Origin: Jiangella asiatica
Lineage (GTDB): Bacteria; Actinomycetota; Actinomycetes; Jiangellales; Jiangellaceae
Assembly: GCF_004349065.1 (NCBI RefSeq)
Contig: NZ_SMKZ01000017.1
Location: 62,001 to 126,000, forward strand
Length of the DNA: 64,000 nt
Direction of reading: 5' to 3'
In this document: in pieces, positions 1 to 64,000 of the stretch
How the letters are laid out: the number at the start of each line of letters is the position of its first letter
Position numbering within the stretch: position 1 is the stretch's first letter
Position numbers and translations under genes: made by a program
The notes under the pieces: model-generated
Seen by the model: the letters and a program-made list of their open reading frames with translations, nothing else
Told to the model about the DNA's origin: nothing
Databases searched by the model: none

Positions 1-2064
1 GGTCAGGCGGTGCGGACGGACGAGGTGGACGTCGGCACGTCGGCGGCGGCGCTGCAGAGCGAGGCCGCGCACGACTATGTCATCGTCGAGCCGCGCTGGG
101 ACGGCGAGCGGACCTACCGGTACCCGCCGGCGCCGGGCCAGGAGGACGAGGTCGCGGTGTCCGACGCGCTCCTGCGCGACCTGCGGCTGCGCATCTCCTT
201 CGACGGCCAGCAGACGGTCGACGCTCCGGTGGGCGAGTTCTTCGGCTCCGGGCTCGGGGAGACGTCGGTCCGGTCGCTCATGTACGCGATGGAGGACGGT
301 GACGGCGGCTGGTACCGGTCGTGGTGGCCGATGCCGTACGCGCGGTCGGCCGAGGTGTGGCTGGTGAACGAGTCGGAGGTGCCTGTGACCGCGGGTTCGT
401 CGTCGATCACCTGGGCCCGGGACACGTCGGTCGCGCGGTCACTGCGCGGCGAAGAGCCGGCGATCGGGTACTTCCAGGCGACGAGCCGGCGCGGTGACAC
501 CGAGTTCGGCCGCGACTGGGTCTTCCTCGACGTCGACGGTCACGGCAAGTTCGTCGGCGTCAACCACACCATGGAGGGCCGCATCACCGGAGGCAACATC
601 CGCAACTACCTGGAAGGCGACGAGCGCGTCTACGTCGACGGCATGCGCACGCCGCAGCTCAACGGCACCGGCTCGGAGGACTTCTACGAGGGCGGGTGGT
701 ACTTCAACCGCAACGAGTTCTCCAACCCGATGAACGGCGCGCCGGAGATGGAGACCCGCAGCTTCGGCTGCGAGCACCAGTGTGACGCGGCGTACCGCCT
801 GATGATCGCCGACGCGGTCGGCTTCCGGACGGGGCTGCGCTTCGGCATCGAGCACGGCCCGACCGCCAACGAGCCGGCGGTCTACGGGTCGACGGCGTTC
901 TGGTACGGCCACGCCGGGGCTGTGGGGCTGCGGACGACGGACACCGTGCCGGCGGGCTCGGGGGGCCGGGAGCTGACCTCGACCTTCGAGGGCGACGACG
1001 ACACCGTCGCGGTGACGGGGACCGTGGCCGACTCCACGGAGCCGGTGACGTTCACCGTCGACATCGACCAGAAGAACGACGGGGTCCGCTTGCGGCGGCT
1101 GTCGGACCAGGCTTCGCCCGGGCAGGCAGCGGCGGTGTCCGTGGACGGCGTGGACGTCGGGGTATGGCGGCAGCCGCTCGGCAACACGTCGTCGCGGTGG
1201 CTCGAGGACGAGTTCGAGCTGCCGGCGCCGGTGACCGCGGGGAAGTCGTCGGTGACGGTGACGCTGTCCCCGGTTCCCGGGGCGCCGGCGTGGACCGCGG
1301 CGACGTACCAGGTGCTGTCGCACGTGCGGCCGTTCGCCGACCGGACGCCGCCCGGCGCGGTGTCGTCGCTGGTGGCGACGGGATCGTCGGTGAACGCGGT
1401 GTCGCTGTCCTGGGCGGCTGCCTCGGACGACGTCGCCGTCGCGTCGTACGAGGTGCACGCGTCGCGGACCGCCGACTTCACGCCGTCGTCGTCGACCCTG
1501 GTGGGCACCGTGTCGGCGCCCGGTTTCCAGCACGGCGGACTCGGGCTGGCCGAGACGTGGCACTACCGGGTCCGGGCGGTCGACGCCGCCGGGAACGCCG
1601 GCCCGTGGTCGGAGGTGGCGTCGGCGACCACCGGACGGACCCTGAACGTCGAAGGCGAGTCCCTGCTGCCGGCCGTTTCCGCGACCGCGCCGATCGAGGC
1701 GCAGGGCAACTGCTGCGGTGTCTCGTGGTCCGGGGGAGCGCAGCTGTGGTTCCGGGCTGACTCGGCGGACGATGCCGCTGTGCTGTCGTTCGACGTTCCC
1801 ACGGCGGGCACCTACGACGCGTCGGCCGTACTGACCCAGGCGGCCGACTACGGCGTGGTGCGGTTGTCCGTCGACGGCGGCTTGGTCGGAGCGGCGTTCG
1901 ACGGGTACAACGACGGCGTCCGCGTGGCCGACCCCGTGTCGCTGGGCTCGCTGACACTGTCGGCCGGGCAGCACGAGCTGGCACTGACGCTCACCGGGCG
2001 CAACGCGTCGGCCACCGGCTTTCTCGTGGGCCTCGACCAGCTGTTGCTCGAGCTGAGCGGGTGA
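1..2064 (+). CDS. Secreted GH172 (DUF2961) glycosidase, 5' partial
   Basis: The frame is open from the window edge, so the N-terminus and any signal peptide are missing; about 687 codons are visible. The front two thirds match the DUF2961/GH172 family (alpha-fructofuranosidase and arabinofuranosidase-type enzymes). The hallmark [14 protein letters not shown] lies at about visible residue 219, with the Glu of GSED (about 223) a likely catalytic acid by family analogy. A fibronectin type III domain follows (about 444-543, starting at DRTPPGAV), then a beta-rich C-terminal module (about 545-684) of the carbohydrate-binding jelly-roll type. The FnIII plus binding module implies an extracellular enzyme acting on a furanoside polysaccharide; the substrate is not readable. 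The stop is followed by a long hairpin. Confidence 0.85.
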
Positions 2065-2071
2065 CGTGTCG

Positions 2072-2146
2072 CCCCCCACCCCATGATCATCAACGGCTGG
2101 CTACGCCATGGCGTCGCTGATCGTTGGTGATCATGGGGGTGGGGGG
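2072..2146. terminator. Long palindromic hairpin after the GH172 gene
   Basis: Two arms, 2072-2095 and 2122-2146, pair over 24 positions with one bulged G and one G:U pair, around a 26-nt loop. The outer part pairs a C-rich arm (CCCCCCACC) with a G-rich arm and the inner part contains ATGATCATCAACG. It starts 8 bases after the stop codon. No U-tract follows, so it is either a factor-dependent or bidirectional terminator or a REP-like palindrome. Confidence 0.6.
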
Positions 2147-2220
2147 CTGCCGGTTTGGAGCGGACCCGGCCCGACCGCTATCCTTACCGGGCGGTCGAGC
2201 GGCATTCCCGCCCGATCCGG

Positions 2221-2292
2221 TGGGGTATGGTGTAATTGGCAGCACGACTGATTCTGGTTCAGTTAGTCTAGGTTCGAGTCCTGGTACCCCAG
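2221..2292 (+). tRNA. tRNA-Gln(CTG)
   Basis: The acceptor stem TGGGGTA (2221-2227) pairs with TACCCCA (2285-2291), with G2292 as discriminator. The anticodon loop TTCTGGT gives anticodon CTG, and the T-arm has GGTTCGAGTCC. No CCA is encoded. It lies 90 nt upstream of tRNA-Glu in the same orientation, a common actinobacterial pairing. Confidence 0.95.
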
Positions 2293-2382
2293 CGCCCGGC
2301 ACCGTCCGTGGCGGCGTCTCCAGCCGGTTTGGAGACGGCCTGTGGCTCGGGTACAGTTTCACCTCGCGACCTCGGTCGCAAC

Positions 2383-2455
2383 GGCCCCGTTGTGTAGCGG
2401 CCTAGCACGCCGCCCTCTCAAGGCGGTAGCGCGGGTTCGAATCCCGTCGGGGCTA
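2383..2455 (+). tRNA. tRNA-Glu(CTC), island integration target
   Basis: The acceptor stem GGCCCCG (2383-2389) pairs with CGGGGCT (2448-2454), with A2455 as discriminator followed by CCC rather than CCA. The anticodon stem-loop CCGCC-CTCTCAA-GGCGG gives anticodon CTC at 2417-2419. The T-arm has GGTTCGAATCC. From the anticodon loop to the 3' end it is repeated at 14911-14948 with one mismatch, the pattern left by tyrosine recombinases that use tRNA 3' ends as attachment sites. Confidence 0.95.
2415..2452 (+). repeat. Left copy of the 38-bp tRNA-Glu 3' direct repeat (att-like)
   Basis: Matches 14911-14948 at 37 of 38 positions (G at 2433, A at 14929). It begins exactly at the 5' edge of the anticodon loop, the usual crossover position for one class of tRNA-targeting tyrosine integrases. 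The following hairpin and the next ~80 bases are also recognisably similar between the two copies. Confidence 0.75.
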
Positions 2456-2463
2456 CCCTCGTG

Positions 2464-2505
2464 AAACGGCCCCTCACCTGCTAGAACGCAGGTGAGGGGT
2501 CGTTT
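2464..2505 (+). terminator. Intrinsic terminator of the tRNA-Gln/tRNA-Glu unit
   Basis: The arms CCCCTCACCTGC and GCAGGTGAGGGG form a perfect 12-bp stem with a 6-nt loop, extended by flanking AAACG and CGTTT, and followed by a T-rich run (TTTCTGTTTG). It sits 9 nt after the tRNA. Confidence 0.85.
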
Positions 2506-2541
2506 CTGTTTGTCCGGCCGTCCCCGGCCGTGGGCGGCTCT

Positions 2542-2790
2542 CTACGAACGTTCTCGCCTAGTACGCGCCCAAGTTTTCGCGGCGTCGGCGGTGAGGCCGA
2601 GCCACTGGGCGACGGGCGCGCCGACGTCGGCGAGGGAGGCGAGGTCGCGGCCGTGGCGGAGCGACGCCCCGCCGCCCGTTCCGGCGAGTACGGGAGACCC
2701 ACACGCGGGTGTGGAAGGGATGCCCGATGGCCGGGTCGTTGCCGTGGTCGCCGGTGACGATCGGCAGGTCGCCGGGGCCGAGCCGCTGGT
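2542..2790 (-). pseudogene. Remnant: phosphopentomutase-like C-terminus joined to a possible integrase tail
   Basis: Minus-strand reading gives PGDLPIVTGDHGNDPAIGH, matching the metal-binding TxDHGxDP block of phosphopentomutase (DeoB, alkaline phosphatase superfamily). After a frameshift it continues as GRDLASLADVGAPVAQWLG, the usual DeoB C-terminal helix region. Stop codons precede the fragment. The last ten codons (TWARTRRERS, stop at 2542-2544) resemble the SWARIWHRYP end of the integrase remnant at 15038 and lie at the same distance from the tRNA repeat, so the very end may come from an integrase instead. Non-functional either way. Confidence 0.55.
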
Positions 2791-2826
2791 GTGGTCACGA
2801 CCGTCAGCTCGTGCGGCAGGAAGCCG

Positions 2827-3855
2827 TCACTGGGCCGATGGGCGGTGCGGCGGCGCGGTCGAGGACCGTACGACCAGTGTCGGCGTCGGGGCCTCGACGC
2901 TCCCGGCGGCGTCGACGCCGAGCAGGCCGAGTAGCCGCCGCAACGCGGCTTGCCCCGCGGCGGCGAAGTCCAGTCGGACAGTCGTCAGCGGTGGCTGGTA
3001 GTAGGCCGCCTCTGGGACGTCGTCGAAGCCGACGACACTGACGTCCCCCGGTACCGTGAGGCCCGCTTCGTGCAATGCGGTGTAGACACCCAGGCACATC
3101 GCGTCGTTCGAGACGAGGATGGCGCTGACGCCGCCGCGCTCGAGGAGCGATCGGGCCGCCTGGTAGCCGGATGCGACACCCCAGTCTGCGCATGGCGCTG
3201 GTGCGGGAGGCCGGCGACCGGCGAGCGCCAGCTCGCGCCGCCAGCCGGTCTCCCGGGCCTCGGTGGCCATCCATCCGTCCGGGCCGCGGATGAAGTGCAC
3301 GGTGTGGTGTCCCAGCTCGAGGAGGTGGCGAGTGGTCAGTTGCGCGGCGAACTCCTCGTCCAGGGTGACGGCGTCGCGCGAGCCGGTCGTGCCCTGTTCG
3401 AAGGAGACGACCGGCATGGGAGCCTGGGTGGCCTGGAGGGCACGGGGCGCATCGACCATCGGCGCCAGCAGGACCGCGCCGTCGACCGCGTCGTCCGCCA
3501 GGTGCTGCAGTGCGGTCTGCAGGGACGACGCAGAGACGTCATCGAGCGTCACGAGATTGGTCGAGTAGCCGAATGCGCGTGCCTCCTCAGATACCCCGAA
3601 CAGTGCCAGTGACGGACTGGTGACGGAGAGGGCGTAGGTGATTACGCCGAGGTGCATCGACCGGTTCGTGACCAAGGCCCGTGCCATGGTGTTCGGCCGG
3701 TAACGCAGTTGCGCGATCGCCTCGCGTACGCGCTGGCGCACCGCCGGCGTCACATGTGGGTAGTCGTTGATGACGCGAGAGACTGTGATCACGGACACGC
3801 CAGCCAGACGCGCGACGTCAGCCATCCTCGGCGGCCGGCTCGTCTCCCGCTTCAA
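2827..3855 (-). CDS. LacI-family transcriptional regulator (first of two)
   Basis: 342 residues, full family length. The N-terminal helix-turn-helix is at about residues 11-30 (MADVARLAGVSVITVSRVIN), followed by the hinge region (PNTMARALVTNRS) and a type-1 periplasmic-binding-like sensor domain. It is the last gene of the minus-strand catabolic block, separated from the dehydrogenase small-subunit gene by a 12-bp GC hairpin, so it probably has its own promoter. It resembles the LacI gene at 7310-8368 along its length, with the same DFAAxGxxA...LVVRSS ending, and the two may have arisen by duplication. Likely a sugar-responsive repressor of the neighbouring operon; the ligand is unknown. Confidence 0.9.
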   Translation of the reverse strand: MKRETSRPPRMADVARLAGVSVITVSRVINDYPHVTPAVRQRVREAIAQLRYRPNTMARALVTNRSMHLGVITYALSVTSPSLALFGVSEEARAFGYSTNLVTLDDVSASSLQTALQHLADDAVDGAVLLAPMVDAPRALQATQAPMPVVSFEQGTTGSRDAVTLDEEFAAQLTTRHLLELGHHTVHFIRGPDGWMATEARETGWRRELALAGRRPPAPAPCADWGVASGYQAARSLLERGGVSAILVSNDAMCLGVYTALHEAGLTVPGDVSVVGFDDVPEAAYYQPPLTTVRLDFAAAGQAALRRLLGLLGVDAAGSVEAPTPTLVVRSSTAPPHRPSAQ

Positions 3856-3918
3856 CGTCGCTCCTCGTTCCGGGCACCCGCGCCATGCGCACGGACCACG
3901 AAGGAGCCTAGTCGGATG

Positions 3919-3946
3919 CCGGCCGGGCGGTGGTCCGCCCGGCCGG
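3919..3946 (-). terminator. Perfect GC hairpin between the catabolic operon and lacI
   Basis: The arms CCGGCCGGGCGG and CCGCCCGGCCGG (12 bp, no mismatch) flank the loop TGGT. It lies 9 nt beyond the stop of the small-subunit gene on the minus strand. There is no U-tract, so termination is likely but may be partial. Confidence 0.5.
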
Positions 3947-3954
3947 TGACACGG

Positions 3955-4668
3955 TCATGGCCGGTGGTAGCGCAGGACGGCCGGATGTCGCTCGTAGGGC
4001 CATTCCGCCTCTGGGATCATGTACTGCGCCGTCGTGTACGACCCGTCGGTCGTGCTCTTGAGCGTGGGTGGCCCGTCGAACCCGATCACCCGCCATCCGA
4101 TCCGGTCGATGTTGCCGCCGTAGACCGGGTCGGCGTAGAAGCCCTGCCGCGTGTTGAGTACGAGCAGCGGGAAGAAGTCGAGAAAGTCCTCGTTCATGGG
4201 CTGGTTTCCTGCAGGTGCGCCGCCGCCGCCGGCCTCGTCCCGGTGGAGCTCGTACGGACCTGGCTTCGCGGCGCCGGAGAGCCGTTCGAGCACGCGATCC
4301 TGCTCGTCGTCGCCGAGTTCGGCGAACGGTGCGCCGCCCTCTGTGTCTGCGAGCTCGTCGAGGTCTTGCACACCCTGGCGGTAGAGCTCGCCGCGGCGGC
4401 GGATCCGCTCCTCCCACGACTCGCGCTCCTTGCCGGTCAGCTGCAGAAATCCCGAGCCGTCGGCCGACGCGTAGACGAAGTCGATGCCGGCGAGCATGCG
4501 GTCGATGAACCGCACGACCCGTGCCTCCCGGGCCCCAGGGTGGCGGTCGGTCGGGATGATGCGCGCGGTGGCGGCATCGACGGTATTCCATTCGTGCGAG
4601 GTGAAGAACAGCGGCTGCTCGTTCGTCGCGGCGCTGATCGGCACGACGGCCCAGTCTGCTTGTCCCAT
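3955..4668 (-). CDS. Gluconate 2-dehydrogenase subunit 3-like small subunit
   Basis: 237 residues matching the gluconate 2-dehydrogenase subunit 3 family, which forms a small-subunit complex with GMC flavin dehydrogenases. Family features visible are the N-terminal FFTSHEWNTVDAATARIIPTD block and the C-terminal QGFYADPVYGGN block. It sits 24 nt downstream of the GMC gene, so the two proteins very probably form one enzyme. Unlike periplasmic gluconate dehydrogenases it has no twin-arginine or Sec signal, suggesting a cytoplasmic complex like the sugar 3-dehydrogenases. It ends just before a hairpin. Confidence 0.85.
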   Translation of the reverse strand: MGQADWAVVPISAATNEQPLFFTSHEWNTVDAATARIIPTDRHPGAREARVVRFIDRMLAGIDFVYASADGSGFLQLTGKERESWEERIRRRGELYRQGVQDLDELADTEGGAPFAELGDDEQDRVLERLSGAAKPGPYELHRDEAGGGGAPAGNQPMNEDFLDFFPLLVLNTRQGFYADPVYGGNIDRIGWRVIGFDGPPTLKSTTDGSYTTAQYMIPEAEWPYERHPAVLRYHRP

Positions 4669-4692
4669 TCTGTGTCCTTCCTGCCAGGCTCG

Positions 4693-6336
4693 TCAGCGCC
4701 AGTCGTGGCGGTCGTGGGTGAGCATGTGGTCGACGCACCGCCACGTGTTGGCCATGATCGTCAGGGCTGGGTTGATGCCGGTGGCGGTCGGGAAAAAGCT
4801 GGCGTCGAAGACGTAGAGGTTCGGTACGTCGTGCGCGCGGCACCAGCGGTCGACAACCGAGGTCGCCGGGTCGTCGCCCATTCGCGCGGTGCCGAGCTCA
4901 TGCGACGTGTTCCCGGTGATCCGTTCCATGTTCACAGGGATGATCTTGCTGGCTCCCGCGGCCTCCAGGATCTCCCCGTTCTTGGCCACCTGCCACCGCT
5001 CCTGCGCGTAGTCGTTGGGGTGAGGCGTGTGGGTGATCCGGGCGACCGGCAGGCCCCAGGCGTCCACGACATCAGGATCGAGATCGACCCGGTTGCTTTC
5101 CACCGGGAGGTCGTGGAGCAGAACTCCGATCTTCATCGAGTGGTTGAAGAAGTCGCGGTCGGCGTCCTTCGCCGCCTGTCCCCATGTCGGCCTGCCGGGG
5201 AAGGTCCAGTTGATCGGATGTCCGATCATCGACGGGAAGATCAGCGAGCCGAGCACGTGGCCGCGCGACTCGTCGGTTTCGTAGAAGTCGAACGAACACA
5301 GATTCATGTAGTGCCCCGACCAGCCGTACAACGGGTGGTGGAGCTGACGGTCGAAGAGGCCGACACTGAACGAGTACTGATGGAACGTGGCGTTCTTGCC
5401 GACCATGCCGGAGGAGTTGGCGAGGCCGTCGGGAAACAGCGCGGACGTCGACATCAGCAGCAGGCGAGGTGTCTCGATTCCACCACAGGCCACGATGACG
5501 GCCTTCGCTTCCTGGACGATCTCCGTGCCTTCGCCGTTCTGGTAGAGCACCCCAGTGGCACGGCCGTCCTTGCCCACGAGGATCTCGCGCACGTAGCAGT
5601 CGGGGCGCGGGTCGTACCGGCCCGTGGCGACCGCATCCGGGACGAACGTGATGAGGGTCGAGCTCTTGCCGGAGCCCGGGTCGGGGTACTGCTGCCAGAA
5701 GCCGTTCTCACTGAACGGTTCGCGTCCCCGGTACAGTTCGGTGACCATGCCCTGCGGCATCGGGAACGTGCTATGGCCGAGCTCGTCCATCGCGGTGGCG
5801 AACACTCGGCCGATTTGGCTGAGGTTCGACGGCCTGGTCGGGTAGCCGCGGCTGCGCCAACCCTCCCAGCGATTGGCGCCGGCGAGCCCGGACGTGCCGA
5901 ACTCCCACTCGACGCGAGTGTAGTAGGGCTCCATCTCGTCGTAGGTGATGGGCCAGTCGACCAGGCTTGCGCCGTCAACATCGCCGATGAGCGAGCGCAT
6001 CCGGAAGTCGTTCTCCGTCATGCGCGGCACCATCGCGCCCCAGTGGGTCGTCCCGCCGCCGACTACCTGCGGAGTCGCCGAGAAGTTGGTCACGACCGCC
6101 GTCTCCTGATCGTTGCGGCGGAACGTCCGGGGTTTGATCTTCGGATCCTGCCAGAGGTAATTGCGGTTGAGGATCTTCAGCTCGTCGCCCGAGGCGTGCT
6201 CGGGCTTGAGCCACGGGCCACGCTCGAGCCCGACGACGCGAAGGCCGGCCTCGGTGAGAACCTTGGCTGCGGTCGCACCGCCGGCCCCGGCGCCGACGAT
6301 GACGACGTCGACCGGGTCGGGGTTTTTCTCGGGCAT
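4693..6336 (-). CDS. GMC-family flavin oxidoreductase (sugar/cyclitol dehydrogenase-like)
   Basis: 547 residues from the ATG at 6336, chosen because GAGAGGTG lies 8 nt upstream and the longer frame would overlap the preceding gene. The N-terminal FAD-binding Rossmann motif VVIVGAGAGGATAAKVL is at about residues 10-26. The substrate half has GGGTTHWGAMVPR. The C-terminal GMC domain has TSHELGTARMG (active-site His) and GINPALTIMANT (Asn). With the adjacent subunit 3 protein it resembles the sugar/glycoside 3-dehydrogenases of actinobacteria. The substrate is probably the ligand of the linked ABC importer, oxidised in the cytoplasm with an unidentified acceptor. The gap to the upstream aldo/keto reductase is only 5 bp. 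Confidence 0.88.
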   Translation of the reverse strand: MPEKNPDPVDVVIVGAGAGGATAAKVLTEAGLRVVGLERGPWLKPEHASGDELKILNRNYLWQDPKIKPRTFRRNDQETAVVTNFSATPQVVGGGTTHWGAMVPRMTENDFRMRSLIGDVDGASLVDWPITYDEMEPYYTRVEWEFGTSGLAGANRWEGWRSRGYPTRPSNLSQIGRVFATAMDELGHSTFPMPQGMVTELYRGREPFSENGFWQQYPDPGSGKSSTLITFVPDAVATGRYDPRPDCYVREILVGKDGRATGVLYQNGEGTEIVQEAKAVIVACGGIETPRLLLMSTSALFPDGLANSSGMVGKNATFHQYSFSVGLFDRQLHHPLYGWSGHYMNLCSFDFYETDESRGHVLGSLIFPSMIGHPINWTFPGRPTWGQAAKDADRDFFNHSMKIGVLLHDLPVESNRVDLDPDVVDAWGLPVARITHTPHPNDYAQERWQVAKNGEILEAAGASKIIPVNMERITGNTSHELGTARMGDDPATSVVDRWCRAHDVPNLYVFDASFFPTATGINPALTIMANTWRCVDHMLTHDRHDWR

Positions 6337-6341
6337 CGCGA

Positions 6342-7313
6342 TCACACCTCTCGAGACGACGAACCAGTCTGGATGCCTGCGCGGCCAGGTTTGATGAGGG
6401 GATCCAGGGCAGCCCACAGCTCGTCGGGGACGGAGACGCCGAGCAGCTGCCGAGTCTGCTCGGGACGATCGGGGCGGGACATGCCGACAATCGTGGAGGC
6501 TACCCGTGCGTCCCGCGTCGAGAACTGGAGCGCGGCCGCGGCAAGGGGCACGTCGTGATCACGGCAGAGCGACTCTATGGCCTCCACCCTCCCCAGCACG
6601 TCGGGCGCGGCAGGGGCGTAGCAGTAGGTCGGCACCGCAGCCGGCCCGCGGGCCAGCATGCCTCCGCCGAAGGGGGCAGCGTTGACGAACCCGACGCCGC
6701 GAGCCGCGCACTCGTCGATGAGCTCGTCTGCGGACGAGTCCACCAGCGTCCACCGGTTGTGGCTGAGGACGACGTCGAAGAAGCCGGTCCGCAGGTAAGC
6801 CAGCTCCAGCTCGATGGGTCCGCCCGCGACACCGAGATGTTCGATGACGCCCTGTGCGCGTAGGTCCAGCATGGCCTCGACCGCACCGCCCGGGCCGGTG
6901 GCCTCGTCGAAGGAGATCTTTTCCGGGTCGTGGAGGTAGACCAGAGGGAGGGTGTCCAGGCCGAGTCGCTCGATGCTCTCGTCGACGGATCGCCGCACCC
7001 GCGCGCCTGAAAAGTCGGTCGTCCGCGGAAGTGGGTCGACCTTGGTTGCCACCAGAGCTCCGGACGGCAAACCGCCTCGCTCTGCGATCGCGCGGCCGAT
7101 GCGCCGTTCGCTGTCACCGCCGCCGTACTCGTTGGAGGTGTCGATGAACGTGAACTCGCTGTCGAGCGCGGCCAGAATGGTGTCGATCGCGGTTCTCTCG
7201 TCGACGTCGTAACCGTACTGTGCCGGGAAGCTGCCGAGGGCGCTGGTCCCGACGCACACCGGCGGGACTGACAGCCCCGTACTGCCCAGGTGTCGATGCT
7301 CGGTCGTGCTCAT
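6342..7313 (-). CDS. Aldo/keto reductase, D-threo-aldose dehydrogenase-like
   Basis: 323 residues, full length. The catalytic tetrad is visible: Asp and Tyr in FIDTSNEYGGGDSERRIG, Lys in ALVATKVDP and His in PLVYLHDPEK. The family (L-fucose/D-threo-aldose 1-dehydrogenase group) oxidises aldoses or reduces keto-sugars with NAD(P). The start overlaps the end of the upstream lacI by ATGA and its stop is 5 bp from the GMC gene, so it is transcribed and translationally coupled within the operon. Probably acts on the same sugar as the GMC dehydrogenase. Confidence 0.88.
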   Translation of the reverse strand: MSTTEHRHLGSTGLSVPPVCVGTSALGSFPAQYGYDVDERTAIDTILAALDSEFTFIDTSNEYGGGDSERRIGRAIAERGGLPSGALVATKVDPLPRTTDFSGARVRRSVDESIERLGLDTLPLVYLHDPEKISFDEATGPGGAVEAMLDLRAQGVIEHLGVAGGPIELELAYLRTGFFDVVLSHNRWTLVDSSADELIDECAARGVGFVNAAPFGGGMLARGPAAVPTYCYAPAAPDVLGRVEAIESLCRDHDVPLAAAALQFSTRDARVASTIVGMSRPDRPEQTRQLLGVSVPDELWAALDPLIKPGRAGIQTGSSSREV

Positions 7314-8368
7314 ACCGTGCCTTCCTGTCGCTGGTGGCGGTCCGGGCCGCCCGAGCTCGCGCGTACCACGAGCTCGGGGACGACCGGACTGCCGGCTTCT
7401 GATGTCTCCCTCCGGAGGAGAGCGAGGATCTTGTCGACTGCGAGCCGTCCTAGCGCCGCGAAGTCGACGCGCACCGTCGTGAGCGAAGGGCTGAAGTAGG
7501 CGGCCTCGGGAAAGTCGTCGAAGCCGACGACTGCGATGTCGTCCGGGATCCGCACACCTCGTTCGGTGAGGCCGGCCATGAGGCCCAGGGCGGTTTGGTC
7601 GTTGGCGACGAAGACAGCCGTGATGTCCGGCTGACCGGTGACGATCTCGGCGGCGCGGTAACCGGAGGCCGCGTCCCAGGACGTCGGGACGGGAATCGGG
7701 GCATGCAGACCGGCGGAGGTCAACGCCTCACGCCACCCGCGGATGCGAGCCTCTGTCGCGAGCCAACCTGGGGGGCCGCACAGGTGCAGGACCTTCGTGT
7801 GCCCGCGGGTGAGGAGATGCTGCGTGGCGATCCGCGCCCCGGCGACCTCATCGACGGCGAAGCTGTCCGGCCGGGGTACGCCGCCGGGCTCGAATACGAC
7901 GAGCGGGACGACGGTGCGCACGCCGTCGAGCGCGTGGAGAGCCGCCTCTACCGGAGCCAGCAGGACGATCCCGTCGACATGGTCGTCTACGAGGTGCCCG
8001 ATCGCCGCGCGCATCGCCGCCTTGTCCGTGTCGGCGAGACCGACGAGGTTCGTGGTGTACCCCTCCCGCCGAGCGGCCTCGGCGATGCCGGTCAAGGCGA
8101 CCGACGGCCCGTGCTGGGCCAGTCCCCAGCTGACCACGCCGATGCTCATGGTCCGGCTGGTGACGAGTGAGCGTGCGGCGGGGTTGCGCCGGTAGCGCAA
8201 CTGGGAGATCGCCCACTGGACGCGTTCGCGCACGTGCGGCGTCACGTTGGGGTGGTCGTTCACCACACGTGAGACGGTCTGCGGCGAGACGCCCGCCAGC
8301 CGTGCGACGTCGATCATGCGCGCCGCCCGCGGCGTGGTGGGCCGTGCCTTCGACCGGGGGTCGTTCAT
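7310..8368 (-). CDS. LacI-family transcriptional regulator (internal to operon)
   Basis: 352 residues. The helix-turn-helix at about residues 18-40 contains MIDVARLAGVSPQTVSRVVN and the hinge is NPAARSLVTSRTMS. The ligand-binding domain follows to the end. Its ATGA overlap with the downstream aldo/keto reductase and upstream Gfo/Idh gene shows it is embedded in the catabolic operon, so it probably controls its own transcription. Two LacI-type palindromes in front of the first gene are plausible targets for this protein or its neighbour at 2827. Confidence 0.9.
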   Translation of the reverse strand: MNDPRSKARPTTPRAARMIDVARLAGVSPQTVSRVVNDHPNVTPHVRERVQWAISQLRYRRNPAARSLVTSRTMSIGVVSWGLAQHGPSVALTGIAEAARREGYTTNLVGLADTDKAAMRAAIGHLVDDHVDGIVLLAPVEAALHALDGVRTVVPLVVFEPGGVPRPDSFAVDEVAGARIATQHLLTRGHTKVLHLCGPPGWLATEARIRGWREALTSAGLHAPIPVPTSWDAASGYRAAEIVTGQPDITAVFVANDQTALGLMAGLTERGVRIPDDIAVVGFDDFPEAAYFSPSLTTVRVDFAALGRLAVDKILALLRRETSEAGSPVVPELVVRASSGGPDRHQRQEGTV

Positions 8369-9336
8369 GTCTCGACCTCGACAGCTGCGCCGACAGCCGC
8401 GGCTTCGCGCATCGACAGGACGAGGCCCAGGCTGCGCGCATGGTCCGCGGCCGACGTCGGCACCGGGCCACCGCGGGTGGCGGCGACGAACGTGTGCAGC
8501 ACGGCCGCGAGGTCATTGTCCGGCGGATCCAGCGGCCTCGGGGCGGTGTCGGCGACGACGGCGCCGTCGCGCCGCACGACGAGGTCGCGCAGCTCGATGA
8601 CGCCGTTCTCGCCTCGCAGCGTCCAGTCTCCGTCGTACGGCGTCTCGCCGCCGCGGGCCGCCCAGGTGCCGCGGTAGGTGACGATGGCTCCGTCGTCGAG
8701 ACGCAGCAGCGCAGCGACGTCGGGTTGCCCGTCGTACGTCGTCCAGGGCGGACGCCCACTGGTCGCGGCGAGCACCGACGCATCTTGAGCGGTGAGGTGC
8801 CTGAGAAGGTCGAGGTGGTGGATCGCGAGGTCGTCGAGCAGCGGATGAGGCAGACGGGCCCGCCCGCCGTCGAGGAACTCGCCCCGAGCCACCTCGATCG
8901 AGACCTGGCTCAACCGGCCAAGCGTGGCGAGGTGATGGCGTACCACGGCCACCCATGCTCGCTCTCGGTAGTTCTGACACACCATGACGACGCTCGGCGC
9001 TGTGGCTGCGGTGGAGCACAGCACATCCAGCTCGGCCCGGTCGGCCACGGCCGGTTTCTCGACCAGAACGTGAAGGCCTCGCTCGGCCGCGGTGACGACG
9101 GCGTCGAGGTGCAGCCGCACAGGTAACGTCACGACTACCGCGTCGAGGTCCGGTTGGTCGAGCGCCTGGCGGTAGTCGCCCAAGTGCGCCAACGGGCGCC
9201 CGTCAGGGATGCCGCCGGCCGTCAGGACGACCTCGACGCCCGGCTCCCGGTCGAGCACCGGAAGCCACGTCCGGCCCCAGCGGCCGAGCCCGAGGACGGC
9301 CGTGCGCAGCGGGCGGTGTTCGCGGGTGGCCATCAT
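8365..9336 (-). CDS. Gfo/Idh/MocA-family NAD(P) oxidoreductase
   Basis: About 323 residues from the ATG at 9336; GAGGTGA lies 7 nt upstream, whereas the longer frame has no such site. The N-terminal nucleotide-binding motif TAVLGLGRWGRTW is at about residues 11-23 and the family signature VLVEKPAVADRAEL at about 90. Family members interconvert hydroxy and keto sugars or cyclitols. In combination with the GMC pair and aldo/keto reductase this makes three redox enzymes acting on one imported compound. An ATG at 9333 is an equally possible start. Confidence 0.87.
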   Translation of the reverse strand: MMATREHRPLRTAVLGLGRWGRTWLPVLDREPGVEVVLTAGGIPDGRPLAHLGDYRQALDQPDLDAVVVTLPVRLHLDAVVTAAERGLHVLVEKPAVADRAELDVLCSTAATAPSVVMVCQNYRERAWVAVVRHHLATLGRLSQVSIEVARGEFLDGGRARLPHPLLDDLAIHHLDLLRHLTAQDASVLAATSGRPPWTTYDGQPDVAALLRLDDGAIVTYRGTWAARGGETPYDGDWTLRGENGVIELRDLVVRRDGAVVADTAPRPLDPPDNDLAAVLHTFVAATRGGPVPTSAADHARSLGLVLSMREAAAVGAAVEVET

Positions 9337-9405
9337 CGCGGAGTCACCTCGATTCGATCGGATCGGAACGCGCCCGGACATGAGAGCCATGGCCGGGCGT
9401 CTCGG

Positions 9406-10506
9406 TCAGACAGCGGGGGGCGTCCACCCTTCCGGCGGTGTCAGCACGCCCCGCTCGACCAACATCCGGATCGTTGCGGCGCGGGTGCGCTCCTCGCGCT
9501 GGAGCCAGCCCTCGGCGGGCGGCGCGTCGAGATATTGGTTCTTCGGGTAGATGGGCTGGTCGTAGATCGCCCGGTACTGCTCGGTGCGCAGGTCCTTGAA
9601 CTGGTTGTAGAGGCCGTTCGCTACTCGCGCGCGTCGCAGCGCCTCGATGTCGACGGTCGTGGTCACGAACGAGTCCCCGGTGGTCCATCCCTGCTGACGG
9701 GTCAGGATCTGCCCCCGGGGGCCGACGATCATCGAGTTGCCGCCGAACAGATCCTGCACGCCGCCGTCGTCGCGATGCTCCGGACCGAGGTTGGGTGCGA
9801 CGACGTAAGCCGAGTTGAACATCGCGTGGGCGCGGTTCTGCAGCTCCCACATGCCGTTCTGCACCGAGGGCTCGATCAGTGTCGGACGGATGACGATCTC
9901 CGCGCCGTTCATGGCGAGCCCGCGGACGACCTCCGGATAGACGCCTTCGTGGCAGATGGCGATGCCGATGTTGCCGATCTCGGTACGCGCGACGGGAAAG
10001 ATCGCATCCATGACGTTCCCGTCGCCCTTCTTGGCGATGAACTCGTCCCACACGTCGTGCGGGTTCATGTTGCCGAGCATCCCGCCTTCGTAGGCGTCAC
10101 TCGTGGCCTTGTACCGCTTGTAGACGATCTCGCCCGACGGATCGATGACGAACGCGACGTTGAAGTAGCGGTCCGGGAAGTCGGGGTCGGCGACCATGTA
10201 CAACTCGGCCGCGATGTACGTGTCGAGCTGGACCGCCTTTTTCGCCAGTTCGTCGGTCTCCGGGCCGGGGATCGTCATCGCGAAATGCTTCTCCTGCGCC
10301 CGGTTGCCAGGAGTGTTGGCGATCAGGCCCTGGATCGCCATTTCGGGGATGACCACGAGACGGACCGGAGCGCCCTCCCAGGCACCCACCATGACAGCGG
10401 TATCGATGAAGTCGTTGATTCTCTGCACGTTGCGGAGGGCGTCGCCAGGCTGCTTGACGGTGAACGTCCGCGGGGACACGGCGACGACGGCATACGGGTC
10501 GATCAC
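9406..10506 (-). CDS. Nitrilase-superfamily amidohydrolase
   Basis: 366 residues. The superfamily triad is present: Glu55 in VVIPEMAIQG, a Lys at 130 or 133 (IVYKRYKATSD) and Cys185 in IGIAICHEGVYPE. Length and the NAEIVIRPT-type block fit the aliphatic amidase/formamidase-like branch rather than true nitrilases, but the branch cannot be fixed by eye. It is intracellular with no signal peptide. Lying between the binding protein gene and the redox genes, it suggests the imported compound carries an amide or nitrile, or that the pathway releases one. Confidence 0.85.
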   Translation of the reverse strand: MIDPYAVVAVSPRTFTVKQPGDALRNVQRINDFIDTAVMVGAWEGAPVRLVVIPEMAIQGLIANTPGNRAQEKHFAMTIPGPETDELAKKAVQLDTYIAAELYMVADPDFPDRYFNVAFVIDPSGEIVYKRYKATSDAYEGGMLGNMNPHDVWDEFIAKKGDGNVMDAIFPVARTEIGNIGIAICHEGVYPEVVRGLAMNGAEIVIRPTLIEPSVQNGMWELQNRAHAMFNSAYVVAPNLGPEHRDDGGVQDLFGGNSMIVGPRGQILTRQQGWTTGDSFVTTTVDIEALRRARVANGLYNQFKDLRTEQYRAIYDQPIYPKNQYLDAPPAEGWLQREERTRAATIRMLVERGVLTPPEGWTPPAV

Positions 10507-10545
10507 GGGACTTCTCCTTCGTTCGAGGACTGTTCGGAACGGCCG

Positions 10546-11577
10546 TCAGAACGGCCGGCTGGGGTCGTAGAACTCGGCCGCGTTCTCCGGGACGGCCAGG
10601 AAGGTATCGATCCACATCTCCCCGTCCGGGCACACGGAGTCCTGGGACTCGCCTTGGGCGGCGGCGACGGCGGTCTCGACGGCGACCTGACCCTGCCGGT
10701 ACGGCTCGTTGGAAGCGTCGGCCTGCACCGGGCCGTTCGGGTTGTCGATCAGCTCCTTGACGACGGACATCTGGCCGTCATAGGTGCCGATGATCACTTG
10801 ATCGAGGATTCCGGCGTCGCTCAGCCCCTGCTTGATCCCAGGGAGCATGACGTCGCTGAGGCTCAGCACGACCTGGAGATCAGGGTTCGCGGTGGCGATG
10901 TCGCGCACGGGCGCCAGCGCGCGGTCCGGCAACCACTCGCCGTAGCGGATCGGCAACCACTCGATGTCGCCGCCATAGCTCTCGAACCCCTCGACGACCC
11001 CTTCGTTGCGCAGGTCGGTGACGGTCTCGCCCGAGTAGCCGCCGATCACCACGGCTTTGACCTTCGCGCCGCCGAACCGCTCGTCCGCGACCTTCGCAAT
11101 GGCTTCCCCGAGCCCTTGGGCGACCGCCGGCTGGTCCTCGGCGACGTAGCAGAACTGCTGCGACGCGAGTTCGTCGGACAGGTTGGAGTTGACGACCACG
11201 AGCGGGACGTCCGCCTGAGTCACGGCAGACACCGCCGGCGCCACGCCAGTGGGGTCCTGCGGGTTCATGATGACGACGTCGGCTCCCTGTGTGAGCAGGG
11301 TCTGGACGTCGGAGTTCTGCTTGACCGTGTCGCCGCCGGCGTCGGTGACGATGACCTCGGCGCCGAGTTCCTGCGCCTTGTCCTCCGCACCCTGCAGCAG
11401 GGTGGCCCACCAGTCGCTTCCGGCCAGCCGGCGCTGGGAGAAGCCGATGGTGATCGACGCGTCACCGCTCGCTCCGTCGCCACCTGATCCGCCGCTCCGG
11501 ACACCGGAGCACGCGGTTAGCGCGAGCCCGGTCGTCAGCACGACGGCAACCGTTCGCGTCTTTGCGAGCTTGCTCAT
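10546..11577 (-). CDS. Sugar ABC transporter substrate-binding lipoprotein (RbsB-like)
   Basis: 343 residues from the ATG at 11577 (AAAGGA 8 nt upstream; the longer upstream frame lacks signal features). A lipoprotein signal ends in LALTACSG with the lipid-modified Cys at about 25. The mature part is a type-1 (Periplasmic_binding_4) sugar-binding fold, with ITIGFSQRRLAGSDWWATL near the start and NPDLQVVLSLSD later. It pairs with the downstream-encoded RbsC- and RbsA-like components to import a monosaccharide-like compound. Confidence 0.9.
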   Translation of the reverse strand: MSKLAKTRTVAVVLTTGLALTACSGVRSGGSGGDGASGDASITIGFSQRRLAGSDWWATLLQGAEDKAQELGAEVIVTDAGGDTVKQNSDVQTLLTQGADVVIMNPQDPTGVAPAVSAVTQADVPLVVVNSNLSDELASQQFCYVAEDQPAVAQGLGEAIAKVADERFGGAKVKAVVIGGYSGETVTDLRNEGVVEGFESYGGDIEWLPIRYGEWLPDRALAPVRDIATANPDLQVVLSLSDVMLPGIKQGLSDAGILDQVIIGTYDGQMSVVKELIDNPNGPVQADASNEPYRQGQVAVETAVAAAQGESQDSVCPDGEMWIDTFLAVPENAAEFYDPSRPF

Positions 11578-11709
11578 GATCGGTCCTTTCCCGTGGTCGA
11601 GCGAAGGTGTGGTCCGGCGGTCTCGTACGTGCCGAGTCCGTCGGCCGACGGATGGTTGCGTGAGGCTGCGGGCACGACGCATCGCGGGTGTCGGGTCGTC
11701 GCGGTGGCA

Positions 11710-12852
11710 TCAGTGGCCGGTTCGTCGCGGCGTGGTCTGCTGGGCGGCAGCGTCGGACGGAGTCGGCGCATCGTCGTTCGCGGCGGTGAGGCCCGAGCCC
11801 ATGAGACCCGAGCGCTCTCCGGCCGGCGGCCGGCGCAGGAAGCCAGCCGCGCCCTGCCGGAGGCGCTGGATGCCATTGCCCGACGTGAGGAACACCGCGA
11901 GCAGGATTACCAGGCCCCGGATCACCAACTGCGGCTCGGACTGAATGCCCACGAGGTTCATGATGTTGCCGATCATTCCGATGATCAGCGCGCCCAAGAC
12001 GGTCGAGATCGGGTCGCCGGTACCGCCGAACAACGAGGTGCCGCCGACGACGGCCGCGGCGATGGAGTCCAGCTCGTAGCCCTGACCGACCAGCGAAGAA
12101 CCCTGCGACAGCCTGCCCGCCAGCATGAGGCCGGCGAGGCCGGCGAGGAATCCCGATGTGACGTAGGCCAGCACGGTATCCCGATTGACCGGCAGACCGG
12201 ACAGACGGGCCGCCTCGGGATTGCCACCCAGGGCGTAGAGGCGCCGCCCGATCGGGCTGAACTTCATCGCAAACGCGGCGGCGAGTGTGACGACGAGAGC
12301 GATGAGCACGACGTTGGGGAGCGCGCCGGTGCGGCCGCCGAAAAGCTGCATGAACTGCTGGTTGCTGATCACGATGAGTGTGCCGACCTGGACGATGAAG
12401 GCCACACCTCGTGCGATCGACATCATGGCCAACGTCGCGACGAACGGGGTGATGCGCGCGTACACGACCATGACGCCATTGACCAGGCCGGCCAGGGCGC
12501 ACGACAGCAAGGCGACGACGATGGTCGCGACGACGCCGACGCCCTGCCGAAGGAGGACGGCCGCGATGACGGTCGACAGCGCCGCGATCGATCCGACCGA
12601 CAGATCGATGCCACGGGTCACGATGACGATGAACTGCGCGACGCCGAGCACGGCGACTACCGCCGCGGCTACGGCGATGTTCTCGAGGTTGCGCGCGGTG
12701 AGGAAGTACGGCGAGGCCAGGGTGCCGACCACGCCGACGGCCAGGAACACCAGCAAGAGGTAGGCCTGCGGGCCCGGCCGAGGGATGAACCTGCGCCGCG
12801 GCCGGGCTGTGGGGGAGGGCGCGGTCGGTGTATTGAGGGTCTTGGACATCAT
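11710..12852 (-). CDS. Sugar ABC transporter permease (RbsC-like)
   Basis: 380 residues of the branched/ribose-type permease family, with eight or more hydrophobic segments. The family motifs GGNPEAARLSGLPV (cytoplasmic coupling loop, about 225-240) and AAAVVGGTSLFGGTGD (about 280) are clear. A proline/arginine-rich N-terminal tail and a hydrophilic C-terminal tail (about 330-380) are unremarkable. It lies 21 nt downstream of the ATPase gene. Confidence 0.9.
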   Translation of the reverse strand: MMSKTLNTPTAPSPTARPRRRFIPRPGPQAYLLLVFLAVGVVGTLASPYFLTARNLENIAVAAAVVAVLGVAQFIVIVTRGIDLSVGSIAALSTVIAAVLLRQGVGVVATIVVALLSCALAGLVNGVMVVYARITPFVATLAMMSIARGVAFIVQVGTLIVISNQQFMQLFGGRTGALPNVVLIALVVTLAAAFAMKFSPIGRRLYALGGNPEAARLSGLPVNRDTVLAYVTSGFLAGLAGLMLAGRLSQGSSLVGQGYELDSIAAAVVGGTSLFGGTGDPISTVLGALIIGMIGNIMNLVGIQSEPQLVIRGLVILLAVFLTSGNGIQRLRQGAAGFLRRPPAGERSGLMGSGLTAANDDAPTPSDAAAQQTTPRRTGH

Positions 12853-12873
12853 CGTCTCCGGAAGGTGGTCGGC

Positions 12874-14382
12874 TCAGCGCAGGTGCGCCAGGAAGCCGTC
12901 GTGGTCAGCCTGGATCTGGTCGTGGTCCATTTCGGCAACGATGCGTCCGTTGGACAGGACGAGCACGCGGTCGCACAGCGCGGCCTCGGACACTTCGGAC
13001 GTCACGACCACAGCTGCTCCGCCGCCACGCAGATGCCGCCGGATCAGCCGGTAGATCTCCTCTTTGGCGGCGACGTCGACGCCGCGGGTCGGTTCGGCGA
13101 GCAGGAGCACACGGCTGTCCCTTGTGAGCCATCTGGCCAGCAGCACCTTCTGCTGATTTCCTCCGCTCATGGTGCGCACGCGCTGGTCGACCGAACTGCA
13201 CTTGATCTGGAGTTCTTCGACGAAGCGCCGGGCGTGTGCCGCTTCACGGCGCCCCTGCAGCATCGAGAAGCTGGTGAACCGGTCGATGGACGCGAGTGTC
13301 ATGTTCTTCATGGCGCTCATGTCCAGGACGAGGCCCTGCGTCTTGCGGTCCTCCGGGATCAGCCCGATGCCGTGCGCGATGGACTTGCGCGGCTTGTTCG
13401 GCGGGACGGTACGACCGGCCACGATCGTCCTGCCGGACGTCACCGGCCGGATGCCGAAGATGCACTCGGCGAGCTCGTTCTGGCCGGCACCGAGCAGACC
13501 GGTCACCCCCAGGACCTCGCCGCGACGCACCTGGAAGCTGCACGGCTGGAGCCGCGCACCGTCGGTGACCCCGTCGACCTCGAGCACGACGTCCTGCTGG
13601 GCGACGCCGCCGAGTTTGCCTTCCGCGCCCTCGGCCGCCGCGGCGGCAAGCGAGTTCTCGTACCGGTCTCCGACCATCGCCCGGACGATCTCGTGGTGTG
13701 GCGGCGGCCGGTCGAAGCGCGTCACCTTGCGGCCGTCACGCAGCACCTCGACGCTGTCGCAGACGCCCGTGACCTCGTCGAGGCGGTGCGAGATGAAGAT
13801 CAGGCCGACCCCATCGCGGGCCAGATCCCGCATCAGCGAGAGCAGGGCCTCGACATCTCGCGGCGGCAGCGTCGTGGTCGGCTCGTCGAGCAGGAGCATC
13901 GCCGGTTCGCTCTTGAGCGCCTTGGCGATCTCGACCAACTGCTGCTTGGCGATCGAGAGGTCGGCCACCCGTGTGTGCACGTCCACGTCGGCGCCGAGAC
14001 GGCCGAGCAGCCGGCGGGCAACCGTCTCCAGCCCCCGTCTCCGAACGACCATGCCTCGCCTGCGGAAATCGTCGAGAAAGATGTTGTCGAGGACGGTCAT
14101 CTGCGGCACCAGGCTCAGTTCCTGGTAGATCGTGCAGATGCCCGCCTGGCGCGCGGCGTGAGGTGTCGCGAGCCCCTGCACCTCGCCGCCGACGGCGATG
14201 CCGCCGCCATCGGGTTGCTCGGCACCGGAGAGGATCTTCACCAACGTCGACTTGCCCGCGCCGTTCGCTCCGCACAAGCCGACGACTTCGCCCTCAGCCA
14301 CCCTCAGATCCACCCCGCGCAGGGCCTGCACGCCGGGATAGGACTTGTGGATCCCGGTCACCTCGAGCGCCGAGTTCGCCAT
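12874..14382 (-). CDS. Sugar ABC transporter ATPase with two nucleotide-binding domains (RbsA-like)
   Basis: About 502 residues from the ATG at 14382, which has AGGAGGT 8 nt upstream. The first domain has Walker A GANGAGKS (about 35) and Walker B LLLDEPTTTLPP. The second has the degenerate P-loop typical of RbsA (TGLLGAGQNELAE) and signature MSGGNQQKVLLARW. Its Walker B reads LLLAEPTRGVD, with Ala where RbsA proteins normally have Asp, so the second site may be weaker than usual. It is the first gene of the operon and has a 500-bp leader with two LacI-type palindromes. Confidence 0.9.
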   Translation of the reverse strand: MANSALEVTGIHKSYPGVQALRGVDLRVAEGEVVGLCGANGAGKSTLVKILSGAEQPDGGGIAVGGEVQGLATPHAARQAGICTIYQELSLVPQMTVLDNIFLDDFRRRGMVVRRRGLETVARRLLGRLGADVDVHTRVADLSIAKQQLVEIAKALKSEPAMLLLDEPTTTLPPRDVEALLSLMRDLARDGVGLIFISHRLDEVTGVCDSVEVLRDGRKVTRFDRPPPHHEIVRAMVGDRYENSLAAAAAEGAEGKLGGVAQQDVVLEVDGVTDGARLQPCSFQVRRGEVLGVTGLLGAGQNELAECIFGIRPVTSGRTIVAGRTVPPNKPRKSIAHGIGLIPEDRKTQGLVLDMSAMKNMTLASIDRFTSFSMLQGRREAAHARRFVEELQIKCSSVDQRVRTMSGGNQQKVLLARWLTRDSRVLLLAEPTRGVDVAAKEEIYRLIRRHLRGGGAAVVVTSEVSEAALCDRVLVLSNGRIVAEMDHDQIQADHDGFLAHLR

Positions 14383-14425
14383 GCCCGTCGACCTCCTGCC
14401 GAGCCACATCGCTCGTCGGTCCTGA

Positions 14426-14441
14426 TTGGTAGCGCTATCAA
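14426..14441. promoter_or_regulatory. LacI-family operator, proximal copy
   Basis: TTGGTAGCGCTATCAA is a near-perfect inverted repeat around the central CG of GCGC, the typical LacI/GalR operator form, 44 bp upstream of the ATPase start. A second copy lies about 200 bp further upstream. Likely bound by one of the two LacI proteins of this locus (inference). Confidence 0.7.
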
Positions 14442-14624
14442 CGTGCCACACCGAGCACCTGTCCTGCAAGACCCCGAATGGCCTCCAGTTCGGGTTCGTG
14501 CATAGCGTCGACTCATGAATGGAGTGCCCGTTGAGCGGTTGACCAGCGTCGATGAGAGTTCGAGAGAGCCCGGTGGATGGCTAGGATCAGTCGGGCAGGG
14601 CAACTTGCATGAGCGTCGAGACAC

Positions 14625-14639
14625 TTGGTAGCGCTAACA
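14625..14639. promoter_or_regulatory. LacI-family operator, distal copy
   Basis: TTGGTAGCGCTAACA shares TTGGTAGCGCTA with the proximal site and keeps the central GCGC palindrome. The centre-to-centre spacing is about 199 bp, which would allow DNA looping. Confidence 0.65.
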
Positions 14640-14641
14640 GG

Positions 14642-14905
14642 ATGTCGGTGGGAAGCGCATGTCGTGGGATTCGGTGCGACAGCCGAGGCTGCCACCGCGT
14701 CCGGCGGGCGGCTACGAACGCCGTAGGCGCTTCCGTCGTGGCCGGCTCGACCAGCGTCGATGACTGCTTGAACGTGTCCGACTGTGAGCGACGATGTCCG
14801 GCCACCTACGGCCATGGTTTGGCGAGTACGTGTCCGAGTCCGCCCGTCGGCCCTTATTCGCTTGCATGGCAGCAGGTCAGAGCGAGTCCGCCTACTGACG
14901 GCAAA
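14642..14905. other. Non-coding stretch between distal operator and tRNA repeat
   Basis: No gene, repeat or RNA structure was recognised here. It forms the right end of the catabolic island and may hold the rest of an attachment region. Confidence 0.4.
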
Positions 14906-14954
14906 CCGCTCTCTCAAGGCGGTAGCGCAGGTTCGAATCCCGTCGGGGCCACCA
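14906..14954 (+). pseudogene. tRNA-Glu(CTC) 3' fragment, right copy of the att-like repeat
   Basis: Contains an anticodon stem-loop (CCGCT-CTCTCAA-GGCGG), variable and T-arm, and a 3' end with encoded CCA (GGGGCCACCA). The acceptor 5' strand and D-arm are missing: nothing like GGCCCCG lies 25-45 nt upstream. Positions 14911-14948 match 2415-2452 with one mismatch. Best read as the displaced 3' end of the tRNA-Glu gene left by a site-specific integration. Confidence 0.8.
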
Positions 14955-14960
14955 GTGGTA

Positions 14961-15007
14961 GATCGCCTCTCACCTGCTATAACGCGGGCGAGGGGCGATC
15001 TTGTTCT
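14961..15007 (+). terminator. Terminator hairpin after the tRNA-Glu fragment
   Basis: The arms GATCGCCTCTCACCTGC and GCGGGCGAGGGGCGATC pair with two wobbles and one mismatch, followed by TTGTTCT. It corresponds in sequence and spacing to the terminator at 2464-2505, so the tRNA end and terminator were duplicated or acquired together. Confidence 0.7.
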
Positions 15008-15037
15008 GTCCGGTTGTCAACGGCTCTGAATGGCTCG

Positions 15038-15169
15038 CTACGGGTATCTGTGCCATATGCGTGCCCAAGATTCTTTCCGCTCTGGGAGCCGGCCCAACGC
15101 TTGCTCGATCTTCGCCCGGTGTCGGTCTGCGTCGCCGTCGATGCACTTGGCGTAGATGGTGTGACCAGG
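15038..15169 (-). pseudogene. Tyrosine recombinase (integrase) C-terminal remnant
   Basis: The minus-strand frame ending at the TAG at 15038-15040 reads TIYAKCIDGDADRHRAK then IEQALGRLPERKESWAR. IYAKCIDG matches the catalytic-tyrosine block at the end of actinobacterial phage/ICE integrases (VYAKCIDG), and the acidic-basic helix after it also fits. Only about 43 residues remain; upstream it is joined in another frame to a transfer-protein remnant. It points toward and stops 84 bp from the tRNA repeat, which is where an integrase gene normally sits. Confidence 0.7.
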
Positions 15170-15651
15170 CCGCTGGTCTCGGTGCCGGACGGGTCGGCGC
15201 CGGCGAGGAAGACGTTTGCGTAGTCGCGGGGGCTCAGCCCGGAGGCGGTGTCCCAGGTGAACAGGGCCTCGGCGACCGCTTGGGCGTACACCAGCGGCTG
15301 GTTGGTGTTCGGCAGCGCCGGCAGGTCTTGCCCACTGCCCCTGATCTCAAGGTCGGGCGTGGCGCTCGGTTCGGGCGTGGTGGTCTGTGCCGTGTTGGGG
15401 ACCTACTCGAGCGTCAGAGCTGGGTCGGTCTCCTCCGGAGCGCCGGCCAGTCCGTACAGGGCGGCGAGGACGACGGCCACAACCGCGACGGCGACGGTGG
15501 CTACGACGGCCGTCCGGCGCCGGGCGGAGAGAGTGGATCGCGAGCTGGTGAGATTCACCGGGCGTAGGCATCCGGAGTGTGTAGCCGGTTCCACGGCAGT
15601 TCCACGCACGGTCATGGTCTTGCCGTCTTGCGGTCGGCACGATCGGAGCAC
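15170..15651 (-). pseudogene. Conjugative-element membrane protein, interrupted by an amber codon and truncated
   Basis: One minus-strand frame runs from 15651 with a basic stretch, a membrane segment (AVVATVAVAVVAVVLAALYG) and then GAPEETDPALTLE followed by TAG at 15403-15405. The same frame continues after the stop with PLVYAQAVAEALFTWDTASG and ADPSGTETSGLV. This layout (RRR, one membrane segment, then A-x-ALFxWDT and ADPSGxETxGL) matches small membrane proteins encoded beside transfer genes in Streptomyces-type conjugative elements. Homology is lost after GLVT, where the integrase remnant begins in another frame. Confidence 0.6.
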
Positions 15652-15720
15652 GGCTCACGAGACCGAGCGTGCGTGGCGGCTCGTCGGGCTTGACCGGACA
15701 ACGGAAACGGTGAGGTACCA

Positions 15721-15895
15721 GATGTTGCGTCGTGACACTGAGTACGTGCTGGTCTGGAACGCGCGGGGCCATTGCTGGCTTGCGCGGCCGGTGAAGCATG
15801 AGGGCGACGTCCTGGTGCCGATCGGGAGCGCAGTGACGGCGGTCGAACTGCCGGTGTGGACTGGCCGGCCAGGTGACTCGGGGGCGGAGGAGTGA
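15721..15895 (+). CDS. Small hypothetical protein upstream of the RiPP operon
   Basis: 57 residues from ATG at 15721 with GGTGAGGT 6 nt upstream. The sequence starts MLRRDTEYVLVWNARGHCWL and has a beta-strand-rich look; no family is recognised. It lies about 190 bp upstream of the precursor gene in the same orientation, so it could belong to the RiPP locus. An upstream extension of the frame exists but has no plausible start signal. Confidence 0.4.
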
Positions 15896-16087
15896 GCACC
15901 GGCGTCGTGCCGCGGCGCTACGCGCTGCGCCGGCATCGCGACCCGCCAGCGGTGCCCGGCGCCGGATCGTGGCGCACGGACCTAGTACCCGAGTGGTTCG
16001 GCGATGTTGGCGTGGTGCAGCGAGCAGCGCGCGAAGCGCGCCCGAAGCCCTGGTGATCAACGACAACGAGCAGAAGGACACACGACG

Positions 16088-16333
16088 ATGAGCGACCACG
16101 ACCTCATGAACGAATCTGCTGAGGCGCTACTACAGCCCTATGGGATGCGGTTCCTGCAGGCACCTCGTCGGGCGGCCCAGGGGCGTCCGGATGGTGTTCA
16201 CTACAGCTCCGAGCTGCAGCTGACTGTCGGCGCGGACGGGAACCCCTGGAAGACCGACGCGATGGCCTCCGAGACGTCGACGAACAATGACGGTAATCAG
16301 TCCGGCGAAGACACCAATACCGATCCATGGTGA
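16088..16333 (+). CDS. ATP-grasp-modified RiPP precursor peptide
   Basis: 81 residues from ATG at 16088 (AAGGA upstream). It has the two-part build of the actinobacterial ATP-grasp-modified RiPP family: a conserved leader block LLQPYGMRFLQAPR (residues 14-27) and a C-terminal tail rich in Thr, Asn, Asp and Glu (about 57-81, with NNDGNQSGEDTNTD). The tail supplies acceptor hydroxyl and carboxyl groups for the macrolactone links made by the ligase, and Asp residues for the methyltransferase. Its stop overlaps the ligase start (ATGGTGA). Inference: the product is a graspetide, possibly aspartimide-modified. Confidence 0.85.
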   Translation: MSDHDLMNESAEALLQPYGMRFLQAPRRAAQGRPDGVHYSSELQLTVGADGNPWKTDAMASETSTNNDGNQSGEDTNTDPW

Positions 16334-17307
16334 GCGGCAGGATGCCGGACCAGACGGCGGTGATGGTGATGACCACCGAGTCCGATACAACCGCCGATCT
16401 GGTGGTGGAGGAGTTGAACGAGCGGAGCGTGCCGGTGTTCCGGTTCGACACCGCGCACTTTCCGACCGACGTAACGCTGACGGCGCAGCTCGAGGACGGT
16501 TGGCGCGGCTCAGTGCGGTTTGGGGAGCGGGAGATCGAGCTGGCCCGAGCGGGCTCCGCGTACTACCGGCGGCCGAGTGAGTTCGTGATGCAGGGGTCTA
16601 TGAGTGGGGCTGCGCGGCGGTTCGCTGCAGCTCAGTCTCGGGCCGGCTTGTTAGGTGTGCTGGTGTCGCTGGACTGTCTGTGGGTGAACCATCCGGGCCG
16701 AAACGGGGACGCGAGCTACAAGCCGTGGCAGCTTACCGTCGCGGAGCAGGTCGGGCTGCGTCCGCCGCGAACGCTCATCACGAATGGCCCAGAAGCGGCG
16801 CGACGGTTCGTCAAGGAGATCGATGGACCGGTGATCTACAAGACGCTGGCTGGCGGCGTGGTCGACGACGATGGTGTGCCGAAGGGGATGCCCACCAGCA
16901 TCGTGGATCCGGATGGGTTGGACGACTCGATCGCGCTGTGCGCGCACCAGTTCCAGGAATGGGTCGACAAGCACCACGAGGTGCGTCTCACCGTCGTGGG
17001 AGATGAGTTCTTCGCGGCCGAGATCCACGCCGGCAACGACGCGGCACACGTGGACTGGCGCAACGACTACGCAGCCCTCACCTACGAGATCGTCGACGTG
17101 CCCGACGATGTCCGGCGTGGTGTGGTGGAGTTGATGTGTCGCTTCGGCCTGGTGTTCGGAGCGTTGGACTTCGTCGTGACGCCGGCGGGAGAGTGGCGGT
17201 TCCTGGAGATCAATCCCAATGGCCAATGGGGTTGGATCCAGACGGTCACCGGCCTGCCGATCTCGACGGCCCTGGCCGGTCTGTTGCAGGGAGGATCGAC
17301 GACGTGA
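16327..17307 (+). CDS. ATP-grasp ribosomal peptide maturase
   Basis: 326 residues. The N-terminal RimK-like pre-ATP-grasp region is at about 10-120 (TTADLVVEELNERSVPVFRF; AYYRRPSEF). The central ATP-binding part has GPVIYKTLAGGV (about 165) and the C-terminal magnesium-binding block has WRFLEINPNGQWGW. This is the organisation of graspetide ligases of the SAV_5884 type, which join side-chain carboxylates to hydroxyls or amines in the precursor. The start overlaps the precursor stop, and the stop overlaps the methyltransferase GTG, so the three are translationally coupled. Confidence 0.9.
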   Translation: MVSGRMPDQTAVMVMTTESDTTADLVVEELNERSVPVFRFDTAHFPTDVTLTAQLEDGWRGSVRFGEREIELARAGSAYYRRPSEFVMQGSMSGAARRFAAAQSRAGLLGVLVSLDCLWVNHPGRNGDASYKPWQLTVAEQVGLRPPRTLITNGPEAARRFVKEIDGPVIYKTLAGGVVDDDGVPKGMPTSIVDPDGLDDSIALCAHQFQEWVDKHHEVRLTVVGDEFFAAEIHAGNDAAHVDWRNDYAALTYEIVDVPDDVRRGVVELMCRFGLVFGALDFVVTPAGEWRFLEINPNGQWGWIQTVTGLPISTALAGLLQGGSTT

Positions 17308-18515
17308 CCACCGAGACGCCGCTGGGTGTGGACGAGGAACGAGCCCAGCAGTTGCGGGACCGACTGGTCGACCAGCTCGCGACGAACGGAGACTTGAAGA
17401 CACTGGGTTGGTCCGACGCGGTCCGGCGGGTGCCGAGACATGTGTTCCTTCCGCGGTTCTACGCCTGGCAGGACAGCGATCGTGGTCCGACGGCGTGGGT
17501 GCCCTTCACCCGCGAGACCGCAGGAGATGACGCGTGGCTGACGAAAGTGTACGAGAACACGACCTGGACCACGCAGTTGGACGGTAACGACGACTCGTGG
17601 GACCGGGAAGGGCCGCAGATCGGGAGCCCGACCAGCTCGTCGACTCTGCCGGGGCTGTTGGTGATGATGCTCGAACACCTTGACGTCGCCGACGGCGACC
17701 GGCTGCTACTGGTGGGCACCGGGACTGGATACTCCACCGCTCTCGCCTCCGAGCGTCTCGGCTGCGGTCAGGTCGTCAGCGTCGACGTCGACCCGGGCCT
17801 CGCTCATCGAGCCCGCGACCGTCTCCGACAGGCCGGATACACGCCCGCTGTCGTCGCAGGGGACGGCCTCGAAGGGTATGAGGCAGGCGCACCGTATGAC
17901 CGGGTCATCGCCTTCTGCTCGCCCACCTCGGTCCCAGCGGCCTGGCTTGCCCAGGCACGGCCGGGCGCTGTCGTCGTCACCGCCCTCACTGGCGCGCTCG
18001 GTGCCTACGGCCTGGTCAGACTCGTCGTCAACGACGACGGCGGCGCGTCCGGGAGGGTGCTGCCGGAGGCTGCGTCCTTCATGCTGGCCCGCAGCCAGGC
18101 CAACCCGCAGCCCATCGGCATCAAGGAGCGCATGGGTCCCAGTCACCGCGCCCCGCACCCGGTGCGGCTCACGCCAGGGATCCTCGACGACAACGCCTTC
18201 CGGTTCACCGCCCAGTGCGCGCTCCCGCACGTCATGCACTTCACCGCTACGGAGGGCGGTGTCTCCTACACGTACCTCGCCCATCACGCCGACGGCAGCT
18301 GGGCGCGGATGCATTGCGATGGCGGCGACTGGCTCGTCGAACAAGGCGGCGACCGAGCCCTCTGGGACGAACTCGCAGCTGTCCACGACACCTGGCGCGA
18401 TGACGGGAATCCCGAGCCACACGCGTACGATCTCGAGGTCGGCGTGGGTGGTGCTCAGCATCTTTGCTTACGAGGCACAGCTCGACAGTTCCAGCTGGCG
18501 GCCAGCCCGTCGTAG
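17304..18515 (+). CDS. PIMT-like methyltransferase of the ATP-grasp RiPP system
   Basis: 403 residues from GTG at 17304, with GGAGG 8 nt upstream and a GTGA overlap with the ligase. An N-terminal protein-L-isoaspartate O-methyltransferase-like fold carries the SAM motif LLLVGTGTGYSTALASERLG (about residues 133-152) and VVSVDVDPGLAHRARDRL. A C-terminal extension of about 180 residues is typical of the graspetide-associated enzymes. Such enzymes methylate Asp side chains in the lactonised peptide, often leading to aspartimide formation. Cytoplasmic. Confidence 0.9.
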   Translation: MTTETPLGVDEERAQQLRDRLVDQLATNGDLKTLGWSDAVRRVPRHVFLPRFYAWQDSDRGPTAWVPFTRETAGDDAWLTKVYENTTWTTQLDGNDDSWDREGPQIGSPTSSSTLPGLLVMMLEHLDVADGDRLLLVGTGTGYSTALASERLGCGQVVSVDVDPGLAHRARDRLRQAGYTPAVVAGDGLEGYEAGAPYDRVIAFCSPTSVPAAWLAQARPGAVVVTALTGALGAYGLVRLVVNDDGGASGRVLPEAASFMLARSQANPQPIGIKERMGPSHRAPHPVRLTPGILDDNAFRFTAQCALPHVMHFTATEGGVSYTYLAHHADGSWARMHCDGGDWLVEQGGDRALWDELAAVHDTWRDDGNPEPHAYDLEVGVGGAQHLCLRGTARQFQLAASPS

Positions 18516-18621
18516 ACCCGGGTAAGGCGCGCACGGTCATCCAGACAGAACCACGATGATCTGTGCGAGCATGACGTCGCGCTAGGCTGGGGCGAGTCGC
18601 CTCGACGAAGGATCCGGGTGC

Positions 18622-20148
18622 ATGGACACCGTTCGCAATTGGACGGGGGCACAGACCACGGCGCTGCGTGGTGCATTGCGCATGAGCGTCCGTGATTTCG
18701 CAGCGCACCTCGGGGTCGCGATCCGCACGGTCAGCAAGTGGGAGGCGCGCGGGTCTACCATCACGCTGCAGCCGGACAGCCAAGCGATGCTTGACGTCGT
18801 CTTGAACCGGGCGTCAGACGACCAGAAGACCAGATTCCGCCAACTAGTCGAAGCCGAACACGGGACATCACGCGTCGAGGAACTGTCGGCGGCCGTCATG
18901 AGATCAGGCGTGCTCGTCCCATTGGTCGTCGATGGCAGAACCATGTTGACCCCGATCTCCGTCGATCCTGCTGATGGCCGAGCGGTCCTCGACCTTTCTG
19001 CAAGTGTCGCCCATGCACAGGCCGACCTACCCGCTGTTGCCGCGGACACCGAGCACCTCAGGGAGGACGTCACCGGGAGAGACGACATGGAGATCGCGCG
19101 ACGACGAGCGTTGGGTGTACTCGCCACCGGGCTTGCGGCCACCGCGTGGGGCGACACTCAGCAGCGGACCGACGGGCGGCATCGGCGGTACCTGCGGCCT
19201 GATCTTGTTGACCGCGTTCGGCTGGCCGTCATGGACTACGACCACGTAGCCGAATCGGAGGCCGTGCCGTTGACCGAACGCCAGGCCGCCGTGCGCCACG
19301 CTGAGCTGGAGTACCAGGCCGCGAACTACGCGGCCGTTGCACGAATGCTCCCAAGCCTCATCAAGACCGCCGGCACGGTCGGTGACGCATCACGAAGCGT
19401 GCAGGAGAGCCGCAGCTCGTCATACGCGGTCGCAGCCAAGTTGTTGACGAAGGTCGGCGAGGCCGAGCTTGCCTGGGTATGCGCCGACCGCGCCGCGACA
19501 GCGGCGATGATCGCGGATTCCACCGGGGCCAAGAGTGCAGCGGCCTACCAGCTCGTGGGCGCCATGCTCGCAGCAGGGGAGAACCCGTCCGCCGAGCGGC
19601 TGGCCGTCCAGACCGCTGAACAATTGACGAGGTCGCGTAGGACACTCCACGAGCCAGTGCTGCTTTCCCGCACTGGCGCTCTGTGGTTGATCTCAGCTGT
19701 CATCGCAGCGCGCCGCGGAGACCAAGCGGAAGCGAACCAGCGGCTTGCTCAGGCTGAGGGCCTCGGTGAACGCCTCGGCCGGAACGCCAACCACGGATGG
19801 ACGGCTTTCGGGCCGACCAATGTCATCATTCACCGGCTGTCTGCTGCAACGGAGATTGGCGATCCGAAGGCGGTGTTGAGGCTCGCCGGCTTGATCGACA
19901 CCGAGACCCTGCCCATCGGTCTTCGCGGAAGACGAGCTCAGGTTCACGTGAACCTGGCGTGGGCACACGCACAACTGCGCGACGACGCCGCTGCCGTTGG
20001 GCAGTTGCAGGCGCTCGAGCGGACTGCACCGGAGATGCTCTGTTTCGACGGCGTCACCGAGGACGTGATCCGTGACTTGCTGCGCCGAGATCGCCACATC
20101 CGCACTCCCGCTCTCCGCCAGATCGCTCAATTGGCCGGGATAACGTGA
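18622..20148 (+). CDS. XRE-family regulator with large C-terminal TPR-like domain
   Basis: 508 residues. The helix-turn-helix at about residues 15-40 contains RMSVRDFAAHLGVAIRTVSK followed by WEARG. The remainder is an alpha-helical, Ala-rich region (about 190-500) of the tetratricopeptide type common in actinomycete XRE regulators. It follows the methyltransferase by 106 bp in the same direction and overlaps the flavoprotein gene by GTGA. AAGGA precedes the ATG. Probably the local regulator; XRE-flavoprotein pairs also occur away from RiPP loci, so its link to the peptide is plausible but unproven. Confidence 0.85.
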   Translation: MDTVRNWTGAQTTALRGALRMSVRDFAAHLGVAIRTVSKWEARGSTITLQPDSQAMLDVVLNRASDDQKTRFRQLVEAEHGTSRVEELSAAVMRSGVLVPLVVDGRTMLTPISVDPADGRAVLDLSASVAHAQADLPAVAADTEHLREDVTGRDDMEIARRRALGVLATGLAATAWGDTQQRTDGRHRRYLRPDLVDRVRLAVMDYDHVAESEAVPLTERQAAVRHAELEYQAANYAAVARMLPSLIKTAGTVGDASRSVQESRSSSYAVAAKLLTKVGEAELAWVCADRAATAAMIADSTGAKSAAAYQLVGAMLAAGENPSAERLAVQTAEQLTRSRRTLHEPVLLSRTGALWLISAVIAARRGDQAEANQRLAQAEGLGERLGRNANHGWTAFGPTNVIIHRLSAATEIGDPKAVLRLAGLIDTETLPIGLRGRRAQVHVNLAWAHAQLRDDAAAVGQLQALERTAPEMLCFDGVTEDVIRDLLRRDRHIRTPALRQIAQLAGIT

Positions 20149-20705
20149 CCGACGTCAGCCCAGTGCTCTATCTGGTGGTCACGGGCGCCCCATTGACCCG
20201 GCATGTCCACCATGCAGTTGAGTCGGGACGCGCCCAGGGTTGGCGGGTGGCTGTGGTCGCTACCGATGCTGCATTGGCATGGATGGATCACGATGAACTC
20301 GAACGCCTCGACGTGCCGGTGCTCAACGAGCACCGGCAGCCGGATACGGCCAAACGGCTGCCACGGCCCGACGCCGTCGTCCTCGCGCCCGGAACGTTCA
20401 ACACGATCAACAAGCTTGCCGCCGGAATCGCCGACACATACGCGCTGAGTGTGCTGTGCGAATCGCTCGGTGCGCGACGACACATGGTGATCGTGCCGTT
20501 CGTCAGTCAGTCTCTGGCCGGTCATCCGGCCTGGACACGGTCACTCGCGACGCTTCGGCGGGCGGGCGCGTTTCTCGTGGACCCTCGAAGCGGACGACTC
20601 GGCTTCGAGGAGGCGCTGGAGTCCGGTACTGGGGACGCAGTGGCTGATGCGTTCCGCTGGGATTGGGCACTGGCACCCATCCGCTTCGAGGCCCGGTACA
20701 CCTAG
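20145..20705 (+). CDS. Flavoprotein of the HFCD (decarboxylase-like) family
   Basis: 186 residues from GTG. The Rossmann-like flavoprotein domain starts at YLVVTGAPLTRHVHH and includes PDAVVLAPGTFNTINKLAAG (about 82-101), the PxxxNTxxK-type block of homo-oligomeric Cys decarboxylases. It is co-translated with the XRE gene. The RiPP precursor does not end in Cys, so decarboxylation of its C-terminus in the LanD manner is unlikely; the protein may instead act in signalling with the XRE regulator. Confidence 0.8.
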   Translation: MTDVSPVLYLVVTGAPLTRHVHHAVESGRAQGWRVAVVATDAALAWMDHDELERLDVPVLNEHRQPDTAKRLPRPDAVVLAPGTFNTINKLAAGIADTYALSVLCESLGARRHMVIVPFVSQSLAGHPAWTRSLATLRRAGAFLVDPRSGRLGFEEALESGTGDAVADAFRWDWALAPIRFEARYT

Positions 20706-20748
20706 GGCGCTGATCCTCGGGGTCTGATCGCGGCGCTTCCCAGGCGGA

Positions 20749-20910
20749 TCAAGCTCGGTGGTCGTCCTCTTGTGCGGGTAGGTAGGCCTCGAGCGCGTTC
20801 ATGATCAGTGCACTCATGGGAAGTCGTTGGGAGCTGGCGTACGTCTTCGCACGCTCCCATAGTGCTACGTCTTCTTCACGGACGTATATCTGCTGTCGAG
20901 GCACGACCAC
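20749..20910 (-). CDS. Small ribbon-helix-helix DNA-binding protein
   Basis: 53 residues from GTG at 20910. It has a basic/aromatic beta strand (PRQQIYVREED) followed by two helices (ALWERAKTYASSQ and PMSALIMNALEAYL), the ParD/CopG fold. No strong ribosome site is visible; a GTG at 20904 is an alternative start. Typical of small regulators on actinomycete conjugative elements, consistent with its setting among transfer-gene remnants. Confidence 0.65.
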   Translation of the reverse strand: MVVPRQQIYVREEDVALWERAKTYASSQRLPMSALIMNALEAYLPAQEDDHRA

Positions 20911-21138
20911 ATGCTGTCATTGTGTGTAGAGATACTGCTGCGTATGTTGTAGCGTCGGCGATCTGGTCCGCGGGTCGTTGCAGATGCTGAGCTTGGCGAA
21001 GGATGTAGAACACGTGGTGAACAGTGAATCTGGGCGGGCCATCGTCACTTGTCAGGCGAGTCGTGATGACCTACTTGAGCGCATACTTCAGCCGCCTTGG
21101 GGCGGCCAGCCTGCGTCCACCTGAGCCAGCCTCCGGGG

Positions 21139-21414
21139 TCATTGGTCCCGGCGCTGTTGCTGCTCTCTGGTCTTGGGCCCGATTGCGTAGCTTCCTCGGC
21201 CGTGCCAGGTGACGATTAGCCCTCGTTCGCGCAGGTCCTCCAGCGCACGCAAGACCGTGCCGACCGCCACGCCGTGCTGCTCGGCGAGCTCACGCTGTCC
21301 CGGTAGCTTGCCGTCGGGAGGGATGGTGCCGTCGCTGATCTGAACGGCCAGCAGGTCAGCCAGCCGCGGCGAGACGTATCCGGGCCCTTCTGCGATCGGC
21401 TGTTCGTCCTCCAC
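21139..21414 (-). CDS. Short GntR-family regulator (DNA-binding domain only)
   Basis: 91 residues, almost entirely the winged helix-turn-helix: GKLPGQRELAEQHGVAVGTV then LRALEDLRERGLIVTWHGRGSY. No effector domain follows. Such minimal GntR proteins are typical of Streptomyces-type plasmids and integrative elements, where they control transfer genes. The GTG start has no clear ribosome site, but a TACATT box ends 5 nt before it, hinting at a leaderless transcript. Confidence 0.8.
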   Translation of the reverse strand: MEDEQPIAEGPGYVSPRLADLLAVQISDGTIPPDGKLPGQRELAEQHGVAVGTVLRALEDLRERGLIVTWHGRGSYAIGPKTREQQQRRDQ

Positions 21415-21483
21415 ACAGTGAAATGTAGACAGCCCTGAAACTCCATTGATGCCTGCGAACTACTCGGCATTCAACCGTCGGTC

Positions 21484-21795
21484 ATGGAGAACCGGCTGGC
21501 CCAAATCGTGGACGAGACCCCGCACCAGGCACCCCACGTTCTTCTCGCCGTCGCGCTCGGCGTTTTGGAGGGCTCCACCAGCCGCAACACCTGGCGCCAA
21601 CCCGACAACACAGCGCGGCGCTACTTCATCCAACTTGCCGCGTGGGGCTACACCCTCTCCGACGTCGAGCAGCAGGTCGCAACAGCGTCCGACGACGCCG
21701 TAGCCGACGGCGGCATCGGCGACGCCACCGAGCCCTCGGCTGAGGAACAGCCACCGACGACAGACCACGCCATCAGCCTTGTCGACGAGAACTGA
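21484..21795 (+). CDS. Hypothetical protein in the conjugative-element remnant
   Basis: 103 residues from ATG at 21484. The N-terminal half (ENRLAQIVDETPHQAPHVLL) is alpha-helical; the C-terminal part is acidic and proline-rich. No family recognised. It diverges from the GntR gene 70 bp away, so that regulator may control it. Confidence 0.5.
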   Translation: MENRLAQIVDETPHQAPHVLLAVALGVLEGSTSRNTWRQPDNTARRYFIQLAAWGYTLSDVEQQVATASDDAVADGGIGDATEPSAEEQPPTTDHAISLVDEN

Positions 21796-21925
21796 CCACC
21801 TCGAGCGGAGCGATGGGCCAGGCTACGTTGTGGCCTGGACCATCGTGCACGGCCGCGATCGCGCGAATATGGCTCAGGACCGACCTGGCACGGGGTGAGA
21901 AGACTCGTCCCGTTATCGTGCCGAC

Positions 21926-22636
21926 GTGACGATCGCGGTGCGGACGATGACGGCGTCTGACCTCGACTGGGTCGTCGATCTGGCCGCGACGCGTCGAGAA
22001 CGCATCGCCGCATTCGCACCGAGATTCTGAAGACCTGCGCCGGACGCGGTGCCTGCACACCGGGCCTATCTGGCCGGACTGATCCAGTCCGCCGCGGTTG
22101 GGAGTATGCGCACCGATCATGGGTTCCTCGTCGGTCTTCCCGAACACGGCCACATCGTGGTCGACGACATGGTGCTCGACGACGACGGGCTGTGGGGGAG
22201 CGACGGTGAGACGCTGCTGCGACACGCGGCCCGCAGCGGTGTGTTGCGAGTCGTCTGCCCGGTGCCTGAGCCGGAGCGGAGACGCACCGTGGCCGGCCTC
22301 GGGTTGAGCGTGGCGGAGACCTGGTGGCACAAGGACCTGGACGGTGTTCACGCGCCGAGGGAGCGAGGCGGCGCGGGAGAGCGTCTGGACGTCGACTCTG
22401 CCGAGGCAATCCTGGTGTGCGCGCCGCCGGTCTACGCGCCGGGCGGACCCGTCGTGATGGTTCGGTCCGCGCCGTCGACCTCGGCTCTTCGCGCCGTCGA
22501 GCAGGAGGCCACCCGCCGGGGATGCGTTGTTGCCGTGGCCAGCGCGAAACCAGGCATCGGTCCGCCGCCGGACATGCTCGAGGCGTCGGGGTACACGATG
22601 ACGACGGAGTTCTTCGAGGGATCGGCCCGGCTCTGA
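21926..22636 (+). pseudogene. GNAT-like acetyltransferase interrupted by an in-frame TGA
   Basis: From GTG at 21926 the frame reads VTIAVRTMTASDLDWVVDLA, the usual start of a GNAT N-acetyltransferase. It meets TGA at 22028-22030 (codon 35) right after RRERIAAFAPRF and continues in the same frame to 22636 with RPAPDAVPAHRAYLAGLIQ. The stop stands where RFWRPAP (Trp, TGG) would fit, so a single G-to-A change explains it. The C-terminal 195 residues could be made from the ATG-less start at 22049 but would lack the first strands. Confidence 0.6.
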
Positions 22637-22942
22637 GTCGGGCCAAACATCGATGTGGTGCGCTGATCGGCATCCTCCGACGGCGATGTCGCGGGGCGAC
22701 CGTCGAACACGCTCCGACAGGCATGCCCGCGACGCATGGCGCCGACGGCGCGCTGATCCACTCGCTCTGGTCACCCACCTTCGGAACCCGCGCGCAGGTC
22801 ATTCAGAGCCCGCGACGCTCAACCGCGCTGATCCCCGCCGACGAGGAGGTGGAGCACGGCACACGTCTTGCACTTGTCGGACCCGGCGTGCGGCCGCGCC
22901 CACCTGACCCGCGAGCCGAGGAGACCGGGGGAGTGGGCGCGG
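22637..22942. other. Gap before the relaxase remnant
   Basis: No gene, repeat or RNA recognised. It sits where the transfer origin of a MobF element would be expected, immediately upstream of the relaxase start, but I see no clear inverted-repeat nic site. Confidence 0.3.
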
Positions 22943-23613
22943 GTGACGGTGTCGATGCGGGTGCTGACCGCGGGCGAGGGTTACCGCTACCTGCTCAAGT
23001 CCGTCGTCGCCGGCGATGGGGACCGGGACCTGGCCACGCCGCTGACCTGGTACTACCAGGAGAAGGGCACGCGTCCGGGTTCCTGGCTCGGCAGCGGCGT
23101 GGCCGGCTTCGGCGCTGGGGCGATCGGCGTTGGTGATGTGGTGACCGAAGACCAGCTGCGGATGCTGCTTGGGCAGGGACGAGACCCGGTCACCGGTGAG
23201 GCGCTGGGCCGGGCGTACTTCCAGTTCAAAAGCGCCGCCGAGCGCCTCGCGTCCAGACTCGGCCAGCTGCCCCTGGACCTCGACAGTGCGGAGCGCGCGG
23301 AAGCGGTTCGGCGGATCGAGGCCGAGGAGGCGCGCGGCCGCGCCCGCGCATGGTGGCTGGCTATGACTACACGTTTTCGGTGCCGAAGTCGGTCTCGGTG
23401 CTGTGGGCGCTGGGGGACGCACCGGTGCAAGCGGTGATCGTGCGTGCGCACCACCAGGCGGTTGCCGACGTGATGGCGGTGCTGGAGCGTGACGTTGCAA
23501 TGACGCGCACCGGACCGGGTGGTGTTGCACAGGTCGAGACGCGTGGTGTTGTGGCCACGGCGTTCGAAGACAGTCTCAACCAGGAGCTTCACATCGATCA
23601 TGGTCGATCTTGA
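22943..23613 (+). pseudogene. MobF relaxase, N-terminal remnant with frameshift
   Basis: From GTG at 22943 it reads VTVSMRVLTAGEGYRYLLKS, then YYQEKGTRPGSWLG, the start of the TrwC/TraA relaxase domain with its paired tyrosines. Near 23345 a one-base loss shifts the frame and the domain continues as MVAGYDYTFSVPKSVSVLWA and TRGVVATAFE. It breaks off there, just before the metal-binding HUH histidines (normally FEHxxSRAGDPxLHTH), and is followed by unrelated sequence. It cannot be active. A MobF C-terminus lies at about 45.8-46.2 kb in the same orientation. Confidence 0.8.
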
Positions 23614-23695
23614 TCATGCCGGCAGACTGCACCGGCCGACGACACGCCCGGCCACCATCGAAAGTGCGCCAGAGCCGTTTTCCGGACAGTTCCAC

Positions 23696-24631
23696 TTATT
23701 TCAGGATTCCGGCGGTTAGGCCGGCCTGCACCTGCCTCTGGAACAAGATGTAGACGATCAGCACCGGCATGAGCGCGATGACGAGGCCGGCGAACAGAGC
23801 CGTCCAGTCGGCCCGAAAGCCGGTGGTGGCCGCCAGCGTGCCCAGGCCCTGGGCCAGCACCCGCTTGTCGTCGTCCTGCATGATGACCAGCGGCAGCACG
23901 TACTGGTTCCAGTGCCCCAGGAGGTTGAACAGCGCCAAGCTGATGATGCCGGGTTTGGCCATTGGCAGCATGACGCGGAAGAACAGCGAGAAGTGCGAGC
24001 AGCCGTCCACGATGCCGGCCTCGGCGACCGACGTCGGCAGCGTTCGGAAGAACGCGGCCAGGAAGAACACCGTGAACGGCATCGAGAACGCCACGTACAC
24101 CAGCGCGAGGCTGAGGTAGCTGTTCAGGCCGAGTAGGCCGCCGATGACCGGGAGCGAGCCGGTGTTTCGGACCACGAAAAACATCGGCACCAGGGCGAGG
24201 AAGACGGGCAGGACCAGCCCGCCGAGGAAGCTGTAATAGACCAGACGGTTGCCCGGAAAGTCGTAGCGGGCCAGCACGTAGGCCCCCATGGCGCCGAACA
24301 GCATGGTCATGGTCAGTGACATCGTCACGACGATGACGCTGTTCATGAAGTACTGCCCGATGTTGGCGGCGTTCCAGGCGCGCGCGAAGTTGTCCCCTTC
24401 CAGGCCGTCGGGGAAGCCCATCGGATCGGTGCGGAACTCGCCGTTGGTCTTGAACGACGACAGGATCGCCCACACCAGCGGCAGGGTCGTGATGAGGCCC
24501 CAGAACAGCAGGAAGCCGCCGTTGAGCAGGCCGATGGCACGCCCGGCGCCCAACCCCGGCTGGCGGATCCGTGGTCTGAGGGGGCTCGGATCGGCCGACG
24601 TGCCCGGTGTCCCGGTTTCGGTGGTCGTCAT
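23696..24631 (-). CDS. Carbohydrate ABC transporter permease (MalG-type)
   Basis: 311 residues from ATG at 24631, overlapping the preceding permease stop (ATGA); the much longer upstream frame is a different reading of that gene. Six hydrophobic segments and the coupling motif EAGIVDGCSHFSLFFRVMLP (about residues 215-234). It ends in QRQVQAGLTAGILK. It forms the membrane pore with the product of 24628-25560. Its end lies about 80 bp from the relaxase remnant, marking the left edge of the sugar-gene block. Confidence 0.92.
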   Translation of the reverse strand: MTTTETGTPGTSADPSPLRPRIRQPGLGAGRAIGLLNGGFLLFWGLITTLPLVWAILSSFKTNGEFRTDPMGFPDGLEGDNFARAWNAANIGQYFMNSVIVVTMSLTMTMLFGAMGAYVLARYDFPGNRLVYYSFLGGLVLPVFLALVPMFFVVRNTGSLPVIGGLLGLNSYLSLALVYVAFSMPFTVFFLAAFFRTLPTSVAEAGIVDGCSHFSLFFRVMLPMAKPGIISLALFNLLGHWNQYVLPLVIMQDDDKRVLAQGLGTLAATTGFRADWTALFAGLVIALMPVLIVYILFQRQVQAGLTAGILK

Positions 24632-25560
24632 GCCAGTTCCACCTTCTCCCGGCGCAGGATGCGCATGAAGAGCAGCACGATGGTCATGGTCAGTACGAGC
24701 ATGAGCACCCCGATGGCCGCGGCGTAGCCGAAGTCGCTCTGGGCGAAGGCCGCCCGGTAGATCGCCACGCCGAGGACGTCGCCGGACCCTTGCACGCCGC
24801 CGTTGACGCCGAGCATGATGTGCACGATGGCGAAGCCGTCCATGGCCTGGATCGCCATGTAGACCCAGCCGACCTGCACGGTGTCCCACACCAGCGGCAG
24901 CGTCACCTTGCGGAACGTGGTCAGCCGACTCGACCCGTCGAGCAGCGCCGCCTCGTAGATGTCGAGCGGGATGGACTGCATCGCCGCGGAGAACAGCACC
25001 ACGTAGAAGCCGACGAACGCCCACGTCATCACCAGGACGACGATCCAGATCAGATACTTCGGCTCGGCCAGCCACAGCTGGGTCAGCCCGCCGAGCCCGA
25101 TGGCCTCGAGGACGTTGTTCAGAATGCCGCCGGCGTTGCTCGGCGCGAACACGTACGCGAAGACGATGGCGACGATCGCGTGCGGCAGCACCTGCGGGAA
25201 GAAGTAGACCACCTTGTAGATCGACGAGCCGCGCACGCCCGCGACCGCTGCCCCCCGGCTGCGCCCCCCGACGTTGAGCATCGAGGCGAAGAACAGGCCG
25301 AGCAGCAGCGTCAGGACGGGAACGACGACCAGCAGGATCAGGTTGTTGCGCAACGCCGTGCGCAGCTGGTCGTCGTTCCACATCTCCACGTAGTTGTCGA
25401 ACCCGATGAACGTCTGGGTAGCGGTCAGCCCGCTCCAGTCGGTCATCGAGATGTGGATCGCCTGCACGTACGGCGACAACATGTACAGCGCATAGATCCC
25501 GACCGGTGGCAGCAGGAAGACCAGGATGAATGGATACTTGCCGTGCCGCAGCGCCGTCAT
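24628..25560 (-). CDS. Carbohydrate ABC transporter permease (MalF-type)
   Basis: 310 residues with six hydrophobic segments and the coupling motif YEAALLDGSSRLTTFRKVTL near residue 205. It lies 4 bp downstream of the binding-protein gene and overlaps the MalG-type gene, so all are one operon. No ATPase gene is linked; the importer presumably uses a shared MsiK-like ATPase encoded elsewhere (inference from actinobacterial sugar ABC systems). Confidence 0.92.
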   Translation of the reverse strand: MTALRHGKYPFILVFLLPPVGIYALYMLSPYVQAIHISMTDWSGLTATQTFIGFDNYVEMWNDDQLRTALRNNLILLVVVPVLTLLLGLFFASMLNVGGRSRGAAVAGVRGSSIYKVVYFFPQVLPHAIVAIVFAYVFAPSNAGGILNNVLEAIGLGGLTQLWLAEPKYLIWIVVLVMTWAFVGFYVVLFSAAMQSIPLDIYEAALLDGSSRLTTFRKVTLPLVWDTVQVGWVYMAIQAMDGFAIVHIMLGVNGGVQGSGDVLGVAIYRAAFAQSDFGYAAAIGVLMLVLTMTIVLLFMRILRREKVELA

Positions 25561-25564
25561 GTCG

Positions 25565-27043
25565 CTATGCCTCGCGGGTCTGCTTCGTAATGGAGTCGTC
25601 GTTGCGGATCTCCGCCGCGGCCGCCTCGCACTGCTGAACCCACTCGTCCACGGTGATGTCCGCGCGCAGCAGCGTCGCGGTGGCCTGGTCGATCCCAGGA
25701 CTCTCCATCGTGGGATACCAGGTCGAGTACAGCCAGTTGATGACGTTGTCGCCGGCGGCGGTCAGCGCCGCCTGCGCCGACGACAGGCCGGGAGCCTCGA
25801 ACTCGACGCCCTCGTTCGCCTCGGCCACCGACGTCAGGCTGGTGACCGCCTCGGTGAAGCCGCGTGCGCCCTCCACTGAAAGCATCGCGCGCATGTACTC
25901 CATCGCCGCCCGCGGGTTGGCCGCGTCGGCCGGGATGATGTACGGCTCGCCGGCTGTGGCGCGGACCGTCTCCAGCGGCATCACCGAGTTCTCGGACAGC
26001 AGCGGCTCGGGCATCATCGTCATCTCGAACGTCGGGTTCTCCGCGATCGCGTCGGCTTCCTCGTTCTCCAGCCACGAACCCGACGGGCAGAACACCGCCT
26101 CACCCCTGGCCCACAGGCCCTGCGCGTCACGGAACTCCATACCCTCGACACCGGGCAGGAAGTAGTCGTTCTCGGCCAGGCTCCGGATCGCCGCGGCGGA
26201 CTCCCGGATGGCCTCGTGGCCCCAGGCTCCCTCCTCGAGGTTGTCGACGGCGAGCAGGATCTCCGGCCCGGCCAACTTCGCGGCCATCACCAGCAGCGGC
26301 CAGTTCATATAACTCGGAGCGGTCACACCCTGATACACCCATGGCGCGATGCCGAACGCCTTGATGTCGGCGCAGACGTCCATCATCTCCTGCCAGGTGG
26401 TGGGCACTGGCCAGCCGTTCTCGTCCAGCAGCGTCTTGTTGTACCAGAGGCCGAAGACAGTGAACGCGTAGTTGAGCACCTGCGGCTTGCCATCACGCGT
26501 GCCGATCTCGATCGTGCCCGGGATCAGGATGTCGCGCACCGGCGTGTCAGGGTCGTCCCAGCTCGGCGCGTCGAACAACTCGGTCAGGTCGTACAGCTGC
26601 CCGTCGCTGGCCAGCTGACCTGTGTCCATCGCCCCGTCACCGGAGTTGTTGATGAAGTCCGGCGGGTCACCGGCGACGAACCGCGCCTGCAACTCCGCAC
26701 CGATGTCGACCGCGGCGTTGTGATTGATCTGGACGTCCGGCCACTTCTCGCTGAAGATCGGCTGGTGAATCTCGGTGGCGTACTCGTCACCGAAGCCACC
26801 ATCGAAGATGAAGATCTCCAACGGCTCACCGTCCGGCACACCAAACGGATTGTCTTCGGAGACCTCTCCCTGCGGTTCCTCCTCGGCTTCACCCTCGTCC
26901 TCGTCGGCACCTTCAGAGGTGGCACACGAGGCCAGAAAGACCCCACCCGGGCCCAACGCGACGCCGGCGACAGCCATGCGCTGCAAGAAGGTCCGGCGGT
27001 TGGTGGGCATACGTGGAATGGTGCGTTCGGTGCTGCTCGACAT
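25565..27043 (-). CDS. Carbohydrate ABC transporter solute-binding lipoprotein
   Basis: 492 residues from ATG at 27043 with GGAGGAG 6 nt upstream. The signal NRRTFLQRMAVAGVALG ending in VFLASCAT combines a twin-arginine motif with a lipobox. A long acidic linker (ADEDEGEAEEEPQG) follows, then a type-2 extracellular sugar-binding domain (family 1). It is the second gene after the SIS protein, 54 bp away. Confidence 0.9.
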   Translation of the reverse strand: MSSSTERTIPRMPTNRRTFLQRMAVAGVALGPGGVFLASCATSEGADEDEGEAEEEPQGEVSEDNPFGVPDGEPLEIFIFDGGFGDEYATEIHQPIFSEKWPDVQINHNAAVDIGAELQARFVAGDPPDFINNSGDGAMDTGQLASDGQLYDLTELFDAPSWDDPDTPVRDILIPGTIEIGTRDGKPQVLNYAFTVFGLWYNKTLLDENGWPVPTTWQEMMDVCADIKAFGIAPWVYQGVTAPSYMNWPLLVMAAKLAGPEILLAVDNLEEGAWGHEAIRESAAAIRSLAENDYFLPGVEGMEFRDAQGLWARGEAVFCPSGSWLENEEADAIAENPTFEMTMMPEPLLSENSVMPLETVRATAGEPYIIPADAANPRAAMEYMRAMLSVEGARGFTEAVTSLTSVAEANEGVEFEAPGLSSAQAALTAAGDNVINWLYSTWYPTMESPGIDQATATLLRADITVDEWVQQCEAAAAEIRNDDSITKQTREA

Positions 27044-27097
27044 CAGGACTCCTCCGAACTGGGAGTTGAACGTTTTGACGTGCTGCAGGGCGATCCC

Positions 27098-27862
27098 CTA
27101 GCCGCCTCGCCGTATCCGGCCCGCGTAACGCTGCAAAAGGTTTTCGTTGTGAGAATCGCCCCCGGGCACATTCGCCGAGAGATAGACAGGCGGCGTCTCC
27201 CCGGCCTCGATCAGCCGGCGAACCATCTCTGCCGTCAGTAGCTGCGCGAGCAGGGCCGCGGTGATCGACGACACCGCTCCCGCGGCGCCGCCGCCGGGAA
27301 GCGGAAGCACCGCATCGCCGAACGGGCTGCCGTTGTCAAGGACGACATCGGCCATGTCCGTCAGCTTGAGTCCCGACGGATGCCGGGATTCGACCTGTGC
27401 GCTGTGCAGTCTGGACGTAATGGCGATCACGGCATGCCCGTTCTTCTTCGCCACCTCGGCTAGGCCCACCGTGCTGCCGTTGATGCCCGAGTTCGACGCG
27501 ATCACGAACACATCAGCCGGATCCACGGGCGTGACGTCATACAAGCGCCGCCCGAGACTGGCGTCGCGCTCCAGATACGGGTCATCGAGCACCGAAAGGG
27601 GCTCACCGCCATACGTCACGAGGTCACGCAGCGCGATCTGGCTGGTCGGGATCAATCCCCCGGCGCGACCGGCGATCTCCATCGCCGTTGCCTGCGAATG
27701 CCCTGTCCCGAAAGCTTGGACGATACCGCCAGCCCGCAACGCCCTCGTCCCCATGTCCGCCGCCAGGCCGACGTTCTCCGCCTCATCGGCGGCGACCCGT
27801 TCGATCGTTTCCCGGACCACGTCCAAGTAGGCAACCGCGCTGACAGCGTGTACGTCGTTCAC
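27098..27862 (-). CDS. SIS-domain (sugar isomerase-like) protein
   Basis: 254 residues from GTG at 27862 with GAGGGGA 5 nt upstream. The phosphosugar-binding SIS fold is visible: IVQAFGTGHSQATAMEIAGR (about 39-58) and VFVIASNSGINGSTVGLAEV (about 118-137), with ITSRLHSAQ. It belongs to the single-domain SIS_2 group that handles phosphorylated (amino) sugars. It is the first gene of the minus-strand ABC operon, divergent from a BadF-type kinase whose product could be its substrate. A promoter shared in sequence with that of the RpiR gene lies upstream. Confidence 0.85.
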   Translation of the reverse strand: MNDVHAVSAVAYLDVVRETIERVAADEAENVGLAADMGTRALRAGGIVQAFGTGHSQATAMEIAGRAGGLIPTSQIALRDLVTYGGEPLSVLDDPYLERDASLGRRLYDVTPVDPADVFVIASNSGINGSTVGLAEVAKKNGHAVIAITSRLHSAQVESRHPSGLKLTDMADVVLDNGSPFGDAVLPLPGGGAAGAVSSITAALLAQLLTAEMVRRLIEAGETPPVYLSANVPGGDSHNENLLQRYAGRIRRGG

Positions 27863-28038
27863 CGTTGTCCCCTCATTCGTCGCTCTTCCGCTACACATCG
27901 GCCGCGGACGGCAGGTGCGGCGCAACGACCGGCGCCGTCTCCTCTACTCCGTTCGCGCGACAGGCTCGGCGTGACTCGACAGGCAGATAGCTCGTCGCGG
28001 ACCCGGCGTGAATCACTCTTGCCTGTCGCACATATGAA

Positions 28039-28078
28039 TGATTCTCTATACAAGACCTACAAGTGTCAATTGTTCTCA
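28039..28078 (-). promoter_or_regulatory. Promoter/operator of the SIS-ABC operon, shared with rpiR
   Basis: On the minus strand, TTGACA (28069-28064) and GAGAAT (28046-28041) are spaced 17 bp. Upstream of TTGACA is TGAGAACAA. A 40-bp element at 33983-34022 has the same boxes, the same spacing and the same upstream TGRGAACAA. Seven bases after GAGAAT there is an ATG opening a 6-codon ORF (28033-28013). Probably an RpiR-controlled promoter. Confidence 0.7.
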
Positions 28079-28091
28079 TGGGAGGTTCCTC

Positions 28092-29063
28092 TTGACCACT
28101 GAAGGCGGCCTCGTCATCGGCATCGACGCAGGCGGATCCCATACGCGCGCCTTGGTTGCCGGTACTGATGGGCAACGCGTTGGCGCGGCGTCGGCCGCAG
28201 GAGCCAACCCGGTAGTGCACGGCTGGGACCAAGCTCTGACCTCCGTTTCCGGCGCCCTGAGGGCGGCGCTGGTGGGAGTCGACCCGAACCGCGTGCGACT
28301 CCTCGTTCCCGCCATCGCCGGCATTGCCGCGAAGGACGCATCACGCCTGCAAGCAGACGTCCGGAGCCTCTGCCATGCGCTCGGGTTCGCCTGCCCGGTG
28401 TATCCGGTAAGCGATCTCGAGGCAGCGTTCGCAGGCGGAACCGCCAGCACGAACGGGGTCGTCGTGCTGTCCGGGACCGGAGCTGTAGCCGGCTTGATTC
28501 ACGACGGACGGCTAGTTCGCCAGATCGACGGCTACGGATGGCTGGTGGGAGACGAGGGGTCCGGATTCTGGCTGGGCCGAGAGGCCGTCCGCGCGGCACT
28601 CGCCGCTCTGGACGGGCGTGGCTCGGCCACTGGCTTGGTGGCCGATGTGGCGGAAGCTCTCGATGTCACCCAAACGCCCGACGGCCTCGTCACCGAGGTC
28701 TACCAGCACCAGCCGATCCGGCTGGCCGAGCTGGCCCCGATCGTGACCAAAGCAGCGGCCGCCGGCGACGCTGTCGCCATCGACATCATCCGGTGCGCCG
28801 CCGACGCACTGCTCACCGCTGTGTCGGCACTCCACCCTCCCGGCCGAAGCCGAAGCCCCACCCGAATCGTCTTGGCCGGTGGTGTGCTCACCGGCCCAGG
28901 GCCGGTGGCGGACATCGTGATCGAGCGCTTGCGTGCGCAGTACGACCGGGCCCCGGTGCTCGGCACCGACGGCGCCGCCGGCGCAGCTTGGATCGGCCTC
29001 GGCCGCATACTCCAGCATCGGGCACCGAGCACGCATGCACGTCTGATCCAGTCGGCGGACTGA
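28092..29063 (+). CDS. BadF/BadG-type sugar kinase (N-acetylglucosamine kinase-like)
   Basis: 323 residues from TTG at 28092, chosen because GGGAGG lies 6 nt upstream; the earlier ATG has no ribosome site and would put it in the operator. The ASKHA-fold motifs are GLVIGIDAGGSHTRALV (phosphate 1), GVVVLSGTGAVAGL (phosphate 2, about 118) and RIVLAGGVLTGPGPV (adenosine, about 275). The family phosphorylates N-acetylhexosamines. Divergent from the SIS gene; together they suggest kinase then isomerase/deaminase-type handling of an imported amino sugar. Confidence 0.85.
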   Translation: MTTEGGLVIGIDAGGSHTRALVAGTDGQRVGAASAAGANPVVHGWDQALTSVSGALRAALVGVDPNRVRLLVPAIAGIAAKDASRLQADVRSLCHALGFACPVYPVSDLEAAFAGGTASTNGVVVLSGTGAVAGLIHDGRLVRQIDGYGWLVGDEGSGFWLGREAVRAALAALDGRGSATGLVADVAEALDVTQTPDGLVTEVYQHQPIRLAELAPIVTKAAAAGDAVAIDIIRCAADALLTAVSALHPPGRSRSPTRIVLAGGVLTGPGPVADIVIERLRAQYDRAPVLGTDGAAGAAWIGLGRILQHRAPSTHARLIQSAD

Positions 29064-29143
29064 ACCCAGCCTCGGCCAGGCGGCGAGCCGGTGACTCAGG
29101 CACCCATCGTGACTGATCAACGGCCCGCCTCCTGCCGCGTTCG

Positions 29144-31111
29144 TCAACCTGTGCCGGGCTGAAGCCGGTACAGGGCCGCAGCTCCCGGTGGAAGATCCAC
29201 CGTGATCTGTCCACTGCCACGCTCCCGTCCGTAAACCCCCTCCTGTGGGTCGAACAGTTCGATCTCACCCACCGCAGCGCCAGGTGTCAGACGTGCGGAC
29301 GCGGACGCGCTGTGGGCGCGGTTGGCGACCAGAAGCCAGCGGGTGCGGTCCGAGGCGTCGGCGCTTCGGAACCTGCCCAGAACCACGGCGTCGCCCCGGG
29401 CGGCTCGCACGTAGTCGTCGGCACTGAACGCCGTCGCCCCATTGGGCAGGGGGTCGTCATTGGCGTGGGTCACCGACTCCGACACCAACGGCTTGAGTTC
29501 GCGACCCACCGGGGACAACCACCCGGTATTGATCTCCTTCGCAGCGTCGTAACGTTCGGTCCGCTCACCGTCAAGTGTGATGAGGGCCGAGTGGAAATCT
29601 TCGGGAACAACCGTGTGCGGCGTCCAGTACGTGAAGTACTGGATGCCTTTACAGCCGTAAGCCAGACTCACATTGATCTGCCAGAGTATTTCAGCTGCCG
29701 TCGGCTCCCGGTGGCCCCGGTAGGCAACCGTCTGGATGAAGATCCAGGTATGCAGCTTGGCGCGCAGCCCTTCATCTCGGACGAACTTCCAATTCAAGAA
29801 GTAGTTTGGGTCGTCACTTCCGTCCAAAAGTAGTGGGTAACGGTCGAACGAAATCAACGGCGGCTTCACGACATCAACGAATTCGCGGACATAGCCAGGA
29901 TCATTGGTGGGCAGAATGTTGATGTAGGGGAGTGACTCGGGACTCAATGCGCGTACGATCTCCACCTGGCGGGCCAAGGTTTCGAACCTGTCCGGCTGCG
30001 GCTCATCGTAGAGATTGATACCAACGAACGACGGAAAACCTCCTGCGGAGGGCTCCTTCCACTTCCCAAAATCACCACTGAAGTCGTCAGTCAGGACAAG
30101 CGATTCGTCCTCGGTCGTCACTTCCACATTGTCGAAGTACGCGGTCTCGTCGCCGGCCTCCCGGAATCCGACCCGTCCTTCCAGGTACGTATTGTCAGTC
30201 GTGACATCGATCACCTCGCCGTTGATGGATGTCGTGATCGTCTCACCCGAGAGAACCATCTCGACGTGATACCAGGTGTCGTGGGTGACTGCGAAGTCCA
30301 AGGGCACCGTGCGAATCCACACTGGGCTGCCATCGACGAACAGGACCTTCGCGAGGTGCCCGGGCGCCCCGTCGGCTCTCTCGGGGTTCGCCAGTAGCCA
30401 TACGTAGGCGTTCTGTGGGTCCTGAGCTCGAAACGCCCATCCCCCTTGTGCGTATGCACCCCCGCCCCCGGTCTGCAGCGGTGCGACATCCAGCGCAAAC
30501 GTGTAGTCGCTCCAGTCGGTTCCGTCGTTGGACAGCCCGATGGTGCCCGCGCCGCTGCCACCGTTGATGAAGAGATGCCCGTCCTGCAACTCCCAGAAGC
30601 TTCGTGGCCGATAGTGGTCGATGACCTGCTGGGTCTTGATGCGCGCCTGCTCGGGGCTGAGTGTGAAATCGCCGTCGCCGGTCTTGATGGAGAATTCATG
30701 CGTCATCCAGTAGATGGTGGGATCATCAACCACCAATTTGAGCCCCACCTGGTGCGCGATGTTCAGCGCGTACTGCTGCAAGGTGAAGTGCGCGTTGAGG
30801 TAGTTGTTGCTGTGGGCGTAGGTGAATCCGGCGTCTTTGATCTCCTGGTATCGCTCCACAGTAGTTTCCCACAACGGGGGCGGTAACCAGATACCGATCG
30901 GAAACTCTTCGCCGGCGATCAGTTGGGGATGGTGCGAGGAAGCCGCTGGCAACGTGCTATGACGGATGCCTGCGGACGGACTTGCCCCCGTGGCGGTTGC
31001 GACACCGAACACAGGTAGAGATCCTGCGGCCAGGGCTCCAGTACCCATGGCCCTGAGAACATCTCTGCGGTTGGGCATCATCTGCTGGTGTGGGCTGCCT
31101 TGCTCGTGCAT
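29144..31111 (-). CDS. Tat-secreted barrel glycosidase with an inserted beta-sandwich domain
   Basis: 655 residues with GGGAG before the ATG. The Tat signal contains NRRDVLRAMGTGALAAG (residues 14-30). The catalytic barrel starts at about 65 (IGIWLPPPLWETTVERY) and resumes after an insertion with SFVGINLYDEPQPDRF (Glu370 a candidate acid/base), then LLWQ-like ILWQINVSLAYGCKGIQYFT. Residues 168-358 are a concanavalin/LamG-like domain (DWSDYTFALDV; GGWAFRAQDPQNAYVWLL; YHVEMVLSG). The paralogue at 31403 lacks this insertion. Exact GH family not identified. Likely extracellular release of the sugar taken up by the linked transporter. Confidence 0.75.
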   Translation of the reverse strand: MHEQGSPHQQMMPNRRDVLRAMGTGALAAGSLPVFGVATATGASPSAGIRHSTLPAASSHHPQLIAGEEFPIGIWLPPPLWETTVERYQEIKDAGFTYAHSNNYLNAHFTLQQYALNIAHQVGLKLVVDDPTIYWMTHEFSIKTGDGDFTLSPEQARIKTQQVIDHYRPRSFWELQDGHLFINGGSGAGTIGLSNDGTDWSDYTFALDVAPLQTGGGGAYAQGGWAFRAQDPQNAYVWLLANPERADGAPGHLAKVLFVDGSPVWIRTVPLDFAVTHDTWYHVEMVLSGETITTSINGEVIDVTTDNTYLEGRVGFREAGDETAYFDNVEVTTEDESLVLTDDFSGDFGKWKEPSAGGFPSFVGINLYDEPQPDRFETLARQVEIVRALSPESLPYINILPTNDPGYVREFVDVVKPPLISFDRYPLLLDGSDDPNYFLNWKFVRDEGLRAKLHTWIFIQTVAYRGHREPTAAEILWQINVSLAYGCKGIQYFTYWTPHTVVPEDFHSALITLDGERTERYDAAKEINTGWLSPVGRELKPLVSESVTHANDDPLPNGATAFSADDYVRAARGDAVVLGRFRSADASDRTRWLLVANRAHSASASARLTPGAAVGEIELFDPQEGVYGRERGSGQITVDLPPGAAALYRLQPGTG

Positions 31112-31402
31112 CTCTACTCCCTGATTCGACGGCCACTCGGAGTAACGTCGCGCCCGCGTGAGCGCACTTCCTTCTCACCGCCCGGACGCGGTGGGTCGCG
31201 GGCTCTGTTCGTCGGTGATGCTCGCCTCGGAAACGGCTGCCGGACGATTCACGGCAACCTTCCTGGCAATGTGCTGCTACACCTGACGAGACTTGTCGGC
31301 ATACATCGGAGCGCGGTGAGGCGGCACCCGCCTCCACTCACGTGGATCGGTCACCCCTTAGACTCGAGAGTCGCCTGATGGCGGTGGGTGGCGCCGACCG
31401 GC

Positions 31403-32848
31403 TTAGTCTCCCTGATTCGCGTGGAGTCGGTAGAGCTTGGCTTCTCCGGGCTCGAGATGTACCGCCAATGTCGCCGGACCGGTTGGTTCAGCCTTCTCCA
31501 GCGGGACGTAGCGACGTTCGGACGTGTCGAACTCGAACATCGCGCTGATCGTGTGGTGAAGGGTCAACGTCGTGTTTGCGGTGCTTTCGAATTCACGATT
31601 GGCCACGAGCAGCCATCGCTGGTTCGGTCGCTTGGGGTCGTGGAAGCGGCTGAGAATGGCAGCACTGCCAGATGCCGAGTCGACCCATTCGTCACCACTG
31701 AAGACCTCCACACCCATCGAGGGTTGGGCTTCACCGAAGTGCGCGACCGACTCTGAGGTGAGGGGCAGAAGCTGCTTACCTACCGGCTGAAGATAGTTGT
31801 TGTTGATACGTTTGGCGGCGTAATAGAGAGGCGTCAACTGTCCGTCGACGGTGACCAGAGCCTCGTGGAAGCCGGGCAAGGGCGGCGTCCAGTACGTGAA
31901 GTACTGGATGCCCTTGCAGCCGTACGCCAGACTGACGTTCACCTGCCACAGCAGTTCTTCGTCGGTCGGCAGCCGGTATCCGTAGTGCTCGCAGGCAAGG
32001 ATGAACACCCACGAGGGCAGACCGGCCTGCAGGGCCTGGTTGCGGACCAACACCCAGTTGTAGAAGTAGTCCTCGCGGATGGTCGGTCTTGCGCCCACGA
32101 GCATGTAGTGGTCGAACGAGATGAAGTCCGGACGAGCTTCGCTGACATATCGGGCGAGGTGTTCCTGGTACGTCGGCGTGCCCAGCATGTCCGCACTGGC
32201 GTACGTCGGGAACAGATTGACATAGCCCAGCACGCCGGGGTCCAGCTGACCCAGGATGTCGTTGATGCCGCCGATCTGTGCAAAAGCACTTGCATTCGGT
32301 TCATCTCGAATGTCGAAACCCGCGAATGCTGGGAAGTCCTGGTACTCGCCCAGTATCGACTCGATCACGTCCCGCCACTGCTCGCTCGGGTGGTTCTGAA
32401 TGTTGCTGATCCGGTGGTCGTAGACGATGGCATCGAGGTCGTTCGCCGCGGCGGCGTCCAGCAAGGCGGCGTTCTCCGCTGTCGCGGTCTCCCCCGGCGG
32501 ACAGAAGCCGCCACACCCATCGATTCCGGTGACGAACGTGAACCCTGCGTCGGCGATCTCCGCATATCGCGCCACCGTCGTCTCGCCTGGTGGTGGTGCC
32601 ACCCAGAGGCCCACCGGATAGGTACCGTTGCGAAGGAGGTTCGGCACTGTGCCTGAAACCTCGGCCGCCTCCGCCACCGATCGGCCGCCGCTGAGCAGGG
32701 CCGGCGCCGCCAACGCCCCGGCGCCCATCCCGGTCAACCGGAGGAAGTCTCGCCGATCGACGCGTTTACCCGTGGCGGTCTCGACGACTGATATGCTGTC
32801 GTCAGCGCTAAATCGCCGCTCCGGCACTACATTTCGGTCATTCATCAT
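31403..32848 (-). CDS. Tat-secreted barrel glycosidase, paralogue without insertion
   Basis: 481 residues, GAGGAGGA before the ATG. The Tat signal VDRRDFLRLTGMGAGALAA is at residues 30-48. The barrel begins near 78 (PVGLWVAPPPGETTVARY), with AGFDIRDEPNASAF (Glu183 candidate acid/base), FISFDHYMLVG, and LLWQVNVSLAYGCKGIQYFT, which is nearly identical to the neighbouring gene. A C-terminal beta domain (about 390-481) ends in LEPGEAKLYRL. The pair most likely arose by duplication, and their shared substrate is presumably the polymer or glycoside feeding the ABC importer. Confidence 0.75.
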   Translation of the reverse strand: MMNDRNVVPERRFSADDSISVVETATGKRVDRRDFLRLTGMGAGALAAPALLSGGRSVAEAAEVSGTVPNLLRNGTYPVGLWVAPPPGETTVARYAEIADAGFTFVTGIDGCGGFCPPGETATAENAALLDAAAANDLDAIVYDHRISNIQNHPSEQWRDVIESILGEYQDFPAFAGFDIRDEPNASAFAQIGGINDILGQLDPGVLGYVNLFPTYASADMLGTPTYQEHLARYVSEARPDFISFDHYMLVGARPTIREDYFYNWVLVRNQALQAGLPSWVFILACEHYGYRLPTDEELLWQVNVSLAYGCKGIQYFTYWTPPLPGFHEALVTVDGQLTPLYYAAKRINNNYLQPVGKQLLPLTSESVAHFGEAQPSMGVEVFSGDEWVDSASGSAAILSRFHDPKRPNQRWLLVANREFESTANTTLTLHHTISAMFEFDTSERRYVPLEKAEPTGPATLAVHLEPGEAKLYRLHANQGD

Positions 32849-33029
32849 TCCTCCTCAGACAGGCAACGAATAGGTACCTCGTGGTGCACGTTCCAGGAGT
32901 GCCGCAGCGGTGCGAGGCAGTCGTGACGTTCCATTGGTGGTGGCACATCTCGCCGGAACGTCGGACAGCTGACCGAGGCGTTTGACGAGCGACGACGTCG
33001 GCAACCGATTGATCAGAAGCTCGGCAAAA

Positions 33030-33977
33030 TCACCCCTCGTTTCCCGCGTGCCGGGTCGCCGGAGTGGATGCCGAAAGGCGATGCCCGCGGACCGCGTTCC
33101 TGGTTTCGGCGACCGCGTTCTCGCTAGCGACATGTGTCCGCTGAGCGATCCCGATGTAGATGCAGTCGATGACGAGCATCTGGGCGTGCCGCGCGGACAG
33201 GCCACCGGAGCGGAACGTGGTCTCCCTGGCTGCAGTCGTCAGCAGCACGTCGGCCACTTCGGCGATCGGCGAGCGGGGGAAGTTTGTGATCGCGATGGTG
33301 GTGGCACCGTGTTGCCGGGCCAGTCCGAGTGGCTCGATGACCTCACGGGTCTCGCCGGAGTGGGAGATCCCGAGTGCGACATCGGCGCGGGTCAAGAGGG
33401 CGGCGCTGGCAAGTGAGTCATGCACGTCGCTCCAGAGGTTGCAGGCGACGCCGATGTGGTGCAGCCGCAGCCGCAAGTCCAGTCCGAGTGCTCCGCTACC
33501 GCTGACGGCGTAGATATCGATGCTCCTCGCCTCACCCATCGTCGTCACGGCCTTTCCGAGCGCGACTGTGTCGAGCTGGGATGCTGTCTCCTCGAGAGCG
33601 CGCCCATCGGCTTCCACCAACACGGCGAGCACCCGCTCGGCGGGGTCGTCCGGACTGATCTCCGTGCCCTGTATCCAACTGCGTGATCGCGCCCAGCCGG
33701 CGTCGGTGGCAAGTGCCAGCCGGAGCTCCGGGTAGCCGGTCAGGCCCAGTGCTCGGCAGAAGCGGGTGACCGTGGTCAGCGAGGTCTGGCACTGACCTGC
33801 GAGTTCGGTGATGGTAGAGCGCCCGGCTCCGGTAGGGTCGGCAAGGATCTGCTCGCCGACCCTGCGTTCTGCAGGTGTCAGGGCAGGCAACATTGCGCGG
33901 ATGCGCACTTCGATGCTGTCAGTCCCCGGCTCGCCCGTTTCACCAGAGGAGTGAGACGCTCTTTCCTGTTCCGACAT
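33030..33977 (-). CDS. RpiR/MurR-family transcriptional regulator
   Basis: 315 residues. The N-terminal HTH_6 domain is at about 25-100 (MLPALTPAERRVGEQILADP; TTVTRFCRALGLTGYPELR). The C-terminal SIS domain has AVSGSGALGLDL (about 150) and VALGISHSGETREVI. Family members sense phosphorylated sugars, often amino sugars. No Shine-Dalgarno precedes the ATG; instead a TTGACA-17-GAGAAT promoter ends 7 nt before it, so the mRNA is probably leaderless. The same promoter element lies before the SIS-ABC operon, its likely target. Confidence 0.88.
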   Translation of the reverse strand: MSEQERASHSSGETGEPGTDSIEVRIRAMLPALTPAERRVGEQILADPTGAGRSTITELAGQCQTSLTTVTRFCRALGLTGYPELRLALATDAGWARSRSWIQGTEISPDDPAERVLAVLVEADGRALEETASQLDTVALGKAVTTMGEARSIDIYAVSGSGALGLDLRLRLHHIGVACNLWSDVHDSLASAALLTRADVALGISHSGETREVIEPLGLARQHGATTIAITNFPRSPIAEVADVLLTTAARETTFRSGGLSARHAQMLVIDCIYIGIAQRTHVASENAVAETRNAVRGHRLSASTPATRHAGNEG

Positions 33978-33982
33978 AGGAG

Positions 33983-34022
33983 TGATTCTCTACACATCAA
34001 CCAACTGTGTCAATTGTTCCCA
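33983..34022 (-). promoter_or_regulatory. Promoter/operator of rpiR (leaderless)
   Basis: Minus strand: TTGACA (34013-34008), 17-bp spacer, GAGAAT (33990-33985), then CACTCCT and the ATG at 33977. This predicts transcription start at or next to the start codon. The 40-bp block is shared with 28039-28078, including TGRGAACAA upstream of the -35 box, which suggests autoregulation. Confidence 0.7.
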
Positions 34023-34180
34023 GCGGAGCATCTCATCTCCCAGCCCTCGGCGCACTGCTTCTGAGCGAGAGAGATAGGGCGGCAGTACACGGCCAGCTCA
34101 GGGGCTTGCTACCGTCCTGGCGTGTGCGGTCTACTGGTAGAGCCATCCTACAGGCAGCCAATCATGGAGGGTTGCTGATC

Positions 34181-34943
34181 GTGTCGAGCTTCGAAGGACT
34201 ACGCGCGATCGTGACCGGGGACGCGCCCGGGATCGGCCTGGCCGCCGCCAATCTTCTTGCCGCCGAGGGAGCCTCGGTGGCGGTACTGGATCTGGTCGAG
34301 AACGGTCCACCCGGACACGTCTACGTCAGGCCAATGTGTCCGATGGCACGCTTGTCGCCGACGCGGTCGCAGCGGCGATAGCCCTCCTGGGAGGGCTCGA
34401 CGTTCTAGTCAACACTGTCGGCATCGGCGCGCAAGGCGGCGTGGGCGACAACGATGGCATGGAGTGGGCGCGAGTGCTGGACGTTAACGTCACCTGGTTG
34501 GTGCGGCTGACAAGCGCAGCGTTGCCGGCGTTGCGGCAGTCACCGAACGCGGCGATCGTCAACACGAGTTCGGTCGCGGCGGCCGTCGGCCTGCCGGAGC
34601 GCGCTCTGTACTCCGCCAGCAAGGGCGCCGCTGTCGACGCCTTGACGAGGGCGATGGCGGCAAACCTGCTCCCCGTGGGAATCCGGTGAACGCGGTGCGG
34701 CCGGGCACAGCCGACTCGCCACGGGTCGGCCGCCTCTTGGACCAGTCTCCGGACCCGGCCGCTGAGCGAGCCGCCCTCGAGGCTCGACAGGCACACGGCC
34801 GGCTCGTGAGCCCGAACGAGGTGGCCCAGGCAATCGCCTACCTCGCAAGTCCAGCCTCACTGTCGACCGCAGGGGTCTCGTTCGACGTCGACGGCGGCCT
34901 CCTCGCCCTTGGGCTCAAGCAGAACGCCGCGGCCGGCAGGTGA
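34181..34943 (+). pseudogene. Short-chain dehydrogenase/reductase broken by two frameshifts
   Basis: From GTG at 34181 (GGAGG upstream): VSSFEGLRAIVTGDAPGIGL, where the cofactor loop has Asp for the usual second Gly. The frame shifts near 34325 and continues as NVSDGTLVADAVAAAIALLG, with NTVGIG, NTSSVAAAVG and YSASKGAAVDALT (the catalytic Tyr-Lys). It shifts again at 34687, where one G is missing in ATCCGGTGAACG, and ends as VNAVRPGTADSP and GVSFDVDGGLLALG. The aldo/keto reductase GTG overlaps its stop. Either decayed or hit by two sequencing errors. Confidence 0.75.
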
Positions 34944-35974
34944 AGCACCGCGTCGTAGATCGCGGAGGAGTGCGCCTCACCGAGATCGGACTCGGAGGTG
35001 CACCGATCGGGAACCTCTTCGCTGCGGTAGAAGATGAAACGGCACATGCGGCGGTTTCGGCCGCATGGAACATGGGCGTGCGGTACTTCGACACCGCACC
35101 GTACTACGGTTTGGGCTTGTCCGAACGTCGCCTCGGTGAGGCGCTGGCGGACATGAATCCGGCCGAGTTCGCACTGTCGACCAAGGTCGGCCGCAGGTTG
35201 GTGCCGGAGTACAGCGTCGGCTCCACTGAACTCGTCGACGGCCAATGGGCCGTACCGCGCACTCACACGGTCGTACGCGATTATTCCCGCGACGGAATCC
35301 GCAGGACCCTCGACGGAAGTCTGGAACGACTGCGTCGAGACGGCGTCGACATCGTCTTCATCCACGACCCTGACGACCATCTCGACGAGGTGGAGATGAC
35401 AACGGCACCTGCGCTCGCCTCGCTGAGAGACGAGGGAATCATCTCAGCCTTCGGCGTAGGGACGTCGGACTGGAGAGCAGCCGAGCGGCTCGTTCGGACC
35501 ACCGACATCGACATCGTGATGATCGCAGGAAGATGGACGCTGGCAGATCGCTCGGCCACAACGCTTCTGGAAACGTGTGCAGCGCTGAGCAAGTCGGTCG
35601 TCATAGCCGGGCCGTTCAACTCCGGCCTGCTCGCCCGCCCCTGGCCCCGTGACGACGCGCGTTTCGAGTACCAGCCGGCACCGGATGCAACGATCCGACG
35701 TGCCCGTGATCTTGCAGTACTGTGCGACCGCTACGGTGTCACGCTCCCGGATGCGGCTGTCCAGTTCCCCCTCCGATCCGGTGTCGTTCGCTCCGTCGTC
35801 GTGGGGATGGCCACGCCCGAAGAGGTCATGGCCGACTTGGCGCACGCCTGCGCGAACATCCCCGACGAGCTCTGGCGTCAGCTCGACATCGCCGACCCTG
35901 TCTCGGTTCCAATCGTTGACACGAGAACCACGCTTGGTCGATCGCCTCGCCCGGGCCCAGTGCCCGATAGCTGA
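34940..35974 (+). CDS. Aldo/keto reductase, L-fucose/D-threo-aldose dehydrogenase-like
   Basis: 344 residues from GTG, overlapping the SDR stop. Catalytic residues: Asp and Tyr in VRYFDTAPYYGLGLSERRLG, Lys in FALSTKVGRR and His in VDIVFIHDPDDHLDEV. It converges with the Ldh-family gene, with 18 bp between stops. By position and family it probably oxidises an aldose to a lactone, which would fit the SMP-30-like lactonase encoded in the opposing operon. Confidence 0.88.
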   Translation: MKHRVVDRGGVRLTEIGLGGAPIGNLFAAVEDETAHAAVSAAWNMGVRYFDTAPYYGLGLSERRLGEALADMNPAEFALSTKVGRRLVPEYSVGSTELVDGQWAVPRTHTVVRDYSRDGIRRTLDGSLERLRRDGVDIVFIHDPDDHLDEVEMTTAPALASLRDEGIISAFGVGTSDWRAAERLVRTTDIDIVMIAGRWTLADRSATTLLETCAALSKSVVIAGPFNSGLLARPWPRDDARFEYQPAPDATIRRARDLAVLCDRYGVTLPDAAVQFPLRSGVVRSVVVGMATPEEVMADLAHACANIPDELWRQLDIADPVSVPIVDTRTTLGRSPRPGPVPDS

Positions 35975-35992
35975 GCCCTTTAGGAATCTGCG

Positions 35993-37042
35993 TCACAGAG
36001 CGGATGCCGAGGATGGGACCAGGGCTATGCCGTGGCGTCGGCCGATCGCCTGGAGAGCGGTCCAGAGAGACGGGGAGAGCTCGTGGGAACCGTCGGACCG
36101 GCGCCATGCGTGAAGTTCGGGCTCACCTGGATACATGACCACCGGCTGTCCATCGACGGTCGGACCGCTGGTGCGAACGGCAGAGACCAGCGATGAGATC
36201 GCGGCACGGTACTGCTGAGGATCTGGTACGTCGATGGCGATGAAAACGAAGCCGAGGCCTTGAGCTGCTGATGGATCGCCGTAGAGCGGGGCGACATTCC
36301 TGCTGATGGTCGCACCACCGAGAGCCACCAGGGCGTCGATCATGAACGCAAGTGCATACCCCTTGGGGCCACCGGTAGGCACCAGCCCGCCTTCGAGCCC
36401 CTGGTGAGGGTCCTCGGTGGGGTTGCCGTGGACATCCACGGCCCAGCCCTTCGGGATCGGCTCACCCATCTGTGCCGCGACCACGAGTCGGCCGAGAGAG
36501 ACCTGGGTCGTGGCCATGTCCATCCTGGGACCGGCCTCGCCTTGTAACGGGAGCGAGATGGCCAGCGGGTTGCTCCCCAGAACGGGCCGAGTCCCGCCAG
36601 GCGCCGACATCACCGCGTCCGTGTTGCAGACCGAGATGCCGATCATGCCGGCTTCCCGAATCAGGTCCGTGTAGTAGCCGGCCGCACCGTAGTGGTTCCC
36701 GCGACGGACCGCCGTACAGCCGATGCCGTGACGTCGAGCCCGTTCGACTGCCTCCGTCACGGCGAACACGGCGCTCGTGGCACCACAGGCGTCATCGCCA
36801 TCGATGACTGCCATCGCCCCCCGATCCGCCACGACTTCCGGGCGCGCAGCCCGGTTGATCCCACCGGCCTCGATCCGATCCAGATAGACACTCAGTCGTG
36901 TGTAGCCGTGGCTGGCCAGCCCGCGTTGTTCGGCGTAGGACAAGGTGTCCGCGACGGTCGCGGCGTGCGCGGCCGGCAGACCGGCCGCTTCCAGAACAGC
37001 GGCCGCCCATCCCCGGAGGTCGACGGCGTCCACTGTCGGCAT
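35993..37042 (-). CDS. Ldh-family (malate/L-lactate/sulfolactate type) NAD oxidoreductase
   Basis: 349 residues. Family blocks: LASHGYTRLSVYLDRIEAGG (about 41-60, including the active-site His), GNHYGAAGYYTDLIREAGM, GSNPLAISLP and GGPKGYALAFMIDALVALG. The family reduces or oxidises 2-oxo/2-hydroxy acids with NAD(P). It is the last gene of the minus operon, overlapping the SDR stop (TGATG), and may act on a sugar-acid catabolite. Confidence 0.85.
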   Translation of the reverse strand: MPTVDAVDLRGWAAAVLEAAGLPAAHAATVADTLSYAEQRGLASHGYTRLSVYLDRIEAGGINRAARPEVVADRGAMAVIDGDDACGATSAVFAVTEAVERARRHGIGCTAVRRGNHYGAAGYYTDLIREAGMIGISVCNTDAVMSAPGGTRPVLGSNPLAISLPLQGEAGPRMDMATTQVSLGRLVVAAQMGEPIPKGWAVDVHGNPTEDPHQGLEGGLVPTGGPKGYALAFMIDALVALGGATISRNVAPLYGDPSAAQGLGFVFIAIDVPDPQQYRAAISSLVSAVRTSGPTVDGQPVVMYPGEPELHAWRRSDGSHELSPSLWTALQAIGRRHGIALVPSSASAL

Positions 37043-37815
37043 CAGTACCTCACCTGGGGAAGGCTTCCGTCCATCAGGTATCCCCCATCGATGTCCAAGG
37101 TCGTCCCGGTGATGTAGGCGGCGGCGTCGGAAGCCAGAAACAGTATGCCGGCTGCGATCTCGTGTGCCTCAGCAATCCGCTTCAACGGAATCCGCTGGTC
37201 GAGCGCGGCGAGGACCTCCGTCGTATAGATCGGTTCGGTCAGTTTCGTCCTCGTAGCTCCGGGCCGAACGCAATTGACGGTGATCCCGTGTGGCGCGACT
37301 TCCGTGGCGAGCGTTCTGGACATTCCCTCGATGCCTGCCTTCGCCGTGGTGTACGCAATCGCATTCGGCTCGGACCGCACGGCGTGGATCGAGGACACGT
37401 TGACGATCCGGCCCGTGGTGCCGGACTCGATCATCATCCGAACCACGCTTGTACTGAGGTAAAACGTGCTTCGCAAGTTGGTCTGCAGCACGAGGTCGAA
37501 GAGGTCGAGAGGCGTCTCCCATGCGCCGGCGAGGCGCAGAATGCCCGCGTTGTTGACGACCACGTCGATGCGTCCGTACTTCTCTTGCGTGGTCGCGAGA
37601 GTTCGGTCGATGTCTGCCGGGTCCGAGACGTCTGCCTCGATCACGAGGTGGTCGCCCGAACGCGCGAACCCGGCGACGGCATCGCGTGCTGAGGAGCCGT
37701 CGATGTCCACGGCGACGACGTTTGCACCCTCGGATGCAAACGCCGTCGCCGCCGCGCGTCCGATTCCCGCCCCGGCTCCGGTGACGATTGCGGTGTGGCC
37801 TGCGAACCTCGTCAT
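37042..37815 (-). CDS. Short-chain dehydrogenase/reductase
   Basis: 257 residues, classical SDR: cofactor loop TGAGAGIGRAAA (about 11-22), NNAG, catalytic Ser in NVSSIHAV, and YTTAKAGIEGMS with Tyr and Lys. The ending DIDGGYLMDGSLPQVRY is typical. GGAGACGG precedes the ATG. It overlaps the Ldh-family gene and probably catalyses a step on the same hydroxy acid or sugar. Confidence 0.9.
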   Translation of the reverse strand: MTRFAGHTAIVTGAGAGIGRAAATAFASEGANVVAVDIDGSSARDAVAGFARSGDHLVIEADVSDPADIDRTLATTQEKYGRIDVVVNNAGILRLAGAWETPLDLFDLVLQTNLRSTFYLSTSVVRMMIESGTTGRIVNVSSIHAVRSEPNAIAYTTAKAGIEGMSRTLATEVAPHGITVNCVRPGATRTKLTEPIYTTEVLAALDQRIPLKRIAEAHEIAAGILFLASDAAAYITGTTLDIDGGYLMDGSLPQVRY

Positions 37816-37923
37816 GGTCGTTGTCCGTCTCCTCGCGATGAAAGTTTGCTGATGGCTGTCCGTTCTGTGCCCGCGGACCTGCGGTCGCGGTCCATCGCCT
37901 CGGCCATCCGTCCTCCTAGCTCT

Positions 37924-38640
37924 CTACGACAGGTGCCGGACGACGTACTCACGGACGTACCGGAGGTGCTCGGCCATCGCTTGGTTGGCACCTTCGACGT
38001 CTCCTGATACGACGGCATCGCAGACGCGACGATGGTGATCGTCGGAGTCGTCGACGGCTCGCGGTTCCTTGAGGCCGAGGAGCATGCTGCGGATGACGGA
38101 GTCTCGAACGGCGTTGACCATGGCTTCAAGCACATGGTTGCCGGACATTCGCGCGATGGTGGCGTGAAAGCGGATGTCTGCCTCCACATGCGCTTGGGCT
38201 GTGTCGGCGCTCTCCAATGCGGCCATGCAAACTCGCAGCTCCTTGGCGCGGTCATCGGTGATGTGCTCAGCTGCCATTGCCGCAAGCGTTGGCTCGATGG
38301 CAAGGCGTGCATCAGCGAGTTCGAGCAGTTGGACATGCCCGATGGCAAGTAACAAGTCAAGCGCTTCGGTGAGATGGGCGGGGCTGGGAAGGGCCACGAA
38401 CGTCCCCCTTCCGGGCACCACTTCAACCAGACCCTTGCTCCCCAGCACACCGAGCGCCTCGCGCAGCACATTCCGGGAGACAGCGAGCTGCTGCGCCAAC
38501 TCACGCTCCGCAGGCAACGCATCACCGGCCTTGAGCTTGCTGCCGATGATGAGGTCTTGCAGCTGAGCCACCACCGCGTCGGTCGTACGCATGCGTTCGA
38601 CCGACGCGTAGATGCTGGTGGGTTCATCAGATGTGGTCAC
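37924..38640 (-). CDS. FadR-type GntR regulator with FCD domain
   Basis: 238 residues from GTG at 38640, overlapping the SMP-30 gene by 14 bp. The winged helix-turn-helix is at about 15-80 (ALPAERELAQQLAVSRNVLR; GLVEVVPGRGTFVAL). The FCD ligand-binding domain follows, with a likely metal-binding His set (DIRFHATIARMSGN; DDSDDHHRRV). FCD regulators typically sense organic or sugar acids. Embedded in the operon it probably controls. Confidence 0.88.
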   Translation of the reverse strand: MTTSDEPTSIYASVERMRTTDAVVAQLQDLIIGSKLKAGDALPAERELAQQLAVSRNVLREALGVLGSKGLVEVVPGRGTFVALPSPAHLTEALDLLLAIGHVQLLELADARLAIEPTLAAMAAEHITDDRAKELRVCMAALESADTAQAHVEADIRFHATIARMSGNHVLEAMVNAVRDSVIRSMLLGLKEPRAVDDSDDHHRRVCDAVVSGDVEGANQAMAEHLRYVREYVVRHLS

Positions 38641-39490
38641 GGATCACCGTCCTACTGTCAGACGTCAACTCGGGATAGTGGAGGGCTTGGCCGGGCACGT
38701 CGACGTCGAGACTGCCGATGTGCCATCGTCCCAAGCTGGCGACGAGGAGGCGGTCGAGCTCCGCGCCGTAGAACGCAACATTCGTCGGAGCCGAGATCGA
38801 CGTGCCTTGATAGTCGTCGGCGACGATGAGCAGCCGGTGATCGGTGCTCAGGTAGTAAATCCGGTCCGGACGGTAACAGCTGATGTAGAGACCACCCTCG
38901 CGGTCGAATGCTAGTCCGTCGGGCACACAGCCGGGCAGCGCGATCACCAACTCAGGCAGGCCCGGCTCGCCGTCGGAACCGATGGTGAGCCGGACGACAC
39001 CCGGAAGGGTCGACTCTACGACGTAGAGGTGGCGGCCTTCGGCGTCCAGCGCCAGACCGTTGGGAAACTGTGGCGTCGCTTCAGTCCACACGGTCGTCCT
39101 GCCGGAGGGCTCGATGCGATAGACGCATCCGTTCCCTCCTTGCCAGTCGCCGCTGTCCGACACGTACAGCGTCCCGTCCGTCGCGAAGACGGGGTAGTTC
39201 GGCGCCACCATGGGGCGATCGGTCGTTCCGTAGGAGTAGACCGTGGCTTCACCGCCGGGTTGAATGCACTCGACCGCGCGATGCGTGGGATTGCAGGTGT
39301 ACGCGTTCGCCTGAGCGTCCAGTGCGAGCCCGAGGATCCACCCGCCGTTGTCGGCGGCGACCGTGACGTCGCCGGTTCCGGTGTGTATGCGATAGAGCTG
39401 GCCCGCCTCGCCTCCGGCATATGCGAAGCCGTCCGGCCCCCAGGCGACACATTCGGGATGGTCGAGCCCATCCGCCACGACATTGATCAT
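38627..39490 (-). CDS. SMP-30/gluconolactonase-like beta-propeller
   Basis: 287 residues with GGAGGAG before the ATG. SMP-30/strictosidine synthase-like repeats: GLDHPECVAWGPDGFAYAG, LYVSDSGDWQGGNGCVYRI and PNGLALDAEGRHLYVVEST. In sugar operons these proteins hydrolyse aldonolactones. It overlaps fadR and lies 18 bp after the MalG-type permease. Confidence 0.85.
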   Translation of the reverse strand: MINVVADGLDHPECVAWGPDGFAYAGGEAGQLYRIHTGTGDVTVAADNGGWILGLALDAQANAYTCNPTHRAVECIQPGGEATVYSYGTTDRPMVAPNYPVFATDGTLYVSDSGDWQGGNGCVYRIEPSGRTTVWTEATPQFPNGLALDAEGRHLYVVESTLPGVVRLTIGSDGEPGLPELVIALPGCVPDGLAFDREGGLYISCYRPDRIYYLSTDHRLLIVADDYQGTSISAPTNVAFYGAELDRLLVASLGRWHIGSLDVDVPGQALHYPELTSDSRTVIRDHI

Positions 39491-39508
39491 CTGGTGTCTC
39501 CTCCGAAC

Positions 39509-40339
39509 TCATCCTGTTTGCGCACCGGCTGTCATGCCATCGACGAAGCGGCGTTGCAGCAAGAGGAAGAGCGCCACAGGCACAACGGAGATGAACACCG
39601 CCCCGGCAGCCAGTCCGGTCATGTCGGTCGAATACTCCCCCTGCATGGCCAGCAACCCCTGGCTCACCACGCCCATGCTGGGGTCTGACATCAAGGTCTG
39701 GGCGACGATGAACTCCTGCCACGTCGTCACGAACACGATCACGAGAACCGCCGCGACGACGGGGCCGGTGAGTGGGAGGAGGATTCGCACGGCTGCACCC
39801 AGCCGGGAGCAGCCGTCGATCGTCGCAGCCTCCTCCATGTCCACGGGTATCGAGAGCACGAAGGAACGGATCAGCCATGTCGCCAGCGGAAGCGCAGCCG
39901 CCACGTCGACCATGATCAGGCCGAGGGGATTGTTGATGAGGCCGGCAACGGCGTAGAACTGATAGATCGCGATCAGGTTGACCAGGCCGGGAACCGCTAG
40001 CGAGAACATGAAGACGAACAAGAGCAGGTTGCGGCCTTTGAAGCGGAATCGCGCGAACGCGTACCCGGCGAGCAGGCTCAGGGGCACGACGACGAGGCAT
40101 ACGGCAACACACAGAATCGTGGAGTTTTGTGTCAGGTCGACAAGCGATCCACGGCTCAGAGCTCGATGGAGGTTCTCGAGCGTCAGGACCGACGGAAGAG
40201 GGGAACTGCTGAGTGCCTCTGATTGGGGCCGCAGAGCCAGCAACAGGACCCAGAGCAGCGGAGCGAGGAAAACGAGCGTAACGATCCCCAATGCCGAGCT
40301 GAGCTTCCAGTCGGGCCGGCGCCGGGTACGTGTCCTCAT
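39509..40339 (-). CDS. Carbohydrate ABC transporter permease (MalG-type)
   Basis: 276 residues with six hydrophobic segments and the coupling motif EEAATIDGCSRLGAAVRILL (about 182-201). The C-terminus LLLQRRFVDGMTAGAQTG is typical of the MalG branch. It overlaps the MalF-type gene by ATGA. Confidence 0.92.
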   Translation of the reverse strand: MRTRTRRRPDWKLSSALGIVTLVFLAPLLWVLLLALRPQSEALSSSPLPSVLTLENLHRALSRGSLVDLTQNSTILCVAVCLVVVPLSLLAGYAFARFRFKGRNLLLFVFMFSLAVPGLVNLIAIYQFYAVAGLINNPLGLIMVDVAAALPLATWLIRSFVLSIPVDMEEAATIDGCSRLGAAVRILLPLTGPVVAAVLVIVFVTTWQEFIVAQTLMSDPSMGVVSQGLLAMQGEYSTDMTGLAAGAVFISVVPVALFLLLQRRFVDGMTAGAQTG

Positions 40340-41262
40340 CGCCTGACACCTCGCTCACGTTGCGCCAGCACGAAGCACACGATCGCTACGACATTGATCA
40401 CGGACATGATGACGGCGATCGTCGATCCGTAACCGAGTGCGTAGTACTCGAACGACTGCTTGTACATGTAGAAGGCAGACGTCTGAGTAGCCTCGAGCGG
40501 GCCCCCATCGGTCACCGCGAAAATGATTGTGACCAGGTTGAAGTTCGAGATCGCCAACAGGATCGCTGCGATCAGAAGCGTCGGACGTACGAGTGGCAGG
40601 GTGATGTTCCAGATGGTGCGCACCGAGCGGGCGCCATCCATTCTGGCCGCCTCGTAAATCACCGGCGGTATCGCCTGCAACCCGGCAAGAGCGATGACGG
40701 TGACAAGACCGATACTGCGCCATGTCTCAACGAGGATCAACGTGACCATCGCACCGGACTTGCTCGAGAGCGGATCGAAGTCGATGCCGAGCTGCTCGAG
40801 GGCTGACGCGATGACTCCGTTCCCATTGAGCAAGATACGCGCGACTACGCCTGTGGCTATCTCACTCAGCACCCACGGCACAACGACGATAACCCTGATC
40901 AGGGTTCTGCCACGGAACCTGTTGTTCAGGAGAACTGCGATCAGGAACCCGAAGAGTACCGACAGGACGACGACCCCGGTCACGAAGAATCCGGATTTGA
41001 TAAGGCTGTCACGGACACGTTCGTCGGCGAGTGCGCGCCGGTAGTTGTCCCAGCCGATGAACGACGTCTGCGGCCGGGACAGATCCCAGTTGGTGAAGCT
41101 CGCTCCCACCGTATAGATCAGCGTGAAAGCCGTGAAGAACAAGATGAACGCGCTGGCGGGTGCGACCAGGAGGTATGGTGCGGCCCTTCTACGGTATGGC
41201 CGACCAGGGCGAGCGGCCGGCCTACCCGCCGGCGCCTGAACCCGAACAGTGGTCGACATCAA
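40336..41262 (-). CDS. Carbohydrate ABC transporter permease (MalF-type)
   Basis: 308 residues with six hydrophobic segments and coupling motif YEAARMDGARSVRTIWNITL (about 211-230). It overlaps both neighbours by 4 bp, so it is translated within the operon. No dedicated ATPase gene nearby. Confidence 0.92.
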   Translation of the reverse strand: MMSTTVRVQAPAGRPAARPGRPYRRRAAPYLLVAPASAFILFFTAFTLIYTVGASFTNWDLSRPQTSFIGWDNYRRALADERVRDSLIKSGFFVTGVVVLSVLFGFLIAVLLNNRFRGRTLIRVIVVVPWVLSEIATGVVARILLNGNGVIASALEQLGIDFDPLSSKSGAMVTLILVETWRSIGLVTVIALAGLQAIPPVIYEAARMDGARSVRTIWNITLPLVRPTLLIAAILLAISNFNLVTIIFAVTDGGPLEATQTSAFYMYKQSFEYYALGYGSTIAVIMSVINVVAIVCFVLAQRERGVRR

Positions 41263-43511
41263 CCATCGAACCCGATCGTGACGATGGCGGGCGCCAGAGG
41301 CTCGATCTCAACCTCGATGACCAGGCCGTCCGGGGCCGAACCAGCGCTGCCACCCGAGATCTTGGACAGATCGGCTCCTCCGAGGACCTCGAGAGGGACG
41401 CGGATGGCTCGCGACTCGGGGCGCGAGCTCAGGTTGAACGCCAGGAGAACCGCCGTGGAGTCCTCGGTCGACACATGAAGGTGGGTCAACTGGTCGATGC
41501 CTACGAAGTCGCCTTGGACGAAAGGGTTGCGCAGCTTCTTGTATCTGGCGATGGCATCGACGAATCCGGGCCAGCGGAGGTTGTCCGGGCTCAAGCCCCC
41601 TACTCCGAGGTGTCGACAGGTCGACGCATACCACCAAAATGCAAGGTTGGTGTCGCTGTCGTGAGCGTTGTTGATATGCAGGTAGAGCGGTATGTCGTAG
41701 GCGAGGTTGTAGTCGTAAAGACTGAGCGCGCGGCCGGACAAGAGATCCATGTAGGGGTCCCACATGTACTCGAATCCCCAATGCTCGTCGAACGAGATCG
41801 GCGATCCGTGATCGAGGTAGAGCGGGAGGTAGTCGCCGAGACCTCCGGCGACCCGGTCGTGCAACTCGACGACAAGGCCCGGGTACTCCTTCTTGACCTC
41901 CTGTACAATGGTGAGAATTCCCGAAATGTGCTCCTCCAAGGTACAGGGAAGGCTGTGGCCGTGGCCTGGCGCCCAGCATCCATCTGTATTCCTCGATACA
42001 CCCTGAAACTCTTCCGGCATTCGATAGTCGAGGAAGTCGAAAAGGAAGAAGGAGACACCGCTCGCGGCAAGCTGCAGCAGCCGCTGTGTCTTCAGCCGTT
42101 GCAATGACGGCGACGCGGGGCACACGAAGCCACCTGAATATGGCCCGGCCCAGATCTCGATCTTGCCTTCGCGGTCTCGGCGATAAATGTCAGGATGTTC
42201 TTCCTCGAGTCCTTTGGTATGCATCATTACGTGAAGCCCGAGCTTCAGGCCGTACTCCTGGTCGAGCGTCTGTACGAATTGCGAAAGCGGCCCGAGCCGT
42301 GCCTCGTCCCAGACCGTACTGCCTTCGTACAGATCCCACCCGGGGTCGAAGTAGAATGTTTCGGCGCCGCTCCTGCTCGCGATCTCGGCCTCGGCGAGGA
42401 CTGTTTCCAGACTCGGTAGCGGGGCGTTCGTTCCCACCCGCCAGCTCAGCCGATAGAGTTCATTCCACTGCAGCGACGACTCATACCCCGGTCGAAGCCG
42501 GTGTCCGCGGCGCCGGAGCATCCGCTTGTAGGCTGCGTACCCTTCCTGCCAGGTGCCCCCGTAGCGGGCGATCAAGGTCTCCCCGAAATCCAGTCGAGCG
42601 TCGGGGCCGAGGACCAGATCGAAGCCGGGCGCTCCGTGACGTTGGGCGGCGCCGCCGAATCTGAGGCAGAGGTGACCGATCGAGACGGACGCTTCCGAGG
42701 GCACGTTACTCAGATGAGAGGATCCGCGCGCTGCAGCGGCGGCGTGGACGAACTCGGCGTCGATGACGCCGAACTCGATGTGTTGCTGGCTGTATTTGGC
42801 AACGAGAGTACCGCTCTGCGGGCCCTGGACGAGCCACGCTTCTGCCACCCGGTCGGGGCGCGGTGCATGCGAGAACCCCGAAGGAATGAGGTCCTGGACG
42901 GCGTATCCATCGACGCCGGCGTCCACGCGTTGCCCTCTCCGGCGCCGGAAAGGTGCCGCGACCAGCATCAGGGCGTCCGCACCATCGATCCATGTGTCGT
43001 CGGAGCGGTCGAAGAGCATCTTGCGCATCGCGAAGCGGAAGGCGGTCACGACGTGTCGGTCACGCCCGTGCTGGTGCAAAAGGGAAAGCTTCTCGCTAAG
43101 GGTTCCCTCTGCCGTGGACAGGGTCAGGACATGTTCGACGGCGATGTCCGTCGGACCGGTGTCGCCGAAGTCGACGCGCCCAAGAAGGACGACTCGAGTG
43201 CCCGTCTCATCCGTATCCACCTGCCACTGTAAGGGGAACACCGACTGCGCACGCTGGGCGGGCCCGGTGTAGCCAGGCCCGTCCGAAGCCGCAATCTGTA
43301 CGTCATAGCAGTAGTCGTAGTCCGCGACGACAGTCCGGGTCGATCGGTGATAGATGAACCTTGGGTTCATCCTTGCTTCCCACTCGATCTCGACGATCCA
43401 GTTCTGGTCCGAGAGGACCAGGACCTCCACACCGTCCGCGGCTGTCTGGACGTCAACGGCCTGTGACGTCACTGACGACGCGAGCAATGATCGCACCTTG
43501 GCCTCGTGCAC
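41259..43511 (-). CDS. Intracellular GH36-like alpha-glycosidase
   Basis: 750 residues from GTG at 43511. A beta-sandwich N-terminal region (1 to about 310) is followed by a barrel with ETFYFDPGWDLYEGSTVW (about 386), LKLGLHVMMHTKGLEEEHPD, and FFLFDFLDYRMPEEFQ, whose Asp fits the clan GH-D nucleophile position. ISFDEHWGFEYMWDPYMD may supply the acid/base. A C-terminal beta domain completes the GH36-type layout. There is no signal peptide, so it should cleave an imported alpha-galactoside-like oligosaccharide. The family call is by fold pattern and remains tentative. Confidence 0.65.
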   Translation of the reverse strand: MHEAKVRSLLASSVTSQAVDVQTAADGVEVLVLSDQNWIVEIEWEARMNPRFIYHRSTRTVVADYDYCYDVQIAASDGPGYTGPAQRAQSVFPLQWQVDTDETGTRVVLLGRVDFGDTGPTDIAVEHVLTLSTAEGTLSEKLSLLHQHGRDRHVVTAFRFAMRKMLFDRSDDTWIDGADALMLVAAPFRRRRGQRVDAGVDGYAVQDLIPSGFSHAPRPDRVAEAWLVQGPQSGTLVAKYSQQHIEFGVIDAEFVHAAAAARGSSHLSNVPSEASVSIGHLCLRFGGAAQRHGAPGFDLVLGPDARLDFGETLIARYGGTWQEGYAAYKRMLRRRGHRLRPGYESSLQWNELYRLSWRVGTNAPLPSLETVLAEAEIASRSGAETFYFDPGWDLYEGSTVWDEARLGPLSQFVQTLDQEYGLKLGLHVMMHTKGLEEEHPDIYRRDREGKIEIWAGPYSGGFVCPASPSLQRLKTQRLLQLAASGVSFFLFDFLDYRMPEEFQGVSRNTDGCWAPGHGHSLPCTLEEHISGILTIVQEVKKEYPGLVVELHDRVAGGLGDYLPLYLDHGSPISFDEHWGFEYMWDPYMDLLSGRALSLYDYNLAYDIPLYLHINNAHDSDTNLAFWWYASTCRHLGVGGLSPDNLRWPGFVDAIARYKKLRNPFVQGDFVGIDQLTHLHVSTEDSTAVLLAFNLSSRPESRAIRVPLEVLGGADLSKISGGSAGSAPDGLVIEVEIEPLAPAIVTIGFDG

Positions 43512-43515
43512 GCTG

Positions 43516-44901
43516 CTACCTTGTCCCCTCGTCGAAATCGTCCTGGGCCTGCGAGAGGGCGTCCTGTGGCGTCGCGCTGCCCGACAGGTAGCTCTCGAAT
43601 GCGCGTTGAATGCAGTCGAAGAGCAGGGCGTTGTCCTCGGTGGTCGGCATCGCGCGGCCGTTGTCGATCGAGTACTTCGCGACGAAGTTCCACTGATCCG
43701 ACTTCGCTTCGACGAGCGCCTTATCGTTCAGGACCGAGGGCCGCATCGGGAGCGCCTCAGTCTCGGCCACGTAGGTTCTCTGGCCTTCCGGCCCGCAGAA
43801 GTTCATCGCGAAGTCGAATGCCAGTTCGGTCTTCGCGTCGTCCTTCCTCTCCTGCGCCGGCAGCATCGCGGCCCAGAAGCCGCACAGCGTGACGTCCTTC
43901 GAATCTGTCGTCGGCCGCGGCGTCTTGAACACGTCGTACTGGTCACCCAATCCGGCGTTGTCGAGCTGCCCGAGAACCCATGTTCCATCGAACTGGCAGG
44001 ACACGTCGCCATCGGTCAGCATCTTCACGTATTCGTCCTGGTCTGACACACCGAGCAGGGATTTCGGGGAGTACGTGTGGACGTTGATCAAGCTGTTGTA
44101 GTACTCGAACGTCTTGTACATCTCGACTGTTTCCAGGTCGGCCTTGCCCTGCTCGTCGACCACGTCGCCGCCGAGCATCCACAGCGTTGAGAGGACCGTC
44201 ATCGTGGGGGTGTGGATGAAAGGTCCGGCCCAGAATCCGTAGCCGCCTTTGCCTGCGTCGACCAGGGTGGACAAGGCGTCGTCGAACTCAGCCCACGTCG
44301 TCGGCGGGGTGGTGACTCCCGCATCCGCGAAGGCGGCCTTGTCGTAGATCGTCAGACGTGCGTCAGTGGTGAAGGGCAGAGCTACCGGCGAGCCGTCGTA
44401 GGACGCAAGTGAAGTCAGTGGCTGCTGGTTGTAGTCGTTCCAGTCTCCCGGCAGATCCCCGAGATCGGTGAGATTGCCCCCGGCGGCAAGCTTGGGGATG
44501 TTGAGATCGTTGACCCAGATCACGTCAGCAGGATTGCCGGCCTTCGCCGCCAGCAACGCTGTGCGACTGACCGTCAACGGGTCGACCTCCTCGATCTTCA
44601 ACTCAACATCGGGATGCTTCTTCTTCCAGTTCTGCAGCATGTTGAACAGGACGTGCGCATCGTCACCGATGCCCTTCGCTTCCTCTTTGGACAGGCTGGT
44701 GAGCGAATTGAGTTTGGCGAAGTTGTAGATGTTCGGGGAAACCACGCGCAGCGTCTTATCACGAGCACCTGCGCCACTTCCGCCATATCCACATGAGGTC
44801 AGCGCAGGGGGCAGCGAGAGACCAGCAGCAGCTGCCATCGCAGACTTCAGTACCGTCCGGCGGCTGAGGGGGTGGATCGGCTCGACACGGCGGTTACGCA
44901 T
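43516..44901 (-). CDS. Carbohydrate ABC transporter solute-binding protein (Tat lipoprotein)
   Basis: 461 residues from ATG at 44901 with GGAGGTG 6 nt upstream. The signal LSRRTVLKSAMAAAAGLSLP carries a twin-arginine motif and ends in the lipobox LTSCGYG. The mature protein is a family-1 sugar-binding fold (AAKAGNPADVIWVNDLNIPK; FYDKAAF-like TIYDKAAFADAGVTTPPTTW). First gene of the eight-gene minus operon, 4 bp before the GH36-like gene. Confidence 0.9.
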   Translation of the reverse strand: MRNRRVEPIHPLSRRTVLKSAMAAAAGLSLPPALTSCGYGGSGAGARDKTLRVVSPNIYNFAKLNSLTSLSKEEAKGIGDDAHVLFNMLQNWKKKHPDVELKIEEVDPLTVSRTALLAAKAGNPADVIWVNDLNIPKLAAGGNLTDLGDLPGDWNDYNQQPLTSLASYDGSPVALPFTTDARLTIYDKAAFADAGVTTPPTTWAEFDDALSTLVDAGKGGYGFWAGPFIHTPTMTVLSTLWMLGGDVVDEQGKADLETVEMYKTFEYYNSLINVHTYSPKSLLGVSDQDEYVKMLTDGDVSCQFDGTWVLGQLDNAGLGDQYDVFKTPRPTTDSKDVTLCGFWAAMLPAQERKDDAKTELAFDFAMNFCGPEGQRTYVAETEALPMRPSVLNDKALVEAKSDQWNFVAKYSIDNGRAMPTTEDNALLFDCIQRAFESYLSGSATPQDALSQAQDDFDEGTR

Positions 44902-45159
44902 GAACACCTCCGGTAGGGCCAGCCTGCCACATGGTGGCCATGCCAAAATGTCACACGGAAGGGTGTGGGTCAAGGGATGAGAACAACCGGTCATCACGAA
45001 CCGACGCGGACAGCGTTTGCCTCTATGTCCGGGCGACAGGCGAGTGACGCCGACAGAGAATGAGGGGAGCGGCTGCGTAGTTGCCGTGGAAGGACGTCAT
45101 GCCCACACCGCGATGCGGACGAGCTGGACCGCCTTGAATCGCTCCAAGTCGATGTGCAT
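44902..45159. other. Promoter region of the operon and edge of the remnant zone
   Basis: The first 100 bases must hold the promoter of the binding-protein operon; I see no clear operator palindrome. The rest has no recognised gene. Confidence 0.35.
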
Positions 45160-45300
45160 GTGCCGAAGGCGTCGTGGTGGTGGCCTGGCTGTTGGGAGCA
45201 GCCGGGAGTCGGTTCTCCGGTGGGTGGCCCAGGCCGGCGTCGACGCCGGCGCGATGCCGGTGTGCCCATCGAGGGTGCTCGCCGAGCTGGCGTTCGAGGG
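45160..45300 (+). mobile_element. IS3-type transposase OrfA fragment
   Basis: The plus-strand frame reads GSSRESVLRWVAQAGVDAGA then MPV, matching the helix-turn-helix end of IS3-family OrfA (VSRESVRRWVxQAQVDAGxRPG). Only about 30 codons are recognisable and there are no inverted ends or OrfB. A small scar of a former insertion. Confidence 0.5.
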
Positions 45301-45799
45301 GTCCGTCCCGCTCGAACTCCAACCGTGCCTTCTGTCTCGGTGCGGCCTAGAGAGCCGGGGCCTCGAGCGAACCTCGACTCGCCGAGCGACCGCCTTTCTG
45401 CCCGCACGGCAGAGCGGCTGCCTGGCGGCCCGGCGACCTCGCTCCGCACCCGGGTGGCCGTCAAAAAGTCATCTGTCTTCGCTTGGACATCACACCTAGC
45501 CTCGGGATTTCATGTCGTCGGGTCGTGTTCGGCGTATGACGCACGGAAGTGCCTGTCCAACGCGGGATTCTTGGGATTGCTGAGGCCTCAAAATCGCCGA
45601 GTGGAAGGCACTCCGTAGGTGAAGGGCGAAGTCGCCAAGATCGACACCGGGCGGTGGCTGACGGCGTCGTTCGCGTTGCCGGATGCTCGCTTGCCAACCG
45701 TCAGCAAGGCGCCTTCGACTTCCGGCTGGGAGCCGGGACGGGCGACGCGGAGGCGGCGACGATTCATCTTGCTGACGCCGTGGTCCGGGCCCGGTAGGC

Positions 45800-46240
45800 C
45801 GAACGGGCGGCTCCGACCCGAGCTCCCGCAACGACCGCCGCCTCGCCGTCGGCACCGGCTGGGTGAAGAACGGCGATCGCTGGATCGTCACCACGAATCA
45901 CGGCGACGGCGCGCTTACGGTCCGACGCGCCGATGGGCGCTGGCGGGGGACCGTCACACTGCCGTCCTGGTACGTAGCCGAACACGTCGATCTCGGCTAT
46001 GCGATCACGGCCCACCGCGCGCGAGGGGCCACCGTCGATGCCGCCCACGTGGTCGTGCGCTCCCCGGCCATGACGCGCGAGGCCTTGTACGTCGCAATGA
46101 CCCGAGGCCGGCACAAGAACATCGCCTACGTCGCCACCGATCGCGCACCTCAAGGAGCACCAGCGCGCAGGCGGCGACGACCCGACGGCGCGCTGGCCCA
46201 TGGCGTCAGTTACTCACAGGGCCGGGACCGATCGACTTGA
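45800..46240 (+). pseudogene. MobF relaxase/helicase, C-terminal remnant
   Basis: In frame to the stop at 46238-46240: RNDRRLAVGTGWVKNGDRW, LPSWYVAEHVDLGYAITAHR, and TREALYVAMTRGRHKNIAYV. This is the RecD/TraI-like helicase end of actinobacterial MobF relaxases (motifs RRNDRRL, ITAHRARG, LYVAMTRGR). The upstream ~800 residues are absent. It has the same orientation as the N-terminal remnant at 22943-23613. Confidence 0.8.
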
Positions 46241-46340
46241 GCATGTGCCCCGTCGGCCACCCCCCGGCCCGCGACGCGTCGGCCCCACATTTGTAGGGCG
46301 GTGCGCCAGTGGTCGTGCCGGAGGCAGACCACCCATTGGG

Positions 46341-46574
46341 GAGAGCGCAGCATGCGCGGACATCTGCGACACGACCGGTCGGGCGTTGTCGCGGCACACC
46401 GGCTATGACGCCAACCTCACGCGCGCGTTCCTCGAAGCGGGCGCGACTGCATGCTTGGCATGCGGTGACGAGTGTGATCGGCACGCGGAGATGCACGAGC
46501 ACTGCAGGATCTGTGCGGAGGCGTGTCGTCGCAGCGAGCAGGCATGCCGAGAGCTGCTCGGCTCGCTGGGCTAG
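46341..46574 (+). pseudogene. Four-helix-bundle copper-storage protein, C-terminal half
   Basis: The last 77 residues of a DUF326/Csp-type Cys-rich bundle: ACADICDTTGRALSRHTGYD, ATACLACGDECDRHAEMHEH, and CRICAEACRRSEQACRELL. The spaced Cys of CxxxC helices that bind Cu(I) are clear. Full-length relatives are about 130 residues; the first two helices are missing and the frame runs back into the relaxase remnant, so the front was lost at the junction. It lies next to a CsoR/copper-chaperone locus and may have been part of it. Confidence 0.7.
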
Positions 46575-46604
46575 CGAGCTGCGGGCTGCTGCGGGAAGCC
46601 CCCA

Positions 46605-46627
46605 CACGGCGCCGACGAGGCGCCGTG
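46605..46627. terminator. Hairpin between the copper-protein fragment and the MFS gene
   Basis: Arms CACGGCGCC and GGCGCCGTG (9 bp, perfect) around loop GACGA, located between converging genes. No strong U-tract on either strand. Confidence 0.45.
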
Positions 46628-46766
46628 CGGAGGAGTCGGCCGCTCGGTCAGTACGGCACGTCCGATGCAGTCCAATGCGCATGCCGGCACTGTCCTTGCC
46701 GCCGGATTCCGCACCGTTGCAGTCATCCGGGGGAGGGACGTCACCGCGAACTGCGCCTGTGACTTC

Positions 46767-48218
46767 TCATCGCCGCTCAGAAACACCCTCGAGCTGGTCC
46801 ACCGACGCATCGTTCGCCCGGCGTGGCGAACGCAGCGTGATCGCGGCGAGCAGTGCACCGACCAGCGCAATGGCTGCGGCGCCGATAAACGCGGCGGAGA
46901 ATCCCTCGGTGAGGGCGGGCAGGTCACCCAGCTGATCGGCGCCGTAGCCCGCGGCGACGGCGGTCATAGCCGCGAGGCCGAGGGCGGAGCCGACCTGGTA
47001 GCTGGTGTTGACGATGCCGGAGGCCAGGCCGCCTTCCTCGGGTCGGGCGGAGGAGATGGCGGTGCCCAGCGAGGGGATGAAGGCCAGAGACATGCCCAGG
47101 GCGGCGACGAGCGACGCGGGGAGCACGTCGACCCAGAAGTTGCCGTCGGGGCGGATCAACGAGAGCCACGCCATGCCGACGGCGAGGATCGCCAGGCCGG
47201 TGACCGTCATCGCCTTGGGGCCGAACCGGCCGATCGCACGCGGCGCCAGGGCGATCATGCCGATCATGATGAGCACCGTCATCGGCAGCAGTGCGGCACC
47301 GCTGGGGAAGGCGCTGTAGCCGAGGACCTGTTGCAGGTAGAGGTTCAGGAAAAACCACATGGGGATCCACGCGCCGCCGAGCAGCAGCTGGGCAAGGTTG
47401 GCGGCGCCGAGGTTCGGGGTGCGGAAGATCGACAGCCGCATCAGCGGTTCCCGGCGTGCGGCCTGGACCGCGAGGAAGATGCCGAGCAGGACGACGGCGC
47501 CGGCCAGCACGAGCCACGTCTCCCCGGAAGCCCAGCCGACCTCCGGGGCACGCACGATCGCATAGACGGCCGCGCCGAGGCCCGCCGTCACCGTGATCGC
47601 ACCGACGACATCGATCGAGCCGCGGGCGCCGGCCCCGCCGGCCGGCATCAGCGCGGGCGCCGCGAACAGCGCGAGCAGCGCGATCGGGATGTTGATGTAG
47701 AAGACCCACGGCCAGGAGATGTATTCGGTGATAACGCCGCCGAGGAACACGCCGGCGGTGCCGCCGGCCGGCGCGGCCGCGCCGTAGATGGCCAAGGCCT
47801 TGGTGAGCTGCCGCGGCTCGGCGCCGAACAGCATCATGAGCAGCGTGAGGGCCGATGGGGCGATCAGTGCCGCGCCGACGCCCTGCACGGCCCGGCCGGT
47901 CAACTCGACGGCGACTGTCCCGGCGGCGCCCGCGAGCACGGAGCCGACCAGGAGGATGAACCAGCCCAGGCCGAACATCCGGCGAGCCCCGAACAGGTCC
48001 GACAGCCGTCCGCCGAGCAGCAGCAGACCGCCGAAAGCTACGACGTAAGCGTTGAAGACCCAGGACAGCTCGTTCTGAGAGAAGCCCAGATCGGCCTGGA
48101 TCTGCGGAAGCGCGACGCCGATGATCGACGTGTCCATGATCACCATGAACTGTGCCATGGCGATCAAAGCCAACGCGGCCCAACGCCGCGAGGCCGCCGA
48201 CGACGATGTCGTAGACAT
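46767..48218 (-). CDS. MFS exporter, DHA2 (14-helix) family
   Basis: 483 residues from ATG at 48218 with AAGGAG 5 nt upstream. Motifs: FMVIMDTSIIGVALPQIQAD (helix 1, the DHA2 'D-x-TIVNVALP' block), LLLLGGRLSDLFGARRMFGL (loop 2-3), and AAPAGGTAGVFLGGVITEYI (antiporter motif C region). About 14 hydrophobic segments. It diverges from csoR, and a CsoR-like box overlaps its leader, so it may export copper-related or other toxic compounds when CsoR is released. A DHA2 exporter under CsoR is unusual. Confidence 0.9.
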   Translation of the reverse strand: MSTTSSSAASRRWAALALIAMAQFMVIMDTSIIGVALPQIQADLGFSQNELSWVFNAYVVAFGGLLLLGGRLSDLFGARRMFGLGWFILLVGSVLAGAAGTVAVELTGRAVQGVGAALIAPSALTLLMMLFGAEPRQLTKALAIYGAAAPAGGTAGVFLGGVITEYISWPWVFYINIPIALLALFAAPALMPAGGAGARGSIDVVGAITVTAGLGAAVYAIVRAPEVGWASGETWLVLAGAVVLLGIFLAVQAARREPLMRLSIFRTPNLGAANLAQLLLGGAWIPMWFFLNLYLQQVLGYSAFPSGAALLPMTVLIMIGMIALAPRAIGRFGPKAMTVTGLAILAVGMAWLSLIRPDGNFWVDVLPASLVAALGMSLAFIPSLGTAISSARPEEGGLASGIVNTSYQVGSALGLAAMTAVAAGYGADQLGDLPALTEGFSAAFIGAAAIALVGALLAAITLRSPRRANDASVDQLEGVSERR

Positions 48219-48230
48219 CTTATACTCCTT

Positions 48231-48245
48231 ACCGGTAGGGGGTAT
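48231..48245. promoter_or_regulatory. CsoR-like operator before the MFS gene
   Basis: On the minus strand ATACCCCCTACCGGT followed by AAGGAG: the C-rich TACCCC half and GGTA half are the TACC-Cn-GGTA pattern bound by CsoR proteins. It ends just before the ribosome site, 13 nt from the start codon, where binding would block expression. Confidence 0.6.
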
Positions 48246-48397
48246 CTGAATGTTGCACTGAACCCATTGGCTGTGAGTCGTGTGCTCCTTGCCTGCGTTG
48301 TGGTGTAGGTAACGGTCCCGTTGATCGGGCCTCGTGCTCGCAATCGCTTGATCTCGGCGCACGGCTGGCGCTGGCCGGTCGTCGGCGTGGCGTTGTG

Positions 48398-48416
48398 ATA
48401 TACCCTAGGGGGGTAC
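48398..48416. promoter_or_regulatory. CsoR operator before csoR
   Basis: ATATACCCTAGGGGGGTAC is a G/C-tract palindrome with TACCC and GGGTA ends, the canonical CsoR operator form. It lies about 75 bp upstream of csoR, in the divergent region with the MFS gene. Confidence 0.75.
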
Positions 48417-48490
48417 GGTTACAAGCGCAAGTGCCCGAGAAGTCGCGGGACGCCGATTGTGATCGTGAGGCGAAGCGAAGGAGAGAACGG

Positions 48491-48817
48491 ATGGTCAACG
48501 CGCAGCTCGAGCGCGCGGCCGACGAGCAGGCCGGCTCGCACGGCTACATCCATCGCAAGGACGACTACCTCAAGCGGCTCACCCGCATCGAAGGTCAAGC
48601 CCGCGGGCTCCAGCGGATGGTGGACGAGGAGAAGTACTGCATCGACATCCTCACCCAGGTGTCGGCGATGGCCAAGGCACTGGAGTCGGTGGCGCTGGAC
48701 CTGCTCGAGGAGCACCTGGCCCACTGCGTCGTCGAGGCAGCCCGCGCCGGTGGCCCCGAGGCCGAGGCCAAGGTCAAGGAAGCTTCTGGCGCCATCGCCC
48801 GCCTCGTGCGGTCCTGA
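48491..48817 (+). CDS. csoR: Copper-sensing repressor CsoR
   Basis: 108 residues from ATG at 48491 (GGAGAG upstream; earlier in-frame starts would run into the operator). All-helical DUF156 protein with the Cu(I) ligands Cys50 (EEKYCIDIL), His75 and Cys79 (LLEEHLAHCV), the same 25- and 4-residue spacing as M. tuberculosis CsoR. Copper binding should release the operators at 48398 and 48231. The copper chaperone gene follows 43 bp downstream. Confidence 0.93.
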   Translation: MVNAQLERAADEQAGSHGYIHRKDDYLKRLTRIEGQARGLQRMVDEEKYCIDILTQVSAMAKALESVALDLLEEHLAHCVVEAARAGGPEAEAKVKEASGAIARLVRS

Positions 48818-48860
48818 AGCCCAGCCCTATTGACACACCACTTCAGAAGGAGGGTTCGAG

Positions 48861-49067
48861 ATGACCACGTCCACCTATACCGTCACCGGCATGACCTGCG
48901 GTCACTGCGTCAGCTCCGTTCACGAGGAGGTCAGCGACATCCCGGGCGTCACCGCCGTCGACGTCGACCTCGCCAGCGGCAAGCTCGACGTCACCGCTGA
49001 AGGCCCGGTCAGCGACGACGCCATTGGCGCCGCGGTCAATGAGGCCGGCTACCAGCTCGCTGGGTGA
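48861..49067 (+). CDS. copZ: Heavy-metal-associated copper chaperone
   Basis: 68 residues, single HMA domain. GMTCGHCVSSV gives the Cu(I)-binding Cys13 and Cys16; the ferredoxin-like remainder (GVTAVDVDLASGKLDV) is complete. AGAAGGAGG precedes the ATG. Downstream of csoR in the same direction. No CopA-type ATPase follows in this window, so the chaperone's usual partner is missing locally. Confidence 0.92.
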   Translation: MTTSTYTVTGMTCGHCVSSVHEEVSDIPGVTAVDVDLASGKLDVTAEGPVSDDAIGAAVNEAGYQLAG

Positions 49068-49136
49068 CGCGCACGCGGCCGACGCGATCGGGTCGCCGCC
49101 TCGAGCCTGGCCACCCCGGCCAGCGCACTGCTGAAT

Positions 49137-49176
49137 GTCGCCGTCGGGCCGACCATCGGGTCGCCCCGACGGCGAC
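49137..49176 (+). terminator. Hairpin downstream of copZ
   Basis: Arms GTCGCCGTCGGG and CCCGACGGCGAC (12 bp, perfect) with a 16-nt loop, about 70 bp after copZ. It probably ends the csoR-copZ transcript; the U-tract is weak. Confidence 0.55.
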
Positions 49177-49323
49177 GGTGTCTGGCCGCCGTGGATGTGC
49201 GCGCTCTGGCTGCTCAGCATCAGCTGATCGTCGGAGTTGGTCGGCTGACCTGATGGGTACCCGATGCCTCGGGAAGGCGGCCGACGGCCGTTGCTATGCC
49301 CAAGCCGACGCGCGGAGCGACGC

Positions 49324-50081
49324 ATGGTGACGAGAAGGGCGATCATCGCTGGTGGCGGCATCGCTGGGCTGGTGGTCGCGCGCGGGTTGCTCGGTCTGGG
49401 CTGGGACGTGACGCTCTACGAGCAGGCGCCGACGTTCGCGCCCGTGGGTGCCGGGATCATGCGCGCTCCCAACGGGGTTCGCGCGCTGTCCTGGCTGGGT
49501 CTCGGTCAGCAACTGCGGTCCATGTCGATGGCCCACGGCGAGGCGGCCATCCGAGACTCGTCAGGCCGTTGGCTGCTCAGGACGAGTGTCGACGCGTTCG
49601 AGCAGAGGTTCGGCGTGCCGACCTACGCCCTCGCGCTGACCTGCATCGCATGCTGACGCGTGCGGTCGAAGGCGCGGCGATGCGGACGGCTCATCGAGTC
49701 ACGGGTGTGCGGCTTGCCTCTACGCCGGCGGTCACCTTCGGCGGACCTGATGGGCCGGGGCGAGGATCATGCGGACCTCGTCGTGACCGCGGACGGCATC
49801 GACAGCTCGATCCGGTCCGCACTGTTCGCAGGCCATCCCGGCACAGCTATGCCGGATACATCACCTGGCGCGGCGTCGTTCCACCAGAGGACGCACCGCC
49901 AGGAAGTCGCGATGTGGGTGTGACGGAAACGTGGGGTCGAGGTGAGCGGTTCGGCATCGTCCCGCTCGGCGACGGACAGATCTACTGGTTCGCCACCGGC
50001 GCGTTCCGGCCGGATCGCACGAGAACGATGGCCTGGACGACCTCCGCGTCCGCTTGCCCGAGAACGACAACCGCAGCGTGA
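49324..50081 (+). pseudogene. FAD-dependent aromatic-hydroxylase-like monooxygenase, broken
   Basis: Starts intact at ATG 49324: MVTRRAIIAGGGIAGLVVAR (GxGxxG), LYEQAPTFAPVGAGIMRAPN. At about 49635 it shifts frame and continues with LHRMLTRAVEGAAMRTAHRV, shifts again through ADLVVTADGIDSSIRSALFA (the DG motif) and again to YAGYITWRGVVPPEDAPPGS and RFGIVPLGDGQIYWFATGAF. At least three frame changes, and the C-terminal quarter is absent. A relic of a UbiH/kynurenine-hydroxylase-type flavoprotein. Confidence 0.8.
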
Positions 50082-50298
50082 ACAGGTGACGCGGATCTGA
50101 TCGCCTACGCCGTCAGCGGGCCGCCGCAGATCAACCTCGCACGCGTCGGGCCGCGCCCACGCGTCAGATCCCGCGGTGGGTGAAGCCCCGAGGTCCGGTG
50201 TGTCTGCTCGCGGTGCCGTTGTGGACGGCCGCAGACCCAGCGGCCGTCAGAGGTGTCGTCCTGTCGCACACCGCGAGAGCCAACTCCTGGACGCCATG

Positions 50299-50691
50299 TC
50301 AGGTGCAGCGGAGGAGAAGGTGGAGGGTGCTGTGGTTGGCGAGTCCGCCGAGGGCGGCGAGGGCGCGGAAGGTCAGGTTGACCTCGACCGTGGTCGCGGT
50401 GTGCAGCCGCACGCCGAAGGCCGTGTCCTGGCGATGGTGACCGGTGAGCTCGTGGACCGGAAGATCGAGATCCACGCCGTTGACCGGCGGTGCTTCGATG
50501 GCCAGGGGCCCGGCGACGAAGCCGTCGTTGCGGACGGCGACGCCGATGGTGTGCCATTGGCCTGGGATGAGGTCGCCGAGGGCTGTGCCGGTTCGTGCGA
50601 CGGTGACCCGTGCCTCGGGATTGATGCTGACGGCTATCGGGGCCGTGGTGTCGATCGGCCCGCACCCGCAGCCAGGCGCGTGGTCGCTCAT
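50299..50691 (-). CDS. Small protein coupled to the CehA/McbA-like metallohydrolase
   Basis: 130 residues from ATG at 50691, overlapping the stop of the upstream gene (ATGA). It opens with MSDHAPGCGCGPIDTT, a short Cys/His-rich head, then a predicted all-beta region (ARVTVARTGTALGDLIPGQW; HTIGVAVRNDGFVAGPLAIE; TTVEVNLTFRALAALGG) like an immunoglobulin or CARDB-type sandwich. No named family recognised. The tight coupling implies it works with the hydrolase. Confidence 0.65.
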   Translation of the reverse strand: MSDHAPGCGCGPIDTTAPIAVSINPEARVTVARTGTALGDLIPGQWHTIGVAVRNDGFVAGPLAIEAPPVNGVDLDLPVHELTGHHRQDTAFGVRLHTATTVEVNLTFRALAALGGLANHSTLHLLLRCT

Positions 50692-53000
50692 CAGTCGTCC
50701 TCGCATTCGTCCCGGCGGGCGAGGTATGCGGCCCGCGCGGCGTCGTAGGCCTCTCGCGCGGCTGTCCGTTCGCTGTCTCGGATGAAGCCTGACTTGGCCT
50801 TCCATAGGGCGTCGACGGAGTCATGCAGCCACTGAGCGCTGCGCCGGGAGGCCCGCACGGGACGGCCGCCGATCTCGACGAAGATCGGCTGGGTGTGGAC
50901 GCTGGGCAGGATCCGCAGGGCGATCCAGGACGATCGCTCCAGGCCGATCTCGAGGGCGACCTCGTGCTCGGTGCCGTCCGCGACGATCTCCCACCTCACC
51001 ACGGCAACACCGTTCAGCACCAGCTCCACCGGCACCGTTCGGGTGTCACCGACCCGCGCTCGTTCCAGGTGCCAGCCGACCGGGGCGCTGTAGGCCGGCC
51101 GGCCCTGGGCAGGCGGCGGTGGCGGGCCGTCGGGCAGCCAGGCGACGACGGTGGCGGTGACGCGGACCGGGCCCGGTGTGTCGGTGGCGCGCTCGCGGCC
51201 GACGTCACCGTCGACGGCGAAGTCGAACACATGGCTACGGCCGTCGCCGAAATAGGACGGCCCGTCCTGGAGGCCGGCCGTCCATGCCTCCAGTGCCCGC
51301 GGACCCTGGGGCGGTTCGGGGAGGCGGACGTAGGTGCGCCCGACGCCGGGGCCGTCGTCGTAGATGCAGGGGTAGTCGGTCTCGCCGAGCATCAGGGTGC
51401 GGTAGCCGACGTTGAGCAGGTGGTACCAGATGTTCAGCTCGGCGGCAGGGGCGATCTCGGCGCCGCACTGGAAGTCGGCGGCGCCGAGGGGCACGTCGAC
51501 GATGATCTCGTTGGACCCGATCGACTGGAACGCCGGCACGACGTGGTTCGGCAGCTCGTCGGTGCCGACGGACAGTCCGAGCCCGCAGTGCGCGTACCCG
51601 ACGAGGGCGCCCTGGGAGTGTCCCCAGCGCATGATCGGGAGGTTCCACGACGGCCAGTCCTCGATCCACGTGGTGCCGGGGTAGTTCTGGTCGGAGAGCC
51701 CAAGCAGGATGACGTGGCCGGAGTGGCTGGACGGAAAGCCGGACACCTCGACGTCGTAGCGCAGCATGCTCTGGTGGTCGACGTCGGTGGGCTGCGGCGA
51801 CCAGGTCATGCCCTGGGCCTGTTGCATGTCCGGGTGCTCCAGCAGCGCCGGCGGGCTGATGGACTCGCCACTGAAGAACTGCTTCTGGTGGTAGTAGCAC
51901 GGGCCCCAGGTCAACACGCTGCCGAGCCACAGGCCCTCGCCGCGCACGTGCCGGATCATCGTCTCCGGCGTGACGCCCTCGGTCGGCACGTTGTAGTGCG
52001 AGCAGCCACCGGCGTGGATGTGCGGATCACCGGAGTAGTAGCCACGGCCGGCCGGATCGACCCAGCGGTCGAGCCGGACGTCGACCGCCTCGGTGTCCGC
52101 GGCGATGTCCACGTCCACCCGCACCGGACGGTACTCCGGGCCGCGCACGGCCGTGATCTCGAACTGACCCAGCGGTAGCCGGATGACCTCACCGGTCGCC
52201 CGGTACACGTGCTCATGGAAGAACATGTCCGGCGCCAGCCGCATCCCCGTCGACGGGTAGGAGCGCCCCTGGTCGTCCCGGACTGTGATCGCGGCCACGC
52301 AGCTGCGCCCGTCGGGTTCGCGGACGTCGAAGCGGATGTCCCGCGACGCCACGCAGTCGAACTGGAAGGACGCGGCGTACTCGCGGGGCTCCAGCATCGC
52401 CTTCCCGGCCGCCCGTTGCTCCGGCGTCCGGCTCAGCCGTTCGGGAATGGGCTCCTCGGCGACGCACAGCCACAGCGCACCCGAACGGGACCCGGCCTCC
52501 CGGCTGTACAGGCTCACGACCTTGTACTCGACCTCCAGGCCGGACAGCCCGTCCGGCGCGGCGACCTTCGCCTGGAGCCAGCTGTCCCGGATTCGCGGAA
52601 CGCTCGTCAGCGCGTCGGGCAGCACGGTTCGTGCCGCGTGGCTCTGCTGGTCGACGAGGCCGAACACTCCGCGGGTGAGCGCCAGGAGGACGGCTTCGAT
52701 TCGGTGCGGGTTCGCAATCCGGACGAGGAAGCTGCGCCAGCCGTGCTGGACCAGTCGCGGCGGTGCCGCCCCCGGTGTGCAGGTGGCCACCCCATGCTCG
52801 TCGACCCGCAGGTCGAGGAGCACGAACGGCCGCAACAGCTCGTCGACCTCGCGGCGCACGTCGTCGTCGGGCGACGAGCTGCGCTCGAGCTTGGCCAGCT
52901 GGCCGTCGACGTCGGTCGGTGGCGGATCGCCGAGCTCGTGGAGGGTGTGGACGGCACGAGCCGCGGACGCGAGCAACGGTTGGAGCGCTGGCTCGGACAC
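50691..53000 (-). CDS. CehA/McbA-family PHP-type metallohydrolase, long form
   Basis: 769 residues from GTG at 53000 with GGAGG 5 nt upstream. An N-terminal region (1 to about 310) ends in a carboxypeptidase-regulatory-like beta domain (GQFEITAVRGPEYRPVRVDV). The PHP-like metal site starts at YYSGDPHIHAGGCSHYNVPT (about 322-341), with WGHSQGALVGYAHCGLGLSV and LMLGETDYPCIYDDGPGVGR supplying further His/Asp/Glu. Family members are Trp/His-rich metal-dependent hydrolases (carbaryl hydrolases are members), but many are of unknown substrate. No signal peptide is seen. Co-translated with the small gene at 50299. Confidence 0.75.
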   Translation of the reverse strand: MSEPALQPLLASAARAVHTLHELGDPPPTDVDGQLAKLERSSSPDDDVRREVDELLRPFVLLDLRVDEHGVATCTPGAAPPRLVQHGWRSFLVRIANPHRIEAVLLALTRGVFGLVDQQSHAARTVLPDALTSVPRIRDSWLQAKVAAPDGLSGLEVEYKVVSLYSREAGSRSGALWLCVAEEPIPERLSRTPEQRAAGKAMLEPREYAASFQFDCVASRDIRFDVREPDGRSCVAAITVRDDQGRSYPSTGMRLAPDMFFHEHVYRATGEVIRLPLGQFEITAVRGPEYRPVRVDVDIAADTEAVDVRLDRWVDPAGRGYYSGDPHIHAGGCSHYNVPTEGVTPETMIRHVRGEGLWLGSVLTWGPCYYHQKQFFSGESISPPALLEHPDMQQAQGMTWSPQPTDVDHQSMLRYDVEVSGFPSSHSGHVILLGLSDQNYPGTTWIEDWPSWNLPIMRWGHSQGALVGYAHCGLGLSVGTDELPNHVVPAFQSIGSNEIIVDVPLGAADFQCGAEIAPAAELNIWYHLLNVGYRTLMLGETDYPCIYDDGPGVGRTYVRLPEPPQGPRALEAWTAGLQDGPSYFGDGRSHVFDFAVDGDVGRERATDTPGPVRVTATVVAWLPDGPPPPPAQGRPAYSAPVGWHLERARVGDTRTVPVELVLNGVAVVRWEIVADGTEHEVALEIGLERSSWIALRILPSVHTQPIFVEIGGRPVRASRRSAQWLHDSVDALWKAKSGFIRDSERTAAREAYDAARAAYLARRDECEDD

Positions 53001-53071
53001 TCTGGCCTCCGGACTGCGGGAGTGTCCATGCTAGGCAGCTGCTCACCCCCGGAGTAAAGATGTGCCGCACT

Positions 53072-53153
53072 CTGGCTGTTCTGCAGCAACGCGACCATGA
53101 GGAAGGTCACCATCGTGGTCATCGTGTTGATGATCAGCTGCCAGGTGGTTGCC
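53072..53153 (-). pseudogene. Low-affinity iron permease C-terminal scrap
   Basis: Minus-strand ATTWQLIINTMTTMVTFLMV then ALLQNSQ matches the end of low-affinity iron permease-family proteins (WQLVINTxTTIVTFLMVFLIQN). Only about 27 codons are left, running into the metallohydrolase promoter region. Confidence 0.5.
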
Positions 53154-53326
53154 GATGACGACCTGGCGCCTCGCCGGTATGAATTCTGGTGTCCCCGCCC
53201 GGGCAAGCCAGGATGCCCGAGCGGAGGCGTGGCGGATACCCCGACCACTTTGCATTCATGCCCCATTGACGCCGTTCAACGTATCGCAACCCGCGAAGCC
53301 GGACATCGCAGCCTTCAAGGCGGCAC

Positions 53327-53623
53327 CTACGCGGCGCCGGTGTGTCGGCCGCCGTGGTCTCGCCTTCGGGTCAGCAGTCCCCGGACTCGCTCAGCCTGGG
53401 ACGGTCGGTACTCGGCCCAGCGTTGCAGCATCGCCGCGCGCAGTTGCTCGGACTCGCTCAGAGCGTTGACCAAGTCGTCCTCGGTCAGCAGCGGCGCCCA
53501 TTCGTCACCGTTGAGCTGCCGCCATTCGCCGACGCGGACCGACGTGCCGTCGTCGGTCTCGACGCCTACATGCAGGACCACGGCATGCGGCCAAGTAGCG
53601 CGACCACACCCGATTGTCCGCAC
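53327..53623 (-). CDS. Small hypothetical protein
   Basis: 98 codons open. The middle (VVLHVGVETDDGTSVRVGEW; LLTEDDLVNALSESEQLRAA) has normal protein composition, a beta start and a helical end. No family and no clear ribosome site. It could be a chance frame. Confidence 0.35.
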   Translation of the reverse strand: MRTIGCGRATWPHAVVLHVGVETDDGTSVRVGEWRQLNGDEWAPLLTEDDLVNALSESEQLRAAMLQRWAEYRPSQAERVRGLLTRRRDHGGRHTGAA

Positions 53624-53713
53624 ACGCGAGCGCTGGGTGGTAGCCGACGTCGATGCGGTCTAAGTCCTTTGCCGATGGGTATTGCGTGGAGGACCACCGG
53701 AGAGGGGCAGCGC

Positions 53714-54001
53714 GTGACGGATCTCATCGCCGAGTTGAACCAGGCCCTGTACCTGGCTACGCCAGCGGAACGCCGGGCGTTCATGAGCGCGCTGCTGCCC
53801 ACCATCAGCCGCTGGCTGACGGAGTCAGTCGAGTCCTGCGCCGAAGCGAGCGAGGACGAGCGGCAGTGGCCGGACGTGGTGGCGGCGCAGCTGATCGAGC
53901 CGGTCAGCGCCACGATCCGGCGGGTCAAGGGGGCCGGGCCGGCACCGGAAAGAGGAGCGCCATGGGCGAGCGACCCCGTAGGCACCAACGAGCGGTCGTG
54001 A
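53714..54001 (+). CDS. Small helical hypothetical protein before the epimerase
   Basis: 95 residues from GTG at 53714, with GAGAGGGG 6 nt upstream. VTDLIAELNQALYLATPAER and ISRWLTESVESCAEASEDER indicate a helical protein. Its end overlaps the epimerase start by 40 bp, so the two are probably co-expressed. Family not recognised. Confidence 0.5.
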   Translation: MTDLIAELNQALYLATPAERRAFMSALLPTISRWLTESVESCAEASEDERQWPDVVAAQLIEPVSATIRRVKGAGPAPERGAPWASDPVGTNERS

Positions 54002-54996
54002 CCGGCGGGGCCGGTTTCCTCGGTTCGCACGTGTGCGACGCCCTGGTCCGCGCTGGTACCCGGGTTGTGTGCCTCGACAACTACGTCACGTCGTCCTCGG
54101 CCAACCTGGCCGGACTGGTGGACCATCCGCTCTTCGAGATGGCGCCGGGCGACGTGTCCGAGCGGGTTGAGGTGGCCGGGCCGGTGGACCTCGTGCTGCA
54201 CCTGGCGTCGCCGGCGTCGCCAGCCGACTACCTGCGGCTCCCACTCGAGACGATGCGGGTCGGCTCCGCCGGCACCACGAACGCGCTGGAGCTGGCGGTC
54301 GCCAAGGGCGCACGGTTCGTGCTGGCCTCCACCTCCGAGGTGTACGGGGACCCGCAGCGACACCCGCAGCCGGAGAGCTACTGGGGGAACGTGAACCCGA
54401 TCGGGCCGCGCGCGGTGTACGACGAGTCCAAGCGCTTCGCCGAGGCACTGACCACTGCCTATCGGACCGATCGAGGTGCCGACACTGCGATCGTGCGGCT
54501 GTTCAACAGCTACGGCCCGCGGATGCGCGCTCACGACGGGCGGGCGGTGCCGACGTTCATCCGGCAGGCGCTGGCCGGCGAACCGATCACCGTCGCCGGC
54601 GACGGCACCCAGACGCGGACGCTGTGCCACGTCAGCGACACCGTCCGCGGCATCCTGGCGATGGCCACCAGCGAGCACGAGGGACCGGTCAACATCGGCG
54701 GCACGGACGAGGTGACGGTCCTGAAGCTGGCCCACCTGATCCGGTCGCACACCGGCTCTCGTTCCCCGATCCGCTTCGTCGACCTACCGCAGAACGATCC
54801 GCGGCTGCGCCGACCCGATCTCGACCGAGCACGGACGCTCCTGGGCTGGCAGCCGAGCGTCTCGCTCGCCGACGGTCTCGCCGACACGGTGCGCTGGTTC
54901 GCGTCGCGCAACGGCGCGGGTCACGTCAGCGGGGACGACGCTCGGGGCGTGGCGGCGAGCAGGCCGTCAACGGCCGCCAGCACCTCGTCGATTTGA
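53962..54996 (+). CDS. NAD-dependent nucleotide-sugar epimerase/dehydratase
   Basis: 344 residues from ATG at 53962 (AGAGGAG upstream). Extended SDR: VTGGAGFLGSHVCDALVRAG (about 13-32), LHLASPASPADYLRLPLETM, STSEVYGDP and YDESKRFAEAL (Tyr-x-x-x-Lys), RLFNSYGPRM. The HLASPASPxDY and NSYGPRM blocks resemble UDP-glucuronate decarboxylase-type enzymes. In this cluster it probably modifies an NDP-sugar used by the glycosyltransferases. A short Ser/Thr-rich tail ends the protein. Confidence 0.87.
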   Translation: MGERPRRHQRAVVTGGAGFLGSHVCDALVRAGTRVVCLDNYVTSSSANLAGLVDHPLFEMAPGDVSERVEVAGPVDLVLHLASPASPADYLRLPLETMRVGSAGTTNALELAVAKGARFVLASTSEVYGDPQRHPQPESYWGNVNPIGPRAVYDESKRFAEALTTAYRTDRGADTAIVRLFNSYGPRMRAHDGRAVPTFIRQALAGEPITVAGDGTQTRTLCHVSDTVRGILAMATSEHEGPVNIGGTDEVTVLKLAHLIRSHTGSRSPIRFVDLPQNDPRLRRPDLDRARTLLGWQPSVSLADGLADTVRWFASRNGAGHVSGDDARGVAASRPSTAASTSSI

Positions 54997-55023
54997 ATAG
55001 TCTCCAACGCTGGGTCCAGTCGA

Positions 55024-55335
55024 TCACCGTGCGGAACGCCGAGAGCGGCCTCGACCGGTCGGCATCACGGCGCACCTCGTGTCCACCGGCGATTCAGGCC
55101 GGCCCGGCACAGCCGGCGGGGTCGGACCCGAAGGCCCAAGGCGGCATGGGTGCAGTGGCGCAACCACGCGGTGGCTCCGCGGCCCGCGGCCGTGCAGGTT
55201 CACCGCCAGCTCCGGTCGTGGCCCGCTCCAGGCCGGCACCGCCAGCTCCACAACCGGCAGCAGCTCGTCGACGCAGCCGATCAGCGGCACCAGCGCGGCC
55301 AGCCCAACCCCCCGGTAGACCAGTGTTACGGCCAC
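55024..55335 (-). pseudogene. GT9 heptosyltransferase-like remnant
   Basis: From GTG at 55335, overlapping the SDR stop: VAVTLVYRGVGLAALVPLIG, CVDELLPVVELAVPAWSGPR, and PELAVNLHGRGPRSHRV. The VNLHGRGPxSHR block is diagnostic of GT9-type (ADP-heptose glycosyltransferase) proteins in actinobacteria. An internal deletion after YRGVG and loss of everything after about residue 65 leave a dead fragment of roughly 100 codons. Confidence 0.65.
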
Positions 55336-56005
55336 GAACTCTCGACCGACGGGGTGACGACCAGCTCGCGGATCTCGCAGCCTGCCGGCTGGTCCAGCGC
55401 AAACAGCACCGCGCGGGCCACGTCGGCCGGCCGGTTCAACTTGGCGTCCGGCGGCGGCTTGTACTGCTCGTCGCGGCCGTCGAAGAACGGGGTTTCCATG
55501 CCGCCCGGCACGAGCAGCGTGACACCGATCCGCCCGGCAGTCTCGGCGGCCAGGGCACGAGTGAAGCCCACGACGCCGAACTTCGACGCGCAGTAGGCCG
55601 TGGCGTCGCCGACGGCCCGCAACCCCAGGGTGGAGGCGACGGTGACCACGCGGCCATGCCGCCGTTCCAGCTCGGGCAGCGCCGCTCGTACCACCCGGGC
55701 GGTCCCGATCAGGTTGACCAGCAGCACCCGTTCCCACTCATCCGCCGGGACGTCCCCCAGCCGGCCGCACGAGTCGACGCCGGCGCACGTGACCACGGCG
55801 TCGAGTCCGCCGGTACGTTCCCGCGCGGCGCGCACCGCCGGCTCGACGGCGCTGCCGTCGGCCAGGTCGGCCACGACGTGCTCGACCGGGCCCGGCGGCG
55901 GCACCCGATCGAGCACGACGGGCCGGCCGCCGGTGTCGGCCACGGCCTGGGTCACCGCCGCACCAAGCCCCGACGCACCCCGGTGACCAGCACTGCTGCT
56001 GTCAT
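55326..56005 (-). pseudogene. Short-chain dehydrogenase with an N-terminal frameshift
   Basis: The ATG at 56005 (GGAGG upstream) opens MTAAVLVTG. The frame is lost one codon later because one base is missing in ACCGGGGTGCG (expected ACC-GGC-GGT-GCG). The other frame carries the rest: ASGLGAAVTQAVADTGGRPV, CAGVD, VTVASTLGLRAVGDATAYCA with YCASK, and LVPGGMETPFFDGRDEQYKP. All SDR motifs otherwise look sound, so this is either recent decay or a sequencing error. It follows hldE by 18 bp in the same operon. Confidence 0.75.
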
Positions 56006-56023
56006 GGATCCTCCTCGTCGTCC

Positions 56024-57472
56024 TCAGAGCCGTCGGTGCTCCGAGCCGGTCCGGGCCAGTGCAGCCACCAGCGACGTCGTGGAGCGGCCCGTCACGTACG
56101 GCAGCGTCACCACCTGGCCGCCCCACTCGTCCATGACGCCCGATTCCGGGAGCTCCGCACCCGCGTAGTCGCCGCCCTTGGCCCACACCTCCGGCCGGAG
56201 CCGGCGCAGCAGCCGCCGCGGCGTGTCCTCGTCGAAGATCTCGACGGCGTCGACGCATGATAGCGCCTGGAGTACCCGAGCACGGTCCTCGGCCGGCATG
56301 ACCGGCCGGGCCGCGCCCTTCAGTCGCCGCACGGACGCGTCCGAGTTCACGCACACGACCAGCGCGTCGCCGAGCCGACGGGCCTCCTCGAGACAGGCGA
56401 CATGGCCGGCGTGCAGCAGGTCGAAGCAGCCACCCGTCGCGACGAGCGTCCCGTGGTGCGCGTGCACCTCAGCGGCGACGTCCGCGGCCGAACGGGCCGG
56501 CGGGCCGGTCGACCCGTCGCCCGCCGCCCACGACGCTGTCGACGACGTCATCGTCTCGTCCGGCGACGCCGACACCGCGTTGGCGCCACCCGCGCGGACG
56601 TATGCCGTGGCCGCCTTGACGGCGCCCTGCACGGCCTCGCCGGTAACCCGGCCGGCGCCGAGTAGCATCGCCGCGGCGGCCGCGAACGCGTCGCCGGCGC
56701 CGCAGGTGTCCTGCGCGGCCACCGGCGGCGCGGGCACCACGACGGGGGCGCCGGTCCCGTAGGCCAACAGGGCGCCGCGCTCGCCCATGGTCACCGCGAC
56801 CGCGCCCGCGGCCCAGGCGTCAACCAGCGCCGCGGCCCACCGGGCGGTGCGGGTCCATGGTCCAGCGACGGTGTCCAGGCCGGGCGCCACGCGGCGAGCC
56901 CAGCCGTCGGCCTCGTCGAGGTTGGGCGTGACCAGCTGCAGGCCGGGGATGGGCGGGGCGCCATGAGGATGCGGGTCCCACACCACCGGTCGCTGTCGCG
57001 GCAGGGTTTCCAGCAGCCAGCGGACGCTCGGCACTGCGGTGATGCCGCGGCCGTAGTCTGCGACCAGCACCGCGTCGGCGGTGGAGAGTGCGTCCACGGC
57101 TGGGCGGGTCAGCTCGCCGACGGCGTGCAGGCCGCCGCTGTCCAGCCGGACGACGGACTGTCCGCCGGCGCGCACCCGGCGCTTCACCGGTGTGCTGCCC
57201 TGACAAGTCACGGGGTGTAGGTCGACCCGGCCGGCGAGCAGGTCCCGCAGGACGGCCGCCGCCTGGTCGTCGGCCATCGGGGTCACCAGCGAGACCTCGG
57301 CCCCGCCGGTGGCCGCCAGCCACGCGGCCAGCGCTGCGCCACCGGGCCGTGGCACTTCGATGACGTCGTCCACGACGGGGACGGGGGCGTCCGGGCACAA
57401 CCGGTTCACGGCGCCGACGAGGTCGGTGTCCAGCAGTGCGTCGCCGAGGACGGTGAGTCGCACGCCCATCAC
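56024..57472 (-). CDS. hldE: Bifunctional heptose 7-phosphate kinase / heptose 1-phosphate nucleotidyltransferase
   Basis: 482 residues. The N-terminal PfkB-type kinase (1 to about 310) has DALLDTDLVGAVNRLCPDAP and the catalytic AQDTCGAGDAFAAAAAML. After a linker, the nucleotidyltransferase domain (about 340-475) has TGGCFDLLHAGHVACLEEAR with the HxGH motif, and VVCVNSDASVRRLKG. This is the HldE/RfaE fusion that makes NDP-heptose from heptose 7-phosphate, together with a GmhB phosphatase (found in the fused gene at 58643). In an actinomycete the heptose goes into a secondary glycan or surface polymer rather than LPS. Confidence 0.92.
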   Translation of the reverse strand: MMGVRLTVLGDALLDTDLVGAVNRLCPDAPVPVVDDVIEVPRPGGAALAAWLAATGGAEVSLVTPMADDQAAAVLRDLLAGRVDLHPVTCQGSTPVKRRVRAGGQSVVRLDSGGLHAVGELTRPAVDALSTADAVLVADYGRGITAVPSVRWLLETLPRQRPVVWDPHPHGAPPIPGLQLVTPNLDEADGWARRVAPGLDTVAGPWTRTARWAAALVDAWAAGAVAVTMGERGALLAYGTGAPVVVPAPPVAAQDTCGAGDAFAAAAAMLLGAGRVTGEAVQGAVKAATAYVRAGGANAVSASPDETMTSSTASWAAGDGSTGPPARSAADVAAEVHAHHGTLVATGGCFDLLHAGHVACLEEARRLGDALVVCVNSDASVRRLKGAARPVMPAEDRARVLQALSCVDAVEIFDEDTPRRLLRRLRPEVWAKGGDYAGAELPESGVMDEWGGQVVTLPYVTGRSTTSLVAALARTGSEHRRL

Positions 57473-57603
57473 GGCACCTCCGTCGGCAACGCCGACCTGG
57501 CCCGCTCGCCGTCATCGGCGGCGTCGACGCCGGGGGCCAGAACGTGCACGTCGCTGCCTTGGCCGCGCGGCCTGGCGTGCTCGGAGACGAGTGCGATTCT
57601 CAT
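57469..57603 (-). pseudogene. GT4 glycosyltransferase N-terminal stub
   Basis: 44 residues starting MRIALVSEHARPRGQGSDVH then VLAPGVDAADDG. MRIALVSEHA is the usual opening of actinobacterial GT4 enzymes and GxDVHV resembles their GGQNVHV loop, but the rest of the protein is missing. The ATG overlaps the GT9 stop and the end overlaps hldE by 4 bp, so an internal deletion apparently kept the operon spacing. Confidence 0.6.
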
Positions 57604-58646
57604 CAGGTCACCCTTTCCGCGGCCGGTTCGAAGTCTCGGGTCAGCTGGGCGACGGCGCGGACCACGTCGTCCGCCGTCACCGGCATCAGGCAGGGATGCC
57701 CGGGGACGGAGCATTTCGTCACCCGGCTGCCGCGGCAGGGCGCGCGCTGGTTTCCGAGGACGACCCGCGGAACCCGGTACGGAGCCCAGCGCGACGCCGG
57801 CACCGTCGGCGCGAACAGCGACACAACCGGGGTTGCGGTGGCGGCGGCGAGATGCGCTGGCCCGGTGTTGCCCACCACGAGGACGTCGGCGCCGGCCAGG
57901 ACGGCGGCGAGCTCGGCCAAGCTGGTCCGGCCGCCCAGGTCGGTGGCCGCCCCGTTCCCGGCGACCGCCCGGGTCAGCTCCGTCTCGGCGGGCCCGCCCG
58001 TCACCACCACCCGCCGCCCGGCCGCGTGCAGCGCCCGCGCGGCGGCGGCGAACCGGTGCACCGGCCACGCCCGAGCCGGGACCGACGTCCCGGGATGCAG
58101 CACGACGTAGGGCCCGGGACCGGTCAGCTCGCGTACGTCCGGCAGCGGCCGCCGCACCCGCAGCGCGCCATCGTCGTCGTCCGGGAGGCGGTGACCCGCC
58201 GCGACCGCCAGCGACAGCGCCCGTTCCGCCTCCGGCTGGTCGTCGTCCGCCACCTGGTGCCGCAGGTCCAGCAGCGAGCCCGGGTAGTCCTCGCTGACGG
58301 CGCCCAAGTACGGCACGCCGGCCAGCCGCAACAGCATGGCCGTCGGCAGCGCCGACTGGTGAAAGGACGTGAAGACCAACGCGGCGTCGTAGCGGCCGGC
58401 GGCCAGCCGCGCCACGAGCGCGTCGACGTCGGCGGGATCGACGGCGGGCGGCCACGGATCTATCCACGGGCAGCGCCACGTGATCACCTCCGCGACGCCC
58501 GGCAGCAGACCGGCGGCCGCAGCGCCGTTCGGCCCGGCCAGCACCGTGACCCTGGCGCCGCCGGCCGCGACCGCGCGGATCGCCGGACCGGTCAGCAGTA
58601 CATCGCCGGCATTATCCAGCCGGACGCAGAGCACCCGGGCGCTCAC
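57603..58646 (-). CDS. GT9-family glycosyltransferase (heptosyltransferase-like)
   Basis: 347 residues from GTG at 58646 (or 58649), overlapping the stop of the upstream fusion gene. VLCVRLDNAGDVLLTGPAIR (about 5-24) is the GT9 opening; GPYVVLHPGTSVPARAWPVH (about 180) and VLVVGNTGPAHLAAATATPV (about 262) form the sugar-nucleotide site. CRGSRVTKCSVPGHPCL near the end is typical of this actinobacterial subgroup. It likely transfers the NDP-heptose made by HldE. Confidence 0.9.
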   Translation of the reverse strand: MSARVLCVRLDNAGDVLLTGPAIRAVAAGGARVTVLAGPNGAAAAGLLPGVAEVITWRCPWIDPWPPAVDPADVDALVARLAAGRYDAALVFTSFHQSALPTAMLLRLAGVPYLGAVSEDYPGSLLDLRHQVADDDQPEAERALSLAVAAGHRLPDDDDGALRVRRPLPDVRELTGPGPYVVLHPGTSVPARAWPVHRFAAAARALHAAGRRVVVTGGPAETELTRAVAGNGAATDLGGRTSLAELAAVLAGADVLVVGNTGPAHLAAATATPVVSLFAPTVPASRWAPYRVPRVVLGNQRAPCRGSRVTKCSVPGHPCLMPVTADDVVRAVAQLTRDFEPAAERVT

Positions 58647-60082
58647 CACACACCGCCGAGCAGCGCGTCGGCGGCACGCGGCAGATCCGGCGCGACGAGC
58701 CGGGCGCCGGCCACCTCGTCCGGCCGGGTCCACGGCCCGGGCACCAGCACGCCGGTCGCGCCGGCGGCTTCGGCCGCAACGACGTCGGCACCGATGTCGC
58801 CGACCACCGCGCAGCGATCCGCGGCAACACCGAGCGCGGCGCAGGCCGACTTGACCATGCCGGGCGCCGGCTTGCGGCACGAGCACCCGTCGCCGGGGCC
58901 GTGCGGGCAGACCTCCCACGTATCGAACGGGCCGAGCAGCTGCTCGACGCGCGCGTTCACCCGCCCTACCTCGGACAGGGTGAGCAGGCCGCTGGCCACG
59001 CCGGACTGGTTGGTGACGACACCGAGCCGGATGCCCGCCGCGCGCAACCGGTCCAGCGTCTCCTTGGCCCCCGGCATCGGCTCCACCCGCTGCGGATCGC
59101 CGTTGTAAGGGACGTCGCGGACGAGCGTGCCGTCACGGTCGAGCAGCACCAGCTCCGGCGCACCCCGCCAGGGACCGGCGTGGCGGTGCCGGATCAGGCC
59201 GCGCACGGTGTGCCAGGTCGCGGCGGCCGGGATGACGGCACTGGTGGCCAGCATCCGGGCCACCTCGCGGTGGTCGCGAGGCCCAAGCGCGATCCGGTCG
59301 GCGGCGAACCGCGCGGTGCTGGCCAGCCAGTACGCGGCCGGCCCGAGCGCGGTTCGCCGGTGCCCGCCCGCCCCGAGCGCGGTCGCGGCGGCGGCGGCGG
59401 CGGTGGCGGCCAGGTGCTGCGGCCGCCGGCCGGGCGGGGCTCCGGCGGCGCGGCGCCAGGCCGGCCCGTGCAACCGGCGCATGAGCATGTCGTCGGCGTT
59501 GCCCGCCTGTGCTTGCAAGCTGACCCAGGAGCCGGCCGGCCGCACCGGATGCACCACGCCGCGGCGGCCGCGCACCAGCGCTCCGCCGCGTCGCATGACT
59601 CTCAGTGCCAGGTCGGCGTCCTCCCGGAATGCGCGCGGGAACCGCTCGTCAAACCCGCCGGTGGCGGCCAGCGCGGAGCGGCGGTACGTCATGTCGGCGG
59701 TGATCCACAGCGCGGTCTCCAGCCCCGCGGTCGAACGCTCCCAATCCGTCGGCCGGCGGTGCGGCGGCAGCGGCACGGTGACCCGGCCCTGGCTGCCGGC
59801 GACGTCGGCGGTGGCGGCAGCCAAATCCTCGGCCAGCCGCTCCAGCCAGTCCGGTGCCGGCACGACGTCGTCGTCGAGGAAGCTCACCCAGGGCGTGCAA
59901 ACCCGCCGCCAGCCGCGGTTGCGAGCCGCGGCCGGTCCCGCCCGGGTAGTGGAGTCGTCGACGACGATGACGCCGGCCGGCCGCGGCCCGGGGGCGTCCT
60001 CCAGCGCCCGCAGCAGCCGGTCGAGACTGGGCCGGCCGATGGTCGGCACCACGACGGTGGTCGGCAGGGTCGTCATGGTCAT
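58643..60082 (-). CDS. Fusion of GT2 glycosyltransferase and GmhB-type heptose bisphosphate phosphatase
   Basis: 479 residues from ATG at 60082 (GGAGGT upstream). The N-terminal GT-A domain (about 1-230) has TTVVVPTIGRPSLDRLLRAL, VSFLDDDVVPAPDWLERL (DxD) and GGFDERFPRAFREDADLALR. A helical linker follows. The C-terminal HAD domain (about 305-479) has VLLDRDGTLVRDVPYNGDP, VTNQSGVA, the zinc loop CPHGPGDGCSCRKPAPGM and VVGDIGADVVAA, all hallmarks of GmhB. It would dephosphorylate heptose 1,7-bisphosphate between the two HldE steps. The fusion links precursor synthesis and transfer in one polypeptide. Confidence 0.9.
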   Translation of the reverse strand: MTMTTLPTTVVVPTIGRPSLDRLLRALEDAPGPRPAGVIVVDDSTTRAGPAAARNRGWRRVCTPWVSFLDDDVVPAPDWLERLAEDLAAATADVAGSQGRVTVPLPPHRRPTDWERSTAGLETALWITADMTYRRSALAATGGFDERFPRAFREDADLALRVMRRGGALVRGRRGVVHPVRPAGSWVSLQAQAGNADDMLMRRLHGPAWRRAAGAPPGRRPQHLAATAAAAAATALGAGGHRRTALGPAAYWLASTARFAADRIALGPRDHREVARMLATSAVIPAAATWHTVRGLIRHRHAGPWRGAPELVLLDRDGTLVRDVPYNGDPQRVEPMPGAKETLDRLRAAGIRLGVVTNQSGVASGLLTLSEVGRVNARVEQLLGPFDTWEVCPHGPGDGCSCRKPAPGMVKSACAALGVAADRCAVVGDIGADVVAAEAAGATGVLVPGPWTRPDEVAGARLVAPDLPRAADALLGGVW

Positions 60083-60298
60083 GCCGCGACCTCCGCGCGG
60101 CGGACCACGAACGGCTGGAAGATCGCATTGATGCCCAAGACCTTCACGGATCAACCTCCCGAGCCATGCCAGCGGGCGGCGTGCCCACGCATGCGGTTCG
60201 TGTGCCCACTTCTCTCGATGAGAAACGCTTCTCGGAGTAGCGGCTCCAGTAGCGGTTACTGGCGCATGCGAACGGGCTGTTCCGGGAACCGGACGGGC

Positions 60299-61321
60299 AT
60301 GCGGATCCTGCTCTGGCACGTGCACGGTGCCTACACGACGGCCCTTGTCCAAGGCGGCCACGACTACCTCGTGCCGGTGACGCCGGACCGGGACGCCGAC
60401 GGCCGTGGGCGGGCGGACACCTACCTGTGGCCCGCCTCCGCCGTGGAAGTGCCGGCCGGCGAGCTGCGCGATCAGGACATCGACGTCGTGGTGCTCCAGC
60501 GCCCGCGCGAGCTGCGACTGTGCTGGGAGTGGACCGGCCGGCGGCCCGGCGTGGACCTCCCGGCGGTCTACCTGGAGCACAACACGCCCGGCGGCGGCGC
60601 CGTCACCACCCGCCATCCGGTGGCCGATCAGAGCGCCGTCCCGATCGTGCACGTCACCCACTTCAACCGGCTGATGTGGGACAACGGCGACGCCCGCACC
60701 GTCGTGATCGAGCACGGCATCGTCGACCCCGGCTACCGCTACACCGGTGAGCTGCCGCGCGCCGGCGTCGTCGTCAACGAGCCGGTGCGGCGTGGCCGGG
60801 CGGTGGGCACCGACCTGCTGGCGCCGCTGGCGTCGTCGGCACCCCTGGACGTCTTCGGCATGGCCACCGGTCAGTTGCACGCCGCGCTGCGGCTGGCTGC
60901 CGACCGGCTGCGCACCTTCCCCGACCTCTCTCAGGACGAGATGCACGCCGCGCTCGCCCGCCGCCGGGTGTACGTGCACACCCACCGGTGGACCTCGCTC
61001 GGGCTGTCCCTCCTGGAAGCCATGCACCTGGGCCTGCCGGTCGTGGTGTTGGGCACGACGGAGGCGCCGTCAGCGGTCCCGCCGGAGGCCGGGTGCCTCT
61101 CGGCCCGCCCGGACCGGCTGGCCGCCGCGGCCGCGCGGCTGCTCGCGGACCCCGACGCCGCCCGGGCCGCCGGCCTGGTCGCGCGATCCGCGGCGCTCGC
61201 CCGGTACGGGCTGGACCGGTTCTTGCGCGACTGGGACGCCGTTCTTCACGATCTCCCGCAAGGGGTCGGCCGAACAGACAACGGCGCGGGAATCGGCGCG
61301 CGGACAGACCCACTGGTGTGA
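60299..61321 (+). CDS. GT-B glycosyltransferase (GT4-like)
   Basis: 340 residues from ATG at 60299; a longer open frame upstream is the opposite strand of the fusion gene. MRILLWHVHGAYTTALVQGG opens the acceptor domain; DVVVLQRPRELRLCWEWTGR follows. The donor domain has VVIEHGIVDPGYRYTGEL and SLGLSLLEAMHLGLPVVVLG, the ExxAxGxPVV-like block of GT4. Divergent from the GT2-GmhB gene over a 216-bp region; part of the same glycan cluster. Confidence 0.85.
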   Translation: MRILLWHVHGAYTTALVQGGHDYLVPVTPDRDADGRGRADTYLWPASAVEVPAGELRDQDIDVVVLQRPRELRLCWEWTGRRPGVDLPAVYLEHNTPGGGAVTTRHPVADQSAVPIVHVTHFNRLMWDNGDARTVVIEHGIVDPGYRYTGELPRAGVVVNEPVRRGRAVGTDLLAPLASSAPLDVFGMATGQLHAALRLAADRLRTFPDLSQDEMHAALARRRVYVHTHRWTSLGLSLLEAMHLGLPVVVLGTTEAPSAVPPEAGCLSARPDRLAAAAARLLADPDAARAAGLVARSAALARYGLDRFLRDWDAVLHDLPQGVGRTDNGAGIGARTDPLV

Positions 61322-61488
61322 CGACAGGGAGACAAGCAGGCGATTTCGTCGACAACCCAGTGCTCACCCAAGCGGGCACATGAACTTTGGGCAGAGGGTC
61401 CAGGTCCACCTGTCCGCGGTGACACGAAAGGCGCAGTAAGTCGGCGACCGCGGCGAGTCGAACCTGGTGAATTGATCCGTCAAACCAC

Positions 61489-61737
61489 TTGCGCCCAGGA
61501 GCAAGGTCCGAGGCACTATGGATTTCCGATCACTTTCACCCATGGACCGATCAGCAAGGGCAGACTTCGTTTGTCTGGACCGTGCTCGGTGCGTTGTCGC
61601 GGGAGACCGACGTGCCGATCGCGACGGCCGTCACCTTTCCGACCGCCCGCATTCATCCGGTGATCATCGCGCAAGCCGCGACGACGGTGGCGTTGATGAC
61701 CGATGGCCGGTTCGTCGTCGGTATTCGGGTCTGGTAA
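61489..61737 (+). pseudogene. F420-dependent (LLM-type) oxidoreductase N-terminal remnant
   Basis: The frame reads ALWISDHFHPWTDQQGQTSF, GALSRETDVPIATAVTFPTA and VALMTDGRFVVGI before ending. This is the front of F420-dependent glucose-6-phosphate dehydrogenase-like proteins (LWxSDHFHPW, TxVTCPTxRIHPA). The first strand and the whole C-terminal two thirds are absent. Confidence 0.75.
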
Positions 61738-61756
61738 GCCCTCAGCGGGCTGGCCG

Positions 61757-62070
61757 CTACTCCAGGGGCGACGACGGTCGGTGTGTCTGGGACCAGCGCA
61801 GATGGGGCTCCAACGGATCGACGTCGAACCGGGCGAGCCGGTGCTTGCCCATCAACCGCGCCACCTCGCCGAGACCGCCGGCGAACATGCCGCAACTGCC
61901 GGCCAGGAAGAACCAGACTCCGATCTCCTGCTGAACAGGGCGTTCCCGATCAGCCCGAGCCCCAGGTGGACCTGCGGGAACCGCCAGACCAGCGCGGTCA
62001 GCGCCCACCGCTGGCGCCGGGAGAGGTCCTCGGGAGACGCGCCGCGGCGTGGCTGTTCACCCGCGCTCAC
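61757..62070 (-). pseudogene. Small YrhK-like membrane protein with frameshift
   Basis: ATG at 62070 overlaps the upstream stop (ATGA). The first frame gives SRRQRWALTALVWRFPQVHL, GLGLIGNALF; a second frame takes over with QEIGVWFFLAGSCGMFAGGL and GEVARLMGKHRLARFDVDPL. Together they make a two-helix protein of about 105 residues like the YrhK domain. One frame change near 61940 separates them; it may be a sequencing error. Confidence 0.55.
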
Positions 62071-62351
62071 GCCGACGCGCGGTCCACGAGCTTGACGAAG
62101 GTACTGTCGCCACCGCCGGAGCGCTCGGTCTGATAGAGGAAGGCCAGGTCGCGGTCGTCGAATGTGGCGAACCAGTCGTCCCAGCCGATGTGCTCGAGCT
62201 CCTCCTCGCCGGCCCCGCCAGGGAAGTCGATGCGCAGCACGCCGCTATCGCCGGACATGGTTCCGCGGATCATGGCGGGACGGCCGTCGTGTTCCTCCAC
62301 CCAGCGGCGGATCTCGTCGTGGTCGGTCGTGGTTCTGGTCTGCGATGCCAT
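62067..62351 (-). CDS. Conserved small cytoplasmic protein of unknown function
   Basis: 94 residues from ATG at 62351 with GGGAG 7 nt upstream. TTDHDEIRRWVEEHDGRPAM, GVLRIDFPGGAGEEELEHIG, and WDDWFATFDDRDLAFLYQ belong to a widespread bacterial family of about 90 residues that is often mislabelled as a branching enzyme. No catalytic motif. Translationally coupled to the YrhK-like gene. Confidence 0.8.
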   Translation of the reverse strand: MASQTRTTTDHDEIRRWVEEHDGRPAMIRGTMSGDSGVLRIDFPGGAGEEELEHIGWDDWFATFDDRDLAFLYQTERSGGGDSTFVKLVDRASA

Positions 62352-62389
62352 GGCGGCGCTCCCTCGATATCTCAGTGGTGCTACCCGGC

Positions 62390-62610
62390 GGTGTACCCGC
62401 GGGCAGCCCGCTCCATGTGAAGCCGCGGCGGAGACGGCGTGAGCACGGCCTCGGCGTGCGCCGGTCCTAGCCGGCCGCCGAACAGCAGGAAGCCGCCTAG
62501 CATCAGCACGGAGGCCATGATCACCCACTGTGCGCCGGCCGGGCCAGCCCGAGGCCGGCGCTGACGGCGGGGAGCGCCACGGTGACGACGCCGACGAACC
62601 GATACCGTCA
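62390..62610 (-). pseudogene. MFS transporter fragment
   Basis: The minus frame reads GVVTVALPAVSAGLGLARPA, QWVIMASVLMLGGFLLFGG, RLG, matching helices 1-2 and loop 2-3 of DHA2 MFS proteins (VALPxxxxxLGxxxxxxQWVxxxYxLxxGxxLLxGGRLGD). Sequence before and after is unrelated. Not the source of the intact gene at 46767. Confidence 0.6.
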
Positions 62611-62690
62611 CCGGCACGACGTCGCCATCGTCGGCACCATCGACGTCACATGATCGGCACCGTCAATGTCCGCGAACAAACTGGTCGGGT

Positions 62691-63272
62691 TCATTGGGTA
62701 GGCAGTTGGCCGTTGTGCTGCAGTCTGCGATTCCACCAGCGGGGGTGCTCACGTGCCACCTTCATGAGTCGCCGGTGCTCGCGGTGCTGTGCCGCGGCGA
62801 TGACCGGTACGAGGCCAAGGCACAGCAGCGGTACGTGGCGTGGTGCCGATCGGTTCTCTTGAAGGATCGCCGCCAGTGCGGCAATGCCGGAAACGTACAA
62901 GATCGGGTTGTAGAAGCGCATCAGCTCCGGCCCGAGTCCTTCGCAGTCCCTCAGCCATGGCAGGCCGATCGGTGTTCGCTGTCTCGGCCAGCTGGTGAGG
63001 TGAGCGATGACCGCCGCGAGGCCGGCGCCGTTAAGGGTTGCGAAGGCCGCGTCGCTGCTCGCCGGCCGAGTGCCAGCGGCTTGCCGGACGGCCTTGGTGC
63101 AGGCCGCCCACAGCCCGGCTGCAGGAACGGGTCCGAGGACGGATGCGAGCGGCATCCCGACGCCCGCAGCGAGCTCGAAGAATACGTGCGTCGCGAGCCC
63201 GGCCGTGGCGAGCCGTGTCAGTGGCCGCCGCGAATGTGCCGCGTGCCGGCTCGTGCTGGTTGTTCGGAACAT
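62691..63272 (-). CDS. Conserved hypothetical integral membrane protein
   Basis: 193 residues with about four hydrophobic segments: LATAGLATHVFFELAAGVGM, LNGAGLAAVIAHLTSW, ILYVSGIAALAAIL and VPLLCLGLVPVIAAAQ. The basic C-terminus (EHRRLMKVAREHPRWWNRRL) is probably cytoplasmic. No function assigned. Confidence 0.65.
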   Translation of the reverse strand: MFRTTSTSRHAAHSRRPLTRLATAGLATHVFFELAAGVGMPLASVLGPVPAAGLWAACTKAVRQAAGTRPASSDAAFATLNGAGLAAVIAHLTSWPRQRTPIGLPWLRDCEGLGPELMRFYNPILYVSGIAALAAILQENRSAPRHVPLLCLGLVPVIAAAQHREHRRLMKVAREHPRWWNRRLQHNGQLPTQ

Positions 63273-63465
63273 CAGCTCGGTGTGGATTCCCGCAATGGAT
63301 TACCGGTGCTCAGATCCATTGGACCCGCGTACCTTCGAGCTGTCGATGTGGCGAAGCGGTCGACGTCTTCGATCGAGAGCGGCGTGGGATGGAGTGGCGG
63401 GGCGGGAGCGCGCGGAACGATGTCTCGTGTTTCACGGTGCTTCCCAGGTCTGCCGGGTAGGCGCC

Positions 63466-63618
63466 TTGGCCCACGTCGAGCCGCCCGTGCCGTTCGACCG
63501 CACGTCGCGCGAGCTGATGCACCGCATGCGCGTCGCTGACGTCAGCAGCCACCGACATAGCTCGACCCCCACGCGCCGTACACTCCTCCGCCACGCACAC
63601 GGTTTCTCGTTCGCATGA
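63466..63618 (-). pseudogene. Short-chain dehydrogenase fragment
   Basis: Minus frame: EECTARGGRAMSVAADVSDA, HAVHQLARRAVERHGRLDV, the second and third strands of an SDR (GxxxxxxxADVSDxxxVxxL). The cofactor loop and everything after RLDV are missing. Confidence 0.65.
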
Positions 63619-63910
63619 CACCCAGGTACCCCACCGTCTCGGGTCAGCACCTGCTCGACTTCGGCTCGGACAAGACGTAATGACTTCGACGATGAGGTGG
63701 ACATCGGGGTGCCCCCGCCCGCGGGCCGACGCCGGACGATGCCCACGATCACGCGATGGCGTGCCTCGTCGCGATACGCGCAGATCGCGATGGATTGGCC
63801 TATGAACAAGCGCCTCGGCGCATGTGAACGGGGAGGTGGGGCAACGACGTAGCCATGGGTTGCCGTTTCGGGCGGTGGCCTCGCCAACCGTTCCCAGGAG
63901 GAGCAACGAC
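63619..63910. other. Non-coding stretch at the right edge
   Basis: No gene or RNA recognised. Minus-strand frames show weak protein-like pieces (RHRVIVGIVRRRPAGGG) that I cannot assign. Confidence 0.3.
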
Positions 63911-64000
63911 ATGCGTGATCGCTCGAGTTCGGCCGAAGCACTATGGATGGAACGTGCGATCGTCCTGGCCCGGGCGCAGGGCGCATTCAACCTGGTCGGA
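63911..64000 (+). CDS. Start of a gene running off the window, hypothetical
   Basis: ATG at 63911 with AGGAGG 9 nt upstream; 30 residues are visible, beginning MRDRSSSAEALWMERAIVLA. Too short to assign. Confidence 0.5.
   Translation, partial: MRDRSSSAEALWMERAIVLARAQGAFNLVG

Follow-up and report, generated by a model that had tools for sequence, protein, structure and literature searches.

How a tRNA-Glu gene and a 5'-less copy of its 3' end came to enclose some 12.5 kb of catabolic genes in Jiangella asiatica is the question raised by this locus, which was analyzed in a stretch of 64,000 nucleotides (the window). We consider it very probable that two elements of different lineage integrated in tandem at tRNA-Glu(CTC) and then decayed. 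A sequence-only reading of this DNA had proposed two islands abutting at one tRNA-Glu attachment site, and this core of the proposal is supported, since trees of the attachment arms place the two in different lineages.

The intact target gene, tRNA-Glu(CTC) (2383-2457, plus strand; ARAGORN), follows tRNA-Gln(CTG) (2221-2293, plus strand; ARAGORN), the conserved left neighbour of the site, and the tRNA-Gln/tRNA-Glu pair is matched in all 11 same-genus relatives. The attachment core within it (2415-2456) recurs at 14911-14952 on the plus strand, where ARAGORN called no tRNA; this displaced 3' core would be the boundary between element 1 (2458-14910) and element 2 (14953 to at least 46.2 kb). The two cores agree at 40 of 42 bases, and the 37 of 38 shared bases reported earlier were recovered over the first 38 positions. 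Alignment of the two regions also bore out the resemblance claimed beyond each copy, with 78% identity through the terminator over 137 bases, core included: behind both cores come related terminators and then the terminal part of one and the same tyrosine-integrase gene. In a scan of the window, 20 kb to its left and 4.6 kb to its right, allowing up to 13 mismatches, the core was found at these two places only; 20 mononucleotide shuffles, scanned on the plus strand, gave best chance matches with 13 to 18 mismatches. Across the whole assembly, the sole further match longer than 28 bases was tRNA-Glu(TTC) on contig C101.

Integrase tails had been reported beside both copies, and both are real. 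At copy 1, the P' arm of element 1 (2458-2583, minus strand) consists of the terminator and the last 33 integrase codons (2484-2582, stop at 2481), which are 73% identical to residues 457-489 of the integrase of genome G001 and contain an arm motif at 2560. The string previously read as this tail ('TWAR...stop') belongs to another frame, the integrase frame ending at 2481 (...GENVRREPPTAGDGRTNRNDPSPAF). At copy 2, the P' arm of element 2 (14953-15172, minus strand) consists of the terminator and a frame-shifted tail (14986-15069 and 15089-15157), in which residues 431-453 and 460-487 of the G001 integrase are matched in two frames across 14986-15157 at 65% and 46% identity. In the window the integrase survives as relics only, these 33 codons and two frame-shifted pieces. 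The G001 integrase itself matches PF00589 (E 3.7e-9). A prophage origin was rejected, as 50,697 phage records yielded a single weak integrase match at 20% identity. Eight plasmid records match the integrase; the four with coverage of the greater part of it come from Streptomyces and Nonomuraea and show 38-44% identity. The attachment region matches three plasmid records, through its tRNA part only.

To the left of the boundary at copy 2 lies the P arm of element 1 (14741-14910, plus strand), a sequence that relatives also conserve on the left side of their partial cores and that carries at 14821 the arm motif GGCGAGTACGTGTCCGAGTC; the arm motifs are presumably integrase-binding sites. Of 13 partial core copies, 10 have the heptamer CGTGTCC no more than 100 bp to their left, and the three without it all belong to other genera; it stands beside none of 17 tRNA copies. 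In the trees, this left arm groups with elements of its own genus (support 98/97) and the right arm (14953-15172) with elements of other genera (100/100); the trees were built on 150-190 bases, with 4 of 27 and 2 of 14 inner branches strong and some rows long-branched. By plain identity there is no clean separation, the P arm of the window scoring 48, 42 and 28% against G006, G001 and one G009 arm, versus 42-48% against other genera. Because its left arm is of own-genus type and its right arm of other-genera type, the boundary is chimeric, which supports two different elements in tandem rather than duplication. The competing idea that copy 2 is an anciently duplicated tRNA, produced when the tRNA-Glu region was copied within the genome, would explain why core, terminator and integrase tail are common to both copies. 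It was nevertheless rejected as highly improbable: the arm lineages differ, the heptamer of the left arm of copy 2 marks partial copies and not tRNA copies, and partial copies occur at other places in 8 of 11 same-genus genomes. It is likewise improbable, though somewhat less so, that there is one larger composite island, with the second core as an attachment site in its interior. No third core closing element 2 was found in the assembly, as that arrangement would have it, but behind each core stands a separate integrase tail, the two differing in lineage, as do the two boundary arms. The third tRNA-Glu 3' copy that the earlier reading had suggested seeking farther right was not found in the assembly, where contig C34 continues for 4.6 kb beyond the window before ending.

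Element 1, preferred here as one of two tandem insertions, holds ten metabolic, transport or regulatory genes according to Pfam (2827-14409, all on the minus strand). These encode a LacI-type regulator (2827-3855), a gluconate 2-dehydrogenase subunit 3-like protein (3955-4668; PF13618), a GMC-family FAD oxidoreductase (4693-6345; PF05199/PF00732), an aldo/keto reductase (6342-7313; PF00248), a second LacI-type regulator (7310-8368), a Gfo/Idh/MocA oxidoreductase (8365-9390; PF01408), a carbon-nitrogen hydrolase resembling nitrilases and formamidases (9406-10506; PF00795, NCBIfam below cut-offs), a ribose-type sugar-binding protein (10546-11589; PF13407), a sugar ABC permease (11710-12852; PF02653) and a sugar ABC ATPase (12874-14409; PF00005). 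The nitrilase was found in one of 12 genus genomes and the GMC gene in none of 11 same-genus relatives (both at E <= 1e-60). This patchy distribution rejects a conserved chromosomal backbone and supports the view that the sugar-oxidation operon is foreign to the genus. Relatives of the nitrilase occur at 22 loci of named genomes, this operon marker being present in many named actinobacteria, and nine of the ten genes are collinear in Cellulomonas septica.

The earlier description of this 12.5 kb as an inserted element stands as far as its foreign character is concerned; an intact arrival does not. Nearly all of the integrase appears to have been deleted, and its tail runs into a frame-shifted fragment of a deoB-like phosphopentomutase gene (2581-2785, minus strand) that shares 80-85% identity with genes of G004, G005, G008 and G010. 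The family assignment of this fragment is weak (Pfam Metalloenzyme below cut-off; nine of ten PDB matches phosphopentomutases, E 0.02-0.06). Since the integrase tail meets a genus-type deoB fragment, the present segment is judged not to have been delivered as it stands. With arms and cores at both ends and neither integrase nor transfer genes, element 1 has the make-up of a CIME and now resembles a cis-mobilizable element; the intact tRNA at one end and the displaced 3' copy at the other are those of a tRNA-targeted island.

The same junction lends some weight to another history, in which the old, inherited parts are no more than relic attachment ends, and the operon was a later entry through recombination between them, homologous or illegitimate, independently of an integrase. 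In keeping with it, the left junction joins an integrase tail to the deoB fragment, and no whole integrase of the family was found in this genome (search at E <= 1e-40), a broken piece on contig C51 being the only trace. Such a course is unlikely, however, as a P arm with a displaced core, such as that at 14.7-14.95 kb, is what normally marks the distal end of an integrated element, relatives possess such distal ends along with whole integrases, and P' varies more between genomes than the neighbouring spacer.

This last point draws on the same site in related genomes. Whole, partial or tail-only integrase sequence follows this tRNA in all 11 same-genus relatives and is whole or nearly so in five; the tails of G002, G003, G005 and G006 were read by eye. 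The DNA behind the integrase sequence differs among the 11, and partial core copies with P' sequence lie at other places in eight. P' of the relatives is 58-87% identical to that of element 1, compared with 73-84% for the tRNA-Gln/Glu spacer; on these values P' would turn over independently of its flank, which speaks for repeated replacement. The comparison with an empty or single-island site, proposed by the sequence-only reading, yielded no empty site among the 11. G010 was rejected as one because its right flank is an inverted piece of the left flank of the present genome, and G003 was rejected as a reference because, in other genomes, the counterparts of its right flank lie at several unconnected loci. 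At the tRNA of G018, which belongs to another genus and offers at most a candidate empty site, no integrase sequence was found. When 44-64 kb of the window was compared with 14 genomes, the matches were scattered and no ancestral right flank stood out clearly.

The conjugative element earlier placed to the right of the operon is recognizable as a relic, in its relaxase pieces and in a gene order that is that of the G004 and G007 elements; its extent needed revision, as it reaches farther and has itself been invaded. Beyond the P' arm lie a truncated membrane protein gene (15160-15552, minus strand), homologous to L153:2651-3349 of the G007 conjugative element, and, on the plus strand, an ATP-grasp RiPP cassette of precursor, maturase and methyltransferase (16004-18515; TIGR04186, TIGR04187, TIGR04188) with a collinear copy in G007 L154, a helix-turn-helix regulator (18622-20148; below cut-off) common to the conjugative elements of relatives, and a ParB-like fragment (21460-21783). 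The MobF/TrwC relaxase survives only as pseudogene pieces (residues 1-209 and 788-927), a frame-shifted first part (residues 1-209; 22943-23568, plus strand) and a second part (residues 788-893 and 895-927; 45827-46244, plus strand). Between them lies a second catabolic cluster (23696-44997) of sugar ABC permeases with a binding protein, a further binding protein, SIS and RpiR proteins, a 3-keto-disaccharide hydrolase-like protein, Ldh_2 and others. Because this 22-kb cluster breaks the relaxase gene, element 2 is taken to reach at least 46.2 kb. The G007 element has a complete MobF relaxase and SCO6880- and VirB4-like proteins; of type IV secretion genes, element 2 keeps the truncated homologue of one membrane protein, the SCO6880, VirB4 and SLT proteins of G007 being unmatched and its SCO6881 giving scattered 23-39% matches that fail a stricter search. 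No TraB/FtsK-like translocase was seen among the window proteins given to Pfam, a subset of the ORFs, and a plasmid search with 46.6-53.1 kb returned partial matches only. Judged by gene content, element 2 is a conjugative remnant and not a working ICE.

Altogether, a family of tyrosine-integrase elements would use the tRNA-Glu(CTC) gene as an integration hot spot, each element having an attP of P arm, 42-bp core and P' arm. As the P' arm lies within the end of the integrase gene, integration would both restore the tRNA and supply a terminator. Element 1 would then hold the foreign operon between two retained arms, with almost all of its integrase gone, and element 2 would have become a wreck whose relaxase gene was broken by the catabolic cluster; both are probably immobile now. 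The claim that the operon element is newer and pushed an older one to the right is not sustained, for a second element entering either end of the first would leave the same layout. The displaced core carries two substitutions, compared with none in 6 of the 13 partial copies examined, which suggests that the last integration event was not recent.

Stacking of islands behind one tRNA is already known elsewhere, and the locus adds a case in which islands accrete in tandem at a hot-spot tRNA and decay there. Accretion and decay of Streptomyces AICEs, for example at a tRNA-Arg gene, have been described, where different elements likewise stand in tandem between direct repeats at one site and remnants with truncated integrases and cargo persist between the repeats (PMC9513070). 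Those elements are TraB-type and several are functional, whereas in the window the target is tRNA-Glu(CTC), the relaxase relic is of MobF type and has T4SS-type relatives, and a whole integrase is lacking. In Dehalococcoides, tandem islands lie 3' of one RNA gene, ssrA, some having both attachment sites yet no integrase and some proposed to be cis-mobilizable; they use a serine recombinase and a 20-bp ssrA repeat, in contrast to the tyrosine integrase and 42-bp tRNA core seen here (PMC3146451). Two actinobacterial elements also share one tRNA gene in Frankia (tRNA-Lys) and Streptomyces avermitilis (tRNA-Arg), with closely related integrases in the former and different subfamilies in the latter; the Frankia pair excises singly and jointly (PMC3218068), whereas for the present pair no whole integrase was found.

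The chimeric boundary offers a simple test of true accretion versus duplication that is usable at other sites, and one hot spot is now described in enough genomes to compare, integrase sequence following 11 of 11 same-genus tRNAs. The locus also shows a likely route by which a sugar-oxidation operon known from other actinobacteria reached one species of the genus. A broader and tentative possibility, on balance doubtful, is that tRNA-Glu(CTC) is a hot spot family-wide, where several integrase lineages cross genus borders and stack in tandem and integrase gene ends double as tRNA terminator and arm site. Such stacks may serve as slow traps, their defunct elements accumulating catabolic operons, among them entire clusters that landed inside transfer genes.

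In the window's genome (7.03 Mb in 134 contigs, the window being C34 62001-126000), ARAGORN called a tRNA-Gln at 2221-2293 and an intact tRNA-Glu(CTC) at 2383-2457, and no tRNA at the displaced copy further right. Bases 14911-14952 repeat bases 2415-2456 with two mismatches in 42, which bears out the sequence-only reading of a repeated tRNA-Glu 3' end. At up to 13 mismatches, this core was found at no further place in the window, the 20 kb to its left and the 4.6 kb to its right; the chance level, taken from 20 plus-strand shuffles, corresponds to minima of 13 to 18 mismatches. Across the whole assembly, a 62-base query gave 18 matches at E <= 10, namely tRNA-Glu(CTC), the displaced copy, tRNA-Glu(TTC) on contig C101 and 15 short matches of at most 28 bases each (E >= 0.058). 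In core alignments of 14 tRNA-proximal and 12 partial rows, the common core starts in the anticodon loop (CTCTCAAG...) in most partial rows and stops at the tRNA end. The displaced core carries two changes, and none are found in 6 of 13 partial copies (same-genus relatives G004, G006, G007 and G009; G020 and G021 from other genera).

The arm left of the partial copies (P arm) bears the motif GGCGAATACGTGTCCAAGTT. When cores with more than 6 mismatches are excluded, its heptamer CGTGTCC lies within 100 bp left of the core in 10 of 13 partial copies and in 0 of 17 tRNA copies, the three partial copies lacking it all belonging to other genera. A related motif also occurs right of the core, at 2560 and at 15056, where it falls within the end of the integrase gene; both motifs may represent integrase arm sites. 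In relative G010, contig C1 carries a pair of P-arm copies (2381353 and 2421493) with some 30 bp of core, 40 kb apart and distant from tRNA-Glu; these are perhaps family elements at other sites.

The lineages of the arms were compared by short alignments in which several rows are long-branched. In a right-arm tree, built from 30 rows over the 190 bases that follow the core and with strong support for 4 of its 27 inner branches, the intact copy pairs with G001 (81/68) inside an own-genus group (90/93), and the displaced copy falls in a 10-row group (100/100) whose remaining members all come from other genera (G012, G015, G017, G019, G020 and G021). In a left-arm tree of 17 rows, which covers the 150 bases ahead of partial cores and has strong support for 2 of its 14 inner branches (G010 arms excluded), the window P arm joins those of G007 and G009 (98/97); by plain identity, the arms of G006 and G001 and one G009 arm are no closer to it than those of other genera. 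The 14.9 kb boundary thus appears to join an own-genus left arm to a right arm from other genera, an arrangement that fits two tandem elements, element 1 at 2458-14910 and element 2 from 14953 rightward. Duplication of the tRNA region would not yield such a junction and was rejected.

Remnants of one tyrosine integrase family are found at both copies. In 5 of 11 same-genus genomes (G001, G004, G007, G008 and G009), an integrase of about 400-490 matched residues (PF00589 in G001, E 3.7e-9) lies right of tRNA-Glu and points toward it, the final codons of the gene traversing the terminator. Pieces of 66 and 135 residues are left in G010 and G011, respectively, and only tails, identified by eye, in G002, G003, G005 and G006. 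In the window, integrase residues 457-489 match 2484-2582 (73%); at 14986-15157, two separate frames match residues 431-453 (65%) and 460-487 (46%). At E <= 1e-40, no whole integrase of the family was found in the J. asiatica genome, and besides the window tails there is one broken piece on contig C51. This frame-shifted relic (44531-44863) is 81% identical to the G001 integrase over 89 residues, and no core was found beside it. In addition, a 43-base match to the tail at the displaced copy (C94 14152-14194, 84%, E 7e-4) is perhaps another relic.

Comparison with relatives suggests turnover at this tRNA. In a single alignment of the 11 same-genus genomes, the tRNA-Gln/tRNA-Glu spacer is 73-84% identical to the window, whereas the 126-base arm right of the core (P') spans 58-87% (77-87% in G001, G003-G007 and G009; 58-71% in G002, G008, G010 and G011), so P' does not simply track the flank. 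Of these 11 genomes, 8 (G001 and G004-G010, but not G002, G003 or G011) also have partial copies accompanied by P' sequence, either at distances ranging from 12 kb to megabases or on separate contigs. Two partial copies, at 3.7 and 15.8 kb, form a stack resembling that of the window in G012, a genome from another genus. Rightward beyond about 2632, what the window shares with the relatives' right flanks is limited to attachment ends and weak matches at gene level (about 59%). Left of tRNA-Gln, G002, G003, G006, G008 and G018 are collinear with J. asiatica over the fetched 5 to 8 kb and to that extent share the segment from about -10.2 kb to 2150; in eight other genomes (G001, G004, G005, G007 and G009-G012), the sequence that J. 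asiatica has some 10.2 kb outside the window's left edge comes to within roughly 400 bp of the tRNA pair. In G010, the right flank of tRNA-Glu (L043 3318-19865 against L048) corresponds to an inverted piece of the J. asiatica left flank, which marks a rearrangement of the DNA around this pair.

Element 1 carries a putative sugar-oxidation operon, its genes (2827-14409) all on the minus strand. They encode two LacI regulators, a gluconate-2-dehydrogenase subunit-3-like protein, a GMC oxidoreductase, an aldo/keto reductase, a Gfo/Idh/MocA oxidoreductase, a carbon-nitrogen hydrolase (nitrilase) and a ribose-type ABC importer; the GMC and subunit 3 proteins suggest that a sugar or glycoside is oxidized. 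A search at E <= 1e-60 found the GMC gene in J. asiatica and in 2 of 59 other genomes (G017 and G056, 34 and 38% identity), with none among the 11 same-genus relatives, and the nitrilase occurs in 1 of 12 genus genomes; on these counts, conserved genus backbone was rejected for the operon. A non-exhaustive pattern scan of 84,980 named genomes located nitrilase relatives at 22 loci, 17 of them at 78-88% identity in actinobacterial genera, the others in a Bauldia bin (79%), a Verrucomicrobiota bin (73%) and three loci at 39-42%. Of the 22 stretches fetched, 12 have the GMC gene beside the nitrilase; Cellulomonas septica keeps 9 of 10 operon genes in order (67-87% identity, without Gfo/Idh). Among 18 of these loci run through ARAGORN, one had a tRNA within the stretch, a tRNA-Met. 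A plasmid of Arthrobacter sp. StoSoilB13 matches the GMC gene at 85%, and the remaining 699 matching plasmid records all fall below 60%. Damage is seen at the left end of element 1, where the integrase tail runs into a deoB-like fragment (2581-2785) that is 80-85% identical to genes of four relatives, with a weak family assignment.

Element 2 is a conjugative relic. From 15160 it encodes a truncated membrane protein, a small protein, a helix-turn-helix regulator, a ParB-region match and the start of a MobF relaxase, in the gene order of the G004 and G007 elements, the latter encoding a 1179-residue relaxase (91% identical to that of the G004 element) with SCO6880-, SCO6881- and VirB4-like proteins. 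G004 has further relatives of these genes 26-58 kb to the right of tRNA-Glu, ahead of the next copy at 1150.7 kb, and in G005 there is a single 34-residue piece. None were found in G001, G008 and G009, of which 55-80 kb was read, or in the shorter stretches, of at most 20 kb, from G003, G006, G007, G010, G011, G012 and G018. Between the small protein and the regulator lies an ATP-grasp RiPP cassette (precursor, maturase and methyltransferase; 16004-18515), of which G007 has a collinear copy adjoining a tRNA-Leu. Two pieces of the relaxase gene remain, for residues 1-209 (22943-23568) and 788-927 (45827-46244), with 73-75% DNA identity to its counterparts in G004 and G007; residues 210-787 were not found. 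The intervening sequence encodes sugar ABC permeases, binding proteins, SIS and RpiR proteins, a 3-keto-disaccharide hydrolase-like protein and others, and this 22-kb catabolic cluster probably took the place of the relaxase middle. With the cluster inside the relaxase, element 2 would run to 46.2 kb or further; no far end was found for it up to where C34 stops, 4.6 kb beyond the window.

A second element inserting at either core of the first would produce the same map, so the order of arrival is not fixed by it. Tandem accretion is already known: accretion and decay are described in Streptomyces (PMC9513070), tandem elements in tRNA genes of Frankia and S. avermitilis (PMC3218068), and partly cis-mobilizable tandem islands in Dehalococcoides (PMC3146451). 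The term 'trna-glu' is absent from the two actinobacterial papers, PMC9513070 and PMC3218068. The stack described here is an additional instance of this process. As no whole family integrase was found in J. asiatica, neither element should move by itself; judged from its sequence, element 1, with both ends kept, could be moved by an incoming relative.
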